Origin: Bacteroidota bacterium
Lineage (GTDB): Bacteria; Bacteroidota; Bacteroidia; Bacteroidales; VadinHA17
Length of the DNA stretch: 64,000 nucleotides
Assembly: GCA_011050615.1 (NCBI GenBank)
Contig: DRFJ01000057.1
Span: 1-64,000, forward strand
Direction: 5' to 3'
A model generated the notes under the pieces. The model searched no databases. It saw nothing but the letters and a program-made list of their open reading frames with translations, and was not told the origin of the DNA. Positions 1-64,000 of this stretch are shown here, piece after piece; position 1 is the first letter of the stretch, and the number at the start of each line of letters is the position of its first letter. The position numbers and the translations under genes are program-made.

Positions 1-619
1 CATGTTTTAAATCGAAAAATGAAACTGAGAATCTTCAAGGGTTTATCTGGAAAACAGGAGCTCTGAAAACTGCATCAATCAAACAAGACAAAAGGCCGGG
101 ATCAAAATATCCTGTTTGATGGTAACACTTTTAAACCACGTTATAATGCGAAGGAAGAAGAAGTTTACAATAGAAAAAAATTAAATCTCAGAACAAATTG
201 TAATTTTAACGTATCAGCTTAAGAAAAGTACTTTGTTGTTTTTGAAACATACTGGGGGGTCAAACAATCCCGGCTCCCAATGGTCAGGTTCAATCGGCGA
301 AAGGTGGTCACATTGCCCGTTTATTCCAGCAAAACCACAATTAATGCAGCTATTACCAGCCCGATAAACCTATCTGCAGCACCCATATTCTTTTTCATAT
401 TTTCAATATTCTATATTTTATGAACTACTATCCGTAGTTTGTTCTTTTTCTGCAACAATAACCCGATTTAACGATTCAACAATTTAACAATTAACGTCCT
501 CACAACATCTCAACAGAAGTATATGACATATATCACTCTCGAATAATAAACTATAAAGAAATGTCATAGAGTTTTTTTCTTATTTTTAAAATATCTTAAT
601 TAAATACTGTGGTGTATAG
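1..619. other. Left-edge stretch without an intact gene
   Basis: No complete gene is visible here. On the plus strand a frame is open from base 3 to a TGA at 117-119. It could be the last 38 codons of a gene that begins outside the window, but I do not recognise the peptide. On the minus strand at 321-398 there is a short DUF2892-like fragment, listed separately. The remainder (about 400-619) is AT-rich and carries the upstream region of the gene at 620. I saw no convincing promoter or terminator in it. Confidence 0.4.
321..398 (-). pseudogene. Fragment resembling the start of a DUF2892 membrane protein
   Basis: The minus strand encodes a 25-residue peptide beginning MKKNMGAADRFIGLVIAA and stopping at a TAA. 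Small inner-membrane DUF2892 proteins of Bacteroidota are usually about 60-70 residues and often start with MKKNMG..DR. followed by a hydrophobic helix. Here only that start and half of the first helix remain, and no clean continuation is visible in the other frames. It is most likely a decayed remnant. A chance resemblance cannot be excluded because the match is short. Confidence 0.3.
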
Positions 620-1522
620 ATGAAAAGTAATTTAAGCTACATAAAGTTCATTTTTGCAGCTTTTGTCTTAACCATAATAACCATGAAAGCTCTTTCCCAG
701 AACATGAAAAATTTCCTGCCTGAAGAAGTGTATGGATATAAAGCAAGCGGCTCAGACATAAATTACAGCCCCGAAACCCTGTTCGGATATATTAATGGAG
801 GGGCAGAATTATTTATTTCCTATGGTTTGAAAGAGGTAGTGAGCAGGACATATGAAAGGTGCGGGGAACCAAAGATTGTTGCAGATATATTTGATATGGG
901 GGAGGCCAAGAATGCTTTCGGGGTGTTCACCCATGGAAGGGAGAAGCTTGACCAAACCTATGGACAGGGTTCTGAGACATATGTGGGAGCAATCCTTTTC
1001 TGGAAGGACAAGTACTATATCTCTGTGTTTACTGATGAAGAAACCGAAGCATCTAAAAAGGCCATTGAGGAGATGGCAGCTATGATCGATGATTTGATAG
1101 AATCAACCGGAGAACTTCCTCCCATACTTGACTGGATCCCGGAGGAAGGACTTGTTCCTGAAAGTGTGTTTTATTTTCATCATTATATCTGGATAAATGC
1201 TTTCTTCTATATAACAAATGATAATTTCCTTAACATTGATGAAACAACTGATGCTGTTCTGGCAAAATACGGAAAACCGGAATCCAGGCATTACCTCCTG
1301 ATGATAAATTATCAGTCAGGCGAGGAAGCGAAAACAGCATATTATAATTTCCTTGAACATTATGCCCCGGAACTGAGGGATGAGATTGCTGTCAAACTGG
1401 AGGATGGGAAATGGACCGGGTGCCTTCTGAAACAGGACCTGCTGATCTGTGTGTTTAACGCTGAGGAAAAAGAACAGGTTGAAAACCTTCTTGATAAAAC
1501 AGCCGGCAAATACTGTCATTAA
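620..1522 (+). CDS. DUF6599-family exported protein
   Basis: A 300-residue protein with an N-terminal hydrophobic segment (about residues 8-27) that looks like a signal peptide. The body has the pattern of the DUF6599 family: a region around residues 40-65 with NGGAELF, followed by GEAKNAFGVF. It is conserved in Bacteroidota and other anaerobes, and its biochemical role is not known. The next gene, a Tat-type DUF362 protein 26 bp downstream, is on the same strand and probably co-transcribed. I have seen such pairs in anaerobic genomes, so a shared redox-linked or envelope role is plausible but is inference. Start at ATG 620. Confidence 0.7.
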   Translation: MKSNLSYIKFIFAAFVLTIITMKALSQNMKNFLPEEVYGYKASGSDINYSPETLFGYINGGAELFISYGLKEVVSRTYERCGEPKIVADIFDMGEAKNAFGVFTHGREKLDQTYGQGSETYVGAILFWKDKYYISVFTDEETEASKKAIEEMAAMIDDLIESTGELPPILDWIPEEGLVPESVFYFHHYIWINAFFYITNDNFLNIDETTDAVLAKYGKPESRHYLLMINYQSGEEAKTAYYNFLEHYAPELRDEIAVKLEDGKWTGCLLKQDLLICVFNAEEKEQVENLLDKTAGKYCH

Positions 1523-1548
1523 AAAATAAAAACCAATTCCTTATCATC

Positions 1549-2463
1549 ATGACCAGAAAGACTATTACAAGGAGAAAGCTAATAAAGAAAGGTGCCCTGG
1601 CCTCAATAGGAGGATTCCTTTACCTCAACAGCCCGGTAAAGGCCATGAAAACCATCTCAGGGACTAATAAACAGGCTGGGTGGAAATCACGTGTAATATT
1701 AATCCGCGATAAGGATCTCTTGACAGATTTTAATAAACCTAAGCCGGACAGGATACTTACCATGATTGATCAGGCAGTAGTTGCATTAACAGGGAAGGGC
1801 GATCCGCTGGAAGCATGGAAAGAAATTGTTAAGCCTGACGATATCCTTGGTATCAAAACCAATGTATGGAATTATCTGCCAACACCCCCGGAACTGGAGC
1901 AGGCTATCAAAACCAGGGCTATGGAAGCCGGTGTCAGGGATGAAAACATTGGGATTAAAGACCGGGGTCTGACACGTGAACCATTGTTCCAGGAAGCCAC
2001 GGCCCTTATCAATACCAGGCCGCTGCGCACCCATGCCTGGTCAGGAGTAGGATCATTGATAAAAAACTACATAATGTTTATCGACAATCCCGCCTCCCTG
2101 CATGGTGATTCATGTGCCGATCTTGCAAGCCTCTGGAAACTTCCGGAGGTAGAGGGAAAGACCAGGCTGAATGTACTGGTGATGCTGAACCCCCTCTTCC
2201 ATGGCGTCGGAAGGCACCACTTCAGCAAGGAATATACCTGGGAATACTGTGGCCTGCTTGTTGGCTTTGACCCTGTTGCAGTCGATTCAGTAGGCATACG
2301 GATCCTGCAGGCAAAAAGAAAGGAATTCTTCGGAGAAGACCGTCCTCTTAATCCACCGGCCAAACATGTGTTCCTGGCCGATACCCGGCATAAACTGGGC
2401 ACGGCAGACCCGGAAAAGATCGAGTTAATAAAACTTGGCTGGATGGAAAAGAGCCTGATATAA
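1549..2463 (+). CDS. DUF362-domain protein with Tat-type signal
   Basis: A 304-residue protein. Residues 7-13 read TRRKLIK, a twin-arginine motif followed by a short hydrophobic stretch, so it is probably exported folded through the Tat system. The rest matches DUF362, with a KTNVWNYLPTPPELEQAI segment near residue 105 and a HAWSGVGSLIKNYIMF segment near 165. DUF362 proteins often carry Fe-S clusters, but I see no CxxCxxC ferredoxin motif here, so this one may be a cofactor-free variant. It follows the DUF6599 gene by 26 bp. A decayed aldo/keto reductase lies just downstream on the other strand. Confidence 0.75.
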   Translation: MTRKTITRRKLIKKGALASIGGFLYLNSPVKAMKTISGTNKQAGWKSRVILIRDKDLLTDFNKPKPDRILTMIDQAVVALTGKGDPLEAWKEIVKPDDILGIKTNVWNYLPTPPELEQAIKTRAMEAGVRDENIGIKDRGLTREPLFQEATALINTRPLRTHAWSGVGSLIKNYIMFIDNPASLHGDSCADLASLWKLPEVEGKTRLNVLVMLNPLFHGVGRHHFSKEYTWEYCGLLVGFDPVAVDSVGIRILQAKRKEFFGEDRPLNPPAKHVFLADTRHKLGTADPEKIELIKLGWMEKSLI

Positions 2464-2500
2464 GATCAACCTAACCTGAATACCTGAACAGGGCTTCTGT

Positions 2501-2770
2501 CTACAATCCTTTTTTCTTCATTGCCATTATCTCTTCCTGGTTCATCTCCTTGAAATCAACAGCCAACCTGAGTGCCATGGCAAAAAGAGCCTCATTACCG
2601 GGAGGGATGGCAACTGTTACAGGTTGAAATTATCAGTCTGCATGTTTTTCAGCGACTGTTCCAGCTCTTTCCTTGCGCCTTCTTTTTTCCGCTCTGTTGT
2701 TTTACAGGTAAGAAATACATCTTTTTTCCTGTACGGTTTAAGGCTTTATCATTAATTGGTATTCGTAATA
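2501..2770 (-). pseudogene. Decayed aldo/keto reductase with an internal deletion
   Basis: Read on the minus strand, about 2600-2760 encodes DVFLTCKTTERKKEGARK and then ELEQSLKNMQTDNFNL. This is the conserved aldo/keto reductase segment between the catalytic lysine region and the usual LYQLHA motif. The frame is then lost. In a different frame down to the TAG at 2501-2503 the DNA encodes VTVAIPPGNEALFAMALR and then FKEMNQEEIMAMKKKGL, which looks like the C-terminus of the same family. More than a hundred residues between the two blocks and the N-terminal part are missing. The upstream limit is approximate. It is a degraded gene and not functional. Confidence 0.6.
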
Positions 2771-2776
2771 AAAGGT

Positions 2777-2816
2777 AATAAAAAAAGCCAGACCACATCA
2801 TTAACCCGGCTCATTT
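2777..2816 (-). terminator. Probable rho-independent terminator of the deacetylase gene
   Basis: On the minus strand, about 25 bases past the stop of the deacetylase gene, AGCCGG can pair with CTGGCT (six pairs, one a G-T wobble) around a loop of about 14 bases. A run of seven T residues follows. The position and T tract fit a terminator for the minus-strand gene at 2836-5274. The stem is short, so confidence is moderate. Confidence 0.5.
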
Positions 2817-2835
2817 TCAGGCATCCTGAACTATA

Positions 2836-5274
2836 CTATAACTTAATAAACAAAACCGGTTTAACCCTTCCCCCGGATGTTGAGACATGCAAAATATAGA
2901 GTCCCGGGGCCAGAATGCCAGTGTCCAGGAAGTAGTCTAATCTGTATGCAGGCATTCTGCCCAGATTTATATGTGTGATACAGTTCCCCCGCATGTCGTA
3001 CAAAACAAGATCTACCTCACCCTCTGAAGGGAGATCTGCTTCAATCTTCAGCGGTTCATTACCAACAGGATTGGGATACACCTTTATTTTAGTATTTTCA
3101 CTAATATCTCCTCCATCATCTTCAATCCCTGTATATACTCCCTTATACACTGTTATTTCCGAACCGCCGGGCAGGCAATTATAAAACACATATCTTTCAT
3201 CCCCGGAGGATATCACTTCAAGGCTTGTCAGTTCAATTCCATTATTAATTGTCACCCAATCTTCATCCCAGTCTGCCGGGATCATCATTTGAAGAGTCAA
3301 TTCGATATCAAAAACAGAATCAGGAAGACCATCATCCGCAGTAAAGGCAAACATCTCATCTGAAGAGTCGGGTATACTCACGACCAGACCATTTCTTTCC
3401 ATGATATACTTATATACATTCTCATGAGTATCCACCCAGATATCCCTTTTCAAAACAGAGTCGACCGTTACGCAGAAATCATCCAGCTTATATGCATACA
3501 GGTTGGATTCGGGATCAAAGTACTCATCTTTTATGTCATGATACATCAGGGGCAGGTAATAGCCAAAATCTTCGGCTACCGCTACACGGTTCAATACAGT
3601 GGCAGGTGAAGTCGTACTGAGTACAGGAAAAGATTTAAGAGCAAAGAAATTAGCCGGGGTGGCCAGGTTATATCCATATTCGCTGTTTCTGGCTGTAAGG
3701 AATGTTTCAGCTATCAGCCCCAGAGTTTCATATTGAAAACTGCCGAAGGGGATGGAAAGTGTAAGAGTATTCTGATCAAACCTCTCATCCAGTTCTTCTT
3801 TTGATTGACGCAATAAGGCCCTTACATAATCTATATCCCCCTCGCCTGTCAGAAGCCCCAGGTTGGAATGGTTCCTGGTGTGGGAAGCTATTTCAAATCC
3901 TTTATCCCGGTACGATTTTATCAACGGGGTTCCTGCAAGCGGAGCGTCATAGACCTGGGTGGTATCCGTAAAAATATAGAATGTACCTTTCAGCCCGGCC
4001 TGGTCAAGGCATGCTCCTCCACAGGCAAAGGCACCATAAGCCCCGTCGTCGAAGGTGAAGCTTACCGCTCCCTTATGATTATCCTTCCACGTAGTGGCAC
4101 GTATCATCTCATCGCGATGAAAAGGCCCGCTCATTACTGCGGTAATATCATCAAAAATACTTCCCGGACCCGACCACACAGTTTCATGCTCAGAAAACGC
4201 TTCATCGTTTCCGGGATATAGCAAAATCTCCCCAAAGCCACTAACTGAGTTATTATAAAGTACAGCAAGATCAGGAAGCATATCTTCGTTAAAACATCCT
4301 GCGACCATATAGTGAAGCCCGGCAGGATCAACAGTTACATTATTCCCTGCATACCAGGTATCAGGCCCGGAGAAAGAGGATACTTCGCCCCGGAAAAGGT
4401 ACAATTGATGGTCAATGGCAGCCGGGTCACTGTAAAATAAGGCTATATCACTGAATCCGTCAGTGTCATAATCTGCCGTAACGGCACCCTTCACATGCTC
4501 GAAATCCAGATCCTGCAGGGTGGTTGAATAAAAAGATGGCAGCAAAGAAAAAGCATTTACGCCGGATTCAAAGATGAAGATTCTCTGAGGTGTCGAGGGG
4601 TCCTCCCCTGAGTAATCATAGAATACAGCGATATCGGGCTTGCCATTATTGTTAAAATCGCCCGCAAGGGCATATTTAATGTGGGTGAAATTGAATTCGC
4701 TCCTCAAACTCCCAAAATATTTCTTAGGTTGAGAGAATTCTTTCCCACCAGATTCAAATACATAAATTGCCTGTTCTTCGTCCAAAGGATTATTATAAAA
4801 CACAGCTATATCATCCTTCCCATCCAGGTTAAAATCACCTGTCACAGCATAATCGACATAATTGAAATCAAATTCTGTGTCGATGACAGAATACCAGGTT
4901 CCTGCAGGAAGAAGGTCCTTCCCGCCCGGTCTGAAAACCATTATATCGCTGCAGGTATAGTCCGGATTCATATTGGGTTCATAGGGAACTTTCATAAAAA
5001 GGGATATCTCACTCCTTCCGTCACCGTTAAAATCACCCACGACAGTCAATCCCGGCATAATCCCCGGTATTTCACTGCTTAGCGAAAGAAAGGCAGTATG
5101 AGCTTCTAGCCCTTCTTCACCCGGCAGGAATCGTATAAACCGTGTTGTATCGCTTCCTCCCCCGCGCAGGCAAACAATCCCATCAGCCTTCAAAGCGGGT
5201 GAGGCAGAAAAAATAAATACCGCAATTAGCGCACACTTTAATAGAATCATCACTACTGGAACTATTAACTTCAA
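2836..5274 (-). CDS. T9SS-exported polysaccharide deacetylase with FG-GAP-like repeats
   Basis: An 812-residue multidomain secreted protein. Residues 1-31 form a signal peptide. About residues 50-390 contain at least five FG-GAP/VCBS-like repeats of the form GDFN-x-DG-x-x-DIAVFY, which normally fold as a beta-propeller and bind calcium. About 395-620 is a NodB-type carbohydrate esterase domain with the metal-site motif SFTFDDG and the second motif SHTRNHS. The C-terminal 85 residues (VYPNPVGN...GLYILHVS...) are a T9SS type A sorting domain. It probably removes acetyl groups from an N-acetylated glycan at the cell surface. It is transcribed alone, divergently from the gene at 5412. Confidence 0.85.
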   Translation of the reverse strand: MKLIVPVVMILLKCALIAVFIFSASPALKADGIVCLRGGGSDTTRFIRFLPGEEGLEAHTAFLSLSSEIPGIMPGLTVVGDFNGDGRSEISLFMKVPYEPNMNPDYTCSDIMVFRPGGKDLLPAGTWYSVIDTEFDFNYVDYAVTGDFNLDGKDDIAVFYNNPLDEEQAIYVFESGGKEFSQPKKYFGSLRSEFNFTHIKYALAGDFNNNGKPDIAVFYDYSGEDPSTPQRIFIFESGVNAFSLLPSFYSTTLQDLDFEHVKGAVTADYDTDGFSDIALFYSDPAAIDHQLYLFRGEVSSFSGPDTWYAGNNVTVDPAGLHYMVAGCFNEDMLPDLAVLYNNSVSGFGEILLYPGNDEAFSEHETVWSGPGSIFDDITAVMSGPFHRDEMIRATTWKDNHKGAVSFTFDDGAYGAFACGGACLDQAGLKGTFYIFTDTTQVYDAPLAGTPLIKSYRDKGFEIASHTRNHSNLGLLTGEGDIDYVRALLRQSKEELDERFDQNTLTLSIPFGSFQYETLGLIAETFLTARNSEYGYNLATPANFFALKSFPVLSTTSPATVLNRVAVAEDFGYYLPLMYHDIKDEYFDPESNLYAYKLDDFCVTVDSVLKRDIWVDTHENVYKYIMERNGLVVSIPDSSDEMFAFTADDGLPDSVFDIELTLQMMIPADWDEDWVTINNGIELTSLEVISSGDERYVFYNCLPGGSEITVYKGVYTGIEDDGGDISENTKIKVYPNPVGNEPLKIEADLPSEGEVDLVLYDMRGNCITHINLGRMPAYRLDYFLDTGILAPGLYILHVSTSGGRVKPVLFIKL

Positions 5275-5411
5275 ATATATAACTATTAAACCGATCCTGT
5301 CCGGAAAAGTTACAACTTATTCAGCCTGTCCGTCGTTTAATACACAGGTATAAGGTGCAACATTTTACTTGCTAATCCGTTTTAATACAAATACGATCTA
5401 ATAAACTTAGC

Positions 5412-6263
5412 ATGAATAAAGCACTGATTATTGCAGGCATAGTAATAATAGCTTCTTCTGCCTGTACGAAAGAGGATAATCTTTTAACAGTAGAAAATAA
5501 ATATATAATAGATCATACTGCTATTAATATCTCTGACATCCCTGACTACTGGATAGAAAAAGCGAAGGAAAAACTTCATATAGCATACGGACACACTTCA
5601 CACGGAAGCCAGATCACCACGGGGATGACCGGTCTGGTGACTTTTCTCGGGTCTGAATATGCATGGAACAATGGAGGGGCTGATGGAGCTCTTGATCTTC
5701 ATGATTATGCCATGAGTGGCGATCTTGGGAGTCCGAATTTTACAGGGTGGGAGCTTGAAACGAGGGACTACCTTGCTTCAAACGAAGATGTCAATGTAAT
5801 AATATGGTCCTGGTGCGGCCAGGTATCTTATGCCGCCGAAGAAAATATAGATACCTATCTTGGCCTCATGTCAGGTCTTGAAGAGGATTTTCCGGGAGTA
5901 ATTTTTGTGTATATGACAGGCCATCTTGACGGAACGGGATTGACCGGGAACCTGCATCTGAGAAATGAACAAATAAGGAATTACTGTAAAACAAATAATA
6001 AATTTCTTTATGATTTTGCAGACATTGAGTCCTGGGATCCTGACGGAAACTACTACCTTGATAAAGCAGCAAATGATGGCTGCTATTATGACAGCAATAA
6101 TGATGGTACCCGTGACTCCAACTGGGCCGTAGACTGGCAGAACGCACATACAGAGGGTGTCGACTGGTATACCTGCACTGCGGCTCATACACAACCATTG
6201 AATGCAAACATGAAAGCCTATGCTGCCTGGCATCTTTGGGCACGTATCGCAGGCTGGAGTTAA
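5412..6263 (+). CDS. Lipoprotein of unknown function, possibly SGNH-hydrolase-like
   Basis: A 283-residue protein with a clear lipoprotein signal (residues 1-17, lipobox cysteine at 18). After a beta strand it has GHTSHGSQ at residues 60-67, and near the C-terminus there is CTAAHTQP. A hydrophobic IIWSWCGQVS segment and an FPGVIFVYMTGHLDG segment lie between. The order (histidine/serine motif at the first strand, later histidine) recalls SGNH/GDSL esterases with a changed first block. It also recalls the protein at 36225, which has HHSTG at the same place. I do not recognise a named family, so enzymatic function is speculative. It has its own short upstream region, divergent from the deacetylase gene. 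Confidence 0.6.
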   Translation: MNKALIIAGIVIIASSACTKEDNLLTVENKYIIDHTAINISDIPDYWIEKAKEKLHIAYGHTSHGSQITTGMTGLVTFLGSEYAWNNGGADGALDLHDYAMSGDLGSPNFTGWELETRDYLASNEDVNVIIWSWCGQVSYAAEENIDTYLGLMSGLEEDFPGVIFVYMTGHLDGTGLTGNLHLRNEQIRNYCKTNNKFLYDFADIESWDPDGNYYLDKAANDGCYYDSNNDGTRDSNWAVDWQNAHTEGVDWYTCTAAHTQPLNANMKAYAAWHLWARIAGWS

Positions 6264-6342
6264 GAAGCAGGTAACTTTTTCAAGATAATCCAGTAAAAAG
6301 GAATATTAAATTCCTGAATTTTATTAATAATAGAATAAATTT

Positions 6343-6350
6343 TACTTTTG
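6343..6350 (+). promoter_or_regulatory. Possible -7 element upstream of the first FISUMP lipoprotein
   Basis: TACTTTTG matches the Bacteroidota -7 consensus TAnnTTTG. No good TTG is seen 20 bp upstream, so it is only half a promoter. It overlaps the TTG at 6348 that opens the longer reading frame, which argues that translation starts at the later ATG (6396). Confidence 0.3.
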
Positions 6351-6395
6351 ACAGTTGTCAGTTCATATAGATTTCCATATTTACAAAATAAAGTT

Positions 6396-8555
6396 ATGAA
6401 TAGATTTTATAAAGGAATGATATTGATTCTCTTTATAAGCGGTTCATTATTATATCTTTCATCATGTGAAAAAAAACCTGCTCTTGCTGAAATACTTACG
6501 GAAGATATCACATCTGTTACACAGACATCAGCGATTACCGGGGGATTTATCTCAAACAGTGGGGGAGCAGAAATAACTGCAAGAGGCATTTGTTGGGGCA
6601 CATCAATTAATCCTGCCACATCTGGCAATAAGACATCTGATGGCACTGGTACGGGTACCTTTACAAGCATTATCAACCAGCTGACACCGGGGACCATGTA
6701 TTATGTCAGGGCATATGCCATTAATGAAGCAGGGACAAGCTATGGTAACCAGCGGTCATTTACGACGACTGATATTTTAACACCCACATTAACAACAGTT
6801 GAAGCCGGATCAATTACTTTAACATCAGCAGTCTCAGGAGGAAATATTACTGATGATGGTGGTGCAGATATAAGCACCCGAGGAGTTTGCTGGAGCACAT
6901 CTGAGGATCCTACCACGGCAGACAATAAAACTGAGGATGGCAGTGGAACCGGCAGCTTCACCAGTGATTTAACAAATCTCACACCCGGGACTGATTACTA
7001 TGTGCGTGCCTATGCCACAAACAGTGCAGGAACAGCTTATGGCAACCAGGAAACATTTACCACCGTGGCGCTCGAGCTGGCAACTGTCACCACTGCTTCA
7101 GCCGACCATGTAACACAGACATCAGCAATGCTGGGAGGAGATGTAACCGATGACGGCGGCTCCGATGTTACAGCAAAAGGCGTTTGCTGGTCAACATCAA
7201 GCAATCCTACAACGGATGACAACACTACAAACGATGGCAGCGGTACAGGTGCTTTCACAAGTAACCTGAGCGGTCTTACTCCCGGTACTACTTACTATGT
7301 AAGGGCTTATGCAATCAACAGTATCGGTACTGCCTATGGCAGTGAAGTTTCCTTTGACACTGACCCGGTTGAACTGGCAACAGTCGCAACAGCCGCAATC
7401 GATGATGCTTATGTAACAGCTAACTCAGCTGTGGCTGGAGGCAATGTGACTGATGACGGTGGTGGTAATGTTACGGCAAAAGGTGTTTGCTGGAGCACCT
7501 CACAGTCACCTACCCTTGATGACGATTTCACAGATGAAGGTCCGGGAACAGGTAGCTTCACGAGTGCCCTGAGCGGTCTTGCAAACGGGACTACCTATTA
7601 TGTCCGCGCATACGCAACCAACAATGCCGGAACTGCTTACGGTAATGAAGCATCATTCACCACGGATGAGATCTTACTGGCCACCCTAACAACAACCGGT
7701 GCCAGTGCTATAACTTCTTTCACTGCAGCATCCGGTGGTAATGTCTCTGATGATGGCGGCGGAACTGTAACTGCCAGGGGTGTCTGCTGGTCAACGACAG
7801 CTGAGCCCACTATCAGTGATAATACACTATCCAGTGGTACAGGAACGGGATCCTTCATCTGTGAACTAGACGGTCTGGATGCATCAACCACCTATTATGT
7901 GCGTGCTTATGCCACTAACAGTACGGGAACAGCCTATGGCAGCCAGGTAAGCTTCACTACCACGGAATCGTTATCTGACATTGATGGAAATGTGTATGCC
8001 ACGGTGCAGATAGGCTCACAGGTATGGATGGCAGAAAACCTCAGAACAACAACATATAATAATGGCACATCAATAGCGGTTATAACAGATAACGAGCAAT
8101 GGAGTAATTTAACAGGTCCTGCATGTTGCTTCTACAATAATAATGAACCTGCATTTGGTGATACCTATGGAGCTTTATATAACTGGTATACTATAGAGGC
8201 AGATAATTTATGTCCTGAAGGATGGCACGTACCGACTGCCGATGACTGGTCTGTTCTTATAGATTACATAGGTGGCAACGCAGAAGGCGGCAAACTGAAA
8301 GAGACCGGGACGATACACTGGCGGAGCCCGAACATAGGAGCCACTAATGAGACGGGTTTCACTTTCCGCCCAAGTGGCTTCCGTTTACCGGGCGGGACAT
8401 ATGTTAACATTGAGACTTATGGTCATTCATGGATTTCTTCTGAATATGATGCTGAAAATGCCAGTTTCCGCTACACTGCCTATGATGATGATTACTTATA
8501 CTGGTGGTATGCAGATATGAATTGTGGAAAACCGACCCGGTGCATAAAAGACTAG
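6396..8555 (+). CDS. FISUMP-domain lipoprotein with five beta-sandwich repeats
   Basis: From ATG 6396 the protein is 719 residues. The frame is open back to a TTG at 6348, but only the ATG start puts the lipoprotein signal at the N-terminus (lipobox cysteine at residue 24). About residues 30-520 hold five repeats of roughly 95 residues. Each has the pattern GG-V-DDGG-V-A-GVCWST, then GTGSFTS and TYYVRAYATNSAGTAYG, which resembles fibronectin type III-like domains. Residues from about 527 are a FISUMP domain (Fibrobacter succinogenes major paralogous domain), starting DGNVYATVQIGSQVWMAENL. It is probably surface-exposed with a binding or adhesion role. It is a close paralogue, of equal length, of the protein at 12240. 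Confidence 0.85.
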   Translation: MNRFYKGMILILFISGSLLYLSSCEKKPALAEILTEDITSVTQTSAITGGFISNSGGAEITARGICWGTSINPATSGNKTSDGTGTGTFTSIINQLTPGTMYYVRAYAINEAGTSYGNQRSFTTTDILTPTLTTVEAGSITLTSAVSGGNITDDGGADISTRGVCWSTSEDPTTADNKTEDGSGTGSFTSDLTNLTPGTDYYVRAYATNSAGTAYGNQETFTTVALELATVTTASADHVTQTSAMLGGDVTDDGGSDVTAKGVCWSTSSNPTTDDNTTNDGSGTGAFTSNLSGLTPGTTYYVRAYAINSIGTAYGSEVSFDTDPVELATVATAAIDDAYVTANSAVAGGNVTDDGGGNVTAKGVCWSTSQSPTLDDDFTDEGPGTGSFTSALSGLANGTTYYVRAYATNNAGTAYGNEASFTTDEILLATLTTTGASAITSFTAASGGNVSDDGGGTVTARGVCWSTTAEPTISDNTLSSGTGTGSFICELDGLDASTTYYVRAYATNSTGTAYGSQVSFTTTESLSDIDGNVYATVQIGSQVWMAENLRTTTYNNGTSIAVITDNEQWSNLTGPACCFYNNNEPAFGDTYGALYNWYTIEADNLCPEGWHVPTADDWSVLIDYIGGNAEGGKLKETGTIHWRSPNIGATNETGFTFRPSGFRLPGGTYVNIETYGHSWISSEYDAENASFRYTAYDDDYLYWWYADMNCGKPTRCIKD

Positions 8556-8653
8556 TAAAGGCATAAAAGTACAAATCATTGTAAATGAAGGATAAATATC
8601 TTTAATTAATGTAACCGGGATGACCTTCCTAACGTATAAGCAAGTCAGGGATT

Positions 8654-11185
8654 ATGAAAAGATATTTTCTGTATATCATACTGGCACTGCTGTCACTATA
8701 CACAAACGGACAAAACTGCTCCATCCTTTCCAAGGCTAATAATATTACACCCGATAAGTTATGTTCTCCTGTAACAGCTACCTGGAATGTCAGCTATACC
8801 GGGGTTAATGATGCGGGTACACCTGTAAGCATAAGGTTTAACTGGGATGACGGGGTGACTGAGACAATTGCTGCAACAAGTAGCGGTGACGGACTATTTG
8901 AAGCAACTGCTGTCCATGTCTATACATCAACCGGCAATGTGTGCAACTATCATCCCCAGGCGACTCTGATAGTCAACGGGGTTGTATGCACTTCCACATC
9001 ACAGGAGCAGATAGTAACAGTATGGGATGATGACGACCATAACGGCGGTGAAATGCACATAAGTCCAACTATATATCCAATATGCTTCGGCACCAGTGCA
9101 AATGTCCGCTTCCAGGATTTAACACAATTCAATTGTGTCCCTCCACAGGAAGAAGATAATCCTAATATCAATACCAGGTGGATACAATGGATCTATGGAA
9201 CTGATATTACCATGACAGGGACTCCTGTTACAATAGAGGGAATGTCAAGAACTTACCCATATACAGATGATGTTATCACTTTACCCGGACCTGTGACAGG
9301 TTCAGGAATGTTGTCAGATGTTATCAATGTAGCTGATGACAAATTAATAGGTGAATATTTTGAAGTAACACTGCGTAACTGGAACTACTGCAATCCTTAT
9401 GACGACCCGGCCATTCCGGGTCCACCTGCAGATCCGGTAAACGGAGACCACTCACCCGTAGTAACCACTGCAATAATATTAATAGTAGGATATCCTGATG
9501 CTACCATAACGCCTGTTGATCCAATGTGTGCCAATGCTGAGCCTGTCAGCTTAACTGCACATGACCCTGGAGGCACATGGTCGGGGCCCGGTGTCAATGG
9601 AAATATTTTTGATCCCGAGGTGGCCGGTCCCGGAGATCATACTGTCAGGTATGAAATAACAGATGTGAACGGATGTTCTGATATTGATGAAACGACAATA
9701 AGAGTTGTGCCCATACCCGACGCAACAATATTATCCGGAGGCATAGTGTGTTCGACAGACCCACCCTTCACCCTGGAGGCCCGTGAGCCCGGAGGTATAT
9801 GGGCAGGACCGGGTGTTAGCGGTAATGTTTTTTATCCTGCAGTCGCAGGCTCAGGTAACCATGTGATAAGCTACACCATAGTTGATGAGAACGGCTGCAC
9901 AGACTATGATGAAACGATAATAACGGTAGCTACCCCCGATGCAACAATAACACCGGTAGATACCCTGTGCAATGACAGCCCGCCGCTTACTCTTACGGCT
10001 CATGACCTGGGAGGGGTATGGGAAGGACCCGGTGTTGTTGGCAATACCTTTAACCCGGTCATAGCGGGGATCGGAGATCACCTCATCAGGTATACAATAA
10101 CAAATGCTGACTGCAGGGATACTGACAGTACAATCATCACTGTCATGCCTAATCCCATCATCACCATTGAAGATCCGGGAACCATGTACCACACTGCTCC
10201 TCCAGTAACATTAATCGCCAGCCCCTCAGGCGGTATATGGTCGGGGCCGGGTATAACAGGAAATATCTTTGATCCACAGGCTGCAGGAACCGGCACTCAT
10301 GTCTTATATTATGAGACTCTGCCCGACAGGTGGGGATGTATGGCCGAAGATACCATACACGTCAGGGTGGTAATACTTCCCCCTCCAACGGCCGACTTCA
10401 GTGCGGATACAGCAGGATGTTCCCCACTGACAGTGCAATTTATAAATCAAAGTCAACATGGCGAATCCTATATCTGGGATTTTGGTGACGGAGTATATTC
10501 AAATGAGGCAAATCCTGAACATACGTATTTTATACCCGGCAGTTATATAGTCAAATTAACAACCAGTAATAAGGCAGGTGAATCGGTACACAATGCTATA
10601 ATCAATGTTTACCAGAATCCGACGGCTATATTCAGTGCATATCCAACAACAGTGATAAACAATAAACAAATTGTTGTTTTTACCAATGGCAGTTATTATG
10701 ACTCTCTCTACTTATGGAGGTTTGGAGACGGGCAGGTATCAACTGAAGAGAATCCATATCACCAGTACCAGGAGCCGGGTGAATACAACGTTTCTCTCAC
10801 GGTGACCTCAAGCGAAGGATGCGTCGATTCCACCACCCTCGAAACACCGATTATAGTTGACTGGAAGGAAGGCAATATAAGGTTCGCAAATGTTTTCAAA
10901 TGGAATGGCACAGGGCCATCAGGAGGTGAATGGAAGGAAGGTGCCCACGAAGATATGGACTTCGTGTTCAGGCCATTTTTTGAGAATGTCACGGATTATA
11001 AACTACAGATATTCAACAGGTGGGGAGTACTTATCTATGAGAGTTATGATCTCAATAAAGGGTGGGACGGCTATTTCGGAAACGGCAACCTTGCCCCTCA
11101 GGGTGTCTATGTCTGGAAAGTAAGCGGGCAGTATGCTGACGGGGCGTATTTTGAAAAAGTTGGTGATGTTACTTTTCTACATTGA
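8654..11185 (+). CDS. Secreted PKD-domain protein with gliding-motility-type C-terminus
   Basis: An 843-residue protein with a signal peptide (about 1-19). About residues 280-575 contain four repeats with a GG-W-GPGV-GN-F-P-AG-G-H pattern, which look like Ig-like domains of secreted Bacteroidota proteins. About 577-740 are two PKD domains (YIWDFGDG and YLWRFGDG blocks). The last 100 residues (YKLQIFNRWGVLIYES ... GVYVWKVSG) are a CHU_C gliding-motility-associated domain, a T9SS type B sorting signal. It is probably exported by T9SS and attached to or released from the cell surface. It lies 98 bp downstream of the FISUMP gene on the same strand and may be co-expressed with it. Confidence 0.85.
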   Translation: MKRYFLYIILALLSLYTNGQNCSILSKANNITPDKLCSPVTATWNVSYTGVNDAGTPVSIRFNWDDGVTETIAATSSGDGLFEATAVHVYTSTGNVCNYHPQATLIVNGVVCTSTSQEQIVTVWDDDDHNGGEMHISPTIYPICFGTSANVRFQDLTQFNCVPPQEEDNPNINTRWIQWIYGTDITMTGTPVTIEGMSRTYPYTDDVITLPGPVTGSGMLSDVINVADDKLIGEYFEVTLRNWNYCNPYDDPAIPGPPADPVNGDHSPVVTTAIILIVGYPDATITPVDPMCANAEPVSLTAHDPGGTWSGPGVNGNIFDPEVAGPGDHTVRYEITDVNGCSDIDETTIRVVPIPDATILSGGIVCSTDPPFTLEAREPGGIWAGPGVSGNVFYPAVAGSGNHVISYTIVDENGCTDYDETIITVATPDATITPVDTLCNDSPPLTLTAHDLGGVWEGPGVVGNTFNPVIAGIGDHLIRYTITNADCRDTDSTIITVMPNPIITIEDPGTMYHTAPPVTLIASPSGGIWSGPGITGNIFDPQAAGTGTHVLYYETLPDRWGCMAEDTIHVRVVILPPPTADFSADTAGCSPLTVQFINQSQHGESYIWDFGDGVYSNEANPEHTYFIPGSYIVKLTTSNKAGESVHNAIINVYQNPTAIFSAYPTTVINNKQIVVFTNGSYYDSLYLWRFGDGQVSTEENPYHQYQEPGEYNVSLTVTSSEGCVDSTTLETPIIVDWKEGNIRFANVFKWNGTGPSGGEWKEGAHEDMDFVFRPFFENVTDYKLQIFNRWGVLIYESYDLNKGWDGYFGNGNLAPQGVYVWKVSGQYADGAYFEKVGDVTFLH

Positions 11186-11565
11186 AAACCTGGAATTTTT
11201 AATCAAATTTTCAGAACCATTCATCAAAATGTGATTTTATTCGAAACCGCTTAATTTTTAAATAAACTACCGCTTATTTAGCTGATTATATGATCTTTAC
11301 AGATTAAAACCTTTCCGGGGCGCTAAGAATTCAATTTTTGCCCGTGTAATTCTTCTTGTTTTTGACGAATTGCATTTATTAATCCATTAAATAAATAAGA
11401 TACCTGACCAGTGTCATAATTGCCTTGATTAAGGGTCCGGAAATAAGACTCAAAACGCCGCCAGGTCTCATCCTATGGCTTGTTCCGAATATTCCTTATG
11501 TTTAAATTTGAATCTGTTATTTAAATAGTTCGGGAAGTTTCAACCGGATATTTAAAACAGACATT
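11186..11565. other. Intergenic region with a possible gene remnant
   Basis: No intact gene is visible. On the minus strand 11323-11472 is open for 49 codons ending in TAG. It encodes DETWRRFESYFRTLNQ and onward, with normal-looking amino acid composition. A stop codon directly precedes it in frame and no start codon is present, so it may be the tail of a decayed gene. I do not recognise the family. The right part holds the promoter-like sequence listed at 11480. No strong terminator for the PKD gene was found. Confidence 0.35.
11480..11510 (+). promoter_or_regulatory. Bacteroidota-type promoter for the small protein at 11566
   Basis: TTG at 11480-11482 and TAAATTTG at 11503-11510 are separated by 20 bp. 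This fits the Bacteroidota housekeeping promoter form (TTG near -33, TAnnTTTG near -7). Transcription would begin about 45 bp before the ATG at 11566. The paralogous gene at 16974 has the same element pair with the same spacing. Confidence 0.45.
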
Positions 11566-12138
11566 ATGATAACAAAAATTAAGAATTCTGTTTACCGTTA
11601 CCGGGCTCCGGTAAAGGATCCAAATAAGGTAAATCTTCATAAAATCCTAGCTGATGAGGACTGCGAGGATTTTTATACTTATATTGACTGGTTAGATCTC
11701 TCCAAGAGTCCTAATATTATAGTTCTACCCTTATCCAACCATTATTATTATCATCCGGAGGATTTTGCGAAAACTGATACACTTATTAACTTAAAATGTC
11801 TTAACCAGATTAATGACCTGGCTTCATTCCTGGGGAAGATTTACAGTAATCTGCCATCCGACTGTTTTTTTATCGGCTGTTTTATCAATGGTATAAATGA
11901 AAACAGTAATTTAAAAGGCAATAATTCCCCCAGAAATATGTTAAATCTTAAGTTTGATGTAGCAATATGGAAAGGAATGCTTAAAAAAATCTTTAAGGTT
12001 TTTAATTTAAAAAATGCCATTAAACTAAGAAAAGAAAATGTCAGATCAATTCTTAACGAATTAGGATTTCTAGTACTCGACATGACTGAACTGAATGGTA
12101 AAACATACTTTTGTGCCAAGAAACAGCCGTTAATATGA
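11566..12138 (+). CDS. Small protein of unknown function, paralogue of the one at 16974
   Basis: A 190-residue protein with no signal peptide or membrane segment. It is clearly related to the 157-residue protein at 16974. Shared blocks are DEDCEDFYTYIDWLDL versus NDGCEDLFTYINWMNL near residue 32, LINLKCLNQINDLASFL versus LVNLKPLNLIEDLGCLL, and a C-terminal LGFLVLDMTELNGKTYFCAKK versus TGFKVLDITGLNEKTFFCAQK block. The C-terminal block resembles the last strands of class I SAM-dependent methyltransferases, but no SAM-binding glycine motif is present, so I do not claim that activity. The protein here has an insertion of about 30 residues before the C-terminal block. The copy at 16974 heads the polysaccharide operon, so a regulatory or accessory role is possible. 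Confidence 0.6.
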   Translation: MITKIKNSVYRYRAPVKDPNKVNLHKILADEDCEDFYTYIDWLDLSKSPNIIVLPLSNHYYYHPEDFAKTDTLINLKCLNQINDLASFLGKIYSNLPSDCFFIGCFINGINENSNLKGNNSPRNMLNLKFDVAIWKGMLKKIFKVFNLKNAIKLRKENVRSILNELGFLVLDMTELNGKTYFCAKKQPLI

Positions 12139-12148
12139 ATAAAAAGTA

Positions 12149-12156
12149 TAATTTTG
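12149..12156 (+). promoter_or_regulatory. Possible -7 element upstream of the second FISUMP lipoprotein
   Basis: TAATTTTG matches TAnnTTTG and lies about 84 bp before the ATG at 12240. No TTG is seen at the usual distance upstream. It begins only 11 bp past the stop codon of the preceding gene. Confidence 0.28.
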
Positions 12157-12239
12157 CTATATGTCTGTTTAAATCATTTAATTAAAATCATTTTTACTAT
12201 AGAAGAAATCAATATTCATAAATTATTAAAAGCATAGTT

Positions 12240-14399
12240 ATGAAAAATTTAGTTAAAATCTCAGCAGTTCTTATTCTTATGATAAGTTTGGGAATATACC
12301 TTACCTCATGTGAGAAGGAACCTAATCCTCCCACACTGACCACGGCAAGTGTCTCTGCAATCACACAGACAAGCGCCACTTCCGGAGGGAGCATCACAAG
12401 TGATGGAGGAGCTAAGATCACAGCAAGGGGTGTTTGTTGGAACACATCTCAAAACCCTACAATTGCTCACAACAAGACATCTGACGGCCAGGGAAGTGGT
12501 AGTTTTACCAGCAATATTACAGGTCTCACACCCGGCACTGAGTATTATGTAAGGGCATATGCTACCAATGAGGCCGGGACCAGCTATGGTAATCAACAGA
12601 CTTTCACCACGGGTGATGTTTTACTACCCACAGTAACAACGACTGCTGCCAGTTCAGTCACACTAACCTCAGCTGTATCCGGTGGTAACGTCACTGATGA
12701 CGGAGGTGCTGACATTACTGCACGTGGTGTATGCTGGAGCACATCTGAGAACCCTACCACTGACGACAGCAAGACAGAAGATGGTACCGGTACCGGAAGC
12801 TTCACCAGTGATTTAACAAACCTGACACCCGGAACCGACTACTATGTAAGGGCCTATGCTACCAACAGCACAGGAACGGCCTATGGCAACCAGGAAACAT
12901 TTACCACCGTGGCTCTCGAGCTGGCAACTGTAACCACTGCTTCAGCCGACCAGGTGACACAGACATCAGCAGTCCTGGGCGGAGATGTAACCGACGACGG
13001 CGGTTCCGATGTTACAGCAAAAGGTGTTTGCTGGTCAACATCAGGCAATCCTACAACGGATGACAACACTACAAACGATGGCAGCGGTACAGGTGCTTTC
13101 ACAAGTAACCTGAGCGGTCTTACTCCCGGTACTACCTACTATGTAAGGGCTTATGCGATCAACAGTGTCGGTACGGCCTATGGCAGCGAAGTAAGCTTTG
13201 ACACCGACCCGGTTCTACTGGCAACGGTAACAACTGATGCAATAGATGTAGGTACGGTTACAATCTCTTCAGCAGTGGCAGGAGGTAATGTGACTGACGA
13301 CGGGGGTGGTAATGTTACGGCAAAAGGCGTTTGCTGGAGCACCTCACAGTCACCTACACTTGATGACGATTTCACAGATGAAGGTCCTGGAACAGGTAGC
13401 TTCACCAGCAACCTGACAGGTCTGGCAGATGGCACTACCTATTATGTACGTGCCTATGCAACCAACAGTGCAGGAACTGCTTATGGCAATGAGGTTTCTT
13501 TCACCACCGATGAAATAGTCCTGGCCACACTCACGACGGCAAATGCCAGTGCTATCACCAGCTTCACGGCAATGTCAGGTGGCAATGTCACCAGTAATGG
13601 CGGAGGAACTATAACTGCCAGGGGTATCTGTTGGTCAACAACAGCTGAGCCCACTATCAGTGATAATACCATACCGGGTGGTACAGGCACAGGATCCTTC
13701 ACCAGTGAACTAAGCGGTCTGGATGCATCAACCACCTATTATGTGCGTGCTTATGCAACCAACAGTGCGGGAACAGCCTATGGCAGCCAGGTAAGCTTCA
13801 CTACCACGGAATCCTTATCTGACATCGATGGAAATGAGTATGCCACAGTAGAGATAGGCTCACAGGTATGGATGGCAGAGCCACTGGCAACCTCATCATA
13901 CAGTGATGGCACAGCAATTCCACTTGTGACGAGTAACACGGAATGGAGTAATTTAACAAGCCCCGGTTACTGCTTCTACAATAATGACGAAGCTACGTAT
14001 GGTGCGACATACGGAGCACTTTATAACTGGTATGCTGTAAACGCCGGTAATCTTTGTCCCGACGGATGGCATGTACCTACCGCTAATGACTGGTCAATAC
14101 TGATCAGTAACATAGGAGGAGCAGACCAGGCAGGCAAACTAAAGGAAGCAGGTACGGTTCACTGGAACAGTCCAAATACAGGTGCAACAAACGAAACAGG
14201 TTTTACTGCTCTTCCAGGTGGTTACCGCCTGTCCAACGGAGGTTATGTAAACATGGGTGCCTGGGGACACTGGTGGTTACCAGTCCAGGTTGATGAAGAC
14301 CTTGCATGGTACAGGTACCTGAGTTACGACAACACCAATATAACCCTGACTCAGTTCAACAAAAAGATTGGTCTGTCAATACGCTGTATTGAAGACTAG
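12240..14399 (+). CDS. FISUMP-domain lipoprotein, close paralogue of the one at 6396
   Basis: A 719-residue lipoprotein (lipobox cysteine at residue 24) with the same architecture and exact length as the protein at 6396: five repeats of about 95 residues, then a FISUMP domain from about residue 527. The repeats match their counterparts one by one. The third repeat includes a 91-base stretch identical to the other gene (13045-13135 versus 7201-7291), although the first repeat and the FISUMP domain have diverged much more. This suggests duplication with later gene conversion in the repeats. It is probably surface-exposed. It ends 26 bases before a strong terminator and is probably transcribed alone. 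Confidence 0.85.
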   Translation: MKNLVKISAVLILMISLGIYLTSCEKEPNPPTLTTASVSAITQTSATSGGSITSDGGAKITARGVCWNTSQNPTIAHNKTSDGQGSGSFTSNITGLTPGTEYYVRAYATNEAGTSYGNQQTFTTGDVLLPTVTTTAASSVTLTSAVSGGNVTDDGGADITARGVCWSTSENPTTDDSKTEDGTGTGSFTSDLTNLTPGTDYYVRAYATNSTGTAYGNQETFTTVALELATVTTASADQVTQTSAVLGGDVTDDGGSDVTAKGVCWSTSGNPTTDDNTTNDGSGTGAFTSNLSGLTPGTTYYVRAYAINSVGTAYGSEVSFDTDPVLLATVTTDAIDVGTVTISSAVAGGNVTDDGGGNVTAKGVCWSTSQSPTLDDDFTDEGPGTGSFTSNLTGLADGTTYYVRAYATNSAGTAYGNEVSFTTDEIVLATLTTANASAITSFTAMSGGNVTSNGGGTITARGICWSTTAEPTISDNTIPGGTGTGSFTSELSGLDASTTYYVRAYATNSAGTAYGSQVSFTTTESLSDIDGNEYATVEIGSQVWMAEPLATSSYSDGTAIPLVTSNTEWSNLTSPGYCFYNNDEATYGATYGALYNWYAVNAGNLCPDGWHVPTANDWSILISNIGGADQAGKLKEAGTVHWNSPNTGATNETGFTALPGGYRLSNGGYVNMGAWGHWWLPVQVDEDLAWYRYLSYDNTNITLTQFNKKIGLSIRCIED

Positions 14400-14424
14400 T
14401 TGAAATCAAGACACTATATTCATG

Positions 14425-14460
14425 AACAAGCCCCTGCTGATGCGGGGGCTTGTTTTTTTA
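14425..14460 (+). terminator. Rho-independent terminator after the second FISUMP gene
   Basis: AACAAGCCCC pairs perfectly with GGGGCTTGTT across a nine-base loop and is followed by a T tract. It sits 26 bp past the stop codon of the gene at 12240. Confidence 0.9.
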
Positions 14461-14532
14461 TTATAACATCAGACTTAATGTGATATGATAGAAGCAATGA
14501 GTATCTTAACCACGGAACGCTCTTCCTCCCAT

Positions 14533-16398
14533 TTATTTCTTAATGAAGAGCTTTGTTGTTATAATCTCCTTGTCTGTACTTACCAGTAATACATATATGC
14601 CACTTTTAAGAGCTGACAAATCAAAATCCCTTTGAGTCTCTTCCAATGCCAATAATTCTTCAAATACTGGTTTGCCTTCCAAGTCAACAATGGCCAGCCT
14701 GGTCACTTCTCCGGTAGGAGAATAGGGCAATTCAACCGAAAACCGTCCATCATTTGGATTCGGGAATAGTTGGACCAGTTCACTAAGATCCTCTCCGGGA
14801 ACAATGATGATCTTAACTGGATCAGACTTTGTTGCAGCATTTTCATCATCAGTTGCAATTGCAGTTATTTCAAATGTACCTGAATATTGAAAATCAAACG
14901 AAAGGTTATAAGGATAAGTAAAGCTCTCACCAATTTTATCTTCATCAATGAAGTATTCCACCTTTTCCACTGTTCCATCCGAATCCAGAGCATCTGCAGT
15001 GAGTGTTATCACTGCGGGAGCTTCAAAGGAACTGTTATCCCGAGGGGAAGAGATAGATATAACGGGGGGCTGGTTGGGGAGCGGAACACAGTTATTTGTT
15101 ACCGGTCTGTCTGTTATTGAAGCAGCCAGCCTGCCGTCAGGTGTTTGCAAGGGATTCGTTTGAGGGATGGTATAGGTAACCCTTACCCTGTCACCGTATT
15201 CAACTCCGCCAGCCAGTGACAGGAAAACCTTTGTGCCAGATACTTCGACTGAATTCACAATACTCCTCACGGAATTAACATAGACTGTGAAGGCTGAAGA
15301 TGGTGGAGGATTAGTTGACATTGACAGGCTGTAAGTCATTTCGAGAATATCGGGTGTGTTATTTTCTATTACCGACCTTAGATATACCGGGACCGGATCT
15401 GCATCTTCATCAAAGAGAATTGCTCCAACCTGCCATGAGCCATTTTGTCTTACTGTGGACGGATATTGACCGGGATTCCATGATGCCGAAATAGATAATC
15501 CAAGATCATAATCCGCTCCCATATCTATTCCGTAATCAAGCCTCGATAATGGGACAAAATCCGTATAATCAATAAAACCGGGATCAATAACAAGTGAATG
15601 AGTATCATAGCCTAAAGCCTGCCATTCATCCCATGTTACAGTGTTATCCGCTATTTTAAAAACAGGCTCATTATCAACACATTGTTCGCAATAATAAATA
15701 TTATAATCGCTTTCGAAGCCCTCCGTTGATTCTTCAGCAAGGGATATTACAGTGACGCTGTTAACCACATAGAATATATTATTCTTAATCTTAACATTTC
15801 TGGATGGTGCAGGCACTTCAGTTCCATTACTGGAACTAATTCGTATTAATCCATTGGTGTTGCTCGACAAACCATAATAAAAGGTATTATTATAAACCAT
15901 TGGGTTTTCATACCCCAGTATTATTATCGGAGTAGGGGAATTTTTGAATATATTATATCTTATTCCTCCTTCTGTATTGACCATGCTGGAACCATCATCA
16001 TAACCACCTTCATGCACCACACCATAGTAAGGACCATCGATATAATTATGCCTGATATCATAATTAATGTTATAACCAGCCATTATGCCATGACAGAGAG
16101 TAGCGCCAGGTGTGCCATTCCAGTCAAAATAATTACCGGATATCAAAGCATTGTCAAGGTTACCTGCAGTTGCAAGATAGCTGTCATCTCCTGATTGCAG
16201 CATGTAGCCCGCTGTATTAAGAGAGCTTATGGAATTCATTCTGAACGTAAGCAGTGTAGGAACAGTCCTCTCAATATCAACTCCCCCCCAGGTTGATTGA
16301 GTATTGAAATATTCCATACCTTCGATAATCAGACTTACCTGGCCTGAAGATATCAGAGGCGTCAAAAAAAACAACAATATATAATAATAACGTTTCAT
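14533..16398 (-). CDS. T9SS-exported parallel beta-helix protein
   Basis: A 621-residue secreted protein. Residues 1-20 are a signal peptide. About 60-300 look like a right-handed parallel beta-helix (repeated short strands with N-N-x-F/Y turns such as KIKNNIFYVV), a fold common in polysaccharide lyases and binding proteins. It contains DEWQALGYDTHS, shared with the protein at 31789. About 330-440 is a Big-like domain, about 445-535 an Ig-like domain (SISSPRDNSSF, DGTVEKVEYF), and the C-terminal 80 residues a T9SS sorting domain (LFPNPNDGRFSVELP). No catalytic residues can be assigned. It is related over its first 330 residues to 31789. It is on the strand opposite to both neighbours. Confidence 0.8.
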   Translation of the reverse strand: MKRYYYILLFFLTPLISSGQVSLIIEGMEYFNTQSTWGGVDIERTVPTLLTFRMNSISSLNTAGYMLQSGDDSYLATAGNLDNALISGNYFDWNGTPGATLCHGIMAGYNINYDIRHNYIDGPYYGVVHEGGYDDGSSMVNTEGGIRYNIFKNSPTPIIILGYENPMVYNNTFYYGLSSNTNGLIRISSSNGTEVPAPSRNVKIKNNIFYVVNSVTVISLAEESTEGFESDYNIYYCEQCVDNEPVFKIADNTVTWDEWQALGYDTHSLVIDPGFIDYTDFVPLSRLDYGIDMGADYDLGLSISASWNPGQYPSTVRQNGSWQVGAILFDEDADPVPVYLRSVIENNTPDILEMTYSLSMSTNPPPSSAFTVYVNSVRSIVNSVEVSGTKVFLSLAGGVEYGDRVRVTYTIPQTNPLQTPDGRLAASITDRPVTNNCVPLPNQPPVISISSPRDNSSFEAPAVITLTADALDSDGTVEKVEYFIDEDKIGESFTYPYNLSFDFQYSGTFEITAIATDDENAATKSDPVKIIIVPGEDLSELVQLFPNPNDGRFSVELPYSPTGEVTRLAIVDLEGKPVFEELLALEETQRDFDLSALKSGIYVLLVSTDKEIITTKLFIKK

Positions 16399-16973
16399 CT
16401 ACAGGGATATTCGTATCCTTGTCTAATTTCACTATTGACACAAACTGCAGGAATATACCAGTAGATAAAAATATCAGTCATAAAAACCTTTATTAAATAT
16501 CAAGTTAAATTATAATGGGATACTACAAATTATACTAACGCATATCAACGACAAAATGTTTCATTTTTTCATCACTGTTGGTATAGCTATCAGAAAATAT
16601 TAAAGCTTTCATTCATGGCATTATTAAAATATTGGTTGAATTTTAGTCAAATTTATTAGGTCATTTGTCAAAATACCCACAAAGACCAAAATAATAATTA
16701 CAATTAAAACCAACACACTATATCGTTGACTATATGGCCATTAGTATATATATAATATTAAATTGCCAGCATAGTCTGAATTTATTAATGTAAATTACCT
16801 TTTTTTTGATGAAAGAAGTCAATCAGTACGTCAGTGATAAATGTTTTGTGACCAATCGTACTTTAAGCTTGATTTGAACCTGGCGAAAACGCCTTTTAAT
16901 ATCGCTAACATACTGTAGCATACTTGTTTCACAGATCTTGTTTAACTAATTTTGGTTATGTAAACATTCAAAT
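16399..16973. other. Long AT-rich regulatory region upstream of the polysaccharide operon
   Basis: About 575 bases with no gene in either strand. It lies between the divergent beta-helix gene and the first gene of the export operon. It contains a small GGCG-AAAA-CGCC hairpin followed by TTTT (16882-16897) and the promoter listed at 16924. The hairpin lies upstream of that promoter and could terminate a transcript coming from farther left. Confidence 0.4.
16924..16954 (+). promoter_or_regulatory. Bacteroidota-type promoter of the polysaccharide export operon
   Basis: TTG at 16924-16926 and TAATTTTG at 16947-16954, separated by 20 bp, match the Bacteroidota promoter form. Transcription would start close to the ATG at 16974, giving a very short leader. 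The same arrangement precedes the paralogous gene at 11566. Confidence 0.45.
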
Positions 16974-17447
16974 ATGGTAATGGATAACCGGGATATTGAC
17001 ATTAGAAATTATGTTAAGCGGAGAAGGTCTCATCTAAGGAGTTCAAACAGGGAGAATATGTACATAACATTGCTGAATGACGGATGTGAGGATTTATTTA
17101 CATACATTAACTGGATGAACCTTGGTGATTGTTGTAATGCTATTGTATTGCCGGCAACGACTTACTTTTATATACCAGAAAATCTTGATGATACAGAAAT
17201 ACTTGTAAATCTTAAACCACTCAATTTAATCGAAGATTTAGGGTGCCTCCTTTCCAGTATATTAGATTTACTTCCTGTCTACAGCTATTTCACTGTTTTT
17301 CTTGAGGAATGCAAAAATGAGAATAAGGAAAGTTTAAAACCATTACTGGAAAGCACTGGATTTAAAGTACTTGATATTACAGGCCTGAATGAAAAGACAT
17401 TCTTCTGTGCTCAGAAACAAATAATTTGTCGAGATGCAGTATCATGA
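16974..17447 (+). CDS. Small protein heading the polysaccharide operon, paralogue of 11566
   Basis: A 157-residue protein with no signal peptide. It shares several blocks with the protein at 11566 (NDGCEDLFTYINWMNL, ETGFKVLDI-type C-terminus, FFCAQK ending) but lacks that protein's insertion of about 30 residues. A second ATG at 16980 would shorten it by two residues and cannot be excluded. It is 51 bp upstream of the initiating phosphotransferase gene and probably in the same transcript. In many Bacteroides capsule loci the first gene is a NusG-like antiterminator (UpxY). This protein does not look like NusG, but its place suggests a regulatory or accessory role. No function is claimed. Confidence 0.6.
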   Translation: MVMDNRDIDIRNYVKRRRSHLRSSNRENMYITLLNDGCEDLFTYINWMNLGDCCNAIVLPATTYFYIPENLDDTEILVNLKPLNLIEDLGCLLSSILDLLPVYSYFTVFLEECKNENKESLKPLLESTGFKVLDITGLNEKTFFCAQKQIICRDAVS

Positions 17448-17498
17448 AATGGGTATCAAATGAACAGAACCCGGTTTAAAAGTGTATTAGGATAAGAA

Positions 17499-18950
17499 AT
17501 GGATTTATTCAAAGTATTACATAGGCTAAAAATAATATCCTTCCTTAAGAGATGGAGGCTTCTTGATATCATTCTGGGCTCTCTTGACATTCTTGCTATT
17601 GTGGCTGCTTTCCAGCTATCTTACGGCATTTATTATAATACGTGGGAGAGCCTCTTCACAGAAGACCAGATACTTCTTCAAATATTTATCTTCATTTTAC
17701 CTGCATGGTTATTGATTTTATATTTAATAAAGGTTACTGAAATCCCAAGGACAAAAAGATACAGGATGCTCTTTTTCGAATATCTTTTTTCAGCCTTCAT
17801 CATAGCTATGTTACTTGTCATAATCTATTTTGCCTTCAGGTTGTATACTGTCCCAAGGCAATTGCTGGTTTATACCTGTTTCATGGGATTCAGCTTTCTT
17901 TTTCTAATCCGGTTTCTGGAGTACAAATTATTCAAAAATTACAGGGCAAGAGGGTATAATCTGAAAAATATAGTGATCATTGCCGATGAAAGCAGCATTC
18001 CTTTTATTGAGAACCTGCTAACTTACAAAGAATGGGGTTATAATATCCAGACCATTTTTACAGAATCACCTGAAATAACCGGGAAATATGAAGAAACTGT
18101 CATTACCTTACCCGGCTTGTTCATGCAGGAACTTCATAACCTTATTGAAGTTGACCTTATTGATGAGGTTATTTATTACAAGAAAAATATAGTGGCGTCA
18201 GAGGTTAGAAATATTATCCGTTCATGTGAGGAACTTGGGGTTACCTTTCATGTACATCTTAAAGATAAAGATAATAACCTGAGCAATGCTGTAATGACTA
18301 AATTAGCCGGGGAAGATTTCCTGACATTTTCAAACGTACCATACAAAAGCATTTCCCTGACAGCAAAAAGATTAATGGATATGTCAGTATCAATTCTGAT
18401 GATAGTCTTTTTTCTGCCATTTATGATCATTACATCATTTTTAATAAAGTTTTCCTCAGCGGGGCCTGTAATTTTCAGGCAGGAAAGGATTGGGCTCAGG
18501 GGACGGAAATTTAATCTTTATAAATTCAGGACAATGGTCATGGATGCTGAAAAAATGAGGGAAGAGCTCGAAGGTCTTAATGAGGCAGATGGACCTGCTT
18601 TTAAGATTGAAGATGATCCAAGAGTAACAGGAATAGGTAAATTTCTTAGAAGAACAGGCCTTGACGAGTTGCCTCAGCTCTTTAATATCCTAAAGGGGGA
18701 AATGTCACTGATAGGTCCGAGGCCTCCTCTCCATAACGAAACGAAACAATATAAACGCTGGCAATTAAGACGGCTGTCCGTAAAACCGGGATTATCCTGC
18801 TTCTGGCAGATAAAACCTGAAAGATTATATATTAAATTTGAAAAATGGATGGAGATGGATCTGGCTTATATTGACAATTGGTCATTTAGGCTGGATTTGT
18901 TAATTTTGTTCAGGACTATCAAAACTTTTTTTACCAGAATAAACCAGTAA
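17499..18950 (+). CDS. Undecaprenyl-phosphate glycosylphosphotransferase starting repeat-unit synthesis
   Basis: A 483-residue WcaJ/WbaP-type polyprenyl glycosylphosphotransferase. About residues 1-145 contain four or five membrane segments. About 150-265 form a Rossmann-like CoA-binding domain (KNIVIIADESS). The C-terminal 210 residues are the catalytic domain with SAGPVIFRQERIG, KFRTM, RRTGLDELPQLFNIL and MSLIGPRPP motifs. It transfers a sugar phosphate to undecaprenyl phosphate at the cytoplasmic membrane, the first step of the lipid-linked repeat unit. It lies upstream of the export genes, an order typical of exopolysaccharide operons. A second, shorter enzyme of the same superfamily is at 40561, so the sugar used by each is unclear. 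Confidence 0.92.
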   Translation: MDLFKVLHRLKIISFLKRWRLLDIILGSLDILAIVAAFQLSYGIYYNTWESLFTEDQILLQIFIFILPAWLLILYLIKVTEIPRTKRYRMLFFEYLFSAFIIAMLLVIIYFAFRLYTVPRQLLVYTCFMGFSFLFLIRFLEYKLFKNYRARGYNLKNIVIIADESSIPFIENLLTYKEWGYNIQTIFTESPEITGKYEETVITLPGLFMQELHNLIEVDLIDEVIYYKKNIVASEVRNIIRSCEELGVTFHVHLKDKDNNLSNAVMTKLAGEDFLTFSNVPYKSISLTAKRLMDMSVSILMIVFFLPFMIITSFLIKFSSAGPVIFRQERIGLRGRKFNLYKFRTMVMDAEKMREELEGLNEADGPAFKIEDDPRVTGIGKFLRRTGLDELPQLFNILKGEMSLIGPRPPLHNETKQYKRWQLRRLSVKPGLSCFWQIKPERLYIKFEKWMEMDLAYIDNWSFRLDLLILFRTIKTFFTRINQ

Positions 18951-18976
18951 TAACCTATTAATAAGAACCCATAACC

Positions 18977-19738
18977 ATGAGATGTTTAAATAAGTCCTTT
19001 TTGATTATTTTAGTTATTGTAATGGCATCTTCCTGTGTGCCAAAGAAGCAGTTAACTTACTTCAATGATTTTGATAAGCTGGCAGAACCCTCTGTGAATC
19101 CACGTATACAAAAGAAAATCATGCCATTTGATAAACTATATATCCGTATACTGAGCATTGACCCACAGATAAATACTATTTTCAATGCCCCGACAGAGAT
19201 GAGCTATTCAGCTACCAGCACAGGCATCATAGGTTACCTTGTTGATGAAGCCGGCAACATTAACTTTCCTTTTGTTGGTGATATTAATGTTGGGTCACTC
19301 ACTACAGGTGAGGCTGCAATGAAAATACAGGAGGCCTTAAGTGAATATGTTGGTAAAACCTCGGTTACGGTAAAATATATAGATAATAAAGTAACTGTTA
19401 TGGGAGAGGTTACAGCCTCGGGTGTATATAATTTCACACAGGATAAAATTACCGTTTATGATGCTATCGGGCTTGGTGGAGGGATTACCCGCTATGGTGA
19501 CAGGAAGAATGTTATTCTAATTCGAAATGAGAATGATAAAATAATGCAATATAAACTGAATCTTTCAGATTCAAGGATCACAGGTAAGAATTACTATTAT
19601 ATTCACCCGAATGACATTTTGATTGTTGAACCTTTGAGGGCCATTTCTTCAAGTTATTCAAACATCACTTACACTACTATTTTATCATCTATAACCACTC
19701 TAATTGCAATACTTCTTTTCACTGGTGTTGAATTTTAA
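18977..19738 (+). CDS. Wza-type polysaccharide export lipoprotein
   Basis: A 253-residue outer-membrane lipoprotein (signal with lipobox MASSC near residue 20). About residues 45-135 match the Poly_export domain (DKLYIRILSIDPQIN, GYLVDEAGNINFPFVG) and about 140-225 an SLBB domain (KVTVMGEVTASGVYNF, TVYDAIGLGGGITRYGDRKNV). A hydrophobic segment at the very C-terminus (LSSITTLIAILLF) probably spans the outer membrane, as the C-terminal helix does in Wza. It forms the channel that exports the polymer. It partners with the Wzc-type protein encoded 11 bp downstream. Confidence 0.92.
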   Translation: MRCLNKSFLIILVIVMASSCVPKKQLTYFNDFDKLAEPSVNPRIQKKIMPFDKLYIRILSIDPQINTIFNAPTEMSYSATSTGIIGYLVDEAGNINFPFVGDINVGSLTTGEAAMKIQEALSEYVGKTSVTVKYIDNKVTVMGEVTASGVYNFTQDKITVYDAIGLGGGITRYGDRKNVILIRNENDKIMQYKLNLSDSRITGKNYYYIHPNDILIVEPLRAISSSYSNITYTTILSSITTLIAILLFTGVEF

Positions 19739-19749
19739 TAATAAACAAT

Positions 19750-22152
19750 ATGTCTAATAAGAATGATATAAGACCCGATACTTTCAATGTTAAAGAATTT
19801 ATAGCGAAGGCTTTTTCTTATAAATTCTTCTATATTTTATGTATCCTTTTACTTGTCGCGGGAGCTTATTTATACAACAGGTTTGCCCCTACGATATACC
19901 AGGTCAATTCAACCATCGGGCCTGTTGAGGAAAGCAGATCGTCATTTCTCGAAAGTGCTGAGCGTTTCTCCGGTCTGGCCGAACTTGACCAGTCGAGAAA
20001 CCTGGAAAATGATATTAATAGCCTCAGGTCATTCAGCCTGGTTTCTGAGACAATTAAAAAGCTTGGGCTTGAGATAGCTTATTATCGAGAATCAGATAAT
20101 TTACTTAAACAAACAAGTCAAATTTATAACAGCAATTATTATACTGTTAATATCGACAAGTCTCATGTTCAATCGATAAATGCGAGGTTTTACATTGAAG
20201 CGCTAACAGATACTACCTACAGGCTAAGAATTGCAGAGGATAACGTATCTCTTTATAACTACCTTGACAATAAAATAACAAGCTCAGGCATCCAGGTTTA
20301 TAGTGATACTGTCTGTAAGTTCAACCAAACGGTTACTACCCCCTATTTCAAATTTTCAGTCACACGTGACCTTAATACGACAGGGAGTAACAAGGGTGGC
20401 GGCTTACCCACTTTTTTCAGGTTACATCATGTTGATAACATTACCAGCCAGTATTTAAAGAGACTTGTGGTTGAACCGGTAAGTACACGTTCGACACTGA
20501 TAAACGTATTTTTCCAGGGGGAAAACCGTGAGCTTACAGTTGACTTTCTCAATGCTTATATCCAGACTTATCTTGATAATGACCTCGCAAAAAAGAATAG
20601 CATTGCTCTCAATACCATGAATTTCATCGATGCCCAGTTATCTGAAATATCAGACTCACTGTACCTCTCAGAATCGAAACTAAGAGATTACCGTTCAACA
20701 CACCAGGTAACCGACCTGAGTTATCAGGGACAGCAGGCACTGAACCAGATGACTCAGATTGAAAACGAAAAGTCAACACTCAAGGTCCAGGAGAGATACT
20801 ATAATTATATCCTGGACTATTTCAATACCAACAAAGATATAGCGGGACTGGCTCCTCCTTCAGCAGCCAATGTCGTTGATCCCATTATGAATACCCTTGT
20901 GCTGGAGCTCCTTGACCTGAATGCACAGAGATCTGCAATACTGAGCAATAATGCTGAGAAAAATCTTTTCCTTGATCAGATTGAAAACAAAATAAATCTT
21001 CAGAAAAAAACTATTATAGAAAATGTAAAGAATAACCTGAACAACTTGAGCCTGACAATGAATGAGCTCGAATACAGGGAAAGAAGGTTATCAAATCAAA
21101 TCTCCTCCTTACCAAGGACAGAACTGAATATGGTAAGTATGCAAAGGCAATATAACCTTACTGATGCAATTTATACTTATATGCTTCAGAAAAGGTCAGA
21201 AGCAGGTATCGCTATGGCCTCAAATTATCCTGACTATGAAATTCTTGAGCCAGCGAGAGAAACCACCATGACACAGATTGCACCAAAACCTACGCTTAAT
21301 TATATGGTTGCTGTTTTTCTCGGCTTATTAATACCGTCATTATTTATTATTCTCAAAGATTTTTTCAATGAGAAAATTACACGGATAAATGAAATTGAAT
21401 ATCTGATAGAGCGACCCGTCCTGGGGACTATTTATAATAATCCTTTTAAGACTGAAGCCGTAGTACATGAAGCTGCCGGATCAGCAATTTCAGAATCATT
21501 CAGGAACCTCAGAAGCAGTCTTTTCCTAATGTCAAAAAAGAACCCTTTGAAGGTGATTCTGGTTACATCCTCACAACCACAGGACGGGAAAAGCTTCGTA
21601 GCAATGAACCTTGCCTCATCAATAGCTGCCGTTGGATATGAGACAATAATAATTGATTGTGACCTGAGAAAACCAACACTACACGAAAAATTTAATGTCA
21701 TAAATTCTGGTGGTCTGTCAAAATATCTGGCAGAAAAAACTGATATAGAGGATATCATTATCAACACCTTTGTTGACAACCTGGATTTCATACCCTCAGG
21801 ACCCGTTCTCCCTAATTCAAGCGAATTGATTGAATCAGGTGCACTGGATGAACTTATTGAATATCTGAAGAATAAGTATGAGTATGTAATAATTGACACC
21901 ACCCCATCAGGCCTTGTCGCTGATGCTGCATTACTCATGAAATATGCTTCACTGAGCCTGCTCGTTTGTAGAGATAATCATACCAGGAAGGATGTGTTTA
22001 CCGGAGTTGTGAATTTCTATAACACGCACAGTATTGTGAGTTATGATGTCATTTATAATGATATGGAGGTAAAGGAAAGCAGGTATGGCCGTTATCATGG
22101 TTATTACAGAAAGCCGAAGGACGTTAAGAAAAAAAACAAAATAAAACTATAA
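19750..22152 (+). CDS. Wzc-type polysaccharide co-polymerase and BY-kinase
   Basis: An 800-residue inner-membrane protein. It has a membrane segment near residues 28-45, a periplasmic Wzz domain with coiled-coil helices (about 45-510), and a second membrane segment near 518-540 (NYMVAVFLGLLIPSLFII). The cytoplasmic tyrosine-kinase domain follows, with Walker A QPQDGKS near residue 613, Walker A' IIIDCDLRKP and Walker B YVIIDTTPSG. The C-terminus is tyrosine-rich (SRYGRYHGYYRKPK), the usual autophosphorylation cluster. It controls chain length and couples polymerisation to export through the Wza partner 11 bp upstream. Confidence 0.93.
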   Translation: MSNKNDIRPDTFNVKEFIAKAFSYKFFYILCILLLVAGAYLYNRFAPTIYQVNSTIGPVEESRSSFLESAERFSGLAELDQSRNLENDINSLRSFSLVSETIKKLGLEIAYYRESDNLLKQTSQIYNSNYYTVNIDKSHVQSINARFYIEALTDTTYRLRIAEDNVSLYNYLDNKITSSGIQVYSDTVCKFNQTVTTPYFKFSVTRDLNTTGSNKGGGLPTFFRLHHVDNITSQYLKRLVVEPVSTRSTLINVFFQGENRELTVDFLNAYIQTYLDNDLAKKNSIALNTMNFIDAQLSEISDSLYLSESKLRDYRSTHQVTDLSYQGQQALNQMTQIENEKSTLKVQERYYNYILDYFNTNKDIAGLAPPSAANVVDPIMNTLVLELLDLNAQRSAILSNNAEKNLFLDQIENKINLQKKTIIENVKNNLNNLSLTMNELEYRERRLSNQISSLPRTELNMVSMQRQYNLTDAIYTYMLQKRSEAGIAMASNYPDYEILEPARETTMTQIAPKPTLNYMVAVFLGLLIPSLFIILKDFFNEKITRINEIEYLIERPVLGTIYNNPFKTEAVVHEAAGSAISESFRNLRSSLFLMSKKNPLKVILVTSSQPQDGKSFVAMNLASSIAAVGYETIIIDCDLRKPTLHEKFNVINSGGLSKYLAEKTDIEDIIINTFVDNLDFIPSGPVLPNSSELIESGALDELIEYLKNKYEYVIIDTTPSGLVADAALLMKYASLSLLVCRDNHTRKDVFTGVVNFYNTHSIVSYDVIYNDMEVKESRYGRYHGYYRKPKDVKKKNKIKL

Positions 22153-22186
22153 AATGTGAAGTCAATAATAATATCTATTAAGAACT

Positions 22187-22447
22187 ATGACAGATAATCA
22201 AAACCCAATAAAAGAAAAGGTAAAATCCTATATTCTCCAATCAGTCCATGCTGAGAAAGAAAAAATTCAGAATGAAACACTTGTTTTCAAAGAAGGATAT
22301 TTTGACTCAATGGGATTTATTACAATGATATCATTTCTGGAAGAAGAGTTTAACATTAGAACCGGTGATGAAGACCTGATAGAGGAAAATTTTGAATCTA
22401 TAAATGCAATAACAGGTTTTGTAAGCCGCAAACTAAATAATTCTTAA
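22187..22447 (+). CDS. Acyl carrier protein
   Basis: An 86-residue acidic protein with the phosphopantetheine attachment motif FDSMG (serine 41), typical of acyl/peptidyl carrier proteins. It overlaps the start of the asparagine synthase gene by one base (TAATG), so the two are translationally coupled. Being inside an export operon with an AMP-forming ligase and two amide-forming enzymes, it probably carries a small activated acid or amino acid for polymer decoration and not fatty acids. The substrate is unknown. Confidence 0.85.
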   Translation: MTDNQNPIKEKVKSYILQSVHAEKEKIQNETLVFKEGYFDSMGFITMISFLEEEFNIRTGDEDLIEENFESINAITGFVSRKLNNS

Positions 22448-24420
22448 TGTGCGGAATAGCCGGTATAATTGATTATAACAGCAGATCAAATAAGGTTACA
22501 CGGGTAGAGTCGATGCTCCGTTCAATAAGCTTCCGAGGGCCTGATGAAAGTGGTATTTATCACGCCCCTCTGGCGACCATGGGCAATGTACGTCTTTCAA
22601 TAATTGATATTGTTGGTGGACAGCAGCCCTTATCTGACTCCTCCGGAAGATACTGGATAGTATTTAACGGAGAAATATTCAATTATAAGGAACTGAAAGC
22701 CGAGCTTGAAAATAAAGGTGATCGCTTTAATACACAATCCGATACTGAGGTACTGGTCAACCTTTATGCACGGTATGGGGAACAATGTCTCAATTATCTG
22801 AATGGACAATTTGCATTTGCAATATGGGACAAAAAGAAAGAAGAGTTATTTATGGCGCGTGACAGGGTCGGTATCAGACCTCTGTTCTACACCATTAACG
22901 ATAATGTATTTTCTTTTGCATCAGAGATAAAAGCAATTTTTCGCCAGGAATCAGTCCCGAGGCAAATCAATCCCGAAAGCCTGTCCCAGATATATACCTT
23001 CTGGACAACAATTACGCCTGACACAGTATTTAAGAATATATATGAACTATCCCCCGGGCACTGCCTGTACTACAGCAGAAAGGGGATAAAGGTTAAGAAG
23101 TACTGGAAATTGGATTTCATCAACAAGCATATGAATCTTTCCCTCTCTGATGCCATGGGACAATTGAATGAGTTACTTACAAGTGCTGTCAGGTTAAGAT
23201 TAAGAGCAGACGTAGAGGTTGCCGCCTATCTGAGCGGCGGAATTGATTCCAGTGCAACCGTAGCATACATAAAGGAAGTTGAACCACGTATACTGAATAC
23301 CTTCTCAATAGGCTTTGAAGACAAGGTGTTTGATGAAAGCAGGTACCAGGAGGAAGCTGTAAGATTCCTGAACACAAATCATAAATCAATAAGTTGTTCT
23401 TCATACGATATATCCAGTTATTTCCCCAGGGTGGTCTGGCATTCCGAAACACCTGTAACCAGAACGGCACCAACGCCCATGATGATCCTTTCACAACTGG
23501 TAAGAGACAATGATATTAAGGTCGTAATAACAGGTGAAGGATCAGACGAAATACTTGCCGGTTATGGTATTTTCAGGGAATCTGAGATAAGAAGGTTCTG
23601 GGCGCGGGAACCACTTTCCTCTCAAAGACCATTGTTGCTGAAGAAAATATATCCCGATATCCCCCACCTGAAGAATGCCAGTCCGAATATTCTTAAAATG
23701 TTCTTCGGTTATAAGCTGGAGGACGTAAATAACCCCTTCTATTCCCACTTATTGAGATGGAACAACTCAAACCATATAAAAAAGCATTTTTCAAATGCCA
23801 TTAAAGACAGTTTGAATAACTACGACCCGCTTGCCAGGCTGGCCGAAAGACTCCCTGACGATTATTATTCCTGGGATACACTAGCCAGAGCACAGTGGCT
23901 GGAAACCACCGTTTTTATGTCAGGTTACCTCTTATCTTCACAGGGTGACAGGATGGCAATGGCTAACTCGGTAGAGGGCCGGTACCCCTTCCTCGATCAC
24001 AGGTTAATAGAGTTCTGTTCAGGCTTGCCTTCGAAATATAAGCTACGGGGACTGAATGAAAAATTTATATTGAAAAAGCTTATGAAATCCAGGATACCTG
24101 ACAGCATAATAAAAAGGCCGAAGCAACCATATCGTGCCCCGATAAGCAGTGTCTTTCTTAACGAAAACACTCCTGACTATGCAAGAGAAATGCTTTCTGA
24201 AAGTTATACCAGGCAAACAGGTATTTTTGACTGGTCATCCATTTCATCAATAATGGATAAAATAGAAAAAACAGGAATAGCATCTGAGATGGACAATATG
24301 GTACTGGCTGCAGTCGTATCAACCCATCTCCTGAATCATCAGTTCATTGAAAGTGAAAATGCTGAATTTCAGAGTGAAGGATTGAAGAATTTGAGGATAA
24401 TAACAGAAGGTGTAGAGTAG
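22447..24420 (+). CDS. asnB: Asparagine synthase, glutamine-hydrolysing
   Basis: A 657-residue protein. It begins MCGIAGIIDY, with Cys2 as the glutaminase nucleophile of the class II glutamine amidotransferase domain (about 1-215). The synthetase domain (about 235-640) has the PP-loop YLSGGIDSSATVAY at about 260-273 and SVEGRYPFLDHRLIEF. It uses glutamine nitrogen and ATP to turn a carboxylate into an amide. In polysaccharide loci such proteins are thought to amidate uronic acids or carrier-bound acids and not to make free asparagine. Coupling to the carrier protein upstream supports a carrier-bound substrate, which remains inference. Confidence 0.9.
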   Translation: MCGIAGIIDYNSRSNKVTRVESMLRSISFRGPDESGIYHAPLATMGNVRLSIIDIVGGQQPLSDSSGRYWIVFNGEIFNYKELKAELENKGDRFNTQSDTEVLVNLYARYGEQCLNYLNGQFAFAIWDKKKEELFMARDRVGIRPLFYTINDNVFSFASEIKAIFRQESVPRQINPESLSQIYTFWTTITPDTVFKNIYELSPGHCLYYSRKGIKVKKYWKLDFINKHMNLSLSDAMGQLNELLTSAVRLRLRADVEVAAYLSGGIDSSATVAYIKEVEPRILNTFSIGFEDKVFDESRYQEEAVRFLNTNHKSISCSSYDISSYFPRVVWHSETPVTRTAPTPMMILSQLVRDNDIKVVITGEGSDEILAGYGIFRESEIRRFWAREPLSSQRPLLLKKIYPDIPHLKNASPNILKMFFGYKLEDVNNPFYSHLLRWNNSNHIKKHFSNAIKDSLNNYDPLARLAERLPDDYYSWDTLARAQWLETTVFMSGYLLSSQGDRMAMANSVEGRYPFLDHRLIEFCSGLPSKYKLRGLNEKFILKKLMKSRIPDSIIKRPKQPYRAPISSVFLNENTPDYAREMLSESYTRQTGIFDWSSISSIMDKIEKTGIASEMDNMVLAAVVSTHLLNHQFIESENAEFQSEGLKNLRIITEGVE

Positions 24421-24432
24421 ATAAGATAGCTT

Positions 24433-24496
24433 AAGGCTGAGGCTTCCTCCTTCGTCCCGATTGCTCGGGACTACGGAGGGCGGGGAAGGCTGAGGC
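24433..24496. repeat. Palindromic repeat flanked by 11-bp direct repeats
   Basis: The direct repeat AAGGCTGAGGC occurs at 24433-24443 and 24486-24496. Between them is a strong hairpin: GTCCCGA and TCGGGAC pair around a TTGC loop, extended by CCTCC against GGAGG. The look is of a REP-like or MITE-like palindrome of the kind found scattered in Bacteroidota intergenic regions. It sits between two genes of one probable operon, so it may also affect transcript stability or act as a partial terminator. Confidence 0.6.
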
Positions 24497-24589
24497 AAGA
24501 AAATATGCAGGAAGGATGCAATAATTGTTAACAGTAGAGGCGCAAGGCTTTGCACCTCAGAAACGCAAAAGAAACAAAACAGGAAAACT

Positions 24590-25579
24590 ATGAATAAAAA
24601 ACCTTTTTCCAAAGATATTATCCTGCTGGATAACGTTGAGAATGTAGTCAATAACATTGTAAAGAAGATGCAGGATGATGTTCTGCACTATATGAAACGA
24701 AAAGGAGGAGTTGTGGGGATCAGCGGGGGTATTGATTCCTCAGTATGCCTGGCTCTGGCCGTTAAAGCATTTGGACCTTCAGATGTGCTGGGAGTAATGT
24801 TACCCGAAAAAGATTCATCCCCTGACAGCGAAAAGCTTGCCCGGAACCTGGCAAATAAATTTGGAGTTGAGGCCATCAAGGAAGAGATAACCTCTGCCCT
24901 GTCGGGCTACGGCTGTTACGAACGCCGCGATGAAGCCGTAAAAAAAGTGTTCCCTGAATATGACCCCGCAACATATAAAATGAAGATAGGTATAAAGCAA
25001 AGCGGACTATTTTCCAAACTGCCGCCAATATTCACCTTAACTATAATTGACAGTAGCGGCAATAGTAAAGAAAAACATCTTCCAGTAAACGAATATCTGC
25101 AGATTGTTGCAGCATCAAATTTTAAACAGCGTACGAGGATGTCAATGTTATATTACCATGCTGAAAGATTGCATTATGCAGTTGTTGGCACCCCCAATAA
25201 ACATGAACAGGAACAGGGTTTCTTTGTAAAATACGGTGACGGTGGGGCTGATATCATGCCTATCGGAAACCTGTATAAAACACAGGTCTGCCAGCTGGCT
25301 GAATATCTTGGTGTTCCAAAGGAAATTATCGAGAGAACACCCACTACAGATACCTACACTGCAGAACAAACACAGGAGGAGTTTTTCTTCCAGCTGCCTT
25401 TTAAGCAAATGGATATCTACTGGTACGGCTTTGAAAATGGATATGAGCCTGCAGAGATAGCTGAAGCGATGGGCGAAACAGCAGAACGGATCAAGGCACT
25501 GTTTATTAATTTCGAAAGGAAAAAGAAAACCACAGAATATTTAAGAACGGCGCCGGTGAGAGATTACTATGGAATTTGA
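24590..25579 (+). CDS. NAD synthase-family amide ligase
   Basis: A 329-residue protein of the NadE family. It has the PP-loop VVGISGGIDSSVCLAL at about residues 42-57, the segment GTPNKHEQEQGFFVKYGDGG and the PIGNLYKTQV motif of ammonia-dependent NAD synthetases. NadE adenylates nicotinate adenine dinucleotide and adds ammonia. A housekeeping role is possible, but the place among an acyl carrier protein, an asparagine synthase and an AMP-ligase suggests a specialised paralogue. An insertion around residues 105-170 (KQSGLFSKLPPIFTLTII) is not typical of short NadE proteins. The palindrome at 24433 separates it from the asparagine synthase. Confidence 0.75.
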   Translation: MNKKPFSKDIILLDNVENVVNNIVKKMQDDVLHYMKRKGGVVGISGGIDSSVCLALAVKAFGPSDVLGVMLPEKDSSPDSEKLARNLANKFGVEAIKEEITSALSGYGCYERRDEAVKKVFPEYDPATYKMKIGIKQSGLFSKLPPIFTLTIIDSSGNSKEKHLPVNEYLQIVAASNFKQRTRMSMLYYHAERLHYAVVGTPNKHEQEQGFFVKYGDGGADIMPIGNLYKTQVCQLAEYLGVPKEIIERTPTTDTYTAEQTQEEFFFQLPFKQMDIYWYGFENGYEPAEIAEAMGETAERIKALFINFERKKKTTEYLRTAPVRDYYGI

Positions 25580-25676
25580 ATCTTGCGAAATGGCAAAAGG
25601 CACAGAGCACGGAGCACAGAGTTCATAGCAGAAACCAGGAACTTAAATATAGAAGCATCACTAAATAGATTTATAT

Positions 25677-26037
25677 ATGAAAGATTTCAGGTTTGAACAA
25701 TTGGAAGTTTGGAAAGAAGCCGTTAGTCTTTCTGATGTTATCTTTGATTATTCTGATCTTGCAGAAAAGAAACGGTATTATAAGTTCGCAGAACAATTAA
25801 GAGCTGCTGGAATGAGCATTTCTAATAATATCGCCGAGGGTTCTGGCTCATTTTCTGACAAAGAATTTGCAAGTTTTTTTAAATATATCCAGACGTTCAA
25901 TATTTGAATGTGCAAACATACTACACATTTATGTCCGAAGAAAGATTATAAGACCAGATGAAAAATATACTGTTTATAACAGGCTACTAATACTTAGCAA
26001 AATGATAACAAGTTTCCGTAAAAAACTAATTGCATAG
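25677..26037 (+). pseudogene. Four-helix-bundle (S23-type) gene with a one-base frameshift
   Basis: The first part (76 codons, to a TGA at 25905) encodes the N-terminal two-thirds of a four-helix-bundle protein of the S23/TIGR02436 type (FEQLEVWKEAVSLSD, MSISNNIAEGSGSFSDKEF). At 25874-25880 there are seven T bases. With six, the frame would read ASFLNISRRSIFECANIL and continue without a stop to a TAG at 26035-26037. This gives 119 residues, the usual length of the family. The gene is therefore broken by a one-base insertion in a homopolymer, unless this is a sequencing error. These proteins are often intergenic passengers of unknown role in Bacteroidota and in rRNA intervening sequences. Confidence 0.8.
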
Positions 26038-26194
26038 AGAAAAGGAATAGTAAAGAGTTCCCTTCCTTTACTCTGAACGAATAATTAATAGTAATGAATA
26101 GATAGCAAAACCAATAATAATTACCTAAAATAGTATCTGATAACAACGCTCAACGCCTAAAGCCCTTACCCTGAGCCCATAGCAATATAAAAAT

Positions 26195-27649
26195 ATGAAC
26201 GCATTTGATTATTTCTTCGAAAATACCTCAACACTGGAAAAGCCTTTTCTGGCAGGACCAGAGGAAATCACATTTAAAAACCTTCACAGGGAATGCCTTG
26301 ACCTGGCTTCGTGGTTGAGAAAAGAGAATTGTACAGGTAAAAACATCATTATCCTCTCGGTCAATAACCTGTTTATGCTGAAGACATACCTGTCAGTCAT
26401 AAAATCAGGAAATGTCTGTATTCCTCTCGATCCTAACATTGAGCTGAGCAACTTTGAGTTTATCGCCAGGCTGACTGAACCATCCATGGTTCTTGTGACT
26501 GAAAATATAAGGAAAAGACTGGATCTTGATAACTATAACTGTGTCTTACCGTCTGATATTGAAAGCATTGATACTTACAAAGCATCCGATTTCGAGGATG
26601 ATACTGATCCTGAGAAATGTGCTGAGATAATATTCACATCAGGTTCAACCGGAGAACCAAAAGGCGTAATGATCTCTCATAAGAATTTAATTGCTAACAC
26701 CAGTTCAATTGTTGAATACCTTCAACTTGACAGCAATGACAGGATGCTTGTTGTTCTGCCCTTCTATTATTGTTATGGTTTATCATTGCTCCATACTCAT
26801 TTAAGGGTTGGAGGTTCAATAGTGTTCAACAATTCATTTATTTTCCTGGGTAAGGTCATACAGGATCTCCTTGAATATAAATGCACAGGATTTGCCGGGA
26901 TACCAAGCCATTTCCAGATACTTCTCAGAAAGTCGGACTCATTCAAAAAAACACGCTTTCCTAACCTGAAGTATGTTACCCAGGCCGGCGGCAAGCTGGC
27001 CACAATATTTATGGATGAATTCCGTGAGGCGCACCCTGAGATCAGGTTCATAGTAATGTACGGTCAAACGGAAGCAACAGCAAGGTTATCGTGGCTACCC
27101 CCTGAGTTGCTTGATGAAAGACGGGGATCAATGGGGCGAGGCATACCCGGTGTTGAGCTAACAGTCGTTGACGAGAAAGGTGAAAAAATAAAACCAGGGG
27201 AAATAGGAGAAGTTGTTGCACGAGGTGACAATGTAATGGTCGGCTATTTCAACGATGAAGAAGGTACAAGGAAAACAATCAGGAACGGTTGGCTCCATAC
27301 TGGAGACCTGGGAACCGTTGATGAGGATGGTTATATTTACCTGACAGCACGATCCAAAGAAATCATAAAAGTCAGGGGAAAGAGAGTAAGTCCGAAAGAA
27401 ATTGAGGCAGTAATACTGGCAATTCCCGGCATTATTGACTGTACTATTACAGGTATCGAAGATGAGATAGAAGGTGAAAAGTTAAAGGCATCTGTTGTTG
27501 TCAGGCAGGACCATAAAGACTCACTGACGGAGGATTCAATCAAAAAACATTGTTCAAAACACCTGGCATTGTTTAAGATTCCGGGTGTCTGGGAGATAAA
27601 GGATAACCTGACAATCACCGCCACAGGCAAGAAGATTAAAAAGAACTGA
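26195..27649 (+). CDS. AMP-forming acyl/amino-acid ligase
   Basis: A 484-residue member of the adenylate-forming superfamily. Motifs are FTSGSTGEPKGVMISHKN (about 148-165), the YGQTEATARLSWLP motif that contacts the adenylate, TGDLGTVDEDGYIYLTAR, and a C-terminal catalytic lysine (TITATGKKIKKN). It activates a carboxylate as the AMP ester and passes it to CoA or, more likely here, to the acyl carrier protein at 22187. It lacks the extra domains of fatty-acid ligases and is short, similar to stand-alone adenylation enzymes. It probably belongs with the export operon although a broken gene lies between. Confidence 0.85.
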   Translation: MNAFDYFFENTSTLEKPFLAGPEEITFKNLHRECLDLASWLRKENCTGKNIIILSVNNLFMLKTYLSVIKSGNVCIPLDPNIELSNFEFIARLTEPSMVLVTENIRKRLDLDNYNCVLPSDIESIDTYKASDFEDDTDPEKCAEIIFTSGSTGEPKGVMISHKNLIANTSSIVEYLQLDSNDRMLVVLPFYYCYGLSLLHTHLRVGGSIVFNNSFIFLGKVIQDLLEYKCTGFAGIPSHFQILLRKSDSFKKTRFPNLKYVTQAGGKLATIFMDEFREAHPEIRFIVMYGQTEATARLSWLPPELLDERRGSMGRGIPGVELTVVDEKGEKIKPGEIGEVVARGDNVMVGYFNDEEGTRKTIRNGWLHTGDLGTVDEDGYIYLTARSKEIIKVRGKRVSPKEIEAVILAIPGIIDCTITGIEDEIEGEKLKASVVVRQDHKDSLTEDSIKKHCSKHLALFKIPGVWEIKDNLTITATGKKIKKN

Positions 27650-27835
27650 CAACCGGATATAAATAGAACAGGCGAGGCGCTTAATTCACCACGGAATTAA
27701 TTGATTTCGTCATGGTATTTTTTTTATACATTGATCAAAAATCAAAGCTAATCCGTGCATTCCGGGAATTATTTTCATAATTTTTCAAGGGAATCGTGTA
27801 TTTAATTTTATATACCATGAATAAAAATAGGGGAT

Positions 27836-28795
27836 ATGAAAAAATTGAATTATTTATTAGTAAGCCTTTTTGCAATAGCATTATTCTATTCCTGTGAGAA
27901 GGAGGCAAGTTATAATGATGGACTGCTTAAAGCAAAAAAAACTGAGATCACTGAAAGAATGGCCAGTGCGCCTGTCAGTGACAATAATGTAACACCCTGC
28001 GTCATCCCCGGGGATAACAAGGGCGGTAACAGAACCTGTGAAGACGTTGCTCTGGAATGGGATGTTGATGATTTATGCTGTGGTAACAAAGTTGACTATA
28101 ATGGTGGATTCGGTGAGGATGCATTCCCTGGCATTGATGTTCAGGTAGTTGATGAGCGATATATTACATTCACGGTGGATCCGGAAATGGATTTTAAGGT
28201 TGCAGCAGTTATAGTCAAAGGATCAGACCAGGCAAATGTATATTTCTATGGTGAGGGCGGTTTTGGCACGATGGGTGACGGCGGTCTTGCAGCACCAATA
28301 AATTCGTCAGGCAAACCGGCAGGCTTAAGTAATCTGACCTTCTGCCTGGTTGAAGATGATCAGGAGGAAAAGGAATATGTAATTGTCATTAAAACTTACC
28401 TGGAGCTGGGTGGAGAAAGGACCTGGGCCTGTACAGTTGGAGAGGGTTCGTATAATAACAGTCTGTCTATAGGATATAAGTATACCACCGATAATGATAT
28501 AGGCATATACAAGTGGGGTTATGCATCTTATCCTGTTGGCCCTGTTACAGTTAAGGAGTTCAACGAACACTTCATGGTTACAATTGAACTTAATGAAGCA
28601 TATGAGGAATTTAGTATTGTTGACCCCAAAATTTATATTGGCACGGCCGAGGATTATGAGGAAGACTATCTTGTATATTACGCAGGTCAATATTATACAT
28701 ATTTTGAATTGTTACCCTTTGGTGATGCCAACAAAATAAGTGATTATGTTTTCCGGATACTAAAAACTGATATTGAAGCTGAAATTAACGATTGA
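27836..28795 (+). CDS. Lipoprotein of unknown function
   Basis: A 319-residue lipoprotein (signal about 1-19, lipobox FYSC with the cysteine near residue 20). The rest is acidic and probably beta-rich, with no family I recognise. A cysteine-containing segment (CEDVALEWDVDDLCCG) near residue 65 may form disulfides. The block from about residue 115 to 210 (IVKGSDQANVYFYG ... PAGLSNLTFC) recurs in the broken copy at 29004. A strong terminator follows at 28830. Surface or periplasmic location is expected. Confidence 0.6.
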   Translation: MKKLNYLLVSLFAIALFYSCEKEASYNDGLLKAKKTEITERMASAPVSDNNVTPCVIPGDNKGGNRTCEDVALEWDVDDLCCGNKVDYNGGFGEDAFPGIDVQVVDERYITFTVDPEMDFKVAAVIVKGSDQANVYFYGEGGFGTMGDGGLAAPINSSGKPAGLSNLTFCLVEDDQEEKEYVIVIKTYLELGGERTWACTVGEGSYNNSLSIGYKYTTDNDIGIYKWGYASYPVGPVTVKEFNEHFMVTIELNEAYEEFSIVDPKIYIGTAEDYEEDYLVYYAGQYYTYFELLPFGDANKISDYVFRILKTDIEAEIND

Positions 28796-28829
28796 AAGTA
28801 TTTGGATAATAGCCATTCTCTTAATAAGA

Positions 28830-28858
28830 AAGCCGTCATTAATTGACGGCTTTTTTTA
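28830..28858 (+). terminator. Rho-independent terminator after the lipoprotein gene
   Basis: AAGCCGTCA pairs with TGACGGCTT over a five-base loop, followed by seven T residues, about 35 bp past the stop codon at 28795. Confidence 0.92.
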
Positions 28859-29003
28859 TTTATACATGTAAATGGGTAACAGGATATGGTAAAGAAAGAC
28901 AAAATGTCAATCAGCCTCCGTGATCAAACATTATTTTTTCTCTACTGAATGAATATGTTCATCATCACGTATCTCTAGTTCATCAAAAACAGCCTTCTGT
29001 CAT

Positions 29004-29607
29004 GCTGTTACTGTTAAGGGATCAAATGATGCCAATGTGTATTATTATGGGTCCTGATGGCACCCTTGGTGACAGTGGCCTTTCGTCACCTGTTAATGCC
29101 TCGGGTAATCCTGCGGGCTTGAGCAACCTTAGCTCTTGTTTCATTAAATGTGAAGAAGATGAAGTTGAACTGGTGCTGGCTATGAAGACATATATACTTC
29201 CCGAAGGAGGATATCCGGAAGAAGACATGGCCTGGGCGGTTACTCACGGTGAAGGATCCGATGATGATGCTTTACATATTGGCTATAAGTCAACAGACGA
29301 TGAAGATATCACACTTTATTTCAGGTACTACGACGATATCGTAGGCTATGTAATAGTCACGAAGGAAACTGACACAGAGGATAAAGATTATCTTAAGATT
29401 TATGCGTTTTTTGATGATGAATACGATGACTGGACCTTCGAGAAATCATACCTCTACGTGGGTACTGCCGGGGGCTTCCCTGCTTATATTCTCGGTCAGG
29501 ACAGTAATGGTGATAATGTAACCAATTATGAAGGATTCCCTTTCTTTGAAGACGAATCATCATCCACGAGGGCTTTTGAAATATATTATGATGAAATAAC
29601 AGAATAA
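29004..29607 (+). pseudogene. Truncated and frameshifted copy of the lipoprotein at 27836
   Basis: From 29004 the DNA encodes AVTVKGSNDANVYYYG, matching the block at about residue 120 of the upstream lipoprotein. It then meets a stop at 29055. One frame over, from about 29050 to 29607, it encodes PDGTLGDSGLSSPVN ... PAGLSNLSSC and onward, matching the rest of that protein. The open frame from the ATG at 29002 is therefore an accidental start that reads the first block out of frame. No signal peptide or N-terminal third is present. It is a decayed tandem duplicate. A C-terminal product could still be made but would lack export. Confidence 0.75.
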
Positions 29608-29626
29608 GAAATTAGCAGTAGGTTTT

Positions 29627-29660
29627 AAAAAAGCTGCCATGGATCAGGGCAGCTTTTTTT
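29627..29660 (+). terminator. Rho-independent terminator after the duplicated lipoprotein remnant
   Basis: AAAAAGCTGCC pairs with GGCAGCTTTTT over a loop of about nine bases (29639-29647), with a T tract on the 3' side, about 20 bp past the stop at 29607. Confidence 0.85.
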
Positions 29661-29802
29661 ATGATATTTATCAGTCCTCTAGGAGAATTAGAAAATAATT
29701 GTATTTTTGCATTCCGGGTAAACGTAACAAATTCTACACTGCAACGTTAAAAAGTAACAAAAGCCAAGTTATAATTTCGACAGCTGACAACGGTTTGACA
29801 AC

Positions 29803-31680
29803 ATGAGAGGAATCTTTTTACTTTTATTTTCTGCCTTATTCACCATAGCCTCGGCCAAAACATATTATGTAGCACCAAATGGTAATGACAGCAATGCCGG
29901 CACAATTGATTCGCCCTGGCGGAGCTGTCAAAAAGCATTTGACAGTGTCAGACCCGGTGATACAGTATATTTCAGGGGTGGTGTATATATGGTTCCCTCC
30001 GATCATAAAGGAGGATATACACTCACTAAAAGTGGTACAGAGTCAGATACTATATTTTTCATGAACCACCCCGGTGAGGTCCCGATTATTGATTTTAACA
30101 ATGTTACTCAGGGATATATATATAACAACAATGTTCATTTCGGCATCCGTGTCAGTAATGTGGAATATGTAAAAATGAAAGGTCTTACCGTAAGGAACGT
30201 ATGGCAGCAGGACGGTGATGATGAGGCACAGGCATTCACTATTTCTCATTCCAGCAATATTGTTATTGAAAACTGCACGGCTTACAATACTCATGGTCAC
30301 GGTTTTGAAAGTCTGACATGTGATAAGACATATTTTATAAACTGTGATTCATACAACCATTGTAATGAACTTACCACTGTTCCCGTAAGTAACCCCAGAC
30401 CGGGTGATGCAGGAACAGGTTTTTTTGATCTCAACTGGAGTGAAACAGGATACAGTGTTTATTATAAGAATTGCAGGGCATGGAATTGTTCAGACCAGGG
30501 ATTCTCAACCGGCTCATATTCATATACTGAATATGACGGATGCTGGTCATTCCGGAATGGAAAAATTAAGGGAGGGGGGCATGGTTTCAAGCTGGGATGG
30601 AATCCTGATGCATCAATACCCCTTGCCCGACAGGTAAATAATTGTATTGCAGCTTATAACAGGGCATGTGGCTTTACAACCAATGACCTTGGATACCTGG
30701 CACAATCGATGCATATCTTTAATAATATAGCCTATCACAATGGATATTATAATGATTGGTCTATTCCTACTTATGGATTCTTCATCTACAACACAATAAG
30801 TTCCGATCAAAAAGAATTGACCAGGATATTTAAGAACAACATAACCTACGATAACGAAAATGGTGCTGTTTTAGTTGGGGCAGGTGCTGTTTATTCACAT
30901 GATCATAACAGCTGGGATACATATTCAGGGATAAACATTACTGACAACGATTTTTTAAGTGTGGACTCAACGGGTCTTGCCGGTCCCAGACAAAAGGATG
31001 GATCCCTGCCGGATCTGGATTTTTTAAAGTTATCTCCAGGAAGTTCATTGATAGATGCAGGGACTAATGTCGGTCTGCCCTATACAGGTGATTCTCCTGA
31101 TCTCGGTGCTTATGAATACCGGGAACCTGAATCGAATATGCTTCCTGCTGTTGAAATCAAAACACCGACACCAAACAGCAAGACAACCCCTCCCGCAACT
31201 GTAGAAGTTCAGGTAAAGACTTTTGATATAGATGGAGAGATTATAAAGGTTGAATTATATGATGGTGCAACCAGGATAAGCGATATTTCATCACCTCCCT
31301 GGTCCTTTACATGGGATAATATAGAGGCCGGTACTTATCTGCTGACTGCTGTAGCTACTGACAATAAGAATGAGAAAGCAACCTCACTGCCGGTAAATGT
31401 AATAGTGGAAGACCGGGTTTTTAATGACCTTAATGATCTGATCACTCTCTATCCAAATCCCAACCATGGTATCTTCACTATCGAATTCATTAATCCACTG
31501 CAGAATTATCCGGGTGATATAGTTATCAGTTCTCTGGATGGAAGGTCCGTTTTCAAAGGATATATGGAGGAGGGAGAATCGACTAAACATTTTGATCTGT
31601 CTTATCTCAGTCCGGGTTTTTATATCCTCACCCTTTCAATAAACGAGATAATAGCCACAAAGAAATTCCTCAAGCAGTGA
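29803..31680 (+). CDS. T9SS-exported parallel beta-helix protein with Ig-like domain
   Basis: A 625-residue secreted protein. Residues 1-18 are a signal peptide, followed at once by TYYVAPNGNDSNAGT, the usual start of DUF1565-type beta-helix domains. The helix runs to about residue 440 with many NN-x-x-Y/F turns. About 450-540 is an Ig-like domain (EIKTPTPNSKTTPPATV, DGEIIKVELYDGA) and the last 80 residues a T9SS sorting domain (LYPNPNHGIFTIEF). Proteins of this build include polysaccharide lyases, but I can assign no catalytic residues. It is related in layout to the protein at 14533 and may bind or cut the polymer made by the neighbouring locus. Confidence 0.8.
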   Translation: MRGIFLLLFSALFTIASAKTYYVAPNGNDSNAGTIDSPWRSCQKAFDSVRPGDTVYFRGGVYMVPSDHKGGYTLTKSGTESDTIFFMNHPGEVPIIDFNNVTQGYIYNNNVHFGIRVSNVEYVKMKGLTVRNVWQQDGDDEAQAFTISHSSNIVIENCTAYNTHGHGFESLTCDKTYFINCDSYNHCNELTTVPVSNPRPGDAGTGFFDLNWSETGYSVYYKNCRAWNCSDQGFSTGSYSYTEYDGCWSFRNGKIKGGGHGFKLGWNPDASIPLARQVNNCIAAYNRACGFTTNDLGYLAQSMHIFNNIAYHNGYYNDWSIPTYGFFIYNTISSDQKELTRIFKNNITYDNENGAVLVGAGAVYSHDHNSWDTYSGINITDNDFLSVDSTGLAGPRQKDGSLPDLDFLKLSPGSSLIDAGTNVGLPYTGDSPDLGAYEYREPESNMLPAVEIKTPTPNSKTTPPATVEVQVKTFDIDGEIIKVELYDGATRISDISSPPWSFTWDNIEAGTYLLTAVATDNKNEKATSLPVNVIVEDRVFNDLNDLITLYPNPNHGIFTIEFINPLQNYPGDIVISSLDGRSVFKGYMEEGESTKHFDLSYLSPGFYILTLSINEIIATKKFLKQ

Positions 31681-31788
31681 TTTTTGCGTTTACCCACCAC
31701 TGCCCCTAATCAAGATCTACATAAATTTTATTAAGTTTGTATTGACTGCACTGCAAATATGAACTTCTTTGATTTTTAAAGTAAAATT

Positions 31789-32772
31789 ATGAAAAAGCTC
31801 TTTCTAATACTTTCACTACTCTCTCTCACCACAGTAATATGTTCCCAGAAAGTGGTAACACTTGATGGTCTCAATACTGATGTTTATTATGTGCAACGTA
31901 CTTCGCCTCGTTTATTGACTATCAGAAGCAGTTTATTTGCGTCAGATAAATCTAATGGTATCGTTCTGCATGCCGGAGATGATTGCTACGTAGCTTCTAA
32001 TTATAATAACCTTAATGGTGCAAAAATAATCGGCAACATGTTTGTCTGGAAGGCACCACCCCCTTACAAGGGTTTGCTACACGGGGCAGTAATGGGATAT
32101 AATATAAATTATACAACCAGGCATAACTATGCTGATGGCATTCCCTATGCTTTTATCTACAAAGGTGGGAACAGGGTTCCAATGACCTGGACCTCAGGCA
32201 GCCATTCATATAATATCCACCGGAATGTCAAGGTTGGAACCGTGGTTAAAGGAATGAGTGGTGTTAGAATTTATAACAACACTTATTATAATACCAGGTA
32301 TAATAACTGGCATCACATTGGCATACTGGAGAACAATGGTTCTGACCAGACTCCGCCCTATGCACCTGCAAAGAATACTGAAATAATTAATAATATATTC
32401 TATCAAAAATCAAACTCCCCGGCAATCAGAGTATATGAAGGAGCGACCGAAGGTTTGATCATAGACCATAATATTTATTATTGTGAAGATTGTATTGACC
32501 ATAAACCCAGGTTTGAGATAGAAGGAAAGTCGGTATCATGGTCTGAGTGGCAGGCTCTGGGTTACGATACACATTCCAGGATAATGGATCCCGGTTTCAT
32601 TGATACCATCAAAATGATACCCGGAAAAAGATTTGACTATGGTATGGATCTTGGGGATGAATACAGTACCGGTTTAGCTACAACTGCAGAATGGGTAGTA
32701 GGGCAATACCCCGACACAACAAAACAGAAAGGGAAATGGCAGGTTGGTGCAGTTATATGGGAGGAGAGATAA
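31789..32772 (+). CDS. Secreted beta-helix protein without a sorting domain
   Basis: A 327-residue protein with a signal peptide (about 1-19). It is homologous to the first 330 residues of the protein at 14533: MGYNINYTTRHNY versus MAGYNINYDIRHNY, SEWQALGYDTHSRIMDPGFID versus DEWQALGYDTHSLVIDPGFID, and the same ending KWQVGAVI versus SWQVGAIL. It lacks the Big, Ig and T9SS domains, so it is probably periplasmic or exported another way. The plus-strand stop is only 6 bp from the stop of the convergent epimerase gene. Confidence 0.75.
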   Translation: MKKLFLILSLLSLTTVICSQKVVTLDGLNTDVYYVQRTSPRLLTIRSSLFASDKSNGIVLHAGDDCYVASNYNNLNGAKIIGNMFVWKAPPPYKGLLHGAVMGYNINYTTRHNYADGIPYAFIYKGGNRVPMTWTSGSHSYNIHRNVKVGTVVKGMSGVRIYNNTYYNTRYNNWHHIGILENNGSDQTPPYAPAKNTEIINNIFYQKSNSPAIRVYEGATEGLIIDHNIYYCEDCIDHKPRFEIEGKSVSWSEWQALGYDTHSRIMDPGFIDTIKMIPGKRFDYGMDLGDEYSTGLATTAEWVVGQYPDTTKQKGKWQVGAVIWEER

Positions 32773-32778
32773 TGATCT

Positions 32779-33912
32779 TTATGCTATTCCGTGCCACTTG
32801 TTTGATAAAGAAGCAAGACCCTGGATTAACTTCAGTGTTCTCCATGATGTATCAGGAACCCTGTAATCAGAAGGTATCTCTTTGCTAATATCGCTTTTAT
32901 GTCCTTTTGAGGCAAGATCAATTGACGCAAATACAATATCAGGGTCAAATCCGGTAAGTATAATAGTGCCTGCATCCTGTGCTTCAGGTCTCTCCATAGA
33001 ATTTCTCAGAGATATTGCCGGGAAATTGAGTATTGCTGACTCTTCACTTATTGTGCCACTGTCTGAAATAGTGCACAGCGCATTCATTTGAAGGTTAACA
33101 TAATCAGTAAACCCAAACGGTTTGAGGAAACTGACAAGACTGTTCATATCTTCCCCGGAGGTAGCTTCCATCCTCTTTCGTGTACGAGGATGGGTTGAAA
33201 CGATTACAGGAAGACCGTAATCAACTGCCAGACCATTCAGGATAAATAATATCCTTTTCAGGTTTTCTTGATTATCAACATTTTCTTCACGATGGACAGA
33301 TACCATAAAATAACTGCCCGGCTCCAGCTCCAGCTTTTCAATAATTGAAGAGGATTCAATTTTTGCCTTATAGTAATGAATAACTTCATACATTGGTGAC
33401 CCTGTCAGGTAAATGCGTCGATGAGGAATGCCCTCGGAGATAAGGTGTCTGCGGGCATGTTCAGTATAAACAAGATTGAAGTCGGATATGTGATCAATAA
33501 TCCTCCTGTTTATTTCTTCAGGCACATTAAAATCAAAACAACGATTTCCAGCTTCCATATGAAAGATTGGAATATGCAAACGCTTGGCCATGTATGCCGA
33601 AAGACAGGAGTTGGTATCTCCAAGCACGAGTAAGGCATCGGGTTTTTCCTTCCTCAATACCTCGCCTGATTTCCTGAGAATGTCACCTATGGAAGATTCA
33701 AGTGAAGTTATGTCGACATCCAGAAAATAATCAGGTTTCCTTAGTTCAAGATCCCTGAAGAATATTTCATTAAGCTCATAATCATAATTCTGGCCCGTAT
33801 GGACAATAATATGATTTACGTAGCGGTCAAGCAATGTCATTACTCTGGACAACCTGATTATTTCAGGACGGGTGCCCACAACGGTAAGCACTTTAAGCTT
33901 TCTAATTTCCAT
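32779..33912 (-). CDS. wecB: UDP-sugar C2 epimerase completing UDP-L-FucNAc synthesis
   Basis: A 377-residue non-hydrolysing UDP-N-acetylglucosamine 2-epimerase-type protein (VVGTRPEIIRLSRVM, VHTGQNYDYELNEIFF, DTNSCLSAYMAKRLHIPIFHMEAGNR with the active-site region). Because it follows CapE- and CapF-type genes in the same order as in Staphylococcus cap5EFG and the fnlABC/wbjBCD loci, it is probably the FnlC/CapG/WbjD enzyme making UDP-N-acetyl-L-fucosamine and not the WecB enzyme making UDP-ManNAc. The gene symbol follows family naming only. It is the last gene of the long minus-strand operon. The gap of 88 bp before it holds a TACTTTTG (33944-33951, minus strand) that might give it a separate promoter. 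Confidence 0.88.
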   Translation of the reverse strand: MEIRKLKVLTVVGTRPEIIRLSRVMTLLDRYVNHIIVHTGQNYDYELNEIFFRDLELRKPDYFLDVDITSLESSIGDILRKSGEVLRKEKPDALLVLGDTNSCLSAYMAKRLHIPIFHMEAGNRCFDFNVPEEINRRIIDHISDFNLVYTEHARRHLISEGIPHRRIYLTGSPMYEVIHYYKAKIESSSIIEKLELEPGSYFMVSVHREENVDNQENLKRILFILNGLAVDYGLPVIVSTHPRTRKRMEATSGEDMNSLVSFLKPFGFTDYVNLQMNALCTISDSGTISEESAILNFPAISLRNSMERPEAQDAGTIILTGFDPDIVFASIDLASKGHKSDISKEIPSDYRVPDTSWRTLKLIQGLASLSNKWHGIA

Positions 33913-34000
33913 TATGCCTTATTTTATGATATAAGATAAAAGACAAAAGTAGTTAATATACATTCCGAATCTTATATTAGGCCTTCCGGCCTTTTATTAT

Positions 34001-35119
34001 TCAGACCTTTTCATAAAAAGTATCCGGATCACCGGGGTTAAAAAACTCATTAATCCAGAATAGGGTATAAAGCTCATCGTTGCCGGTATTTGTTATATTG
34101 TGTGTATACCATACAGGCATATCTACGAATGCCGGTTCATTACCATCCAGTTCGAAATTAAATACTTTGCCGGTTCCTATACGCCGTAACTGTATCCGCG
34201 CTCTGCCTTTAATAACAGCAAAACGTTCTGCCTTTCGTGTGTGAAAATGATTTCCCCTGGTTATTCCCGGAAGTGTAGTTGAAAATGATACCTGTCCCCC
34301 ACTATGTAGCTTGACGGTCTCAACGAATGATCCCCTGTCATCAGTAGATTTAGTTAAATGAACCGGAAAATGTTTTTCAAGGTCGATATAGCAAACGAAG
34401 GTATTGAACATATTCCGCTGGAATTCATCCCTTAGATCCGGGATGATTCCTCTATTAAAATACAGATCTTTAAAACCTCTCAGTAATTCGAGTATTTCCG
34501 AAACGGAAGCTTCGGCAGTATGTTGTATCCTTAATCCGGGATCGGTAATATTATTGCGGATTATCCCATAGATCTGTTTAACCAGGTCATTTATACAGAT
34601 AAGCTCTAATTTTGCATCAACTTTAATTTCAGGCTCCTCATCATGTGTTAACTGGTGTGCAAATGTAGCCACAACAGAATTGTAATACGGATGTCCGAAG
34701 GGTCCGAAGACGTTTGGTATAATAAGACCCGAAAACGATGCCCCCTCTTTCTCAGCCCATTGGGCCAACAGTTCTCTTCCGGCGCGTTTCGATCTGCCGA
34801 AGATGTTATCACGATCCTCCTGCACTGATGATGCAAACAGTATATGTGGTCTTGATCCGCTCGCTTCTAATGATGCAATCAGTCTGTTAACCAGGTCAAG
34901 GTTCGTATTATAAATCTGCCCGGGATCATTGTGCCTGTTAAGGGCGGCCAGATGGATGACCACATCACATTCAGATACGAAATTTTCAAGCTCTTTCCTG
35001 TCCGAGAACATCTCATCCTTAAAATCTACCCTTTCTATTTCCTCCTTCATTAATCCGAAGAAATTATAAAGATGAGTACCTATGAATCCGGACTGCCCTG
35101 TAATACCAATTTTTATCAT
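34001..35119 (-). CDS. capF: CapF/FnlB-type bifunctional reductase with C-terminal cupin
   Basis: A 372-residue protein. The N-terminal SDR domain (ITGQSGFIGTHLYN at about residue 4, FASSVQEDRD) is followed by a C-terminal cupin domain (about 255-372) with the metal-binding GNHFHTRKAE motif. This is the CapF architecture: the cupin domain epimerises and the SDR domain reduces the 4-keto sugar from CapE, giving UDP-2-acetamido-2,6-dideoxy-L-talose. It sits between the CapE-type and epimerase genes with gaps of 29 and 88 bp. Confidence 0.93.
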   Translation of the reverse strand: MIKIGITGQSGFIGTHLYNFFGLMKEEIERVDFKDEMFSDRKELENFVSECDVVIHLAALNRHNDPGQIYNTNLDLVNRLIASLEASGSRPHILFASSVQEDRDNIFGRSKRAGRELLAQWAEKEGASFSGLIIPNVFGPFGHPYYNSVVATFAHQLTHDEEPEIKVDAKLELICINDLVKQIYGIIRNNITDPGLRIQHTAEASVSEILELLRGFKDLYFNRGIIPDLRDEFQRNMFNTFVCYIDLEKHFPVHLTKSTDDRGSFVETVKLHSGGQVSFSTTLPGITRGNHFHTRKAERFAVIKGRARIQLRRIGTGKVFNFELDGNEPAFVDMPVWYTHNITNTGNDELYTLFWINEFFNPGDPDTFYEKV

Positions 35120-35148
35120 TTTACCAGAATAATTTTATTTAGTCTCAC

Positions 35149-36189
35149 CTATGGTTCATAAGTCAATCCTTTCTTCTCTCCCATCACATCTTCCCTTATT
35201 AAGCTCAGCTTTAGCAATAGTTTCTTGGTTTCTTCTAAATTTAACTGTGTGGTATTATGCGAAGTATATTCCAGGGCCGATGATACGTTTTCTTCGCCTT
35301 CGGTGAAAAATTTGTTATAATTTAAATCTCTCGTATCGGCGGGTATCCTGAAATAATCACCTTCATCAATAGCCTTAACCATCTCCTCTCTGTTGACGAG
35401 TGTTTCAAAAAGTTTTTCACCATGTCTTGTTCCAATTATCTTCACATCCACCTCCGACTGATATATTTCTTTCAGTGCATATGCCAGGGTTTCAATTGTT
35501 GTGGCAGGCGACTTTTGTACGTAAATATCCCCGTTACTTCCATTATCAAATGCATATAAAACTAGTTCCACTGCTTCTTCAAGAGTCATCATAAACCTGG
35601 TCATAGCCGGATCAGTAATAGTAATGGGCTGCCTGTTCCTTATCTGGTTTATAAATAGAGGTATAACCGAGCCCCTTGAGGCCATAACATTGCCATACCT
35701 TGTCCCACAAAAGGTTATTCCAGTACCATTCAGATCTCTTGATTTTGCCACCATTACCTTTTCACTCAGTGCCTTTGACATTCCCATAGCATTAATAGGA
35801 TAGACAGCCTTATCAGTACTCAGCACAATTACCCTGTTAATGTTATGCCTGATTGCAGAGTTCAATACATTCTCACAGCCCAGGACATTGGTTTTTACGG
35901 CCTCCATCGGGAAAAATTCACATGAAGGCACCTGCTTTAAGGCAGCCGCATGAAAGACATAGTCAACGCCCCTGATAGCATTGTTTATGCTATTACTGAC
36001 GCGAACATCTCCAATGAAATACTTGATTTTATTATTCCGGTAGAATTGTCGCATATCATCCTGCTTTTTCTCATCCCTGCTGAATATTCTTATTTCAGCA
36101 ATATCAGTATCTAAAAACCGTCTAAGAACAGCATTTCCGAAAGATCCGGTACCACCGGTAATCATAAGACTTTTTCCCGCAAAATCCAT
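35149..36189 (-). CDS. capE: CapE/FnlA-type UDP-GlcNAc 4,6-dehydratase/5-epimerase
   Basis: A 346-residue extended SDR enzyme with the NAD motif GGTGSFGNAVLRRF at about residue 11, the segment AAALKQVPSCEFFPMEAVKTN, and STDKAVYPINAMGMSKAL, in which the tyrosine of the classical YxxxK is replaced as usual in this subfamily (MxxxK). It makes the 4-keto-6-deoxy intermediate from UDP-GlcNAc in the L-FucNAc pathway, cytoplasmic. A second dehydratase of the longer CapD/FlaA1 group enters from the right edge at 63204. Confidence 0.92.
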   Translation of the reverse strand: MDFAGKSLMITGGTGSFGNAVLRRFLDTDIAEIRIFSRDEKKQDDMRQFYRNNKIKYFIGDVRVSNSINNAIRGVDYVFHAAALKQVPSCEFFPMEAVKTNVLGCENVLNSAIRHNINRVIVLSTDKAVYPINAMGMSKALSEKVMVAKSRDLNGTGITFCGTRYGNVMASRGSVIPLFINQIRNRQPITITDPAMTRFMMTLEEAVELVLYAFDNGSNGDIYVQKSPATTIETLAYALKEIYQSEVDVKIIGTRHGEKLFETLVNREEMVKAIDEGDYFRIPADTRDLNYNKFFTEGEENVSSALEYTSHNTTQLNLEETKKLLLKLSLIREDVMGEKKGLTYEP

Positions 36190-36224
36190 ATAATTTTTTT
36201 TTTATTATTTGAATAAATTTTGTA

Positions 36225-36956
36225 CTAGCCAGCTGTAGTTCCCTCTGCAACATCAATTATGAACCTGGCAAAGAGTGGAGCAAGGCGACCTGCAAAATCC
36301 TTTGATGGATGAGAATCACCACCGCCTTTAGAATATTCATCTTTAAAATATAGTCCGCCTTCAGTTTGATAATTATAAAAGTCCCATATGAAAATATTGT
36401 CTCCTTTCTCATTCCATTCTTCCATTATCCACCTGTGAAACTCACGGGTTCTTATGGCCTGGTCCTCTGTCAGCCTCCCCCCTTCCACCATCACCGGGGG
36501 AGTCCACACTATGAATCTGTTGTCCGTAAATTCATGCATCTTTCTTTTCAATGCGTCATACTGTACCTTATAATTCTCAAGTCTTTTTTCACTGGAGTCT
36601 ATATCAGGCTTACCAGTATCTCCCTTTATCATACTTACCGGGAAACAATGCTTGAAAATGATAATATCATACGTTTGTGTAAGTATCTCAAGGGTTGGTT
36701 CATTAAGGTATGGCTTATCCCCTGCATGCTTCACCCAGATATTATAATAATCATAAGGATAGTTCTTCCATCCGTAAGGAGACAGTGCAGGGAAGTTACG
36801 TTGTGTTATGGAATACCTGGTCTTATTCTTTCTGTTATACCTCTTGAAACATAAATTAACATCGGCTCTCCCTGCCAGACGATATACATAATGGTTAGTC
36901 CTGCCAACCCAGATGCTCTCACCGGTACTATGGTGTAAAAAAATTATCCTTTTCAT
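36225..36956 (-). CDS. SGNH-like protein with HHSTG in place of the GDS motif
   Basis: A 243-residue protein without a signal peptide. It starts MKRIIFLHHSTGESIW, in which residues 8-12 (HHSTG) stand where SGNH/GDSL esterases have GDS. Near the C-terminus GGGDSHPSKDFAGRLAPLF provides the usual D-x-H pair of that superfamily. Proteins with such an HHS(T/V)G start occur in polysaccharide and secretion loci, but their activity is not established as far as I know. It may add or remove O-acyl groups on the repeat unit. Compare the lipoprotein at 5412. Confidence 0.6.
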   Translation of the reverse strand: MKRIIFLHHSTGESIWVGRTNHYVYRLAGRADVNLCFKRYNRKNKTRYSITQRNFPALSPYGWKNYPYDYYNIWVKHAGDKPYLNEPTLEILTQTYDIIIFKHCFPVSMIKGDTGKPDIDSSEKRLENYKVQYDALKRKMHEFTDNRFIVWTPPVMVEGGRLTEDQAIRTREFHRWIMEEWNEKGDNIFIWDFYNYQTEGGLYFKDEYSKGGGDSHPSKDFAGRLAPLFARFIIDVAEGTTAG

Positions 36957-37046
36957 ATTTATCTTAAAGTGATACGATGTTCAAATATACAATTCAGAAA
37001 GTTACTCATGCATGGCAAACAGCTTCCAGGAGTAACATTAATATTA

Positions 37047-37604
37047 TTAAAGTTTATTATCATTATCCTGCTTGATTTTCTTAAAGTGCTGTATCACTAT
37101 CGGTTTCTTTTCATCATCAGTCATATGGCCGGTATTTAAACGGTTAGGGCTCTGACGATATATCAATCTCTGGACACTCATATTTGTTATTACTTCAGCC
37201 GGATTTCCTGCTATTACTGAATTATCAGGGAATTTACCCCTGACCACACTACCGGCTCCCACAATACAATTATTTCCAATTGTGGTATTTGGCAGGATAG
37301 TACAGTTAGATCCGATAAATACGTTATCCCCGACAGTTATCTTACCGAATACATCCTGAGCTGGAAATTCATCACGGAAGCAGCCTATTCCGGCATCATG
37401 TGTAATAAATAGTGTCCCGATAGCAATACCAACCCTGTTTCCTATTTCAACCAGGTATGGCTCAGTTGAAAATGACATTATTTCAAAGCGACAATTATCC
37501 CCTATTTTCATCCCCTGCTTCCTGAAATATTTAATTTTAGCCTCTGAGCCTGACATTTTTGCATAAAACCTGTATATACGATTAATGATTCTTTTTAACA
37601 TCAT
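37047..37604 (-). CDS. Hexapeptide-repeat acyltransferase
   Basis: A 185-residue protein of the left-handed beta-helix acyltransferase family (WbbJ/maa type). It has several hexapeptide turns (IGDNCRFEI, VGDNVFIGSNCTI, IGNNCIVGAGSVV) and ends that domain with VIAGNPAEVI. The histidine in FITHDAGI is the likely catalytic base. It probably O- or N-acetylates a sugar of the repeat unit using acetyl-CoA. Because it follows a PglE-type aminotransferase, N-acetylation of a UDP-4-amino sugar is one option. Its sequence is closer to O-acetyltransferases than to PglD. Confidence 0.8.
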   Translation of the reverse strand: MMLKRIINRIYRFYAKMSGSEAKIKYFRKQGMKIGDNCRFEIMSFSTEPYLVEIGNRVGIAIGTLFITHDAGIGCFRDEFPAQDVFGKITVGDNVFIGSNCTILPNTTIGNNCIVGAGSVVRGKFPDNSVIAGNPAEVITNMSVQRLIYRQSPNRLNTGHMTDDEKKPIVIQHFKKIKQDNDNKL

Positions 37605-37665
37605 CTTCTTATTTTTTCACCATAAACAAACAGAAAAGAACCTGCACTATAGACATATTAATAGA

Positions 37666-38808
37666 TTATTTAGCAAGGATTCTCCTGATAACATTCAATA
37701 CTCTTTCTCTTTCTTCATCAGTCATGTTGGTGCCGGAGGGCAGGCATAAACCCTTTAGAAATAGATCATCAGATACTCCTGATATATATGAGGGGTAATG
37801 CGAAAACACCGGCTGCAGATGCATGGGTTTCCACAGGGGCCTTGATTCAATGTCTTCTTTTTCGAGTTCCGCCTGGATTTTTTCCCGAGTTGTTCCGGCT
37901 TCAGACGGATCAACAGTAATTGTTGTAAGCCAGAAATTAGAAAAATAGCTGGTGCCAGGCTCTACCAGGAATTTTATTCCCTTGTATTCTTTCAGGTTTT
38001 CGTAGTAAAATCTGAAATTATCTCTTCTTCTGCTTACCCTCTGTTCAATTACATCCATCTGTCCCCTGCCTATACCTGCGAGCACGTTGCTCATCCTGTA
38101 ATTATAACCTATCCGGCTATGTTGATAATGAGGTGCTTTATCGCGTGCCTGTGTAGACAGAAACCTTGCTTTATCTATTAATTCTTTATCGTCTGAAATA
38201 AGGGCGCCTCCTCCTGAAGTTGTAATGATTTTATTTCCATTGAAAGACAGGACAGCCATTCTTCCAAACGACCCCAGGGGTTTATTATTATAACGGCTTC
38301 CCAGGGCTTCTGCTGCATCTTCAATTATCGGAATACCATATTTATTTGCAGCTCCCATTATCTTATCCATATTGGCCGGCATCCCATACAGGTGTACTAC
38401 AATAATGGCTTTAGGTTTTTTGCCTTTTGTGATACGGTCTTTTATTGCAGTTTCCAGCCTTTCAGGTTCCATGTTCCATGTTTCAGGTTCACTATCTACA
38501 AGTATTGGAACTGCAGCCAGGTAAACTATGGGATTAACGGTAGCTGAAAAAGTAAATGTAGAGGCAATAACCTCATCCCCTCTCTCAACACCCAGTAATA
38601 TCAAAGCAAGGTGAAGGGCTGCTGAGCCGGAGGATAGTGCTGCCGCATGATTAACACCGCAGTAATCCGCGAGTGATTTTTCAAAAGCATCAACATTTGG
38701 GCCGAGTGGTGCTATCCAGTTCTTGTCAAAGGCCTCATTGACATATTTCATCTCATTCCCGGACATGTGAGGAGATGAAAGGAATATACGTTTTTTGTTT
38801 TCTAACAT
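37666..38808 (-). CDS. PglE-type sugar aminotransferase (DegT/DnrJ/EryC1/StrS)
   Basis: A 380-residue PLP enzyme. It starts with IFLSSPHMSGNEMKYVNEAF and has IIEDAAEALGSRYNNKPLGSFG followed by SFNGNKIITTSGGGAL, in which the lysine holds PLP. Its sequence is of the PglE/UDP-4-amino-4,6-dideoxy-N-acetylglucosamine transaminase type. With a CapD/PglF-type dehydratase (63204) and a PglC-type phosphoglycosyltransferase (40561) in the same operon it suggests that the first sugar of the repeat unit is a bacillosamine-like amino sugar. The gap to the next gene is 61 bp. Confidence 0.88.
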   Translation of the reverse strand: MLENKKRIFLSSPHMSGNEMKYVNEAFDKNWIAPLGPNVDAFEKSLADYCGVNHAAALSSGSAALHLALILLGVERGDEVIASTFTFSATVNPIVYLAAVPILVDSEPETWNMEPERLETAIKDRITKGKKPKAIIVVHLYGMPANMDKIMGAANKYGIPIIEDAAEALGSRYNNKPLGSFGRMAVLSFNGNKIITTSGGGALISDDKELIDKARFLSTQARDKAPHYQHSRIGYNYRMSNVLAGIGRGQMDVIEQRVSRRRDNFRFYYENLKEYKGIKFLVEPGTSYFSNFWLTTITVDPSEAGTTREKIQAELEKEDIESRPLWKPMHLQPVFSHYPSYISGVSDDLFLKGLCLPSGTNMTDEERERVLNVIRRILAK

Positions 38809-38859
38809 ATTGATCCAGGTAATCTTAATAATATCCCTTGAGGGACAGAAAATATTAAC

Positions 38860-39492
38860 TTATAAATTATGTCTGTCAAACACTAAAAAGTTAGCAATCT
38901 TAAGGTACTCCAGAAGGACTTTCTGAATATCCTCCCTGTTTTTCCACCATCCGGCAGCATTGAAACCTGAATATTGACTCGGGCAACTAACGACAGTAAC
39001 CGGCATTTTGGCCTTATTGAAGGCTGATTTAAATATCATTGCCGCTCTCCTCGTATGTGAAGCTGACGAAACCAGCAATAAAGTGTCAATGTGAGGCTTT
39101 GCTTTAAGGTAATCTCTGATTATTGTTGATTCCATCTGTGTACTCGTTGCTTGACCGGGAAGTATTACTATATCGTCAGGTGATATGCCAAGATCAAATG
39201 CTGCCATACAGAACTGACGTGTATTACTGATTATGTCAGCTCCCCTTTCTCTAAGTTCTTTGTATGCGCCCATATTTTCCTCAACTACCAGAACCTTATT
39301 ACCATAACCTTTTTCGTAAATGTCAACCGTTTCAAGTACTCTGTCAGGAATATTACCCATCAATACAATAATAGCATCCCCATTGACCACCATATCATCT
39401 TTCACAAGCCAGGTTCCTGCCGAACGTAATATAACAGCATAAAAAATCAAAATAAGTGTTAAGGCGCAAAAAAAAATAAGCCTTGCTCTCAT
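38860..39492 (-). CDS. YdcF/DUF218-family membrane-anchored protein
   Basis: A 210-residue protein with one N-terminal membrane segment (about 4-24) and a DUF218 domain (AIIVLMGNIPDRVLETVDIY, DDIVILPGQATSTQMES, LLLVSSASHTRRAAMIF). Members are small enzymes or binding proteins of the envelope with roles in cell wall and polysaccharide loci, mostly undefined. It is inside the operon between the aminotransferase and the PP-loop protein. Confidence 0.8.
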   Translation of the reverse strand: MRARLIFFCALTLILIFYAVILRSAGTWLVKDDMVVNGDAIIVLMGNIPDRVLETVDIYEKGYGNKVLVVEENMGAYKELRERGADIISNTRQFCMAAFDLGISPDDIVILPGQATSTQMESTIIRDYLKAKPHIDTLLLVSSASHTRRAAMIFKSAFNKAKMPVTVVSCPSQYSGFNAAGWWKNREDIQKVLLEYLKIANFLVFDRHNL

Positions 39493-39583
39493 GTTTCAGG
39501 AGATATTTACTTTTCCCGGCCGGGAGATGATATTATTGATGCGTAAGTGATTCAAGACCAGATGTCGATGATAAATCTCAGGC

Positions 39584-40543
39584 TTATACACTAAGATATT
39601 TCTCATACTTTTTCATTGCTTTAGATGATATACCAGAAGATCTCAAGATATTTATAATCCTTTCTGTCTGATCAAATCTCTTTATATTTTTGTTGTAGTA
39701 TTCCTCCGTTATAAGTTTATCCTTGAGCATCTGACCGTAATAATATTCCTGTTCATTATAACCGCTTATCCTGTAGTGAAAATACTGTCTCACAGCATTC
39801 ATGTCACAATCAGCCCTCCAGTAAGAATTGCCGCTTACTGAAGCTTTTTTCCATTTTAGTTTTTTTAGAGCTTCAATAATCTCCTTTTCGTCATATACCA
39901 GGTAATCATAAAAAGGTTTTATCAGGTAAAGATCATTTTTTTTATAAATGCTTTTCTGTTTACTGAAATAATAAAATTCCTGAATCTGGTAATTCAGTGC
40001 CTTAGAGTTCAAAATAAGTGAAGGGTTACGCAAGACCAGGAGGATATAACCTATGAAGAAGAAGAGCTTACCATCTTTACCCCTGGGATAATTAACGAGT
40101 CTCATTCTGTAATCTGTAGCTTCAAATGGAGTTAATCCTGTTACAACCACATTGATTCCCTCCTTCTTTGCTGTCTCAATGACCAGCTTTATCAGGCCCA
40201 TTCTGCAACCTGTACATAGAGTAATAAGACTCGCTTCCTCAGGTTTATTTATCCAGGCTTCAAGAAAGTGAGTGCCCGCATGGTTGAGATATATATTCTC
40301 AACCGAAATATGTTTTTTACTGTATTTTTGGGCGAAGTTTGTTATATTATCCTGTGTCTCCTGGCAAAGGAATTTATGAGACAGTGTTATGGTTGCAACA
40401 TTCAAACCAAGCACTTCAGACAGGTAAAAAAGCAGGTAGGAGCTATCCTTCCCTCCGCTGAACATAAGCAAACAATCTATATCCTTGTTTTTGCTTAAAT
40501 GCTTTATTACGGAAACCCGTTCAGAAGCATCAGCTGGGCTCAT
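39584..40543 (-). CDS. PP-loop ATPase related to sugar amidotransferases
   Basis: A 319-residue adenine-nucleotide alpha-hydrolase with the PP-loop LMFSGGKDSSYLLFYL at about residues 26-41 and a CTGCRMG motif near residue 115. The fold adenylates a carbonyl or carboxylate. It resembles the WbpG/N-acetyl-sugar amidotransferase group but lacks the N-terminal CxxC zinc segment of those proteins and is shorter. No HisH/HisF-like partner for ammonia is seen nearby. It may form an amidine or thio-group on a sugar. The reaction is not certain. It directly follows the PglC-type gene with a 17-bp gap. Confidence 0.7.
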   Translation of the reverse strand: MSPADASERVSVIKHLSKNKDIDCLLMFSGGKDSSYLLFYLSEVLGLNVATITLSHKFLCQETQDNITNFAQKYSKKHISVENIYLNHAGTHFLEAWINKPEEASLITLCTGCRMGLIKLVIETAKKEGINVVVTGLTPFEATDYRMRLVNYPRGKDGKLFFFIGYILLVLRNPSLILNSKALNYQIQEFYYFSKQKSIYKKNDLYLIKPFYDYLVYDEKEIIEALKKLKWKKASVSGNSYWRADCDMNAVRQYFHYRISGYNEQEYYYGQMLKDKLITEEYYNKNIKRFDQTERIINILRSSGISSKAMKKYEKYLSV

Positions 40544-40560
40544 TTTGTATTTATTATAAT

Positions 40561-41157
40561 TTATGGATCCTTTTTTTCACCTTTTTTAAAGATTGTCTTA
40601 AAGATAAGAGCTATGTCACCCCAAAAACTCCTGTTACGGTAGTATTCCAGGTTTATTCTTACCTTATCAGGCCATAGTATTTCATCATTGTATTTCTTTG
40701 GATCAGCAACAGACTCCAGAATCTCTTCTTCATTTGAGTATTTTATTGAGGCAGGGCCCGTTATTCCAGGCCTCAACTCCAGTATCTTCTTTTCCTCACC
40801 GCTCAATGTCTCATAGTATTCAGGAACATCAGGCCTGGGACCGACAAGACTCATATCGCCAGTAAGCACATTCCACAGTTCGGGCAATTCGTCAAGCTTA
40901 TATTTTCGGAGTCTGGATCCAAGTGGAGTGATTCTGTTTTCTCCCTTAACTGACACAGTGCTTCCTCCATGGTTGACAATCATTGTTCTGAACTTATAAA
41001 TTGTAAATGGTTTTCCATACCTTCCGGTTCTGTTCTGGCAAAAGAGTACAGGGCCGGGCATACTTATTTTAATCATTAATGCTATTACTATCAACAGGGG
41101 GCTAAGCAGCAGCAGTCCAAATATTGAAGCTATAATATCAAAAAGTCTCTTCGGCAT
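40561..41157 (-). CDS. PglC-type monotopic phosphoglycosyltransferase
   Basis: A 198-residue sugar transferase consisting only of the catalytic domain of the family. It has an N-terminal membrane-embedded helix (about 8-30), then MPGPVLFCQNRTGRYGK, KFRTM, KYKLDELPELWNVLTGDM and SLVGPRPDVPEYY motifs. It transfers a sugar phosphate from a UDP-sugar to undecaprenyl phosphate. The nearby PglE-type aminotransferase fits a diacetylbacillosamine-type substrate. It is the second initiating enzyme in the window. The longer one is at 17499. Confidence 0.9.
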   Translation of the reverse strand: MPKRLFDIIASIFGLLLLSPLLIVIALMIKISMPGPVLFCQNRTGRYGKPFTIYKFRTMIVNHGGSTVSVKGENRITPLGSRLRKYKLDELPELWNVLTGDMSLVGPRPDVPEYYETLSGEEKKILELRPGITGPASIKYSNEEEILESVADPKKYNDEILWPDKVRINLEYYRNRSFWGDIALIFKTIFKKGEKKDP

Positions 41158-41173
41158 TTCTAAATGATGAAGA

Positions 41174-42025
41174 TTACATGACCTTTTTTACTTCCATGTT
41201 ACCCCTGGTAAAATATAAAATATGTGAAAGGGGCCAGTTTACCTCAAAATGATGTCTCGGGATACTGTAAATATTAGTCGCACCGGGCATCACAGTTCCC
41301 CTGTAAGCACCGAAACATGCTTTATAGCCTGCATCAGCCACCATCTGCAAGGATTCCAGATTTGCATCACTCAGTCGCCCATACGGCCACGATATATATT
41401 TGCATTCATAATCAATATTTATTTCAATATCTCTCTTTGATCCCAGTATTTCATCCTTCAGCAGGGCCTTACTGCCCGATATATCAGAAAATCTGGCATG
41501 GTTTCTTGTATGGGAACCTATCTCAAATCCCATGGAAACCATTTCCCTGAGATCACTCCATCTAAGCATTTCAATTACACCCTTATACTTCGTCAGAATG
41601 CAATACTTCCTTGCTTCATCCCAGTCGGCATCAATCAGGGATGACGGAACAAAAAAGATGGCCGGCACATTGTGCTTTTTCAATATGGGCACAATATTTG
41701 TAAAATGGTTACGAAAACCATCATCAAAAGATAAATGGAAATATCTCTTGTCAATTTTTTCCTCTCCCCGAAGCATTCTTATGCACGTAGCCGTATCAAC
41801 AAACCGGCCAATCTTTTTCAGTTCCTGGATCACATGCTCGAATTCTTCCCTCTGGTCATCATAAACATAGTGGCAATATAAACACCGCAAGAAAGTATTA
41901 TCCTGTTTCTTATTTATCGTTGCCAACAATGTGAGCATTGCTCCTCTCAGAACAGACCTGTATTTATATAATAATACAGAACTATTTTTAAGCTGCTCAT
42001 AGCGCGTAACATAATCAAATTTCAT
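41174..42025 (-). CDS. NodB-type polysaccharide deacetylase
   Basis: A 283-residue protein with the catalytic/metal motif YFHLSFDDGFRNHF near residue 95 and the second metal motif IGSHTRNHARF near residue 160. It has no signal peptide, so it probably acts in the cytoplasm or at the inner face of the membrane. It may remove an N-acetyl group from a lipid-linked or nucleotide sugar before modification with another acyl or aminoacyl group. It lies 16 bp upstream of the PglC-type gene. Confidence 0.85.
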   Translation of the reverse strand: MKFDYVTRYEQLKNSSVLLYKYRSVLRGAMLTLLATINKKQDNTFLRCLYCHYVYDDQREEFEHVIQELKKIGRFVDTATCIRMLRGEEKIDKRYFHLSFDDGFRNHFTNIVPILKKHNVPAIFFVPSSLIDADWDEARKYCILTKYKGVIEMLRWSDLREMVSMGFEIGSHTRNHARFSDISGSKALLKDEILGSKRDIEINIDYECKYISWPYGRLSDANLESLQMVADAGYKACFGAYRGTVMPGATNIYSIPRHHFEVNWPLSHILYFTRGNMEVKKVM

Positions 42026-42077
42026 ATCAAAGTATTTTTAACATCAATCTCAAATACTGAAAGTCTTTTTGTCATCT

Positions 42078-43262
42078 TCAGGTATGAGCCTTGAGTTCAC
42101 CCTTATCAATTATTATCATGTCGCCATCAGGCAGTTCTTCCTGATTCAATACCGATACGGCCAGCCGGTCGTAATTCTGGTTACGCTGAAAGCGAAGTTT
42201 TGCAAAATTGAAACGAAATCCGTGCCTCTTATAATTCCAGGTTCCGCATATCACAGTCGACACTTTCCCTTTTTTATCAATAATTAATAACCTTGTCTTA
42301 TCATCTTTCTCATTCGGGAAACCCTCCCTGTCTGTACTCATTACTATTGTTCCATCATCAAGCACAGTGGCAAAAAAAATAGCCCCGGTGCTTTTATATA
42401 ATCGGCTCAGATTCCCGGTGTTTTTATCCCAGCTGTAAATCCCTGCCAACTCTTCTGATCCTGTGTCAGTTCCCCAGAATACTGCCTTTTCAGTAAATAC
42501 CAGCTGGCATGCGCGCCAGACCTGACTGCCACTACCTATTACATTTATAGATTTGAATCTGTCATCAGACCACCCAATCATAGCCTCATCATCTTCATCT
42601 CCTGTGCATATCCATAATTTACCGGTATAAGGGTCGCTTTGGATTGCGTGTATATGACGTATCTGGCCCTTTTTGAATTCGTAAACTGTTTCCCATTGCA
42701 TTCTGCCGGGTACTTTCCTGTAAATATTTACACTGGTCCTGTCAGGGTTACTGAAGTATTCTCCAATAAGGAACTCCCCATTGTTGTAGCGGGCTAGTCC
42801 AGTACTCATAATCCCTCTGCCCACCTTGAACCCATAATTAGGCAGGGTGAATGTCTTATGAAACTTACCGGTGTATACGGAAGCTATCCACATTTTACCT
42901 GATGAGAAAGCACAAATAGCTCCACTATCTGCTATCGTCATCTCCACACATTCCGGTCTAAGAGTAAACTTGCGGAACAGGCTGAAACTATTTAACCAGA
43001 AAAGAGAGAAACCGCTTGGTACCCTCGTCATCCTTACAAACTTATCATCCTCCCTTGCTAAACGATATAGGATTAAGCCACGTGACGCCCAAAGATTGCC
43101 TTCATTATCATATTCCTGTACCATCAGATCCTTTGCCCGCATACATTTCATATTGAATACGATATCCTTTTCTAAAAGAATTTTTTTGGGGCCTGTGTAG
43201 TCAATTATAAGATATATTAGTAAGGAGAAGACAAATAATATTACCAGTAAATAGGTGACCAT
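42078..43262 (-). CDS. Membrane-anchored beta-propeller-like protein of unknown function
   Basis: A 394-residue protein with one N-terminal membrane segment (about 2-22). The remainder has repeated W-x-x-S / G-x-x-W-I-x-T blades (KLWICTGDEDDEAMIGWSDD, AVFWGTDTGSEELAGIYSWD, GTIVMSTDREGFPNEKDD) typical of beta-propellers. It probably lies on the periplasmic side. A glycan-binding or export role is possible. I recognise no named family. The 38-bp gap from the GNAT gene shows it is in the operon. Confidence 0.6.
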   Translation of the reverse strand: MVTYLLVILFVFSLLIYLIIDYTGPKKILLEKDIVFNMKCMRAKDLMVQEYDNEGNLWASRGLILYRLAREDDKFVRMTRVPSGFSLFWLNSFSLFRKFTLRPECVEMTIADSGAICAFSSGKMWIASVYTGKFHKTFTLPNYGFKVGRGIMSTGLARYNNGEFLIGEYFSNPDRTSVNIYRKVPGRMQWETVYEFKKGQIRHIHAIQSDPYTGKLWICTGDEDDEAMIGWSDDRFKSINVIGSGSQVWRACQLVFTEKAVFWGTDTGSEELAGIYSWDKNTGNLSRLYKSTGAIFFATVLDDGTIVMSTDREGFPNEKDDKTRLLIIDKKGKVSTVICGTWNYKRHGFRFNFAKLRFQRNQNYDRLAVSVLNQEELPDGDMIIIDKGELKAHT

Positions 43263-43300
43263 AAGTATTTAATAATTAAGATAGAATAAAAGTAGTTAAG

Positions 43301-43921
43301 CTAATGCTGAGCAGCTTTCCCCTTTAACCGGGTTTGATCTATGAACTCCACCAGCATATAACCATCCTTGAGTTTCTTCAATATAATCATACTGGGATTT
43401 TTAGAATGGGCCTTCATTACAGCAGCATTGTTACGTGAAATAGTTGACAAGCATCTAAAATTCATACGCCAGGCAGTATGATACATTATATCGTTCATAA
43501 CCCTTCCTATTCCACTCCCCCTGTATTGTTTATCAATCAACCGTCCGACAAAGCACGTTCTGTTTGCAAAGAACCGCAGAAAGAAATATCCAACCAGGTC
43601 CTCCTTGTCAAAGACCCCCATCATAAGGAAGGAAGAGTTTGCAAATTGTTTCTTTATACTGAGGAGGTCGAATCCGTGAGGCCTGAAATAATCAAGATCT
43701 TTTTTATTTTGTGAATTTATGAGCTTAAATAATGGTTCAGAGTCTTCCAGACTAAGCAGGCTGTATATGAATGGAGGCCGGGAAAAGTCCCTGAAAACTC
43801 CAGGAAGAACTTTGTACAGCCGGCTACGGTGGAGAAGTGAAAACATTTGTCCATTCACCCATTCAATTATTCTCCAGATAAACCTGAAATGATGTTTGAT
43901 GAAAATCAGGAATTTCTCCAA
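43301..43921 (-). CDS. GNAT-family N-acyltransferase
   Basis: A 206-residue protein with a GNAT core. The acetyl-CoA binding motif is RGSGIGRVMNDIMYH (about 138-152), preceded by VGYFFLRFFANRTCFVGRLID. It overlaps the ATP-grasp gene upstream by 16 bp, so it is translationally coupled to it. It may acylate an amino group on the sugar or on an amino acid added by the ATP-grasp enzyme. The substrate is inferred from context only. Confidence 0.75.
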   Translation of the reverse strand: MEKFLIFIKHHFRFIWRIIEWVNGQMFSLLHRSRLYKVLPGVFRDFSRPPFIYSLLSLEDSEPLFKLINSQNKKDLDYFRPHGFDLLSIKKQFANSSFLMMGVFDKEDLVGYFFLRFFANRTCFVGRLIDKQYRGSGIGRVMNDIMYHTAWRMNFRCLSTISRNNAAVMKAHSKNPSMIILKKLKDGYMLVEFIDQTRLKGKAAQH

Positions 43922-44934
43922 TTCAGGTATTTTTCAAGTTCATACTTAAGACCTTTCTTTACAGGCAGTTGCCACAGCAATTTACACCAGTTATGATTAC
44001 CTTCAATAAGCTCGGGGCCAAGCTCTGTAACAGCGATGTCCCAGCCAACAGACCTGTTTTCAGGAATATAAAGTGCAGCTGCTCTTGCAAGGTCAATAGT
44101 CTCATTCCAGTATGGAACCCTGAAACCTTTTATTTTTTGCCCCGTTACGGGATGAGTGTCTGCTTCCTCCCTGGTTATATCGCTATATATACCCGGCCCG
44201 TATACCAGGCCTGTTTCAATATCAACCGGAGCTGCAAGATTCCCTGCAGCAAGGTTATCAACATACGAATTTACACTTATCCTCAACCTGGCTCCGGGAA
44301 ATTCTACCCTGCCATCAATAAGTTGAGTGATTATACGTACGGTATTTAAACCTGACGGTGATAAGTCCATCAAATCCGGATGCTGTATGATGTAATCCTC
44401 CAGCAGATCAAAATTTTTAGACTCCATTAAGCTCAATAAGCTTTCAGGAGTATACTCTGAGCACCTTATCACCTCAACCTCTGCCCCCACCTGGCCTCCT
44501 GATGCTTTCATTACCAGTTTGCCTGAAGGGTTATCCAGCATCTTTCTCACCAGGGTGCTATCATTAAGCAGTTGCTTAATATCAGCATAACCGCGTTTAA
44601 AAAAGGGAGCATAAGAGTTAAGGAAAGATATTTTGTTCTGCAAAACATCACGGGATTTTTTGGGGTTCATAATTAACTGGTACTCATACATAAAACCTGA
44701 ACCAGCCCATAATTTTCTTTCGTCCTTGCCATGCATATAAAACCTGTAATAGAAATAGTCCAGAAGTGACATATTATACCTGAAGGATGACAGGACAATA
44801 TCAGTTATTAATGCTGGATAGGATTTACTACTTATTTGTTTAGCATAAGCCAGGAATTTTCTGAATCTCCGTTTATCCTGCTTTTGAAGGTAATAAATGA
44901 AGTATAATATTCTTTTTAAGTAGCTTACTACCAT
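43906..44934 (-). CDS. Sugar-transfer associated ATP-grasp protein
   Basis: A 342-residue protein of the ATPgrasp_ST (TupA-like) type. It has the nucleotide-binding MKASGGQVGAEVEVI segment, SGLNTVRIITQLIDGRVEFPGARLRI, and the metal-ligand segment VGWDIAVTELGPELIEGNHNW near the C-terminus. ATP-grasp enzymes couple a carboxylate to an amine, or similar, through an acyl phosphate. This is the seventh member in the operon and the most diverged from the six at 49747-56255. It overlaps the GNAT gene by 16 bp. Confidence 0.8.
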   Translation of the reverse strand: MVVSYLKRILYFIYYLQKQDKRRFRKFLAYAKQISSKSYPALITDIVLSSFRYNMSLLDYFYYRFYMHGKDERKLWAGSGFMYEYQLIMNPKKSRDVLQNKISFLNSYAPFFKRGYADIKQLLNDSTLVRKMLDNPSGKLVMKASGGQVGAEVEVIRCSEYTPESLLSLMESKNFDLLEDYIIQHPDLMDLSPSGLNTVRIITQLIDGRVEFPGARLRISVNSYVDNLAAGNLAAPVDIETGLVYGPGIYSDITREEADTHPVTGQKIKGFRVPYWNETIDLARAAALYIPENRSVGWDIAVTELGPELIEGNHNWCKLLWQLPVKKGLKYELEKYLNWRNS

Positions 44935-45037
44935 AAAGACAGATTATTATCTGATTGCCACAATTCTTCTTAATTAAAATCCTGGGTTAGACACCCTTCC
45001 AGGAAAGAGATAGAGAGGTAATAAGTCATAAAAATGT

Positions 45038-46249
45038 TCAGATATTGGTGAAATGAGCTGTAATAAGTCTATAGGAGATATCTACCGTGTAATTGTCATT
45101 GAAATGTTTATACCCGTTCAGACCGAGTTCTTTTCTCAATTCCTTGTTATTAGCAAGCAACATTACATTTTCAGAAATAGTATCAGTATCTCCTGCTTCT
45201 GACCATAGTCCGAAATTATTTTCCTGAATAATTTTACCCAGATCGGTACTTGTGTCTGTTGCTGCAATTACCGGCATCTTATATTCCATGAAGGATAGAA
45301 TCCTGGAGGGGAAATTTGGTATGGTAAACCTCTTATCCAGAAAAATCATACCAACGTCACAGGACTGTACGAGCATATTATATTCATTCTTGGCTAATTC
45401 CTTGAGAAGCATTATATTATCGCATGGTTCGTTATTTATCCAGTTCTCAATTTTATTATATTCCATTCCTGAGCCAATTATAATGAAATAGGTATCAGGT
45501 TTCCCCTTCTGTGTATTCAGGAAATCGATTATAAAATCGACACCCTGTGGTTTGCCAAGGTTCCCTCCGTAGATAAACACTGTTGCATCCATGGGAAGAT
45601 TATATTTTTCCCTGATAGATATTTTTTGTTTATCAGTTATTTCTTCATCAAATAATTCATGGCTGTTTGGATTAACCTCAATTTTATGAGGATCGACATC
45701 GGGGTTGTTTTCAATCAGATAATCCACATTTGCCTGGGACATACAACCAATATAATCAGAAATCTCATATAGTTTCCTCTCCAGTCTCCGCATATATTTA
45801 TACATTATACCCTTCTTATTTATCAATCCCAGATCAACTGCATTTTGCGGAAAAATATCTTTAAGCAGGAGGTAGGCAACAGCATTGTCTCTGCGTCTTA
45901 CATACTTAATTAGCGGTGTAAAGGTTATAGGTGGTGTGGAATAGATTATGAGGTCAAAGGTTGTTTCGGGGAAATATTTCTTGATAGTTTTCGAATACTG
46001 ATAATTGATCAACAAGGTGCCAAGCCATTTTTCCAGCACATTAGTCTTCTGTATATTTAAAGTTCTGACCTTCACTATTGAAACATTACCATCATTTACT
46101 AGTGTCGTTCCCTGCTTATATCTCCTTTCATTGGGTGTTAGAATAAATACCTTGTGGCCCTCCCTGCAAAATTTCCTCATCAGGTCGGGATAAATACCTC
46201 TGTCTTCTATATCATTTATTCTAAGTATTGTAACAAAAAGTATATTCAT
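45038..46249 (-). CDS. WbuB-like glycosyltransferase family 4
   Basis: A 403-residue GT-B transferase. The N-terminus (MNILFVTILRINDIEDRGIY, IYSTPPITFTPLIKYVRR, AYLLLKDIFPQNAVDLGLI) is of the WbuB/FnlD-like type, known to transfer L-FucNAc in O-antigen loci. The C-terminal nucleotide-binding half contains FIYGGNLGKPQGVDFIIDFL and EYKMPVIAATDTSTDLG. The UDP-L-FucNAc genes in the same operon agree with this donor. It is separated from the next gene by a 103-bp gap without a clear signal. Confidence 0.85.
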   Translation of the reverse strand: MNILFVTILRINDIEDRGIYPDLMRKFCREGHKVFILTPNERRYKQGTTLVNDGNVSIVKVRTLNIQKTNVLEKWLGTLLINYQYSKTIKKYFPETTFDLIIYSTPPITFTPLIKYVRRRDNAVAYLLLKDIFPQNAVDLGLINKKGIMYKYMRRLERKLYEISDYIGCMSQANVDYLIENNPDVDPHKIEVNPNSHELFDEEITDKQKISIREKYNLPMDATVFIYGGNLGKPQGVDFIIDFLNTQKGKPDTYFIIIGSGMEYNKIENWINNEPCDNIMLLKELAKNEYNMLVQSCDVGMIFLDKRFTIPNFPSRILSFMEYKMPVIAATDTSTDLGKIIQENNFGLWSEAGDTDTISENVMLLANNKELRKELGLNGYKHFNDNYTVDISYRLITAHFTNI

Positions 46250-46283
46250 AGAATTAGTCTATTCCATTACATTCAGTTATTAT

Positions 46284-47408
46284 TTATCTTGATTGCTGCA
46301 TAAAATCCAGCGCATCCCCTGAGCTCAAGAATTCCACATCCGGCCATTTCTTCACGATAGCTTTCAGCAGTTTTCGCAATTCTCCAAGTCCATATTTGCG
46401 GTTGGAATCGTCTATCCCGCCTGCAAAATTCCCCCTGTGGGTACTTATAATTGCCGGTTTACCCCATCTGAAAGCTGCTTCAACCTGTTTCATTGTAAAA
46501 CCTATACCATTATAACTAGCCTCTGTAGGTTCGAATGCACAATTACGCGTATAATATGTTAAACCTTCCGGTCCCTTCTGTCCTGTGATAAAATGCCTGT
46601 ATTTCAAATCCCCGCGGTTAACGCAATAAGGCATAGAATGATTGACATTCAGGAATCTGACTCCTGCCCCGGCTACCACTCTATCAAATTCAGGGTTAAA
46701 AATACCATTACTTGGCACAAAAACCCTGGGTGAAAAACCAAATATCTCCCAGAAAAGTATCACACTATCTTTAATTGAATTTACCAGAAAGGGTTTTTGG
46801 TCTTCTGAATCAAAATAAAACTCAGCCCTGAATCCTTTTGCAATAGAATGTATGCCAGGGACTGCCAGGGAAACAAAGCCTTCATCAAATGCGAATAAAA
46901 GGTCTTTATCCCCTTCCCTTAGCTTCTGCATCCAGAGCTGTACGGTAATATGCTCTCGTCCATGTAGTTCAGGCACAAAGATACCTGCATCCATTCCTTG
47001 CTTCCACATTTCGAATACATTGCTCTCAGGGTAGTATCTTTTGAGAGTATCTGTAAATTTCTCATAAAAATACGCATTAAATCCTGAGGAGCGTATTTTC
47101 CCGAAATCAGGATTTGTCATGCTGGTTACAGCGGTCATAACTGCCGGCTTGTTGTGCTGATCTCTTACTTCATAAAGTACTTCGAACATTTGTTCAAGGT
47201 CTTCCCTCGTTTCGATGGTTTCGTACCTGTCGTATCTTGCTGATCCTATATTCAAACCTGCTGAGGATAAACGTTCATAGGCATTTTCTGAAGGCATTCT
47301 TGTGCTTCCATAATCATCACATTCGAGAACGAGGATCTTACGGGATGTACGCCAGCCCGGTATATTCTTAAGATTTAACCGTATGCTGTTTTTAATATTT
47401 GCAATCAT
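46284..47408 (-). CDS. Polysaccharide deacetylase-like protein (DDYGS type)
   Basis: A 374-residue cytoplasmic protein with the segment KILVLECDDYGSTRMPS near residue 24, HGREHITVQLWMQKL near 153, and STHRGNFAGG near 320. It appears related to the NodB fold (metal-site DD and late histidine). It is a paralogue of the protein at 56270, which has ESDDWGSIRMPS and SHRINYAGF. Both start with a NLPGWRT or NIPGWRT segment. The catalysed reaction is not known to me. A deacetylase acting on the repeat unit or on a precursor is likely. Confidence 0.7.
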   Translation of the reverse strand: MIANIKNSIRLNLKNIPGWRTSRKILVLECDDYGSTRMPSENAYERLSSAGLNIGSARYDRYETIETREDLEQMFEVLYEVRDQHNKPAVMTAVTSMTNPDFGKIRSSGFNAYFYEKFTDTLKRYYPESNVFEMWKQGMDAGIFVPELHGREHITVQLWMQKLREGDKDLLFAFDEGFVSLAVPGIHSIAKGFRAEFYFDSEDQKPFLVNSIKDSVILFWEIFGFSPRVFVPSNGIFNPEFDRVVAGAGVRFLNVNHSMPYCVNRGDLKYRHFITGQKGPEGLTYYTRNCAFEPTEASYNGIGFTMKQVEAAFRWGKPAIISTHRGNFAGGIDDSNRKYGLGELRKLLKAIVKKWPDVEFLSSGDALDFMQQSR

Positions 47409-47424
47409 TGATCAGACATAAGTT

Positions 47425-48636
47425 TTATTCCTTAACCAGGCACTCATAATAAAGTTCAAGGTATTCTTCAAAGCGATCCTTTGCCGAAAAATTCCTGAGT
47501 GCACTCTCGCGGCACACTGTTGCACTATATCTGTCACTATTATTTATTATCTCCCATATAGCATTATGAAGCTCCCTGATGTTTCCTTTTTCTACTACTA
47601 TACCCGTATTATCATCAACTGATTCCGGGCTCCCCCCTGTTTTATAAGTAATGACAGGAGTGCCACAGGCGAGGGATTCAATATTAACAGAAGGGAAATT
47701 ATCAACATATGTTGGATTAATAAAAGCTTGTGCCCCCGAATATAGTGCTGCCAGTTCTCCAATGTTCTCGGTACGGGATATTCCTTTTATTTCATGGCCT
47801 GCCTGTTTCATGTGCTTACCTGTAAGGCCAACAAGGACTATCTCTATTTCCTTATCCAGAATTGACCTCAATTTGATGAAATCGCCCAGACCTTTGTTTT
47901 TAGTCCATGTACCTGCAACACCAATGATATATTTCCTGTCAATCTTGTACTTTTCTTTTATGGCGTGAGAAGAAACAGGTTTAAAATTGTCAATATCAAC
48001 GCCATTATTTATGACTTTAATCTTATACTCTGAAAGAAATGACTTTTCCAGGAATCTGGCCAGCCATTCAGAGGGAGACACCAGGATCATATTTTTCATA
48101 CCGCTGAACAGCTCTTTCTTCTGCTGAAAATTTTTTCTGGAGTTATCGGCAAACCAGCTTATCGGATAAGCTGAGGTGAGGGGGCAGTCAAAACACTGAC
48201 TCTTCCATTTATTACAAGAGACATGTTCAAAATGACAACAATGGCCGGTAAAAGGCCAGCAGTCATGAAAAGTCCACACCAGGGGTTTAGTCCGTTTTTT
48301 GAGGTAGTCGAAGAGCACCTGTATATTTAGATAGTAACCATGGAGGTTATGAAAATGAATAATATCAGGATCCAGATCATCAATTTTACGGACAAGAGCT
48401 TTTGTTGCACCATATGAACCAAATCCATGACGATCAAAAAGCCGTGTTTTAACCAGATGAAAGGCCAGGTCCAGTTTATTTCCAATTTTTATCAGCTCAG
48501 ACTTACTTTCATTAACGGTTCTGGCATAAGCAATTATACTCTCTCCCCCTCTTTCAATTACCAGTCTGCCAATATCTTCAGCAATGCGTCCGTGTGAGCC
48601 GGAGTTGGCAGTCGTATTTATCTGGAGCACTTTCAT
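47425..48636 (-). CDS. Glycosyltransferase family 4
   Basis: A 403-residue GT-B glycosyltransferase with an N-terminal acceptor domain (MKVLQINTTANSGSHGRIAE, HFHNLHGYYLN, WTFHDCWPFTGHCCHFEH) and a donor domain (VINNGVDIDNF, GVAGTWTKNKGLGDF, NPTYVDNFPSVNIESLACGTPVITY). The C-rich stretch around residue 150 (HFEHVSCNKWKSQCFDCP) is common in this subgroup. It overlaps the next glycosyltransferase gene by 4 bp. Confidence 0.88.
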   Translation of the reverse strand: MKVLQINTTANSGSHGRIAEDIGRLVIERGGESIIAYARTVNESKSELIKIGNKLDLAFHLVKTRLFDRHGFGSYGATKALVRKIDDLDPDIIHFHNLHGYYLNIQVLFDYLKKRTKPLVWTFHDCWPFTGHCCHFEHVSCNKWKSQCFDCPLTSAYPISWFADNSRKNFQQKKELFSGMKNMILVSPSEWLARFLEKSFLSEYKIKVINNGVDIDNFKPVSSHAIKEKYKIDRKYIIGVAGTWTKNKGLGDFIKLRSILDKEIEIVLVGLTGKHMKQAGHEIKGISRTENIGELAALYSGAQAFINPTYVDNFPSVNIESLACGTPVITYKTGGSPESVDDNTGIVVEKGNIRELHNAIWEIINNSDRYSATVCRESALRNFSAKDRFEEYLELYYECLVKE

Positions 48637-49721
48637 TCGGGGAGAATAAATTTATAAAACTGTTCGCCTATTTCTCCAATAGAAAATTTATTTATCGATT
48701 CTTTAGCCTTTGCACCAATCTTCTCTCGTAGCATCTTATCATCCATTAATTGTTCCAGCCTTTCCCTGAATGAAGAATAGTCATTTACTTTTATCAAAAA
48801 GCCGTCTTCCCCATCGGTAATCATTTCTGACGGACCTGCAACACAATCAAATGCCACTACCGGCAATGCGGCAGACATGGCCTCGCCGATTACATTTGGG
48901 AATCCTTCAGAATACGAAGTGGAAACATAGATGCTGCTCTCCAGGTAGAACCTGTCAATATCATTAATCTTACCCATAAGGAAAACTGAATTGCCAGCAT
49001 TCAACCTGGCTATTAGCTCATTCAGCCTTACCATGTTTTTCTGCTTCAGGGCATCACCTCCAACAATGATTAATTTCCATCCCCTCCTGTTTATATCACA
49101 AAACAATTCAATCAGTTTATCATGATTTTTTGAATTTATTAACCTGCCTATCGACAGCACAATTTTTTCTCTTTTCTTAGAAATATTATCGAAGGTTACA
49201 AAACGGATGGGATTGCCAATCACAGAAATATTACCGTTATTGAAATGTTTATCGTATATTCTCTTGGCAGTATATGTCTGGGCAATTATGCCTTTTGCTC
49301 TTGGGTAGAGCCATTTTCTCAGCAGTGATTGTAATAATTTGAATTTCTTTTCAGGGCTGCAACGGTCTGATATATATACCTGGTAGGGAGAAGCCATCAG
49401 AGCCAGTAAGACAAAACTATTCCAGTACTCTCCGAAGCTGAGAACAGAATCAGGTTTTATTCTTCTGACCTCCTTCCTGAGGTAAGACAATCTGATGATG
49501 GTACAAATGAACCTCAGCCTGTCATTAAAAACAGACGTTGGCAGGTGGATTTTCAGGTTTTCGGGTACCTGATAAAAGAAAACAGGATCTTTACCGTACA
49601 GAACCATATGAACCTCAAGATCGTCTTTATTACAGAAATAGTATGCCAGTTCAGACATTACTCTCTCCATTCCTCCTACCCCCATGGACGGAATAACCAA
49701 ACACAGCTTTTTCTTTCTCAT
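48633..49721 (-). CDS. Glycosyltransferase family 4 (AmsD-like)
   Basis: A 362-residue GT-B glycosyltransferase (VIPSMGVGGMERVMSELAYY, ISDRCSPEKKFKL, LSIGRLINSKNHDKLIELF, TSYSEGFPNVIGEAMSAALP and VVAFDCVAGPSEMI). It is similar to enzymes that add a galactose- or GalNAc-type sugar in amylovoran and capsule loci, but the donor cannot be told from sequence. It is translationally coupled (4-bp overlap) to the gene at 47425. Confidence 0.88.
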   Translation of the reverse strand: MRKKKLCLVIPSMGVGGMERVMSELAYYFCNKDDLEVHMVLYGKDPVFFYQVPENLKIHLPTSVFNDRLRFICTIIRLSYLRKEVRRIKPDSVLSFGEYWNSFVLLALMASPYQVYISDRCSPEKKFKLLQSLLRKWLYPRAKGIIAQTYTAKRIYDKHFNNGNISVIGNPIRFVTFDNISKKREKIVLSIGRLINSKNHDKLIELFCDINRRGWKLIIVGGDALKQKNMVRLNELIARLNAGNSVFLMGKINDIDRFYLESSIYVSTSYSEGFPNVIGEAMSAALPVVAFDCVAGPSEMITDGEDGFLIKVNDYSSFRERLEQLMDDKMLREKIGAKAKESINKFSIGEIGEQFYKFILPE

Positions 49722-49746
49722 TTCAACTACTAGGTCTTATATTATA

Positions 49747-50772
49747 TTAGTCATCAGTATCCTTAACAGAAAACACAATGCCATCCACCATCCACGCATA
49801 GGGATTGAAGGTCCCGGGATGGTAATCAAGGTCTTCATCCCAGTAGCCATGGTTGAACTGATCTTCATCATAGCCAAACCCATAGCTAACCTCAGCAATA
49901 AGGGGCCGCCCATTGTGTAAAACAAAGTCGAAGGCAGCACACTGCAGCTTTAATCTGTTTGCGACACTGAAAGCAATTTTTAAGGCTTCTTCAGGTATCA
50001 TTGACATATCATAATCGATCATTCCGCTTCCTGATGCCCTGAAATCACCCGGCCGCACATTCCTTCTCAGAGCAAAACACCTGTTGAATACATATGTTAC
50101 CCTTATATCGTGAGTATTATCCGGTATGAAATCCTGAAAATATATATAACCTCGTTCTCGCCCATGCACTATTGAATAAGGAGTAGGGATAAAGAACCTG
50201 ACTATGCCCTTGAAAACCTCATTTAAATCTGCCTTTCCTTTTTTGTACTGCCTCAATCGTTCTTTCAGACCAGTGTATGCATTAAATATCCGGAAGCCTT
50301 TTCCAAATGCCCTGTTTACTAATACCCTGGCCTCTCTTTTTGTTTTAACAAGTTTAACATTATCAGAACCTGACCCTCCCCTAAGTTTAAAAACCTTGGG
50401 AAATGTAGTATTAGCTATCCATTCCAGTGCATCATGCTTCGAGAAGAATGCGTAAGAACTTGCCATAGGGGCATTTACTGCTTCGAGAAGGTATTTCTGG
50501 CCCAGTTTGTCATCGAAATGCCAGTTAGATCTGAAATCAGGATAAACTGCCCTGCCGGACATCTCAACTGAATATAGCAACTGTTTTGCAAACAGTGTGT
50601 CTTTGGGGCTTATATGAAAATGATGCCACATAAATGCATCACAATCAGAAAGCTGTGACATTACATCACTTTTGTAACAGTCAATCCGTTTCCAGGGTAT
50701 ATTCCTGGATTCACAATATTCTATCCAGTATTTACTGAAGGATCCTTCTCTATGATGAATTCCAATCTTCAC
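49747..50772 (-). CDS. RimK-like ATP-grasp ligase, copy 1
   Basis: A 341-residue ATP-grasp enzyme. It has PKVFKLRGGSGSDNVKLV (ATP binding), YFQDFIPDNTHDIRVTYV and AAFDFVLHNGRPLIAEVSYG with the metal-binding glutamate. The N-terminal domain has CDAFMWHHFHISPKDTLFAK. It is a close paralogue of the protein encoded just upstream at 50787. Together they form a tandem duplication. ATP-grasp enzymes of the RimK type add amino acids to proteins or small molecules. In this locus the acceptor is likely to be a sugar or a lipid-linked glycan. Confidence 0.85.
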   Translation of the reverse strand: MKIGIHHREGSFSKYWIEYCESRNIPWKRIDCYKSDVMSQLSDCDAFMWHHFHISPKDTLFAKQLLYSVEMSGRAVYPDFRSNWHFDDKLGQKYLLEAVNAPMASSYAFFSKHDALEWIANTTFPKVFKLRGGSGSDNVKLVKTKREARVLVNRAFGKGFRIFNAYTGLKERLRQYKKGKADLNEVFKGIVRFFIPTPYSIVHGRERGYIYFQDFIPDNTHDIRVTYVFNRCFALRRNVRPGDFRASGSGMIDYDMSMIPEEALKIAFSVANRLKLQCAAFDFVLHNGRPLIAEVSYGFGYDEDQFNHGYWDEDLDYHPGTFNPYAWMVDGIVFSVKDTDD

Positions 50773-50786
50773 TGTTAGTGTAATCT

Positions 50787-51830
50787 TTAATCCAATAAAT
50801 TAATCTGCCCTGACTTAACCAGTTCCAGTACATTATCTACCATCCATCCATACGGATCAAATTTGCCCGGATAGTAATTCATATCGTGATCCCAGTAACC
50901 GTGATGATAATATTCCGGTGCGGTTCCTGACCCGTAACTTATTTCAACAATCATCGGCCGGCCATTATACACGACAAAATCAAATGCTGCCGTCTGCAGT
51001 TTAAGTCTAGCTGCCATATCAAATACAATTTTTATTGCATCTTCCGGTATATGATCAGGGTCATAATCATAGTTTTCACTACCTGAAGCCCTGAAGTCAC
51101 CGTCCCGCACTTTTCTTCTCAGTCCGTAACATTTTTTATCTACATAAGTGAGTCTTATATCGTGATCATTATCCGGAACAAAGTCCTGGAAATAGACATA
51201 CCCGCGTTCTTTACCGGATATATGAGAGTACCTGGGCGGAAAAGCAAGTCGTACAATACTTTTTACCACGCCGAACAGCGTTTCCTTGCCCTGGCGGTAT
51301 TTCAGCCATCTATCCTTCAGGGAAAATGAAGAATTAAACAACCTGAAACCGCTCCTGAATGCTTTCCTTGCCAACCTTACTGCATGACTACGGGTTCTCA
51401 CCAACCTCACATTTATTGATCCTGATCCACCCCTTAACTTAAAAACCTTTGGGAACTCTGCTTTCCTTATCCATTTAATAGCATCATTGAGTGAGTAGAA
51501 GACATGGGAGGGCACCAGCGGTGCTTTTATTGATTCAAACAAGTATTTCTGACCTATTTTATCATCGAAGTGCCAGCAGGTCCTGAAATCAGGGAAAACA
51601 ATTTTCCCTGACATCTCCAGCGAATAAATCAACTGCTTTGCAAACAGTATATCCTTCGGGCTTTCATGATTAAAATGCCACATCAATGCATCACAATCTT
51701 TAATTTGTTCAATAATATCACTGCCGTAACAGTTTACAAGTTTATAAGATATTTTATTTTTCTCGCAATAGTCTATCCATCCTGTTGTATAGTCTTCATT
51801 ACGATACTGAATTGCTATCTTAATATCCAT
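50787..51830 (-). CDS. RimK-like ATP-grasp ligase, copy 2
   Basis: A 347-residue paralogue of the protein at 49747. Matching blocks are PKVFKLRGGSGSINVRLV, YFQDFVPDNDHDIRLTYV and AAFDFVVYNGRPMIVEISYG. The N-terminal part has CDALMWHFNHESPKDILFAK. The two copies are end to end with 14 bp between them. The key ATP- and metal-binding positions are kept in both, so both are likely active, perhaps with different substrates. Confidence 0.85.
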   Translation of the reverse strand: MDIKIAIQYRNEDYTTGWIDYCEKNKISYKLVNCYGSDIIEQIKDCDALMWHFNHESPKDILFAKQLIYSLEMSGKIVFPDFRTCWHFDDKIGQKYLFESIKAPLVPSHVFYSLNDAIKWIRKAEFPKVFKLRGGSGSINVRLVRTRSHAVRLARKAFRSGFRLFNSSFSLKDRWLKYRQGKETLFGVVKSIVRLAFPPRYSHISGKERGYVYFQDFVPDNDHDIRLTYVDKKCYGLRRKVRDGDFRASGSENYDYDPDHIPEDAIKIVFDMAARLKLQTAAFDFVVYNGRPMIVEISYGSGTAPEYYHHGYWDHDMNYYPGKFDPYGWMVDNVLELVKSGQINLLD

Positions 51831-51855
51831 TTCGCTAAATAATCAGGCAGGCAGG

Positions 51856-52944
51856 CTATATTTCATCATCATCCGTCCAGAATGGTCCATAACCTGCTTC
51901 AGGTGAAGAAAATCCCGGGTTATTAGTATTCCATTCCAGGAGTTTTGGCTCTCCCAGGCTATTAATGCACACGTCCCATGCAATTAATCGCGTATACGGA
52001 AATAGTTTATGAGCGTTTTTACACTTTTCCAGTATATCCTGATACATAGGAATTTTGATATCGGAAATTAAAAATCCTGTGTTAGGGTGTCTGTCGGTGA
52101 CTTCAAGACCCAGTGCCGGATCATAGCAATAATCAGACGGCTTACCGGACAGATCTATGTAGACATAATAACCTCCCATTGTCCCGCTATCAACATAGGT
52201 CCCATCTCTTCCAAAGCGTAGCCACACATATTTAACCACTGTTGACCCATCTTTTCTCATAAATGTGTTTACACGCAATGTATTAACACTGTGAGGATAT
52301 AAATCATTAAGGAGTTTATATTGTTTTACCTGCGGCTGTATGACATAGTTTTTATTTGGATTAAGCTTCTCCGTCATAAAACCTGAAGCTTCAATAATTC
52401 TCACCTGTTGCCCACCCCAGCCTCCTTCTTCCTTGATTACAACTTTTTTATCATATTCTGACATAAATTTTTCAACCTCTCCCCTCTCAACAACTTTAAG
52501 TTCTGAATCAAGGAACATATCACAGATATACAGGAAGAGAGGTTTTACTGCAAAATCACCAAAAAGCCTGTAATCATATGTTTTGAGATCGTTCATATAG
52601 AGGGCCGGCTTAGGATTCAGCTTAGGCAGCAACACAAATCTGAAATAGTCATAAGGGATCCATCCCCTGATAAACTCTCCTCTGACCTCGGTATAAAAAG
52701 ACAGGTAAGGCCACCAGGCTTTGCTCCCGAACCTTTGCCTGCAATACTCTTTGATATCTTTCTTAACCTTTCTGTTCATGATCGTTACGCCCTTCCTTTT
52801 CTCAACTTCTCTCCTGAGATAATGCCCTTCATTCCGTATATGAGCCAGGATTATCTTCAGTTTAACATTTTCCGACCATTTCTCAATCATCATCCTTATA
52901 CGAATGATAATTTTCCCGAAATAAAGCCTGATCAAATATCTCAT
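51856..52944 (-). CDS. Sugar-transfer associated ATP-grasp protein, copy 1 of 3
   Basis: A 362-residue ATPgrasp_ST-type protein. It has YDYRLFGDFAVKPLFLYI, VVIKEEGGWGGQQVRIIE (ATP binding), SVNTLRVNTFMRKDGS and LIAWDVCINSLGEPKLLEWN, which carries the metal-binding glutamate and asparagine. It is one of three tandem copies (with 52949 and 54025) of the same protein. They keep the active-site segments and differ in the first 70 residues and in surface regions. TupA, in teichuronopeptide synthesis, is the best-known member of this group. Confidence 0.85.
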   Translation of the reverse strand: MRYLIRLYFGKIIIRIRMMIEKWSENVKLKIILAHIRNEGHYLRREVEKRKGVTIMNRKVKKDIKEYCRQRFGSKAWWPYLSFYTEVRGEFIRGWIPYDYFRFVLLPKLNPKPALYMNDLKTYDYRLFGDFAVKPLFLYICDMFLDSELKVVERGEVEKFMSEYDKKVVIKEEGGWGGQQVRIIEASGFMTEKLNPNKNYVIQPQVKQYKLLNDLYPHSVNTLRVNTFMRKDGSTVVKYVWLRFGRDGTYVDSGTMGGYYVYIDLSGKPSDYCYDPALGLEVTDRHPNTGFLISDIKIPMYQDILEKCKNAHKLFPYTRLIAWDVCINSLGEPKLLEWNTNNPGFSSPEAGYGPFWTDDDEI

Positions 52945-52948
52945 TCAG

Positions 52949-54028
52949 TCAGATTTCTTCATCATTGGGCCAGAAAGGTCCGAATTTAGCCTCTTCTGTC
53001 GGAAAATCAGGATTATTGGCATTCCACTCAAGAAGTACTGGTTTCCCGGAACTATCAATGCAAACATCCCAGGCTATTAACCTTGAATAAGGGAATTTTT
53101 TATGTGCCACCTTACATTTCTCAATAATCTCTCCAAACATCGGTATCTTAACATCCGAGTAAAGGTAACCGGTATTTTTATGTCTGTCTCCTATCTTCAT
53201 CCCTGTCTTATGATCGTAACTGTAAGGTTCAGGATTCCCGGCCAGGTCAAAGAAAAGGAAATCACCACCCATAGTACCATTGTCGACTCTCATGCCATCT
53301 TTACCAAATCGGAGCCATACATATTTTGGAATGACAGAACCATCTTTTTTAAGAAATGTATTGACCCGGAAGGTATTGACACTTTCCGGGTAAAGATCAT
53401 TTAAGACTTTATATTGCTCAACAAAGGGCTGGATAACATAATTTTTATCATTCGGCAGTTCATAAGGGCTGAAAGATGCCGGGTTAATAATTCTTACCTG
53501 CTCACCGCCCCATCCTGATTCTTCCTTTATGACAATATTATCATTATATTCTGACATAAAAGATTTTACATCATCTTTCCCTACGGTTTCCAGATCTGTA
53601 TTGAAGAACATTCCTGAGATAAAAAGAAACAAAGGTTTTAATGCAAAATCACCAAAAAGCCTGTAGTCATAGGTCTTTAAATCATTCAGATAAAGTGCAG
53701 GTTTAGGATTGATCCTTGGCAGGAACACAAACCTGTAATAATCATACGGCAACCATCCCTCCAGAAACTCTCCTCTGATTTCTGTATAAAGAGCGAGGTA
53801 ATGCCAGTAATTTTTACTTCCGAACCTATCTTTTGAATATTCTTTAATTGACTTTTTTAACTTATTACTTAAAACTTTAGTTTCTTTACTTTTAGTTACC
53901 ACATTCCGTCCCATATGAGCATCATTTCTGAGATATGCAAGAATAAGTTTATGCAGGAGGGCATCTGTAAATTTTTCAAAGATCATTCTTAGCCGAATGA
54001 TTATCTTACCAAGGTAAAGCCTTATCAT
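52949..54028 (-). CDS. Sugar-transfer associated ATP-grasp protein, copy 2 of 3
   Basis: A 359-residue paralogue of the proteins on both sides. It has YDYRLFGDFALKPLFLFI, IVIKEESGWGGEQVRIIN, SVNTFRVNTFLKKDGS and LIAWDVCIDSSGKPVLLEWN. The end (FGPFWPNDEEI) matches copy 1 (YGPFWTDDDEI) closely. Only 4 bp separate the two genes and the other neighbour overlaps by 4 bp, so the three are probably translated as a unit. Confidence 0.85.
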   Translation of the reverse strand: MIRLYLGKIIIRLRMIFEKFTDALLHKLILAYLRNDAHMGRNVVTKSKETKVLSNKLKKSIKEYSKDRFGSKNYWHYLALYTEIRGEFLEGWLPYDYYRFVFLPRINPKPALYLNDLKTYDYRLFGDFALKPLFLFISGMFFNTDLETVGKDDVKSFMSEYNDNIVIKEESGWGGEQVRIINPASFSPYELPNDKNYVIQPFVEQYKVLNDLYPESVNTFRVNTFLKKDGSVIPKYVWLRFGKDGMRVDNGTMGGDFLFFDLAGNPEPYSYDHKTGMKIGDRHKNTGYLYSDVKIPMFGEIIEKCKVAHKKFPYSRLIAWDVCIDSSGKPVLLEWNANNPDFPTEEAKFGPFWPNDEEI

Positions 54029-55131
54029 TTATTCAGATGCTTTACAGAATATTCCAGATCCCAGATATCATCATCCTCAGACCATAAGGGACCATATTTA
54101 GCCTCGAAAGGATAAAAGCCGGGTTCTTCAGCATTCCATTCGATGAGCTTTGGTTCACCCGTGTTTTCTATACAAACATCCCAGCCAATTACACGGGCAT
54201 AGGGAAATTTCTTGTGTGCCTGTCTGCATTTTTCCAGCATATCGTGGAACATAGGAATTTCAATATCTGAAAATACATAGCCCGTATTTTTGTGTCTGTC
54301 TCCTATTTCTATGCCGGTCTGCCATTCATATATCTTGCTATCAGGATTCCCATTTAAATTAAAATACAGATAATAACCACCGGATGACAGGTTGTCAACT
54401 TTAAGGTTATCAGCACCAAACCTGAGCATAACATATATAATCTTTACCAATCCGTCCTTTCTTAAGAAAGAAATTATCCTGAAAGTGTTAACACTGTCAG
54501 GATACAGGTCATCCAGTACTTTATACTGCCTAATATAGGGCTGTATAACATAGTTTTTCTTCTTATCCAGTTCTTCCGGAACAAATTCTGAAGAATGAAG
54601 TATACTGACCTCCTTACCACCACGACCACCTTCCTGTTTTATAACTATAGTATCATTATAATCAGAAAGAAATTTTATTAGCCGTTTTCTATCAATAATT
54701 TCCATGTCCGGATCAATAAACATACCTGAAACATAAATCAGGAGCGGTTTGATAGCGAAGTCTCCGAAAAGCCTGTAGTCATATGTCTTCAGGTCATTAA
54801 TTAGAACACCCGGTCTGGGGTTAAGATTTGGCAATAAAATAAATACATAGTAATCGTAAGGCATCCACCCGGGTACAAATTCTCCTCTTATTTCAGTATA
54901 AAGTGCCAGGTAAGGCCAGTAAGCAGTAGTGCCAAACTTATGCTTTGAGTAGTCTTTTATTGTTTTCAATAAACGCCTGTTTGTTATTCGCACTCCCTTT
55001 CGGCGAATAACACCTTTTCTCAACCTGTTTGCCTTTGCCCTTGCATTGAAAAAAATCCATTTCTTATAGAAATAATGAAACCACTTCTGGAGGGTTAATA
55101 TAAAACGCCAGATACTATTCCCTGAGCCCAT
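54025..55131 (-). CDS. Sugar-transfer associated ATP-grasp protein, copy 3 of 3
   Basis: A 368-residue paralogue of copies 1 and 2. It has YDYRLFGDFAIKPLLIYV, IVIKQEGGRGGKEVSILH, SVNTFRIISFLRKDGL and VIGWDVCIENTGEPKLIEWN. The ATP-binding loop is GGRGG here and GGWGG or SGWGG in the others, and the C-terminus is longer (LEYSVKHLNK). It is the most diverged of the three. It overlaps copy 2 by 4 bp. Confidence 0.85.
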   Translation of the reverse strand: MGSGNSIWRFILTLQKWFHYFYKKWIFFNARAKANRLRKGVIRRKGVRITNRRLLKTIKDYSKHKFGTTAYWPYLALYTEIRGEFVPGWMPYDYYVFILLPNLNPRPGVLINDLKTYDYRLFGDFAIKPLLIYVSGMFIDPDMEIIDRKRLIKFLSDYNDTIVIKQEGGRGGKEVSILHSSEFVPEELDKKKNYVIQPYIRQYKVLDDLYPDSVNTFRIISFLRKDGLVKIIYVMLRFGADNLKVDNLSSGGYYLYFNLNGNPDSKIYEWQTGIEIGDRHKNTGYVFSDIEIPMFHDMLEKCRQAHKKFPYARVIGWDVCIENTGEPKLIEWNAEEPGFYPFEAKYGPLWSEDDDIWDLEYSVKHLNK

Positions 55132-55142
55132 CTTTGTCCTTA

Positions 55143-56255
55143 TTATTTAAGTGCCCAGTGATTATTAATACAATATTCATAAACTTCATCGGTGAATTCA
55201 CCAAAAAACAAAGAGCCATGATATTGAGCAAATCGTATGGTGCCTCCGTTGATGTTTACCTCAATCATCCTCCATCTGCGTTCCGAGTCATAACAAAGAT
55301 CAAGGCATACCACTCCGGCGTAAAATATTTTTCCGGCAATTTTAAGTGCTGTTTCCTTCAATCCTTCGAAATCAGGAATTTCCTGAGTGAACCTTGCACC
55401 GGTATCAGGATGTTCAATATACTTTTTACCATATTTATCCACTGCAAAACCATTCATTGCCCCATCCTGTCTTATCATTGTAACAATACCTCCAGCCGTT
55501 TCATTATCCAGTGAACCCCCAACACCCATCCTCAGGACAACATTAACAATATGTAAGTTATTATCCTTAACAGAACGATAAATATTTACCCGCAAGGTAT
55601 TTATTCCGCTCTTATTGAACTGCTCATAGAATGAACCTTGCCTTATTCTTTCCTGCACCAAAAAGTTCTTCTTATTCCTTATAAGCGTAGCAAGTTCATC
55701 CTTATTCCTGGGGAAATATACATTCTGACCCCCGTAAGAATCCCTGTTGGGCTTAACGACCACCGGGTAATTTAGTTTGCCGGAGATGAACTCAATGTCA
55801 CTGAAGTCAACAGGATTCAGGTCACTATCCAGCCATTCACCGTCTACATTATGAAAATAATCTTCAGGGAAAATATTGCCCGGGAACCAGTGGTTATAAA
55901 AACTTTTATATGTAAGATATTCAACTGTTTTAGTATGATTTAAAGTAGGCTCGATATCGCTTACAAATATTTCTTCCGGTATGTACTTTGGATTTGCCAC
56001 ACCTGATATACTGGAACACACCCTTAAAGTAGCCATATTCAGCCTCCTGCTGAAGGGTTTCCAGAATTCCTTATGAGCGGTTTCTACAGATCGTTCACAT
56101 GGCTTATTGAAGTCCGGATATAAATCGAAAACCTTATTAAACCTTCTTTTCCACAGAATATGTGCTCCTCTCCTGATCAACAAATAGCTGATTACCCCCT
56201 TAAGTCGCTCTTTAAGAGGCAGTTTATTATTCTGAATTATTATTCTATACATCAT
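55143..56255 (-). CDS. ATP-grasp protein of the sugar-transfer associated group, divergent
   Basis: A 370-residue protein. It has VVVKPNRDSYGGQNVYF (ATP binding), QFNKSGINTLRVNIYRSV, and VVCLDLCYDSERRWRMIEVN with metal-binding glutamate and asparagine near the C-terminus. It keeps the order of ATPgrasp_ST motifs but is clearly separate from the tandem triplet. It begins the run of six ATP-grasp genes in transcription order, 14 bp after the deacetylase-like gene at 56270. Confidence 0.8.
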   Translation of the reverse strand: MMYRIIIQNNKLPLKERLKGVISYLLIRRGAHILWKRRFNKVFDLYPDFNKPCERSVETAHKEFWKPFSRRLNMATLRVCSSISGVANPKYIPEEIFVSDIEPTLNHTKTVEYLTYKSFYNHWFPGNIFPEDYFHNVDGEWLDSDLNPVDFSDIEFISGKLNYPVVVKPNRDSYGGQNVYFPRNKDELATLIRNKKNFLVQERIRQGSFYEQFNKSGINTLRVNIYRSVKDNNLHIVNVVLRMGVGGSLDNETAGGIVTMIRQDGAMNGFAVDKYGKKYIEHPDTGARFTQEIPDFEGLKETALKIAGKIFYAGVVCLDLCYDSERRWRMIEVNINGGTIRFAQYHGSLFFGEFTDEVYEYCINNHWALK

Positions 56256-56269
56256 GCGGTTGTTAAGAA

Positions 56270-57406
56270 TCAGACTTCAGTTATCAATTTACTTAATTGT
56301 AAGGAGGTCATAAATTCTATGTCAGGCCAGCGTCTGAGAGCTTCTGTGAGCAGTTGTTTCAGCAACACAAGAGACCGGTCCCGGTTCTTTTCATCAACAA
56401 AGCCGGCGTAATTTATACGGTGACTGGCTATTATTGCTGGCTTGTTCATACTGAATGCGATTGACATATCTCCTAAACATCTACCTACATGATCCCTTAT
56501 TCCGGAGTTAAACAATGATGGTTCAAAGATTGAATTCCTGACCAGGTAAATTTGCCCGAATTTATTCTTTTTCCCGAGGTAGACATTATGGTAAATACTT
56601 TTTTGTCCTGGAACCGGTTCACAGATCTTGCGTATACCCTGAAAAATATTAACCTCTTTTTCAAGGACTGCGTTATTATGGTCAGGGCTCCATATATAAT
56701 TAGGCGGTATTATTGTTCTGGATTTGTATTTAAAGAGTTTTTCAAATATGTCAAGTCCCTCAAGATAAACTTTAAGTTTTTCCTCTTTGTCTCTTAAAGA
56801 ACTGTATTTTGTGGCCTCAACAAAGTAGTTACCGAGGCCTTCAGGACCCAGGGTTAAATTTCCCGGCATTTCATTTTCAAAACCAAAATGAACAGCCTCA
56901 TTGCCCTTTTGAAGAGCGTCCATGAAAAGACTGACATTCAGATGTTCCCTGGCATGATACTGGGGAAAGAAAATTCTGTTTGTTATTCCTTCATTCCATA
57001 AACTGAAATTTTTGGTATGCTCTGGATACCTCTTAAAAGTGTCAGTTATTAACTCATAATAATACTTTTTAAAGTCATCTTTCCTTATTCTTTCAAAATC
57101 AGGGTTAGCCACCACACAGTTTGCAGTAAATACGGGATTATTACCATTCTTGTCCTTAAAAGTTTTCAGGAGGTTAAAAAGTAATTCCAGGTCATCCTGG
57201 CTTAAGAGCGTATCATATCTTTCATACGCAATCCTGTCAACAGGGTAACCTGCATTTAAACATTTCTGATACACTTCACGTGAAGGCATCCTTATGCTTC
57301 CCCAGTCATCAGACTCTATTACAACTATCTTACGCTTTGTACGCCAACCAGGTAAATTGGTGTACATGCGTGAGAGTAAAGAACGGAAAGTCATATGATT
57401 AGTCAA
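56270..57406 (-). CDS. Polysaccharide deacetylase-like protein (DDWGS type)
   Basis: A 378-residue paralogue of the protein at 46284. It has NLPGWRTKRKIVVIESDDWG near residue 17, HAREHLNVSLFMDAL near 165, and ASHRINYAGFVD near 340. The DD and late histidine would be the metal site of a NodB-like fold. The family is usually described only as polysaccharide (de)acetylase-like. A pair of such genes flanking an ATP-grasp array is notable. Confidence 0.7.
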   Translation of the reverse strand: MTNHMTFRSLLSRMYTNLPGWRTKRKIVVIESDDWGSIRMPSREVYQKCLNAGYPVDRIAYERYDTLLSQDDLELLFNLLKTFKDKNGNNPVFTANCVVANPDFERIRKDDFKKYYYELITDTFKRYPEHTKNFSLWNEGITNRIFFPQYHAREHLNVSLFMDALQKGNEAVHFGFENEMPGNLTLGPEGLGNYFVEATKYSSLRDKEEKLKVYLEGLDIFEKLFKYKSRTIIPPNYIWSPDHNNAVLEKEVNIFQGIRKICEPVPGQKSIYHNVYLGKKNKFGQIYLVRNSIFEPSLFNSGIRDHVGRCLGDMSIAFSMNKPAIIASHRINYAGFVDEKNRDRSLVLLKQLLTEALRRWPDIEFMTSLQLSKLITEV

Positions 57407-57436
57407 TTTAAATCTAAAAGCGGACGGGGTGAAACT

Positions 57437-58714
57437 CTACAATAGCTTCTTTAAACTCTCTATAACCGGTACCGTGTCGGTATAAAATGCTGCAATTATC
57501 GGGTTTCCTATAAAGGTCATAAGACCGTAATAGTCCATGCCCATCCTTATCGCCACAGTGCAAAAAAGGGCCAGAAAGGGTAGGGACAAAACCTGAATAA
57601 ATATTATTCCCTTTACCTCACGGAAAGAGGTAATGAATATGATAATAAAAGCCAGCATAAAGGTACTTGCCACAACAATATACCTTCCACCTGACGGTAC
57701 AAGGCTAAAAATATTTGCAGCCCCATACAATAAAAGTGAATAACAGAGAAGTGATGTAAGATCCTTCCTTTCCTTCAGTACTTTTCTTCCGAATAGATAA
57801 ATATAGATAACCATGGCATAGATAACCCATTTTACAGCCTGGTTAGAATAAATCATATACCAGTTCAGGGCTTCCCTGGCCAGACCTACTGATTCTGCGT
57901 AGTCGGGATTTGTATATGCAATTACCCTGCTATAAAAAACACCGGGCAAAAATGAGAGGGCTGACCGGACATCGAGCAGGTTAATTTCTCTAATGAATGC
58001 AGTTGCAATAAAGAAGACCAGGTAAATATTAGTCCTGTTTTTCAAGACATAATATATACCCAGCATGCCTATCGGAAACATGAATGAGAAATGGAAAAAG
58101 ACTGATATTAAAGCCCATACCAGCTTTTTCTTATTTCCATCAAGAAGATAGGGAAGGGTACCATAAAGGAAGATCTGGGCAGCAGTCCACATCCTGAAGC
58201 CGTTAATATTCCATATTGGATTAAGCAATGCAAAGGAGAAAATATAAACGAGGACCAGGAGGGTGACTTTTCCCTCCATTTTTTCGATCACGAACCAAAT
58301 ATTTCTTGAATAGAAGTAGCCGAAAATAGCCCCGAAAACTGTGAAAAGTATAACCGGATTGGCTGTAAGCCTGGAGACCAGAAAAGTAATAAGCGGTGAG
58401 GCAATATCAACATAGCCTGTACTTTCGGAATAAAAAGAACTCCAGAGTTCTTCAAGGTTCATTTTAGAATGGGCATACCGGAGAAATAACCTGGCATACC
58501 GGTCCGAATCGGCACCACCTTCCTGAGCTATGATAAATGTTAATCCCAGGAAAATACAAAATAACCAGAAAACATTTTTTGCCCAGGGCCTGTCCCAGTG
58601 TCTCAAGGCTCCAAGTGTTACTCCAAAAGGCCAGAAGAGGAAACTTATATAATAATTCATCCCTTCCTGCCTGTTTGCATAACTGAATAGTCTTTCCTGT
58701 ATTGCCCTGTCCAC
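57437..58714 (-). CDS. EpsG-like polysaccharide polymerase (Wzy)
   Basis: A 425-residue integral membrane protein with about ten hydrophobic segments (e.g. NVFWLFCIFLGLTFIIAQEG, LLVLVYIFSFALLNPIWN, VIYAMVIYIYLFG). It has an EpsG-type layout and GGADSDRYARLF in an early loop. It probably polymerises the repeat units at the outer face of the inner membrane. It lies 3 bp from the next glycosyltransferase gene. Wzy sequences are highly diverged, so the call rests on topology and position. Confidence 0.75.
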   Translation of the reverse strand: MDRAIQERLFSYANRQEGMNYYISFLFWPFGVTLGALRHWDRPWAKNVFWLFCIFLGLTFIIAQEGGADSDRYARLFLRYAHSKMNLEELWSSFYSESTGYVDIASPLITFLVSRLTANPVILFTVFGAIFGYFYSRNIWFVIEKMEGKVTLLVLVYIFSFALLNPIWNINGFRMWTAAQIFLYGTLPYLLDGNKKKLVWALISVFFHFSFMFPIGMLGIYYVLKNRTNIYLVFFIATAFIREINLLDVRSALSFLPGVFYSRVIAYTNPDYAESVGLAREALNWYMIYSNQAVKWVIYAMVIYIYLFGRKVLKERKDLTSLLCYSLLLYGAANIFSLVPSGGRYIVVASTFMLAFIIIFITSFREVKGIIFIQVLSLPFLALFCTVAIRMGMDYYGLMTFIGNPIIAAFYTDTVPVIESLKKLL

Positions 58715-58717
58715 TAC

Positions 58718-59830
58718 TTATTTATTATTTATCAAATCAAGAAATTTTTCTGCTACAACTGTTATATCATAGTTGGCTGGATCTGCCAGTTTCATCATAC
58801 TGCTGTAATTTCCATCCAGAAATTCTTCAAGCACTGATAAGTCTGTCCCCGATGTAATATTAAGTACAGGCCTGCCGGTGAGGGCATAATCTATCAGTTT
58901 GCTTGGTAATTGCGTTTGTGTATTATTGTCAAAATTAACAAGGAAATCCATACCTGCCAGGATTTTTAATAATTCCTCACGTGGCACATAATCTCTTATT
59001 GACAATCTTTCATTCAACAGATCCTTAAATGGCATTAAAAAGCCTGGTTGAGAAGTATATATGATGAACTTAAACTTTTTATTAATAGTGGATAAATACT
59101 TTAACATTGATGAAGGATCCCGCCTGCCCGGGATAAATCCTCCGGCATATGCAAACACAGGATAATCTGCTTCCTTCCTGAAAGAAGGCAAATTGATATT
59201 ACCAAGTTGAAATCCCTGTGGTATAATTCTGATCTTATCACGAAATTCTTTGTAATAGGCACTTCTTGCACCCTCAAATGGTACTGTGATGAAATCAGCT
59301 TTCCGGCTAAACCATTTCTCAATATATTTAAAATAGAATAACTTGCCGAATGAATCTGTGGTATCTCCCATATATGGATCCCCACAATCAGCAACCCAGA
59401 TATCTGCGATCCTGTGCTTTCCTCTTCTTGCTTTTGCCACTCCCCAGTGTATTGGGAAAGGGACAGCTATAGAAACCAGCAAATCGTAATTGTTTTCAGC
59501 TTTCAGCTTTGCCGCAACTTTATACATTAATTCAATATCCGGATACTCAAAAAGCAAATTCAGCAACCGTCTAACTGCACGCCTGATGAATGATCCAAGT
59601 CCTCCCTCGGTTAACTTGATTCGTTTAAACCTCAGGTTTCCCAGGTCCTTCAGCTTGATCTTTGTTTGTTGTGAAAAATCAGAATAATCAATTCCTTTGA
59701 AGGGGAAATATACCACTACATCATGCCCCTGTCTTGCGAATTCCTTTGCCAGCTCAGTGGTTCGAAAAGCACGGGGTGAGTTCTCGGGGTAAAACGTTGC
59801 TGAAACAATCAGTATTTTTCGTCTATTCAC
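58718..59830 (-). CDS. Glycosyltransferase family 4
   Basis: A 370-residue GT-B glycosyltransferase. It starts ILIVSATFYPENSPRAFRTTE with a GHDVVVYFPF segment, has FAYAGGFIPGRRDPSSMLKY in the donor domain, and ends with LPSKLIDYALTGRPVLNITSG. It acts on the cytoplasmic side to extend the lipid-linked unit. Donor and acceptor cannot be assigned from the sequence. Confidence 0.82.
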   Translation of the reverse strand: MNRRKILIVSATFYPENSPRAFRTTELAKEFARQGHDVVVYFPFKGIDYSDFSQQTKIKLKDLGNLRFKRIKLTEGGLGSFIRRAVRRLLNLLFEYPDIELMYKVAAKLKAENNYDLLVSIAVPFPIHWGVAKARRGKHRIADIWVADCGDPYMGDTTDSFGKLFYFKYIEKWFSRKADFITVPFEGARSAYYKEFRDKIRIIPQGFQLGNINLPSFRKEADYPVFAYAGGFIPGRRDPSSMLKYLSTINKKFKFIIYTSQPGFLMPFKDLLNERLSIRDYVPREELLKILAGMDFLVNFDNNTQTQLPSKLIDYALTGRPVLNITSGTDLSVLEEFLDGNYSSMMKLADPANYDITVVAEKFLDLINNK

Positions 59831-59905
59831 AGTTATAGAAATAATCTCCTAACAGAATAATCTTGTCTGGTTAAATTTACTAAAGTTATACATTGTATCT
59901 TTCTG

Positions 59906-61594
59906 TCAGTTTCTCTTTCCATCCAGAAGTCTTCGGACGATATAAAGTACTGTCAGTACATTTGAGTCAACCTGATAAGTGTAACGAAGCATTATGTCTT
60001 TGTAATAGGAAAGGACTTGATCTGGAAAATCTTCTATCGGATCAAGTAAGTTTTTCACAGTTACATCTCCAACTGCATATACCAGGTTCATACCTTCATT
60101 CAGAACAACACCTCTCCTTGTTAATCGTAATAGTAAGACTATTGCATAATTTGGTAATCCCCTTTTCAAAATAGATTTTAATGAGAATTTACTTTCTTTA
60201 TGATCATCGTTGGCATATGGGATATTCATTAACTGACTTACTAATCCTCTTCGTTCTTCCATTAAAAACTGGAGTGATCTATTCACTCTCTTTTCCGCTG
60301 GAATTTTCATCCAGATATCAATCCACTCCCTATCCCATGTAGGTTGCAAGGTTTTATATCCAAAAAACTCATATACTTTAATACTGTTTGAGATAAATTT
60401 CGCTTGCCTTTCCTGCCAATCACAATACCCCATAAAGTTCTTAGGGGTAGTTTTCGAGTTATCATACATATACTGAAGTTCAGTAAATACTGACGATCTA
60501 TCTTTTAATATTTTATTAGTTAGGACATTCTTTGAGAAAACATATTCCAAAGCTTCCTCTCTGGTTTCTAATTTCTGGGTATTCGCGTTAAATGCATCTT
60601 CGGGAACAACTGTATGTCCGGGGATAAATATATCCCCTTCGCGTAGAATCCTTTTTTCCTTTAATTCATAAACAGCCAGAAAATCCTGGATATGAGGTGT
60701 AGAGACCCCATTCCATGAATAGGAAAGATAGTCAGTAAATACTCCTGATGTATGCAACACTTTCCACTTTGTATCTGTATATTCTACAAAATGCCATTCA
60801 TAACCAAGAGCTTCAGCAACTTTCTTACTTATAGCTGATTGTTCATTATTGCGTGTACCATATGAAAAACAAATAACATTTTTTATTCCCAGCCTGTAAA
60901 GATAATTAACAACAAGCCTTGAATCATGACCCCCACTGAGGGGTATTATCCACCTGTTAACATCCGGATGGTTTTCGATCAAACGAGAGAAAATGAGAAT
61001 GAGTATACTATCGAATTCTTTTATATAATCAAGTTCCGGAAGATTCCTATATCTAACAGATTCTTTTGGTTTGAGTTCGAAGTATCGGTCTGAAATAATA
61101 TTATTATTACGAATAGTAACAATCTCACCAGCCTGGATGCTATAAACATCCTTATATACTGTACCTTTATTAAATACAGAACCAGAGCTACAAAACTCTA
61201 TAAGTTTTTTATAATCAACCTTAAAGCTACCGTTCTCTTTCTGGAACTCCTCAAGATTATCTGTTATAAATACCTTGTTTTTATAAACCCCATAAAAAAG
61301 TGGGTAACTTCTAATAACATCAGAAGCAATAATATAATCATCCCCATCCCTGAAAATTAATGAAAATGAACCGGTAGTATTTTCAAGTATCTCTTTTAAT
61401 TTTAATGCACTATCAGACTTGAAATGCGGATGTTCAAATTCGTCATATATTTTTCGGATCCAATCATATCCCAATACCTTTTCTCCCATCAATATTGGCA
61501 TACCATTAAGGTAAATATTGAACGAACCAAGATTTATCTTCTGCGGTTTAAACTTTGAATATAGATGTATTGATACGTCTGGGTTCATTTTCAT
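59906..61594 (-). CDS. Asparagine-synthase-like protein without the glutaminase cysteine
   Basis: A 562-residue protein. The C-terminal synthetase domain has the PP-loop WIIPLSGGHDSRLVVNYL near residue 215 and YDSRLVV-type adenylate binding, followed by ISKKVAEALGYEWHFVEYT. The N-terminal domain (about 1-200) is of the amidotransferase fold but begins MKMNPDVSIHLYSKFK, with no Cys at position 2. It therefore probably cannot hydrolyse glutamine, and may use free ammonia or another amine as nucleophile. It resembles beta-lactam-synthetase-like or polysaccharide-cluster asparagine synthases. The second such protein, with Cys2, is at 22447. Confidence 0.78.
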   Translation of the reverse strand: MKMNPDVSIHLYSKFKPQKINLGSFNIYLNGMPILMGEKVLGYDWIRKIYDEFEHPHFKSDSALKLKEILENTTGSFSLIFRDGDDYIIASDVIRSYPLFYGVYKNKVFITDNLEEFQKENGSFKVDYKKLIEFCSSGSVFNKGTVYKDVYSIQAGEIVTIRNNNIISDRYFELKPKESVRYRNLPELDYIKEFDSILILIFSRLIENHPDVNRWIIPLSGGHDSRLVVNYLYRLGIKNVICFSYGTRNNEQSAISKKVAEALGYEWHFVEYTDTKWKVLHTSGVFTDYLSYSWNGVSTPHIQDFLAVYELKEKRILREGDIFIPGHTVVPEDAFNANTQKLETREEALEYVFSKNVLTNKILKDRSSVFTELQYMYDNSKTTPKNFMGYCDWQERQAKFISNSIKVYEFFGYKTLQPTWDREWIDIWMKIPAEKRVNRSLQFLMEERRGLVSQLMNIPYANDDHKESKFSLKSILKRGLPNYAIVLLLRLTRRGVVLNEGMNLVYAVGDVTVKNLLDPIEDFPDQVLSYYKDIMLRYTYQVDSNVLTVLYIVRRLLDGKRN

Positions 61595-61658
61595 ATTATT
61601 TTATACGAGCCTCATTTAAAATATGACTATTCATTACTGAATGATAATAATAAGTAAG

Positions 61659-63122
61659 TTATGATTTCTTATTCAAGAGCCCTTTAATAATATCTATTAA
61701 ATTCTCTTTAATGAACATATATTCACGAATTTTAAAAATTTCCGATACACTAACTGTCAAAATTGTTCCGAGACCAATCTGCAAAATAAATTTGACAGCA
61801 ATACTACAGTCAATAAAATGATCAACAAGAAGCAGAAAGGCTCCTACGGATATAGCTATAAAGAATGATGCTGATAGATCTTTGAATTGGCTCAAAACTG
61901 AATATCCAATTAGTCTCCCGGAATAAAATGCCTTTAATATATATTCAGCAGCACTTACAATAATCATTGCTACAATCATAGCCTTAATGCCCAGAAATAT
62001 TCCTGTAAGCACTGCAGGTATCATAAATAGTTTGGTTATTATTTCCAACTTAAGAGTCAGTCTTCCTTTTCCGTATACATACAGCAGTGTTCTGGCCATT
62101 GCATTCAGAGGGTAAAAAATTCCTACAAAGCATAACAACTGAAGATATATAACTGATTCAATCCACTTTTCACCAATTAGTGTTAATACTAATGATTCAG
62201 CACTTGCAGCAATAATTAACAATAAAATCAAAACGACATACATTGTACTGTTAAGTATCTTTTTATAATTATCACTTAAGCGTTCAGGTTCATTTTGTAG
62301 TCGAGATAGTGCCGGAAATGCCACTACTGCAATTATTTCACTAATTTGAGTCGAAGCTAGACTTTTAAACATATCAGCCCTGGAATACAATCCCAGCTCC
62401 TTGGCAGAAAAAAACTTAGCTATAACAAGATTATAAATATTATAGTACAGTTTATCAATTATTGCTGTTACCAGTAGGTTTGATCCAAATCCAAACATCT
62501 CTTTAAAGCTTCTTATGCTGAACACCCTTGATGGCATCCATCGGTTACCTGTCCATAAAAAGGCAGACCTTAGAATATGCTGTGATATCGCTCTGTATAC
62601 CAGGCTCCACACCCCAAAACCTTTGTATGCAAGGTATATCCCAATTACGCCTGACACTGAAATTGATGCAATATTTATCTGGGTCAGCTTCTTGAAATTA
62701 ATTTCCTTGGTGAGTATTGTTGTTTGAATTAGGGTAAAAGCATCAATTATTACTATTGTTCCTATTACTCGTGTTAGCTTGGTAAGTTGAGGTTCCTTAA
62801 AAAAGGTACTTATAAAAGGCGCAGTAAAATAAAGAATGACATAAATTAATAGCCCAACAAAAAGATTAAAATAAAAAACCGTTGAAAAATCTTTTTGATC
62901 GCAGTCCTGTTTTCTTATGAGAGCCTGGCTGAAGCCACTATTAATAAAAGGCTGTGTTAGAACAATAAAAATGGTAACCATACCGACCAGGCCGTATTCT
63001 CTTGGAGTCAATAACCTGGCTAATATAATGCCAACAACTAAGCTAATTGCCTTTTCAAAAGCATTACCCGTGAAGTTCCAGGTTAGTCCACTAACTGTTT
63101 TTTGTTTAAGATCAACAGACAC
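61659..63122 (-). CDS. Wzx-type lipid-linked oligosaccharide flippase
   Basis: A 487-residue integral membrane protein with 12 or more hydrophobic segments, of the polysaccharide-exporter (TuaB/WzxC) branch of the MOP superfamily. It starts KTVSGLTWNFTGNAFEKAIS and has LARLLTPREYGLVGMVTIF and IKDLSASFFIAISVGAFLLL-like segments. It flips the finished lipid-linked unit across the inner membrane, feeding the polymerase at 57437. Confidence 0.88.
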   Translation of the reverse strand: MSVDLKQKTVSGLTWNFTGNAFEKAISLVVGIILARLLTPREYGLVGMVTIFIVLTQPFINSGFSQALIRKQDCDQKDFSTVFYFNLFVGLLIYVILYFTAPFISTFFKEPQLTKLTRVIGTIVIIDAFTLIQTTILTKEINFKKLTQINIASISVSGVIGIYLAYKGFGVWSLVYRAISQHILRSAFLWTGNRWMPSRVFSIRSFKEMFGFGSNLLVTAIIDKLYYNIYNLVIAKFFSAKELGLYSRADMFKSLASTQISEIIAVVAFPALSRLQNEPERLSDNYKKILNSTMYVVLILLLIIAASAESLVLTLIGEKWIESVIYLQLLCFVGIFYPLNAMARTLLYVYGKGRLTLKLEIITKLFMIPAVLTGIFLGIKAMIVAMIIVSAAEYILKAFYSGRLIGYSVLSQFKDLSASFFIAISVGAFLLLVDHFIDCSIAVKFILQIGLGTILTVSVSEIFKIREYMFIKENLIDIIKGLLNKKS

Positions 63123-63203
63123 TCTTTACTTTTTATTTCTTCTTTTTATGGTATCACTGTTCAACTTTCACTCATCCATCAATATTTCATATTACAATTA
63201 TGC

Positions 63204-64000
63204 TCAATTTGACTTATCGTTCATGTTCTTGTACTCCGGGACCATATCTTCAAAGAAATTCACAATTTCATGTTTTGAAAGGCTGTACAGATCGCTGAGA
63301 AGTTTGTCAACTTTTTCATTGAATATCATATTATCAATTTTCTTCACTCTGGCTATCTTAATTTTGGGATGATGGGTAGGAAGAGTATTTTCTTCTTTGG
63401 TCAGAAGTTCTTCAAATAATTTTTCACCGGGTCTCAAACCCGTGAAGATAACTTCGATATCTCTCTCAGGAACCAGTCCTGAAAGCTGTATCATCTGGTA
63501 TGCCAGGTCTACAATAGGAACAGGATCACCCATGTCAAAAACATATATCTCACTACCCTTGCCCATAAACCCCGCCTCAAGTACCAGCTCACAGGCTTCA
63601 GGGATTGTCATGAAATACCTTGTCACTTCTGGATGAGTAACTGTTACAGGGCCTCCGTCCTTTATTTGTTTTTCAAATATGGGTATAACTGAACCATTTG
63701 AACCGAGTACATTACCAAAGCGTGTAATTACAAATTGTGTATTTTTATCTTTCTCCTGTACCCTTGATTGTACCAGCATTTCACATAAATGTTTGGATGC
63801 CCCCATAATATTGGCCGGATTAACGGATTTGTCCGATGATATCATAACAAATTTCTTAACTCCGTATTTAATGGAAAGATCGGTTATTAGTTTTGTGCCA
63901 CCTACATTCACCCTGAAAGCCTCATGGGGATTGGCTTCCATCAGTGGAACATGTTTATATGCTGCTGCATGAAAAACAATTTCAGGACGATGCTGATTGA
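63204..64000 (-). CDS. CapD/FlaA1-type nucleotide-sugar dehydratase, cut by the window edge
   Basis: The frame stays open to the right edge, so this is the C-terminal 265 residues of a longer protein. The ATG at 63941 is internal, because the codons to its right read HRPEIVFHAAAYKHVPLMEA, a conserved block of the family. Other motifs are ISSDKSVNPANIMGASKHLC, FGNVLGSNGSVIPIFEKQI, HPEVTRYFMTIPEACELVLE and GLRPGEKLFEELL. It belongs to the UDP-GlcNAc (or UDP-sugar) 4,6-dehydratase group, usually with N-terminal membrane segments lying outside the window. The product could feed the PglE-type aminotransferase. Confidence 0.9.
   Translation of the reverse strand, partial: NQHRPEIVFHAAAYKHVPLMEANPHEAFRVNVGGTKLITDLSIKYGVKKFVMISSDKSVNPANIMGASKHLCEMLVQSRVQEKDKNTQFVITRFGNVLGSNGSVIPIFEKQIKDGGPVTVTHPEVTRYFMTIPEACELVLEAGFMGKGSEIYVFDMGDPVPIVDLAYQMIQLSGLVPERDIEVIFTGLRPGEKLFEELLTKEENTLPTHHPKIKIARVKKIDNMIFNEKVDKLLSDLYSLSKHEIVNFFEDMVPEYKNMNDKSN

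What the first reader, a model, noticed from the sequence alone, without database searches (positions are those of the whole stretch)
43906..56255. Array of seven ATP-grasp enzymes in one polysaccharide operon
Six consecutive genes (49747-56255) and a seventh at 43906 encode ATP-grasp ligases: two RimK-like, five of the sugar-transfer associated type. Most polysaccharide loci have none or one. They are in one transcription unit with glycosyltransferases, a flippase and a polymerase. The locus also encodes carboxylate-activating enzymes elsewhere. The simplest explanation is stepwise addition of several amino acids or a short peptide to the repeat unit, comparable to teichuronopeptide or aminoacylated O-antigens. 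That outcome is inference.
Basis: partly seen in the sequence, partly recalled or inferred. Interest (0 to 1): 0.9.

Follow-up and report, generated by a model that had tools for sequence, protein, structure and literature searches.

The report
Seven amide-bond enzymes in sugar-coat operon
A bacterial gene cluster that builds a surface sugar polymer carries seven intact copies of enzymes that normally join amino acids together, and relatives in other bacteria carry one to six of them, so the polymer is probably decorated with several amide-linked amino acids, a chemistry not yet shown for this gene set.

Summary
Seven intact minus-strand ORFs encode ATP-grasp enzymes: five pass Pfam ATPgrasp_ST (PF14397) and two pass RimK (PF08443). 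They lie in a 29-gene directon (largest gap 103 nt) with Wzx, EpsG, PglC-like, bacillosamine-type and FnlABC-type genes. ATP and metal ligands are kept in all five ST copies. The RimK pair has E-x-S where RimK has E-x-N, invariant in 24 relatives, so a subfamily signature rather than decay.

The array is not unique. Trees give four orthologous classes: ST_A, ST_C, RimK-like and an expandable ST_B. Balneolaceae (including cultured Fodinibius salsisoli and Aliifodinibius salipaludis) and another species of the same genus carry 3-6. The window's 2+3 tandem copies are local duplications. Models sit closest to RimK, LysX/ArgX and tubulin-tyrosine ligases.

Most likely the operon makes a lipid-linked repeat unit that these ligases decorate with several amide-linked amino acids. 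Amide ligation is well supported; amino-acid identity and a stepwise peptide remain inference. The enzymes are not TupA family (no PF14305 match). A type IX secretion anchor is disfavoured: only 3 of 18 carriers have PorU, against 65% background. New variant of a known kind.

The parts
43906..44934 (-). ST_A: ATP-grasp ligase (PF14397); orthologues sit beside or near PglC-like initiating transferase genes
   Evidence: tree; synteny
49747..50772 (-). RimK-like ATP-grasp 1 (E-x-S metal motif)
50787..51830 (-). RimK-like ATP-grasp 2; model m5b684111966c closest to RimK/LysX/ArgX (Z about 20-22)
51856..52944 (-). ST_B1 ATP-grasp ligase (tandem copy)
52949..54028 (-). ST_B2 ATP-grasp ligase (tandem copy)
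54025..55131 (-). ST_B3 ATP-grasp ligase; model mbc808615bca8 (pLDDT 91) closest to RimK, LysX/ArgX and tubulin-tyrosine ligases
55143..56255 (-). ST_C ATP-grasp ligase, conserved next to the PDA1 gene
56270..57406 (-). PDA1: conserved protein with deacetylase-like motifs, no Pfam family; found with the RimK-like gene in most loci
46284..47408 (-). PDA2: paralogue of PDA1
57437..58714 (-). EpsG-family polymerase candidate (PF14897)
58718..59830 (-). GT4a glycosyltransferase, part of the conserved core
59906..61594 (-). asparagine-synthetase-like protein (weak)
61659..63122 (-). Wzx-type flippase (PF13440)
63204..64000 (-). CapD/PglF-like nucleotide-sugar 4,6-dehydratase; the gene continues to contig position 65123
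48633..49721 (-). GT4b glycosyltransferase, part of the conserved core
47425..48636 (-). glycosyltransferase family 4
45038..46249 (-). glycosyltransferase family 4
43301..43921 (-). GNAT-like acyltransferase overlapping ST_A by 16 nt; same pair in the G002 locus
40561..41157 (-). PglC-like initiating sugar-phosphate transferase (PF02397)
39584..40543 (-). PP-loop protein, weak WbuX sugar amidotransferase match
37666..38808 (-). DegT/LegC-like sugar aminotransferase
37047..37604 (-). hexapeptide acyltransferase
32779..36189 (-). FnlA-, FnlB- and FnlC-like genes (35149, 34001, 32779): UDP-L-FucNAc-type pathway

Best explanation
The directon makes a cell-surface or exo-polysaccharide. A PglC-like enzyme starts the repeat unit on a lipid carrier with a 4-amino-4,6-dideoxy sugar, GT4 transferases extend it (with an L-FucNAc-type sugar), Wzx flips it and EpsG polymerises it. 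Before flipping, the ATP-grasp ligases form several amide bonds on the lipid-linked unit: each activates a carboxylate with ATP as an acyl phosphate and joins it to an amine, most likely coupling amino acids to the sugar amine or carboxylate and then to each other. Three ligase classes (ST_A, ST_C, RimK-like) are core. ST_B is the adjustable class, here tripled, as RimK-like is doubled. Shown: family, intact active sites, synteny, duplication history, fold kinship. Inferred: amino acids as substrates, order of steps, number of residues added, membrane association.
For: Families and intact catalytic residues (K, R, D and E kept in all five window ST copies; D and E in 24/24 RimK-like). Folds closest to amino-acid or peptide ligases: RimK-like model against RimK Z 21.7, LysX 20.6, ArgX 20.3; ST_B3 model against RimK 14.1, ArgX 13.6, tubulin-tyrosine ligase about 13. 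Conserved synteny with EpsG, GT4a, PDA1, PglC and DegT across Bacteroidia and Balneolaceae. PGA_cap (poly-glutamate capsule) genes in two relatives' loci, beside the RimK-like gene in one and one gene away in the other. Purifying constraint on all tandem copies (pN about 0.24-0.29 against saturated pS). Basic N-terminal stretches, helical in the model. Precedent: an ATP-grasp domain amidates GlcA in the C. jejuni capsule (PMC11800379).
Against: No substrate is known for any PF14397 protein retrieved here. The only characterised polysaccharide precedent I could read attaches amino-alcohol phosphates to a uronic acid, not amino acids. The locus has no uronic-acid dehydrogenase, although a UDP-glucose-dehydrogenase-like gene exists elsewhere. 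Copy number varies 1-7, so each copy need not mean one added residue. The RimK-like pair lacks the usual Asn metal ligand.
Confidence: 0.6

Rival explanations
1. Each ligase class adds one single amide substituent to a different sugar of the repeat unit (several aminoacyl groups, no peptide chain); duplicated copies give alternative substituents.
For: Class ST_A is tied to the PglC/PglD/DegT initiating-sugar genes and ST_C/ST_B to the EpsG/PDA1/GT4a block, as if acting on different residues; relatives manage with one or two ligases.
Against: Tight clustering and runs of up to four ST_B/ST_C copies are at least as easily read as successive steps.
Confidence: 0.3
2. The ligases amidate uronic-acid carboxylates with amines or amino alcohols, as Cj1438 does in the Campylobacter capsule, rather than building peptides.
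For: Only biochemically proven ATP-grasp reaction in capsule synthesis that I could read (PMC11800379); a UDP-glucose-dehydrogenase-like gene is in the genome.
Against: No uronate genes in the directon; the enzymes are not PF14305; folds closest to amino-acid ligases.
Confidence: 0.15
3. The extra copies are redundant dosage or drifting paralogues; only one or two reactions occur.
For: Two RimK-like and three ST_B copies are lineage-specific tandem duplications; another species of the same genus keeps one of each.
Against: Copies are 52-62% identical, synonymous sites are saturated while proteins stay constrained, no active-site loss; Balneolaceae expanded ST_B independently.
Confidence: 0.15
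4. The ligases build an aminoacyl or peptidyl linker on lipopolysaccharide to which the PorU sortase anchors type IX secretion cargo, a different route from the Wbp/Vim pathway.
For: Known linkers carry N-seryl, N-glycyl or N-alanyl sugars (PMC7468200, PMC11969387); this genome has PorU and a type B cargo plus PorP just upstream; a Por_Secre_tail LRR protein lies in one relative's locus.
Against: Only 3 of 18 sampled module carriers have a PorU match against 254 of 376 others, Fisher p = 2e-5, not corrected for kinship.
Confidence: 0.05

Closest known systems
Sugar-transfer associated ATP-grasp family (Pfam PF14397)
   Same: Five of seven proteins pass its curated cut-off; polysaccharide gene context
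   Different: Family has no reaction established that I could find; here three orthologous classes and tandem runs together with RimK-like ligases
RimK / LysX / ArgX amino-acid ligases
   Same: RimK-like pair has the same fold (Z about 20-22) and significant profile similarity
   Different: 14-19% identity, E-x-S instead of E-x-N, below NCBIfam RimK cut-off, sits in polysaccharide loci
Campylobacter jejuni Cj1438 C-terminal ATP-grasp domain (TupA-like)
   Same: ATP-grasp enzyme forming an amide on a capsule sugar (PMC11800379)
   Different: Fused to a glycosyltransferase, one enzyme, substrate GlcA plus serinol or ethanolamine phosphate; described as TupA-like, whereas these proteins do not match PF14305
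Teichuronopeptide synthesis (TupA, alkaliphilic Bacillus)
   Same: Proposed polymer of sugar and amino acids
   Different: No PF14305 match; Gram-negative Wzx/EpsG-type locus (teichuronopeptide details from general knowledge)
Wbp/Vim linking-sugar pathway of Porphyromonas
   Same: Aminoacylated amino sugar in a Bacteroidota surface polysaccharide
   Different: Amino acid there is attributed to the GNAT-like VimA, not ATP-grasp; most carriers of this module lack PorU

Membership tests
ATPgrasp_ST (PF14397) | score over the curated cut-off of 31.4 bits | tested here: met
   98.6-148.2 bits for 43906, 51856, 52949, 54025, 55143
ATPgrasp_ST (PF14397) | ATP-grasp catalytic Lys, Arg, Asp, Glu, Asn kept | tested here: met
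   all five window copies; K in 82/82, D in 81/82, E in 79/82, N in 77/82 relatives
RimK alpha-L-glutamate ligase | RimK ATP-grasp domain over Pfam cut-off | tested here: met
   25.8 and 23.5 bits against 21
RimK alpha-L-glutamate ligase | NCBIfam TIGR00768 cut-off | tested here: not met
   41.2 bits against 143.4, tested for 49747 only
RimK alpha-L-glutamate ligase | E-x-N metal-binding end motif | tested here: not met
   E-x-S in 24 of 24 subfamily members
TupA (PF14305, teichuronopeptide) | match to the ATPgrasp_TupA model | tested here: not met
   no match at E up to 1 for any of the seven; the model exists in Pfam as PF14305
Wzx plus EpsG/Wzy-type polysaccharide locus | flippase, polymerase candidate, initiating transferase, glycosyltransferases together | tested here: met
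   PF13440 294 bits, PF14897 54 bits, PF02397 203 bits, several GT4
Type IX secretion linker pathway | co-occurrence with the PorU sortase | tested here: not met
   3 of 18 carriers against 254 of 376 others; this genome itself has PorU
Aminoacylated or peptidylated polysaccharide | covalently bound amino acids in the polymer | not testable with these tools
   needs composition analysis

The most novel reading that the evidence does not exclude
A ribosome-free assembly line of up to seven ATP-grasp ligases builds a defined short peptide, one enzyme per bond, on a lipid-linked surface saccharide: an ATP-grasp counterpart of the Mur ligases, with length tuned by tandem duplication of one ligase class (ST_B).
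Probability: 0.25. Interest if true: 0.85.

Novelty: new variant of a known kind. Interest (0 to 1): 0.6.

Why it matters
ATP-grasp genes are seen in polysaccharide loci, but PF14397 had no reaction that I could find. Here is a conserved module with a natural series of one to seven ligases across Bacteroidota, including cultured halophiles, so copy number can be compared directly with polymer composition. If the ligases add amino acids, this would be a sizeable undescribed route to sugar-peptide polymers and a set of ligases that work on lipid-linked sugars.

Tried and rejected
Type IX secretion anchor: attractive from the upstream PorP/type B cargo genes and the N-alanyl/N-seryl linkers in the literature, but PorU is depleted among module carriers. 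TupA membership: no PF14305 match (the genome search had no positive control, so hmmscan carries the weight). Pseudogene or decay reading of the RimK pair from E-x-S: rejected, the Ser is invariant. PDA1/PDA2 as CE4 deacetylases: profile comparison with CE4 relatives gave nothing, Pfam only weak GH57. ST against RimK-like profile comparison: no significant match; their relation rests on fold. First genome-contig scan with the divergent ST_A as lead sequence found nothing. No solved structure matches ST_B3 by sequence. Intrinsic terminators: 24 against 13.5 expected in shuffles, on both strands and mostly inside genes, not read as operon breaks. Papers on ATP-grasp arrays in exopolysaccharide loci: none found in the held library; the 2009 ATP-grasp amidoligase survey is not held.
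Full report
Observation. The window lies at bases 1-64000 of contig C8 (102,861 bases) of a 2.74 Mb, 71-contig, 85% complete genome. Five match Pfam ATPgrasp_ST (PF14397) at 98.6-148 bits (cut-off 31.4); 49747-50772 and 50787-51830 match RimK (PF08443) at 25.8 and 23.5 bits (cut-off 21). The whole genome has exactly these five PF14397 proteins. They lie in a run of 29 co-directional genes from 32779 to contig position 65123 with gaps of -16 to 103 nt; that they are one transcript is inference.

Gene content. The run encodes a Wzx flippase, an EpsG-type polymerase candidate, four GT4 glycosyltransferases, a PglC-like initiating transferase, a CapD/PglF-like dehydratase, a DegT/LegC-like aminotransferase, a hexapeptide acyltransferase, FnlA/B/C-like genes, a CE4 deacetylase, a GNAT protein overlapping ST_A by 16 nt, an Asn-synthetase-like and a WbuX-like protein (both weak), and two copies of a protein called PDA here. 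From established pathways this suggests a repeat unit that starts with a 4-amino-4,6-dideoxy sugar and contains an L-FucNAc-type sugar (inference).

Active sites. The five ST proteins share the ATP lysine (K143 of 43906-44934), R200, R218, D299, E311 and N313. Across 82 distinct PF14397 proteins from fetched loci, the Lys is kept in 82, the Asp in 81, the Glu in 79 and the Asn in 77. In the RimK-like pair the Asp and Glu are kept in 24 of 24 relatives, but the last ligand is Ser instead of Asn in all 24, so this is a subfamily signature. Tandem copies are 52-62% identical with saturated synonymous change and pN of 0.24-0.29: all copies are under protein-level constraint.

Structure. The RimK-like model (pLDDT 76, only five sequences) matches RimK at Z 21.7 over 267 residues, LysX 20.6 and ArgX 20.3, above D-Ala-D-Ala ligases at about 17.5; by sequence profile the best solved relatives are also RimK and LysX. 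The ST_B3 model (pLDDT 91) matches RimK at Z 14.1, ArgX 13.6, tubulin-tyrosine ligase and TTLL6/11 at about 12.5-13; many ATP-grasp folds are close behind, so this supports an amide ligase but does not name the substrate. The window's ST proteins begin with a basic stretch (K+R 8-12, D+E 0-3 in 45 residues), and in the ST_B3 model it is a helix, compatible with work at the membrane (inference).

Relatives. In a sample of 395 genomes of the phylum, 30 have PF14397 proteins; 33 of 393 in the order do. Multi-copy arrays recur: five in a row in one genome and four ST plus two RimK-like in another. The second genome-contig scan named organisms: Fodinibius salsisoli, Aliifodinibius salipaludis and Balneolaceae MAGs, plus a Bacteroidia MAG with two ST_C copies. 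Their loci share the order GT4a - EpsG - PDA1 - ST_C - ST_B and RimK-like; further on, where the contig was read that far, lie ST_A - PglC - PglD - DegT - CapD. Another species of the window's genus (G002) has an equivalent locus with only three ligases (one ST_A, one ST_B, one RimK-like), and two other species of the genus have none. Still simpler loci have a RimK-like gene with EpsG and PDA genes and no ST gene. PDA homologues were found with the RimK-like gene in most loci read in full, 11 of 13 by my count; the exceptions are L052 and L104.

History. The FastTree phylogeny separates ST_A, ST_B, ST_C and the RimK-like class. Window ST_B1-3 form one clade with the single ST_B of G002 (support 1.0) and group apart from it (support 0.86), so they arose by tandem duplication in this lineage; the two RimK-like copies pair with support 0.87. 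Balneolaceae expanded ST_B separately. The window's seven is the largest count seen, six the next.

Mechanism. I commit to amide-bond formation on the lipid-linked repeat unit before flipping, most likely with amino acids. Shown: enzyme superfamily, intact catalytic residues, gene context, conservation. Inferred: amino acids as substrate, which carboxylate is activated, and order. PGA_cap genes lie in two relatives' loci, one beside the RimK-like gene (L051) and one a gene away (L017), a hint towards polyamide. Against a simple peptide count: copy number is fluid. The nearest tested reaction is the C-terminal TupA-like ATP-grasp domain of C. jejuni Cj1438, which joins serinol- or ethanolamine-phosphate to GlcA (PMC11800379); a uronate reading therefore stays open, though the directon has no uronate genes and the only dehydrogenase candidates are elsewhere.

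A tested alternative. Known type IX secretion linkers are aminoacylated sugars: N-seryl and N-glycyl uronates made by Wbp/Vim (PMC7468200) and N-alanyl deoxyhexose of unknown pathway (PMC11969387). This genome has PorU and, upstream of the directon, PorP and a type B cargo gene. However, only 3 of 18 module carriers in the sample have PorU, against 254 of 376 others (p = 2e-5, uncorrected for kinship). The module's general role is therefore unlikely to be cargo anchoring.

Comparison and novelty. The proteins belong to PF14397 and, more loosely, to the RimK superfamily; they are not TupA (PF14305). No paper describing such arrays was found in the held library, which is incomplete. I rate it a new variant of a known kind: the enzymes are of known families, but the conserved multi-class, copy-variable array and its product are undescribed as far as could be checked.

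Limits. The genome is a multi-contig draft without a name here; no transcript, polymer or enzyme data exist; presence counts rest on sampled species; PDA has no assigned family and its deacetylase-like motifs (DD, HGREH) are only suggestive.

Noticed in passing
L015 5261-13739 (contig C8 65261-73739): OmpA-like/PD40 protein, PorP/SprF protein and a 1779-aa T9SS type B cargo on the same strand just upstream of the polysaccharide directon.
   Followed up: partly
L017 2192-4751 (G002:C24): Three tandem PP-loop ATPase-like ORFs in the equivalent locus of another species of the genus, a parallel array of a different activating-enzyme type; one tested has no Pfam match.
   Followed up: no
window 56270-57406 and 46284-47408: Conserved PDA family with ESDDWGS, HGREH and SHR motifs, no Pfam family, found with RimK-like ATP-grasps in most loci.
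   Followed up: partly
window 49747-51830: RimK-like subfamily with invariant E-x-S in place of E-x-N at the metal site.
   Followed up: partly
L047 10247-16363 and L050 1-4240: Separate runs of divergent PF14397 genes (five and at least four) in genomes outside the module, so tandem expansion arose more than once.
   Followed up: no
L048 11439-16022, L051 3679-6381: Large leucine-rich-repeat proteins, one with a T9SS C-terminal domain, directly after the ATP-grasp array in Balneolaceae genomes.
   Followed up: partly
window 42078-43262 and 36225-36956: Two operon genes without any Pfam match; 36225 has a 50% identical homologue in the G002 locus.
   Followed up: no
L102 14471-17786: Two ketoacyl-ACP synthase III-like genes in a RimK-like/EpsG locus without ST genes, hinting at an acyl substituent there.
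   Followed up: no
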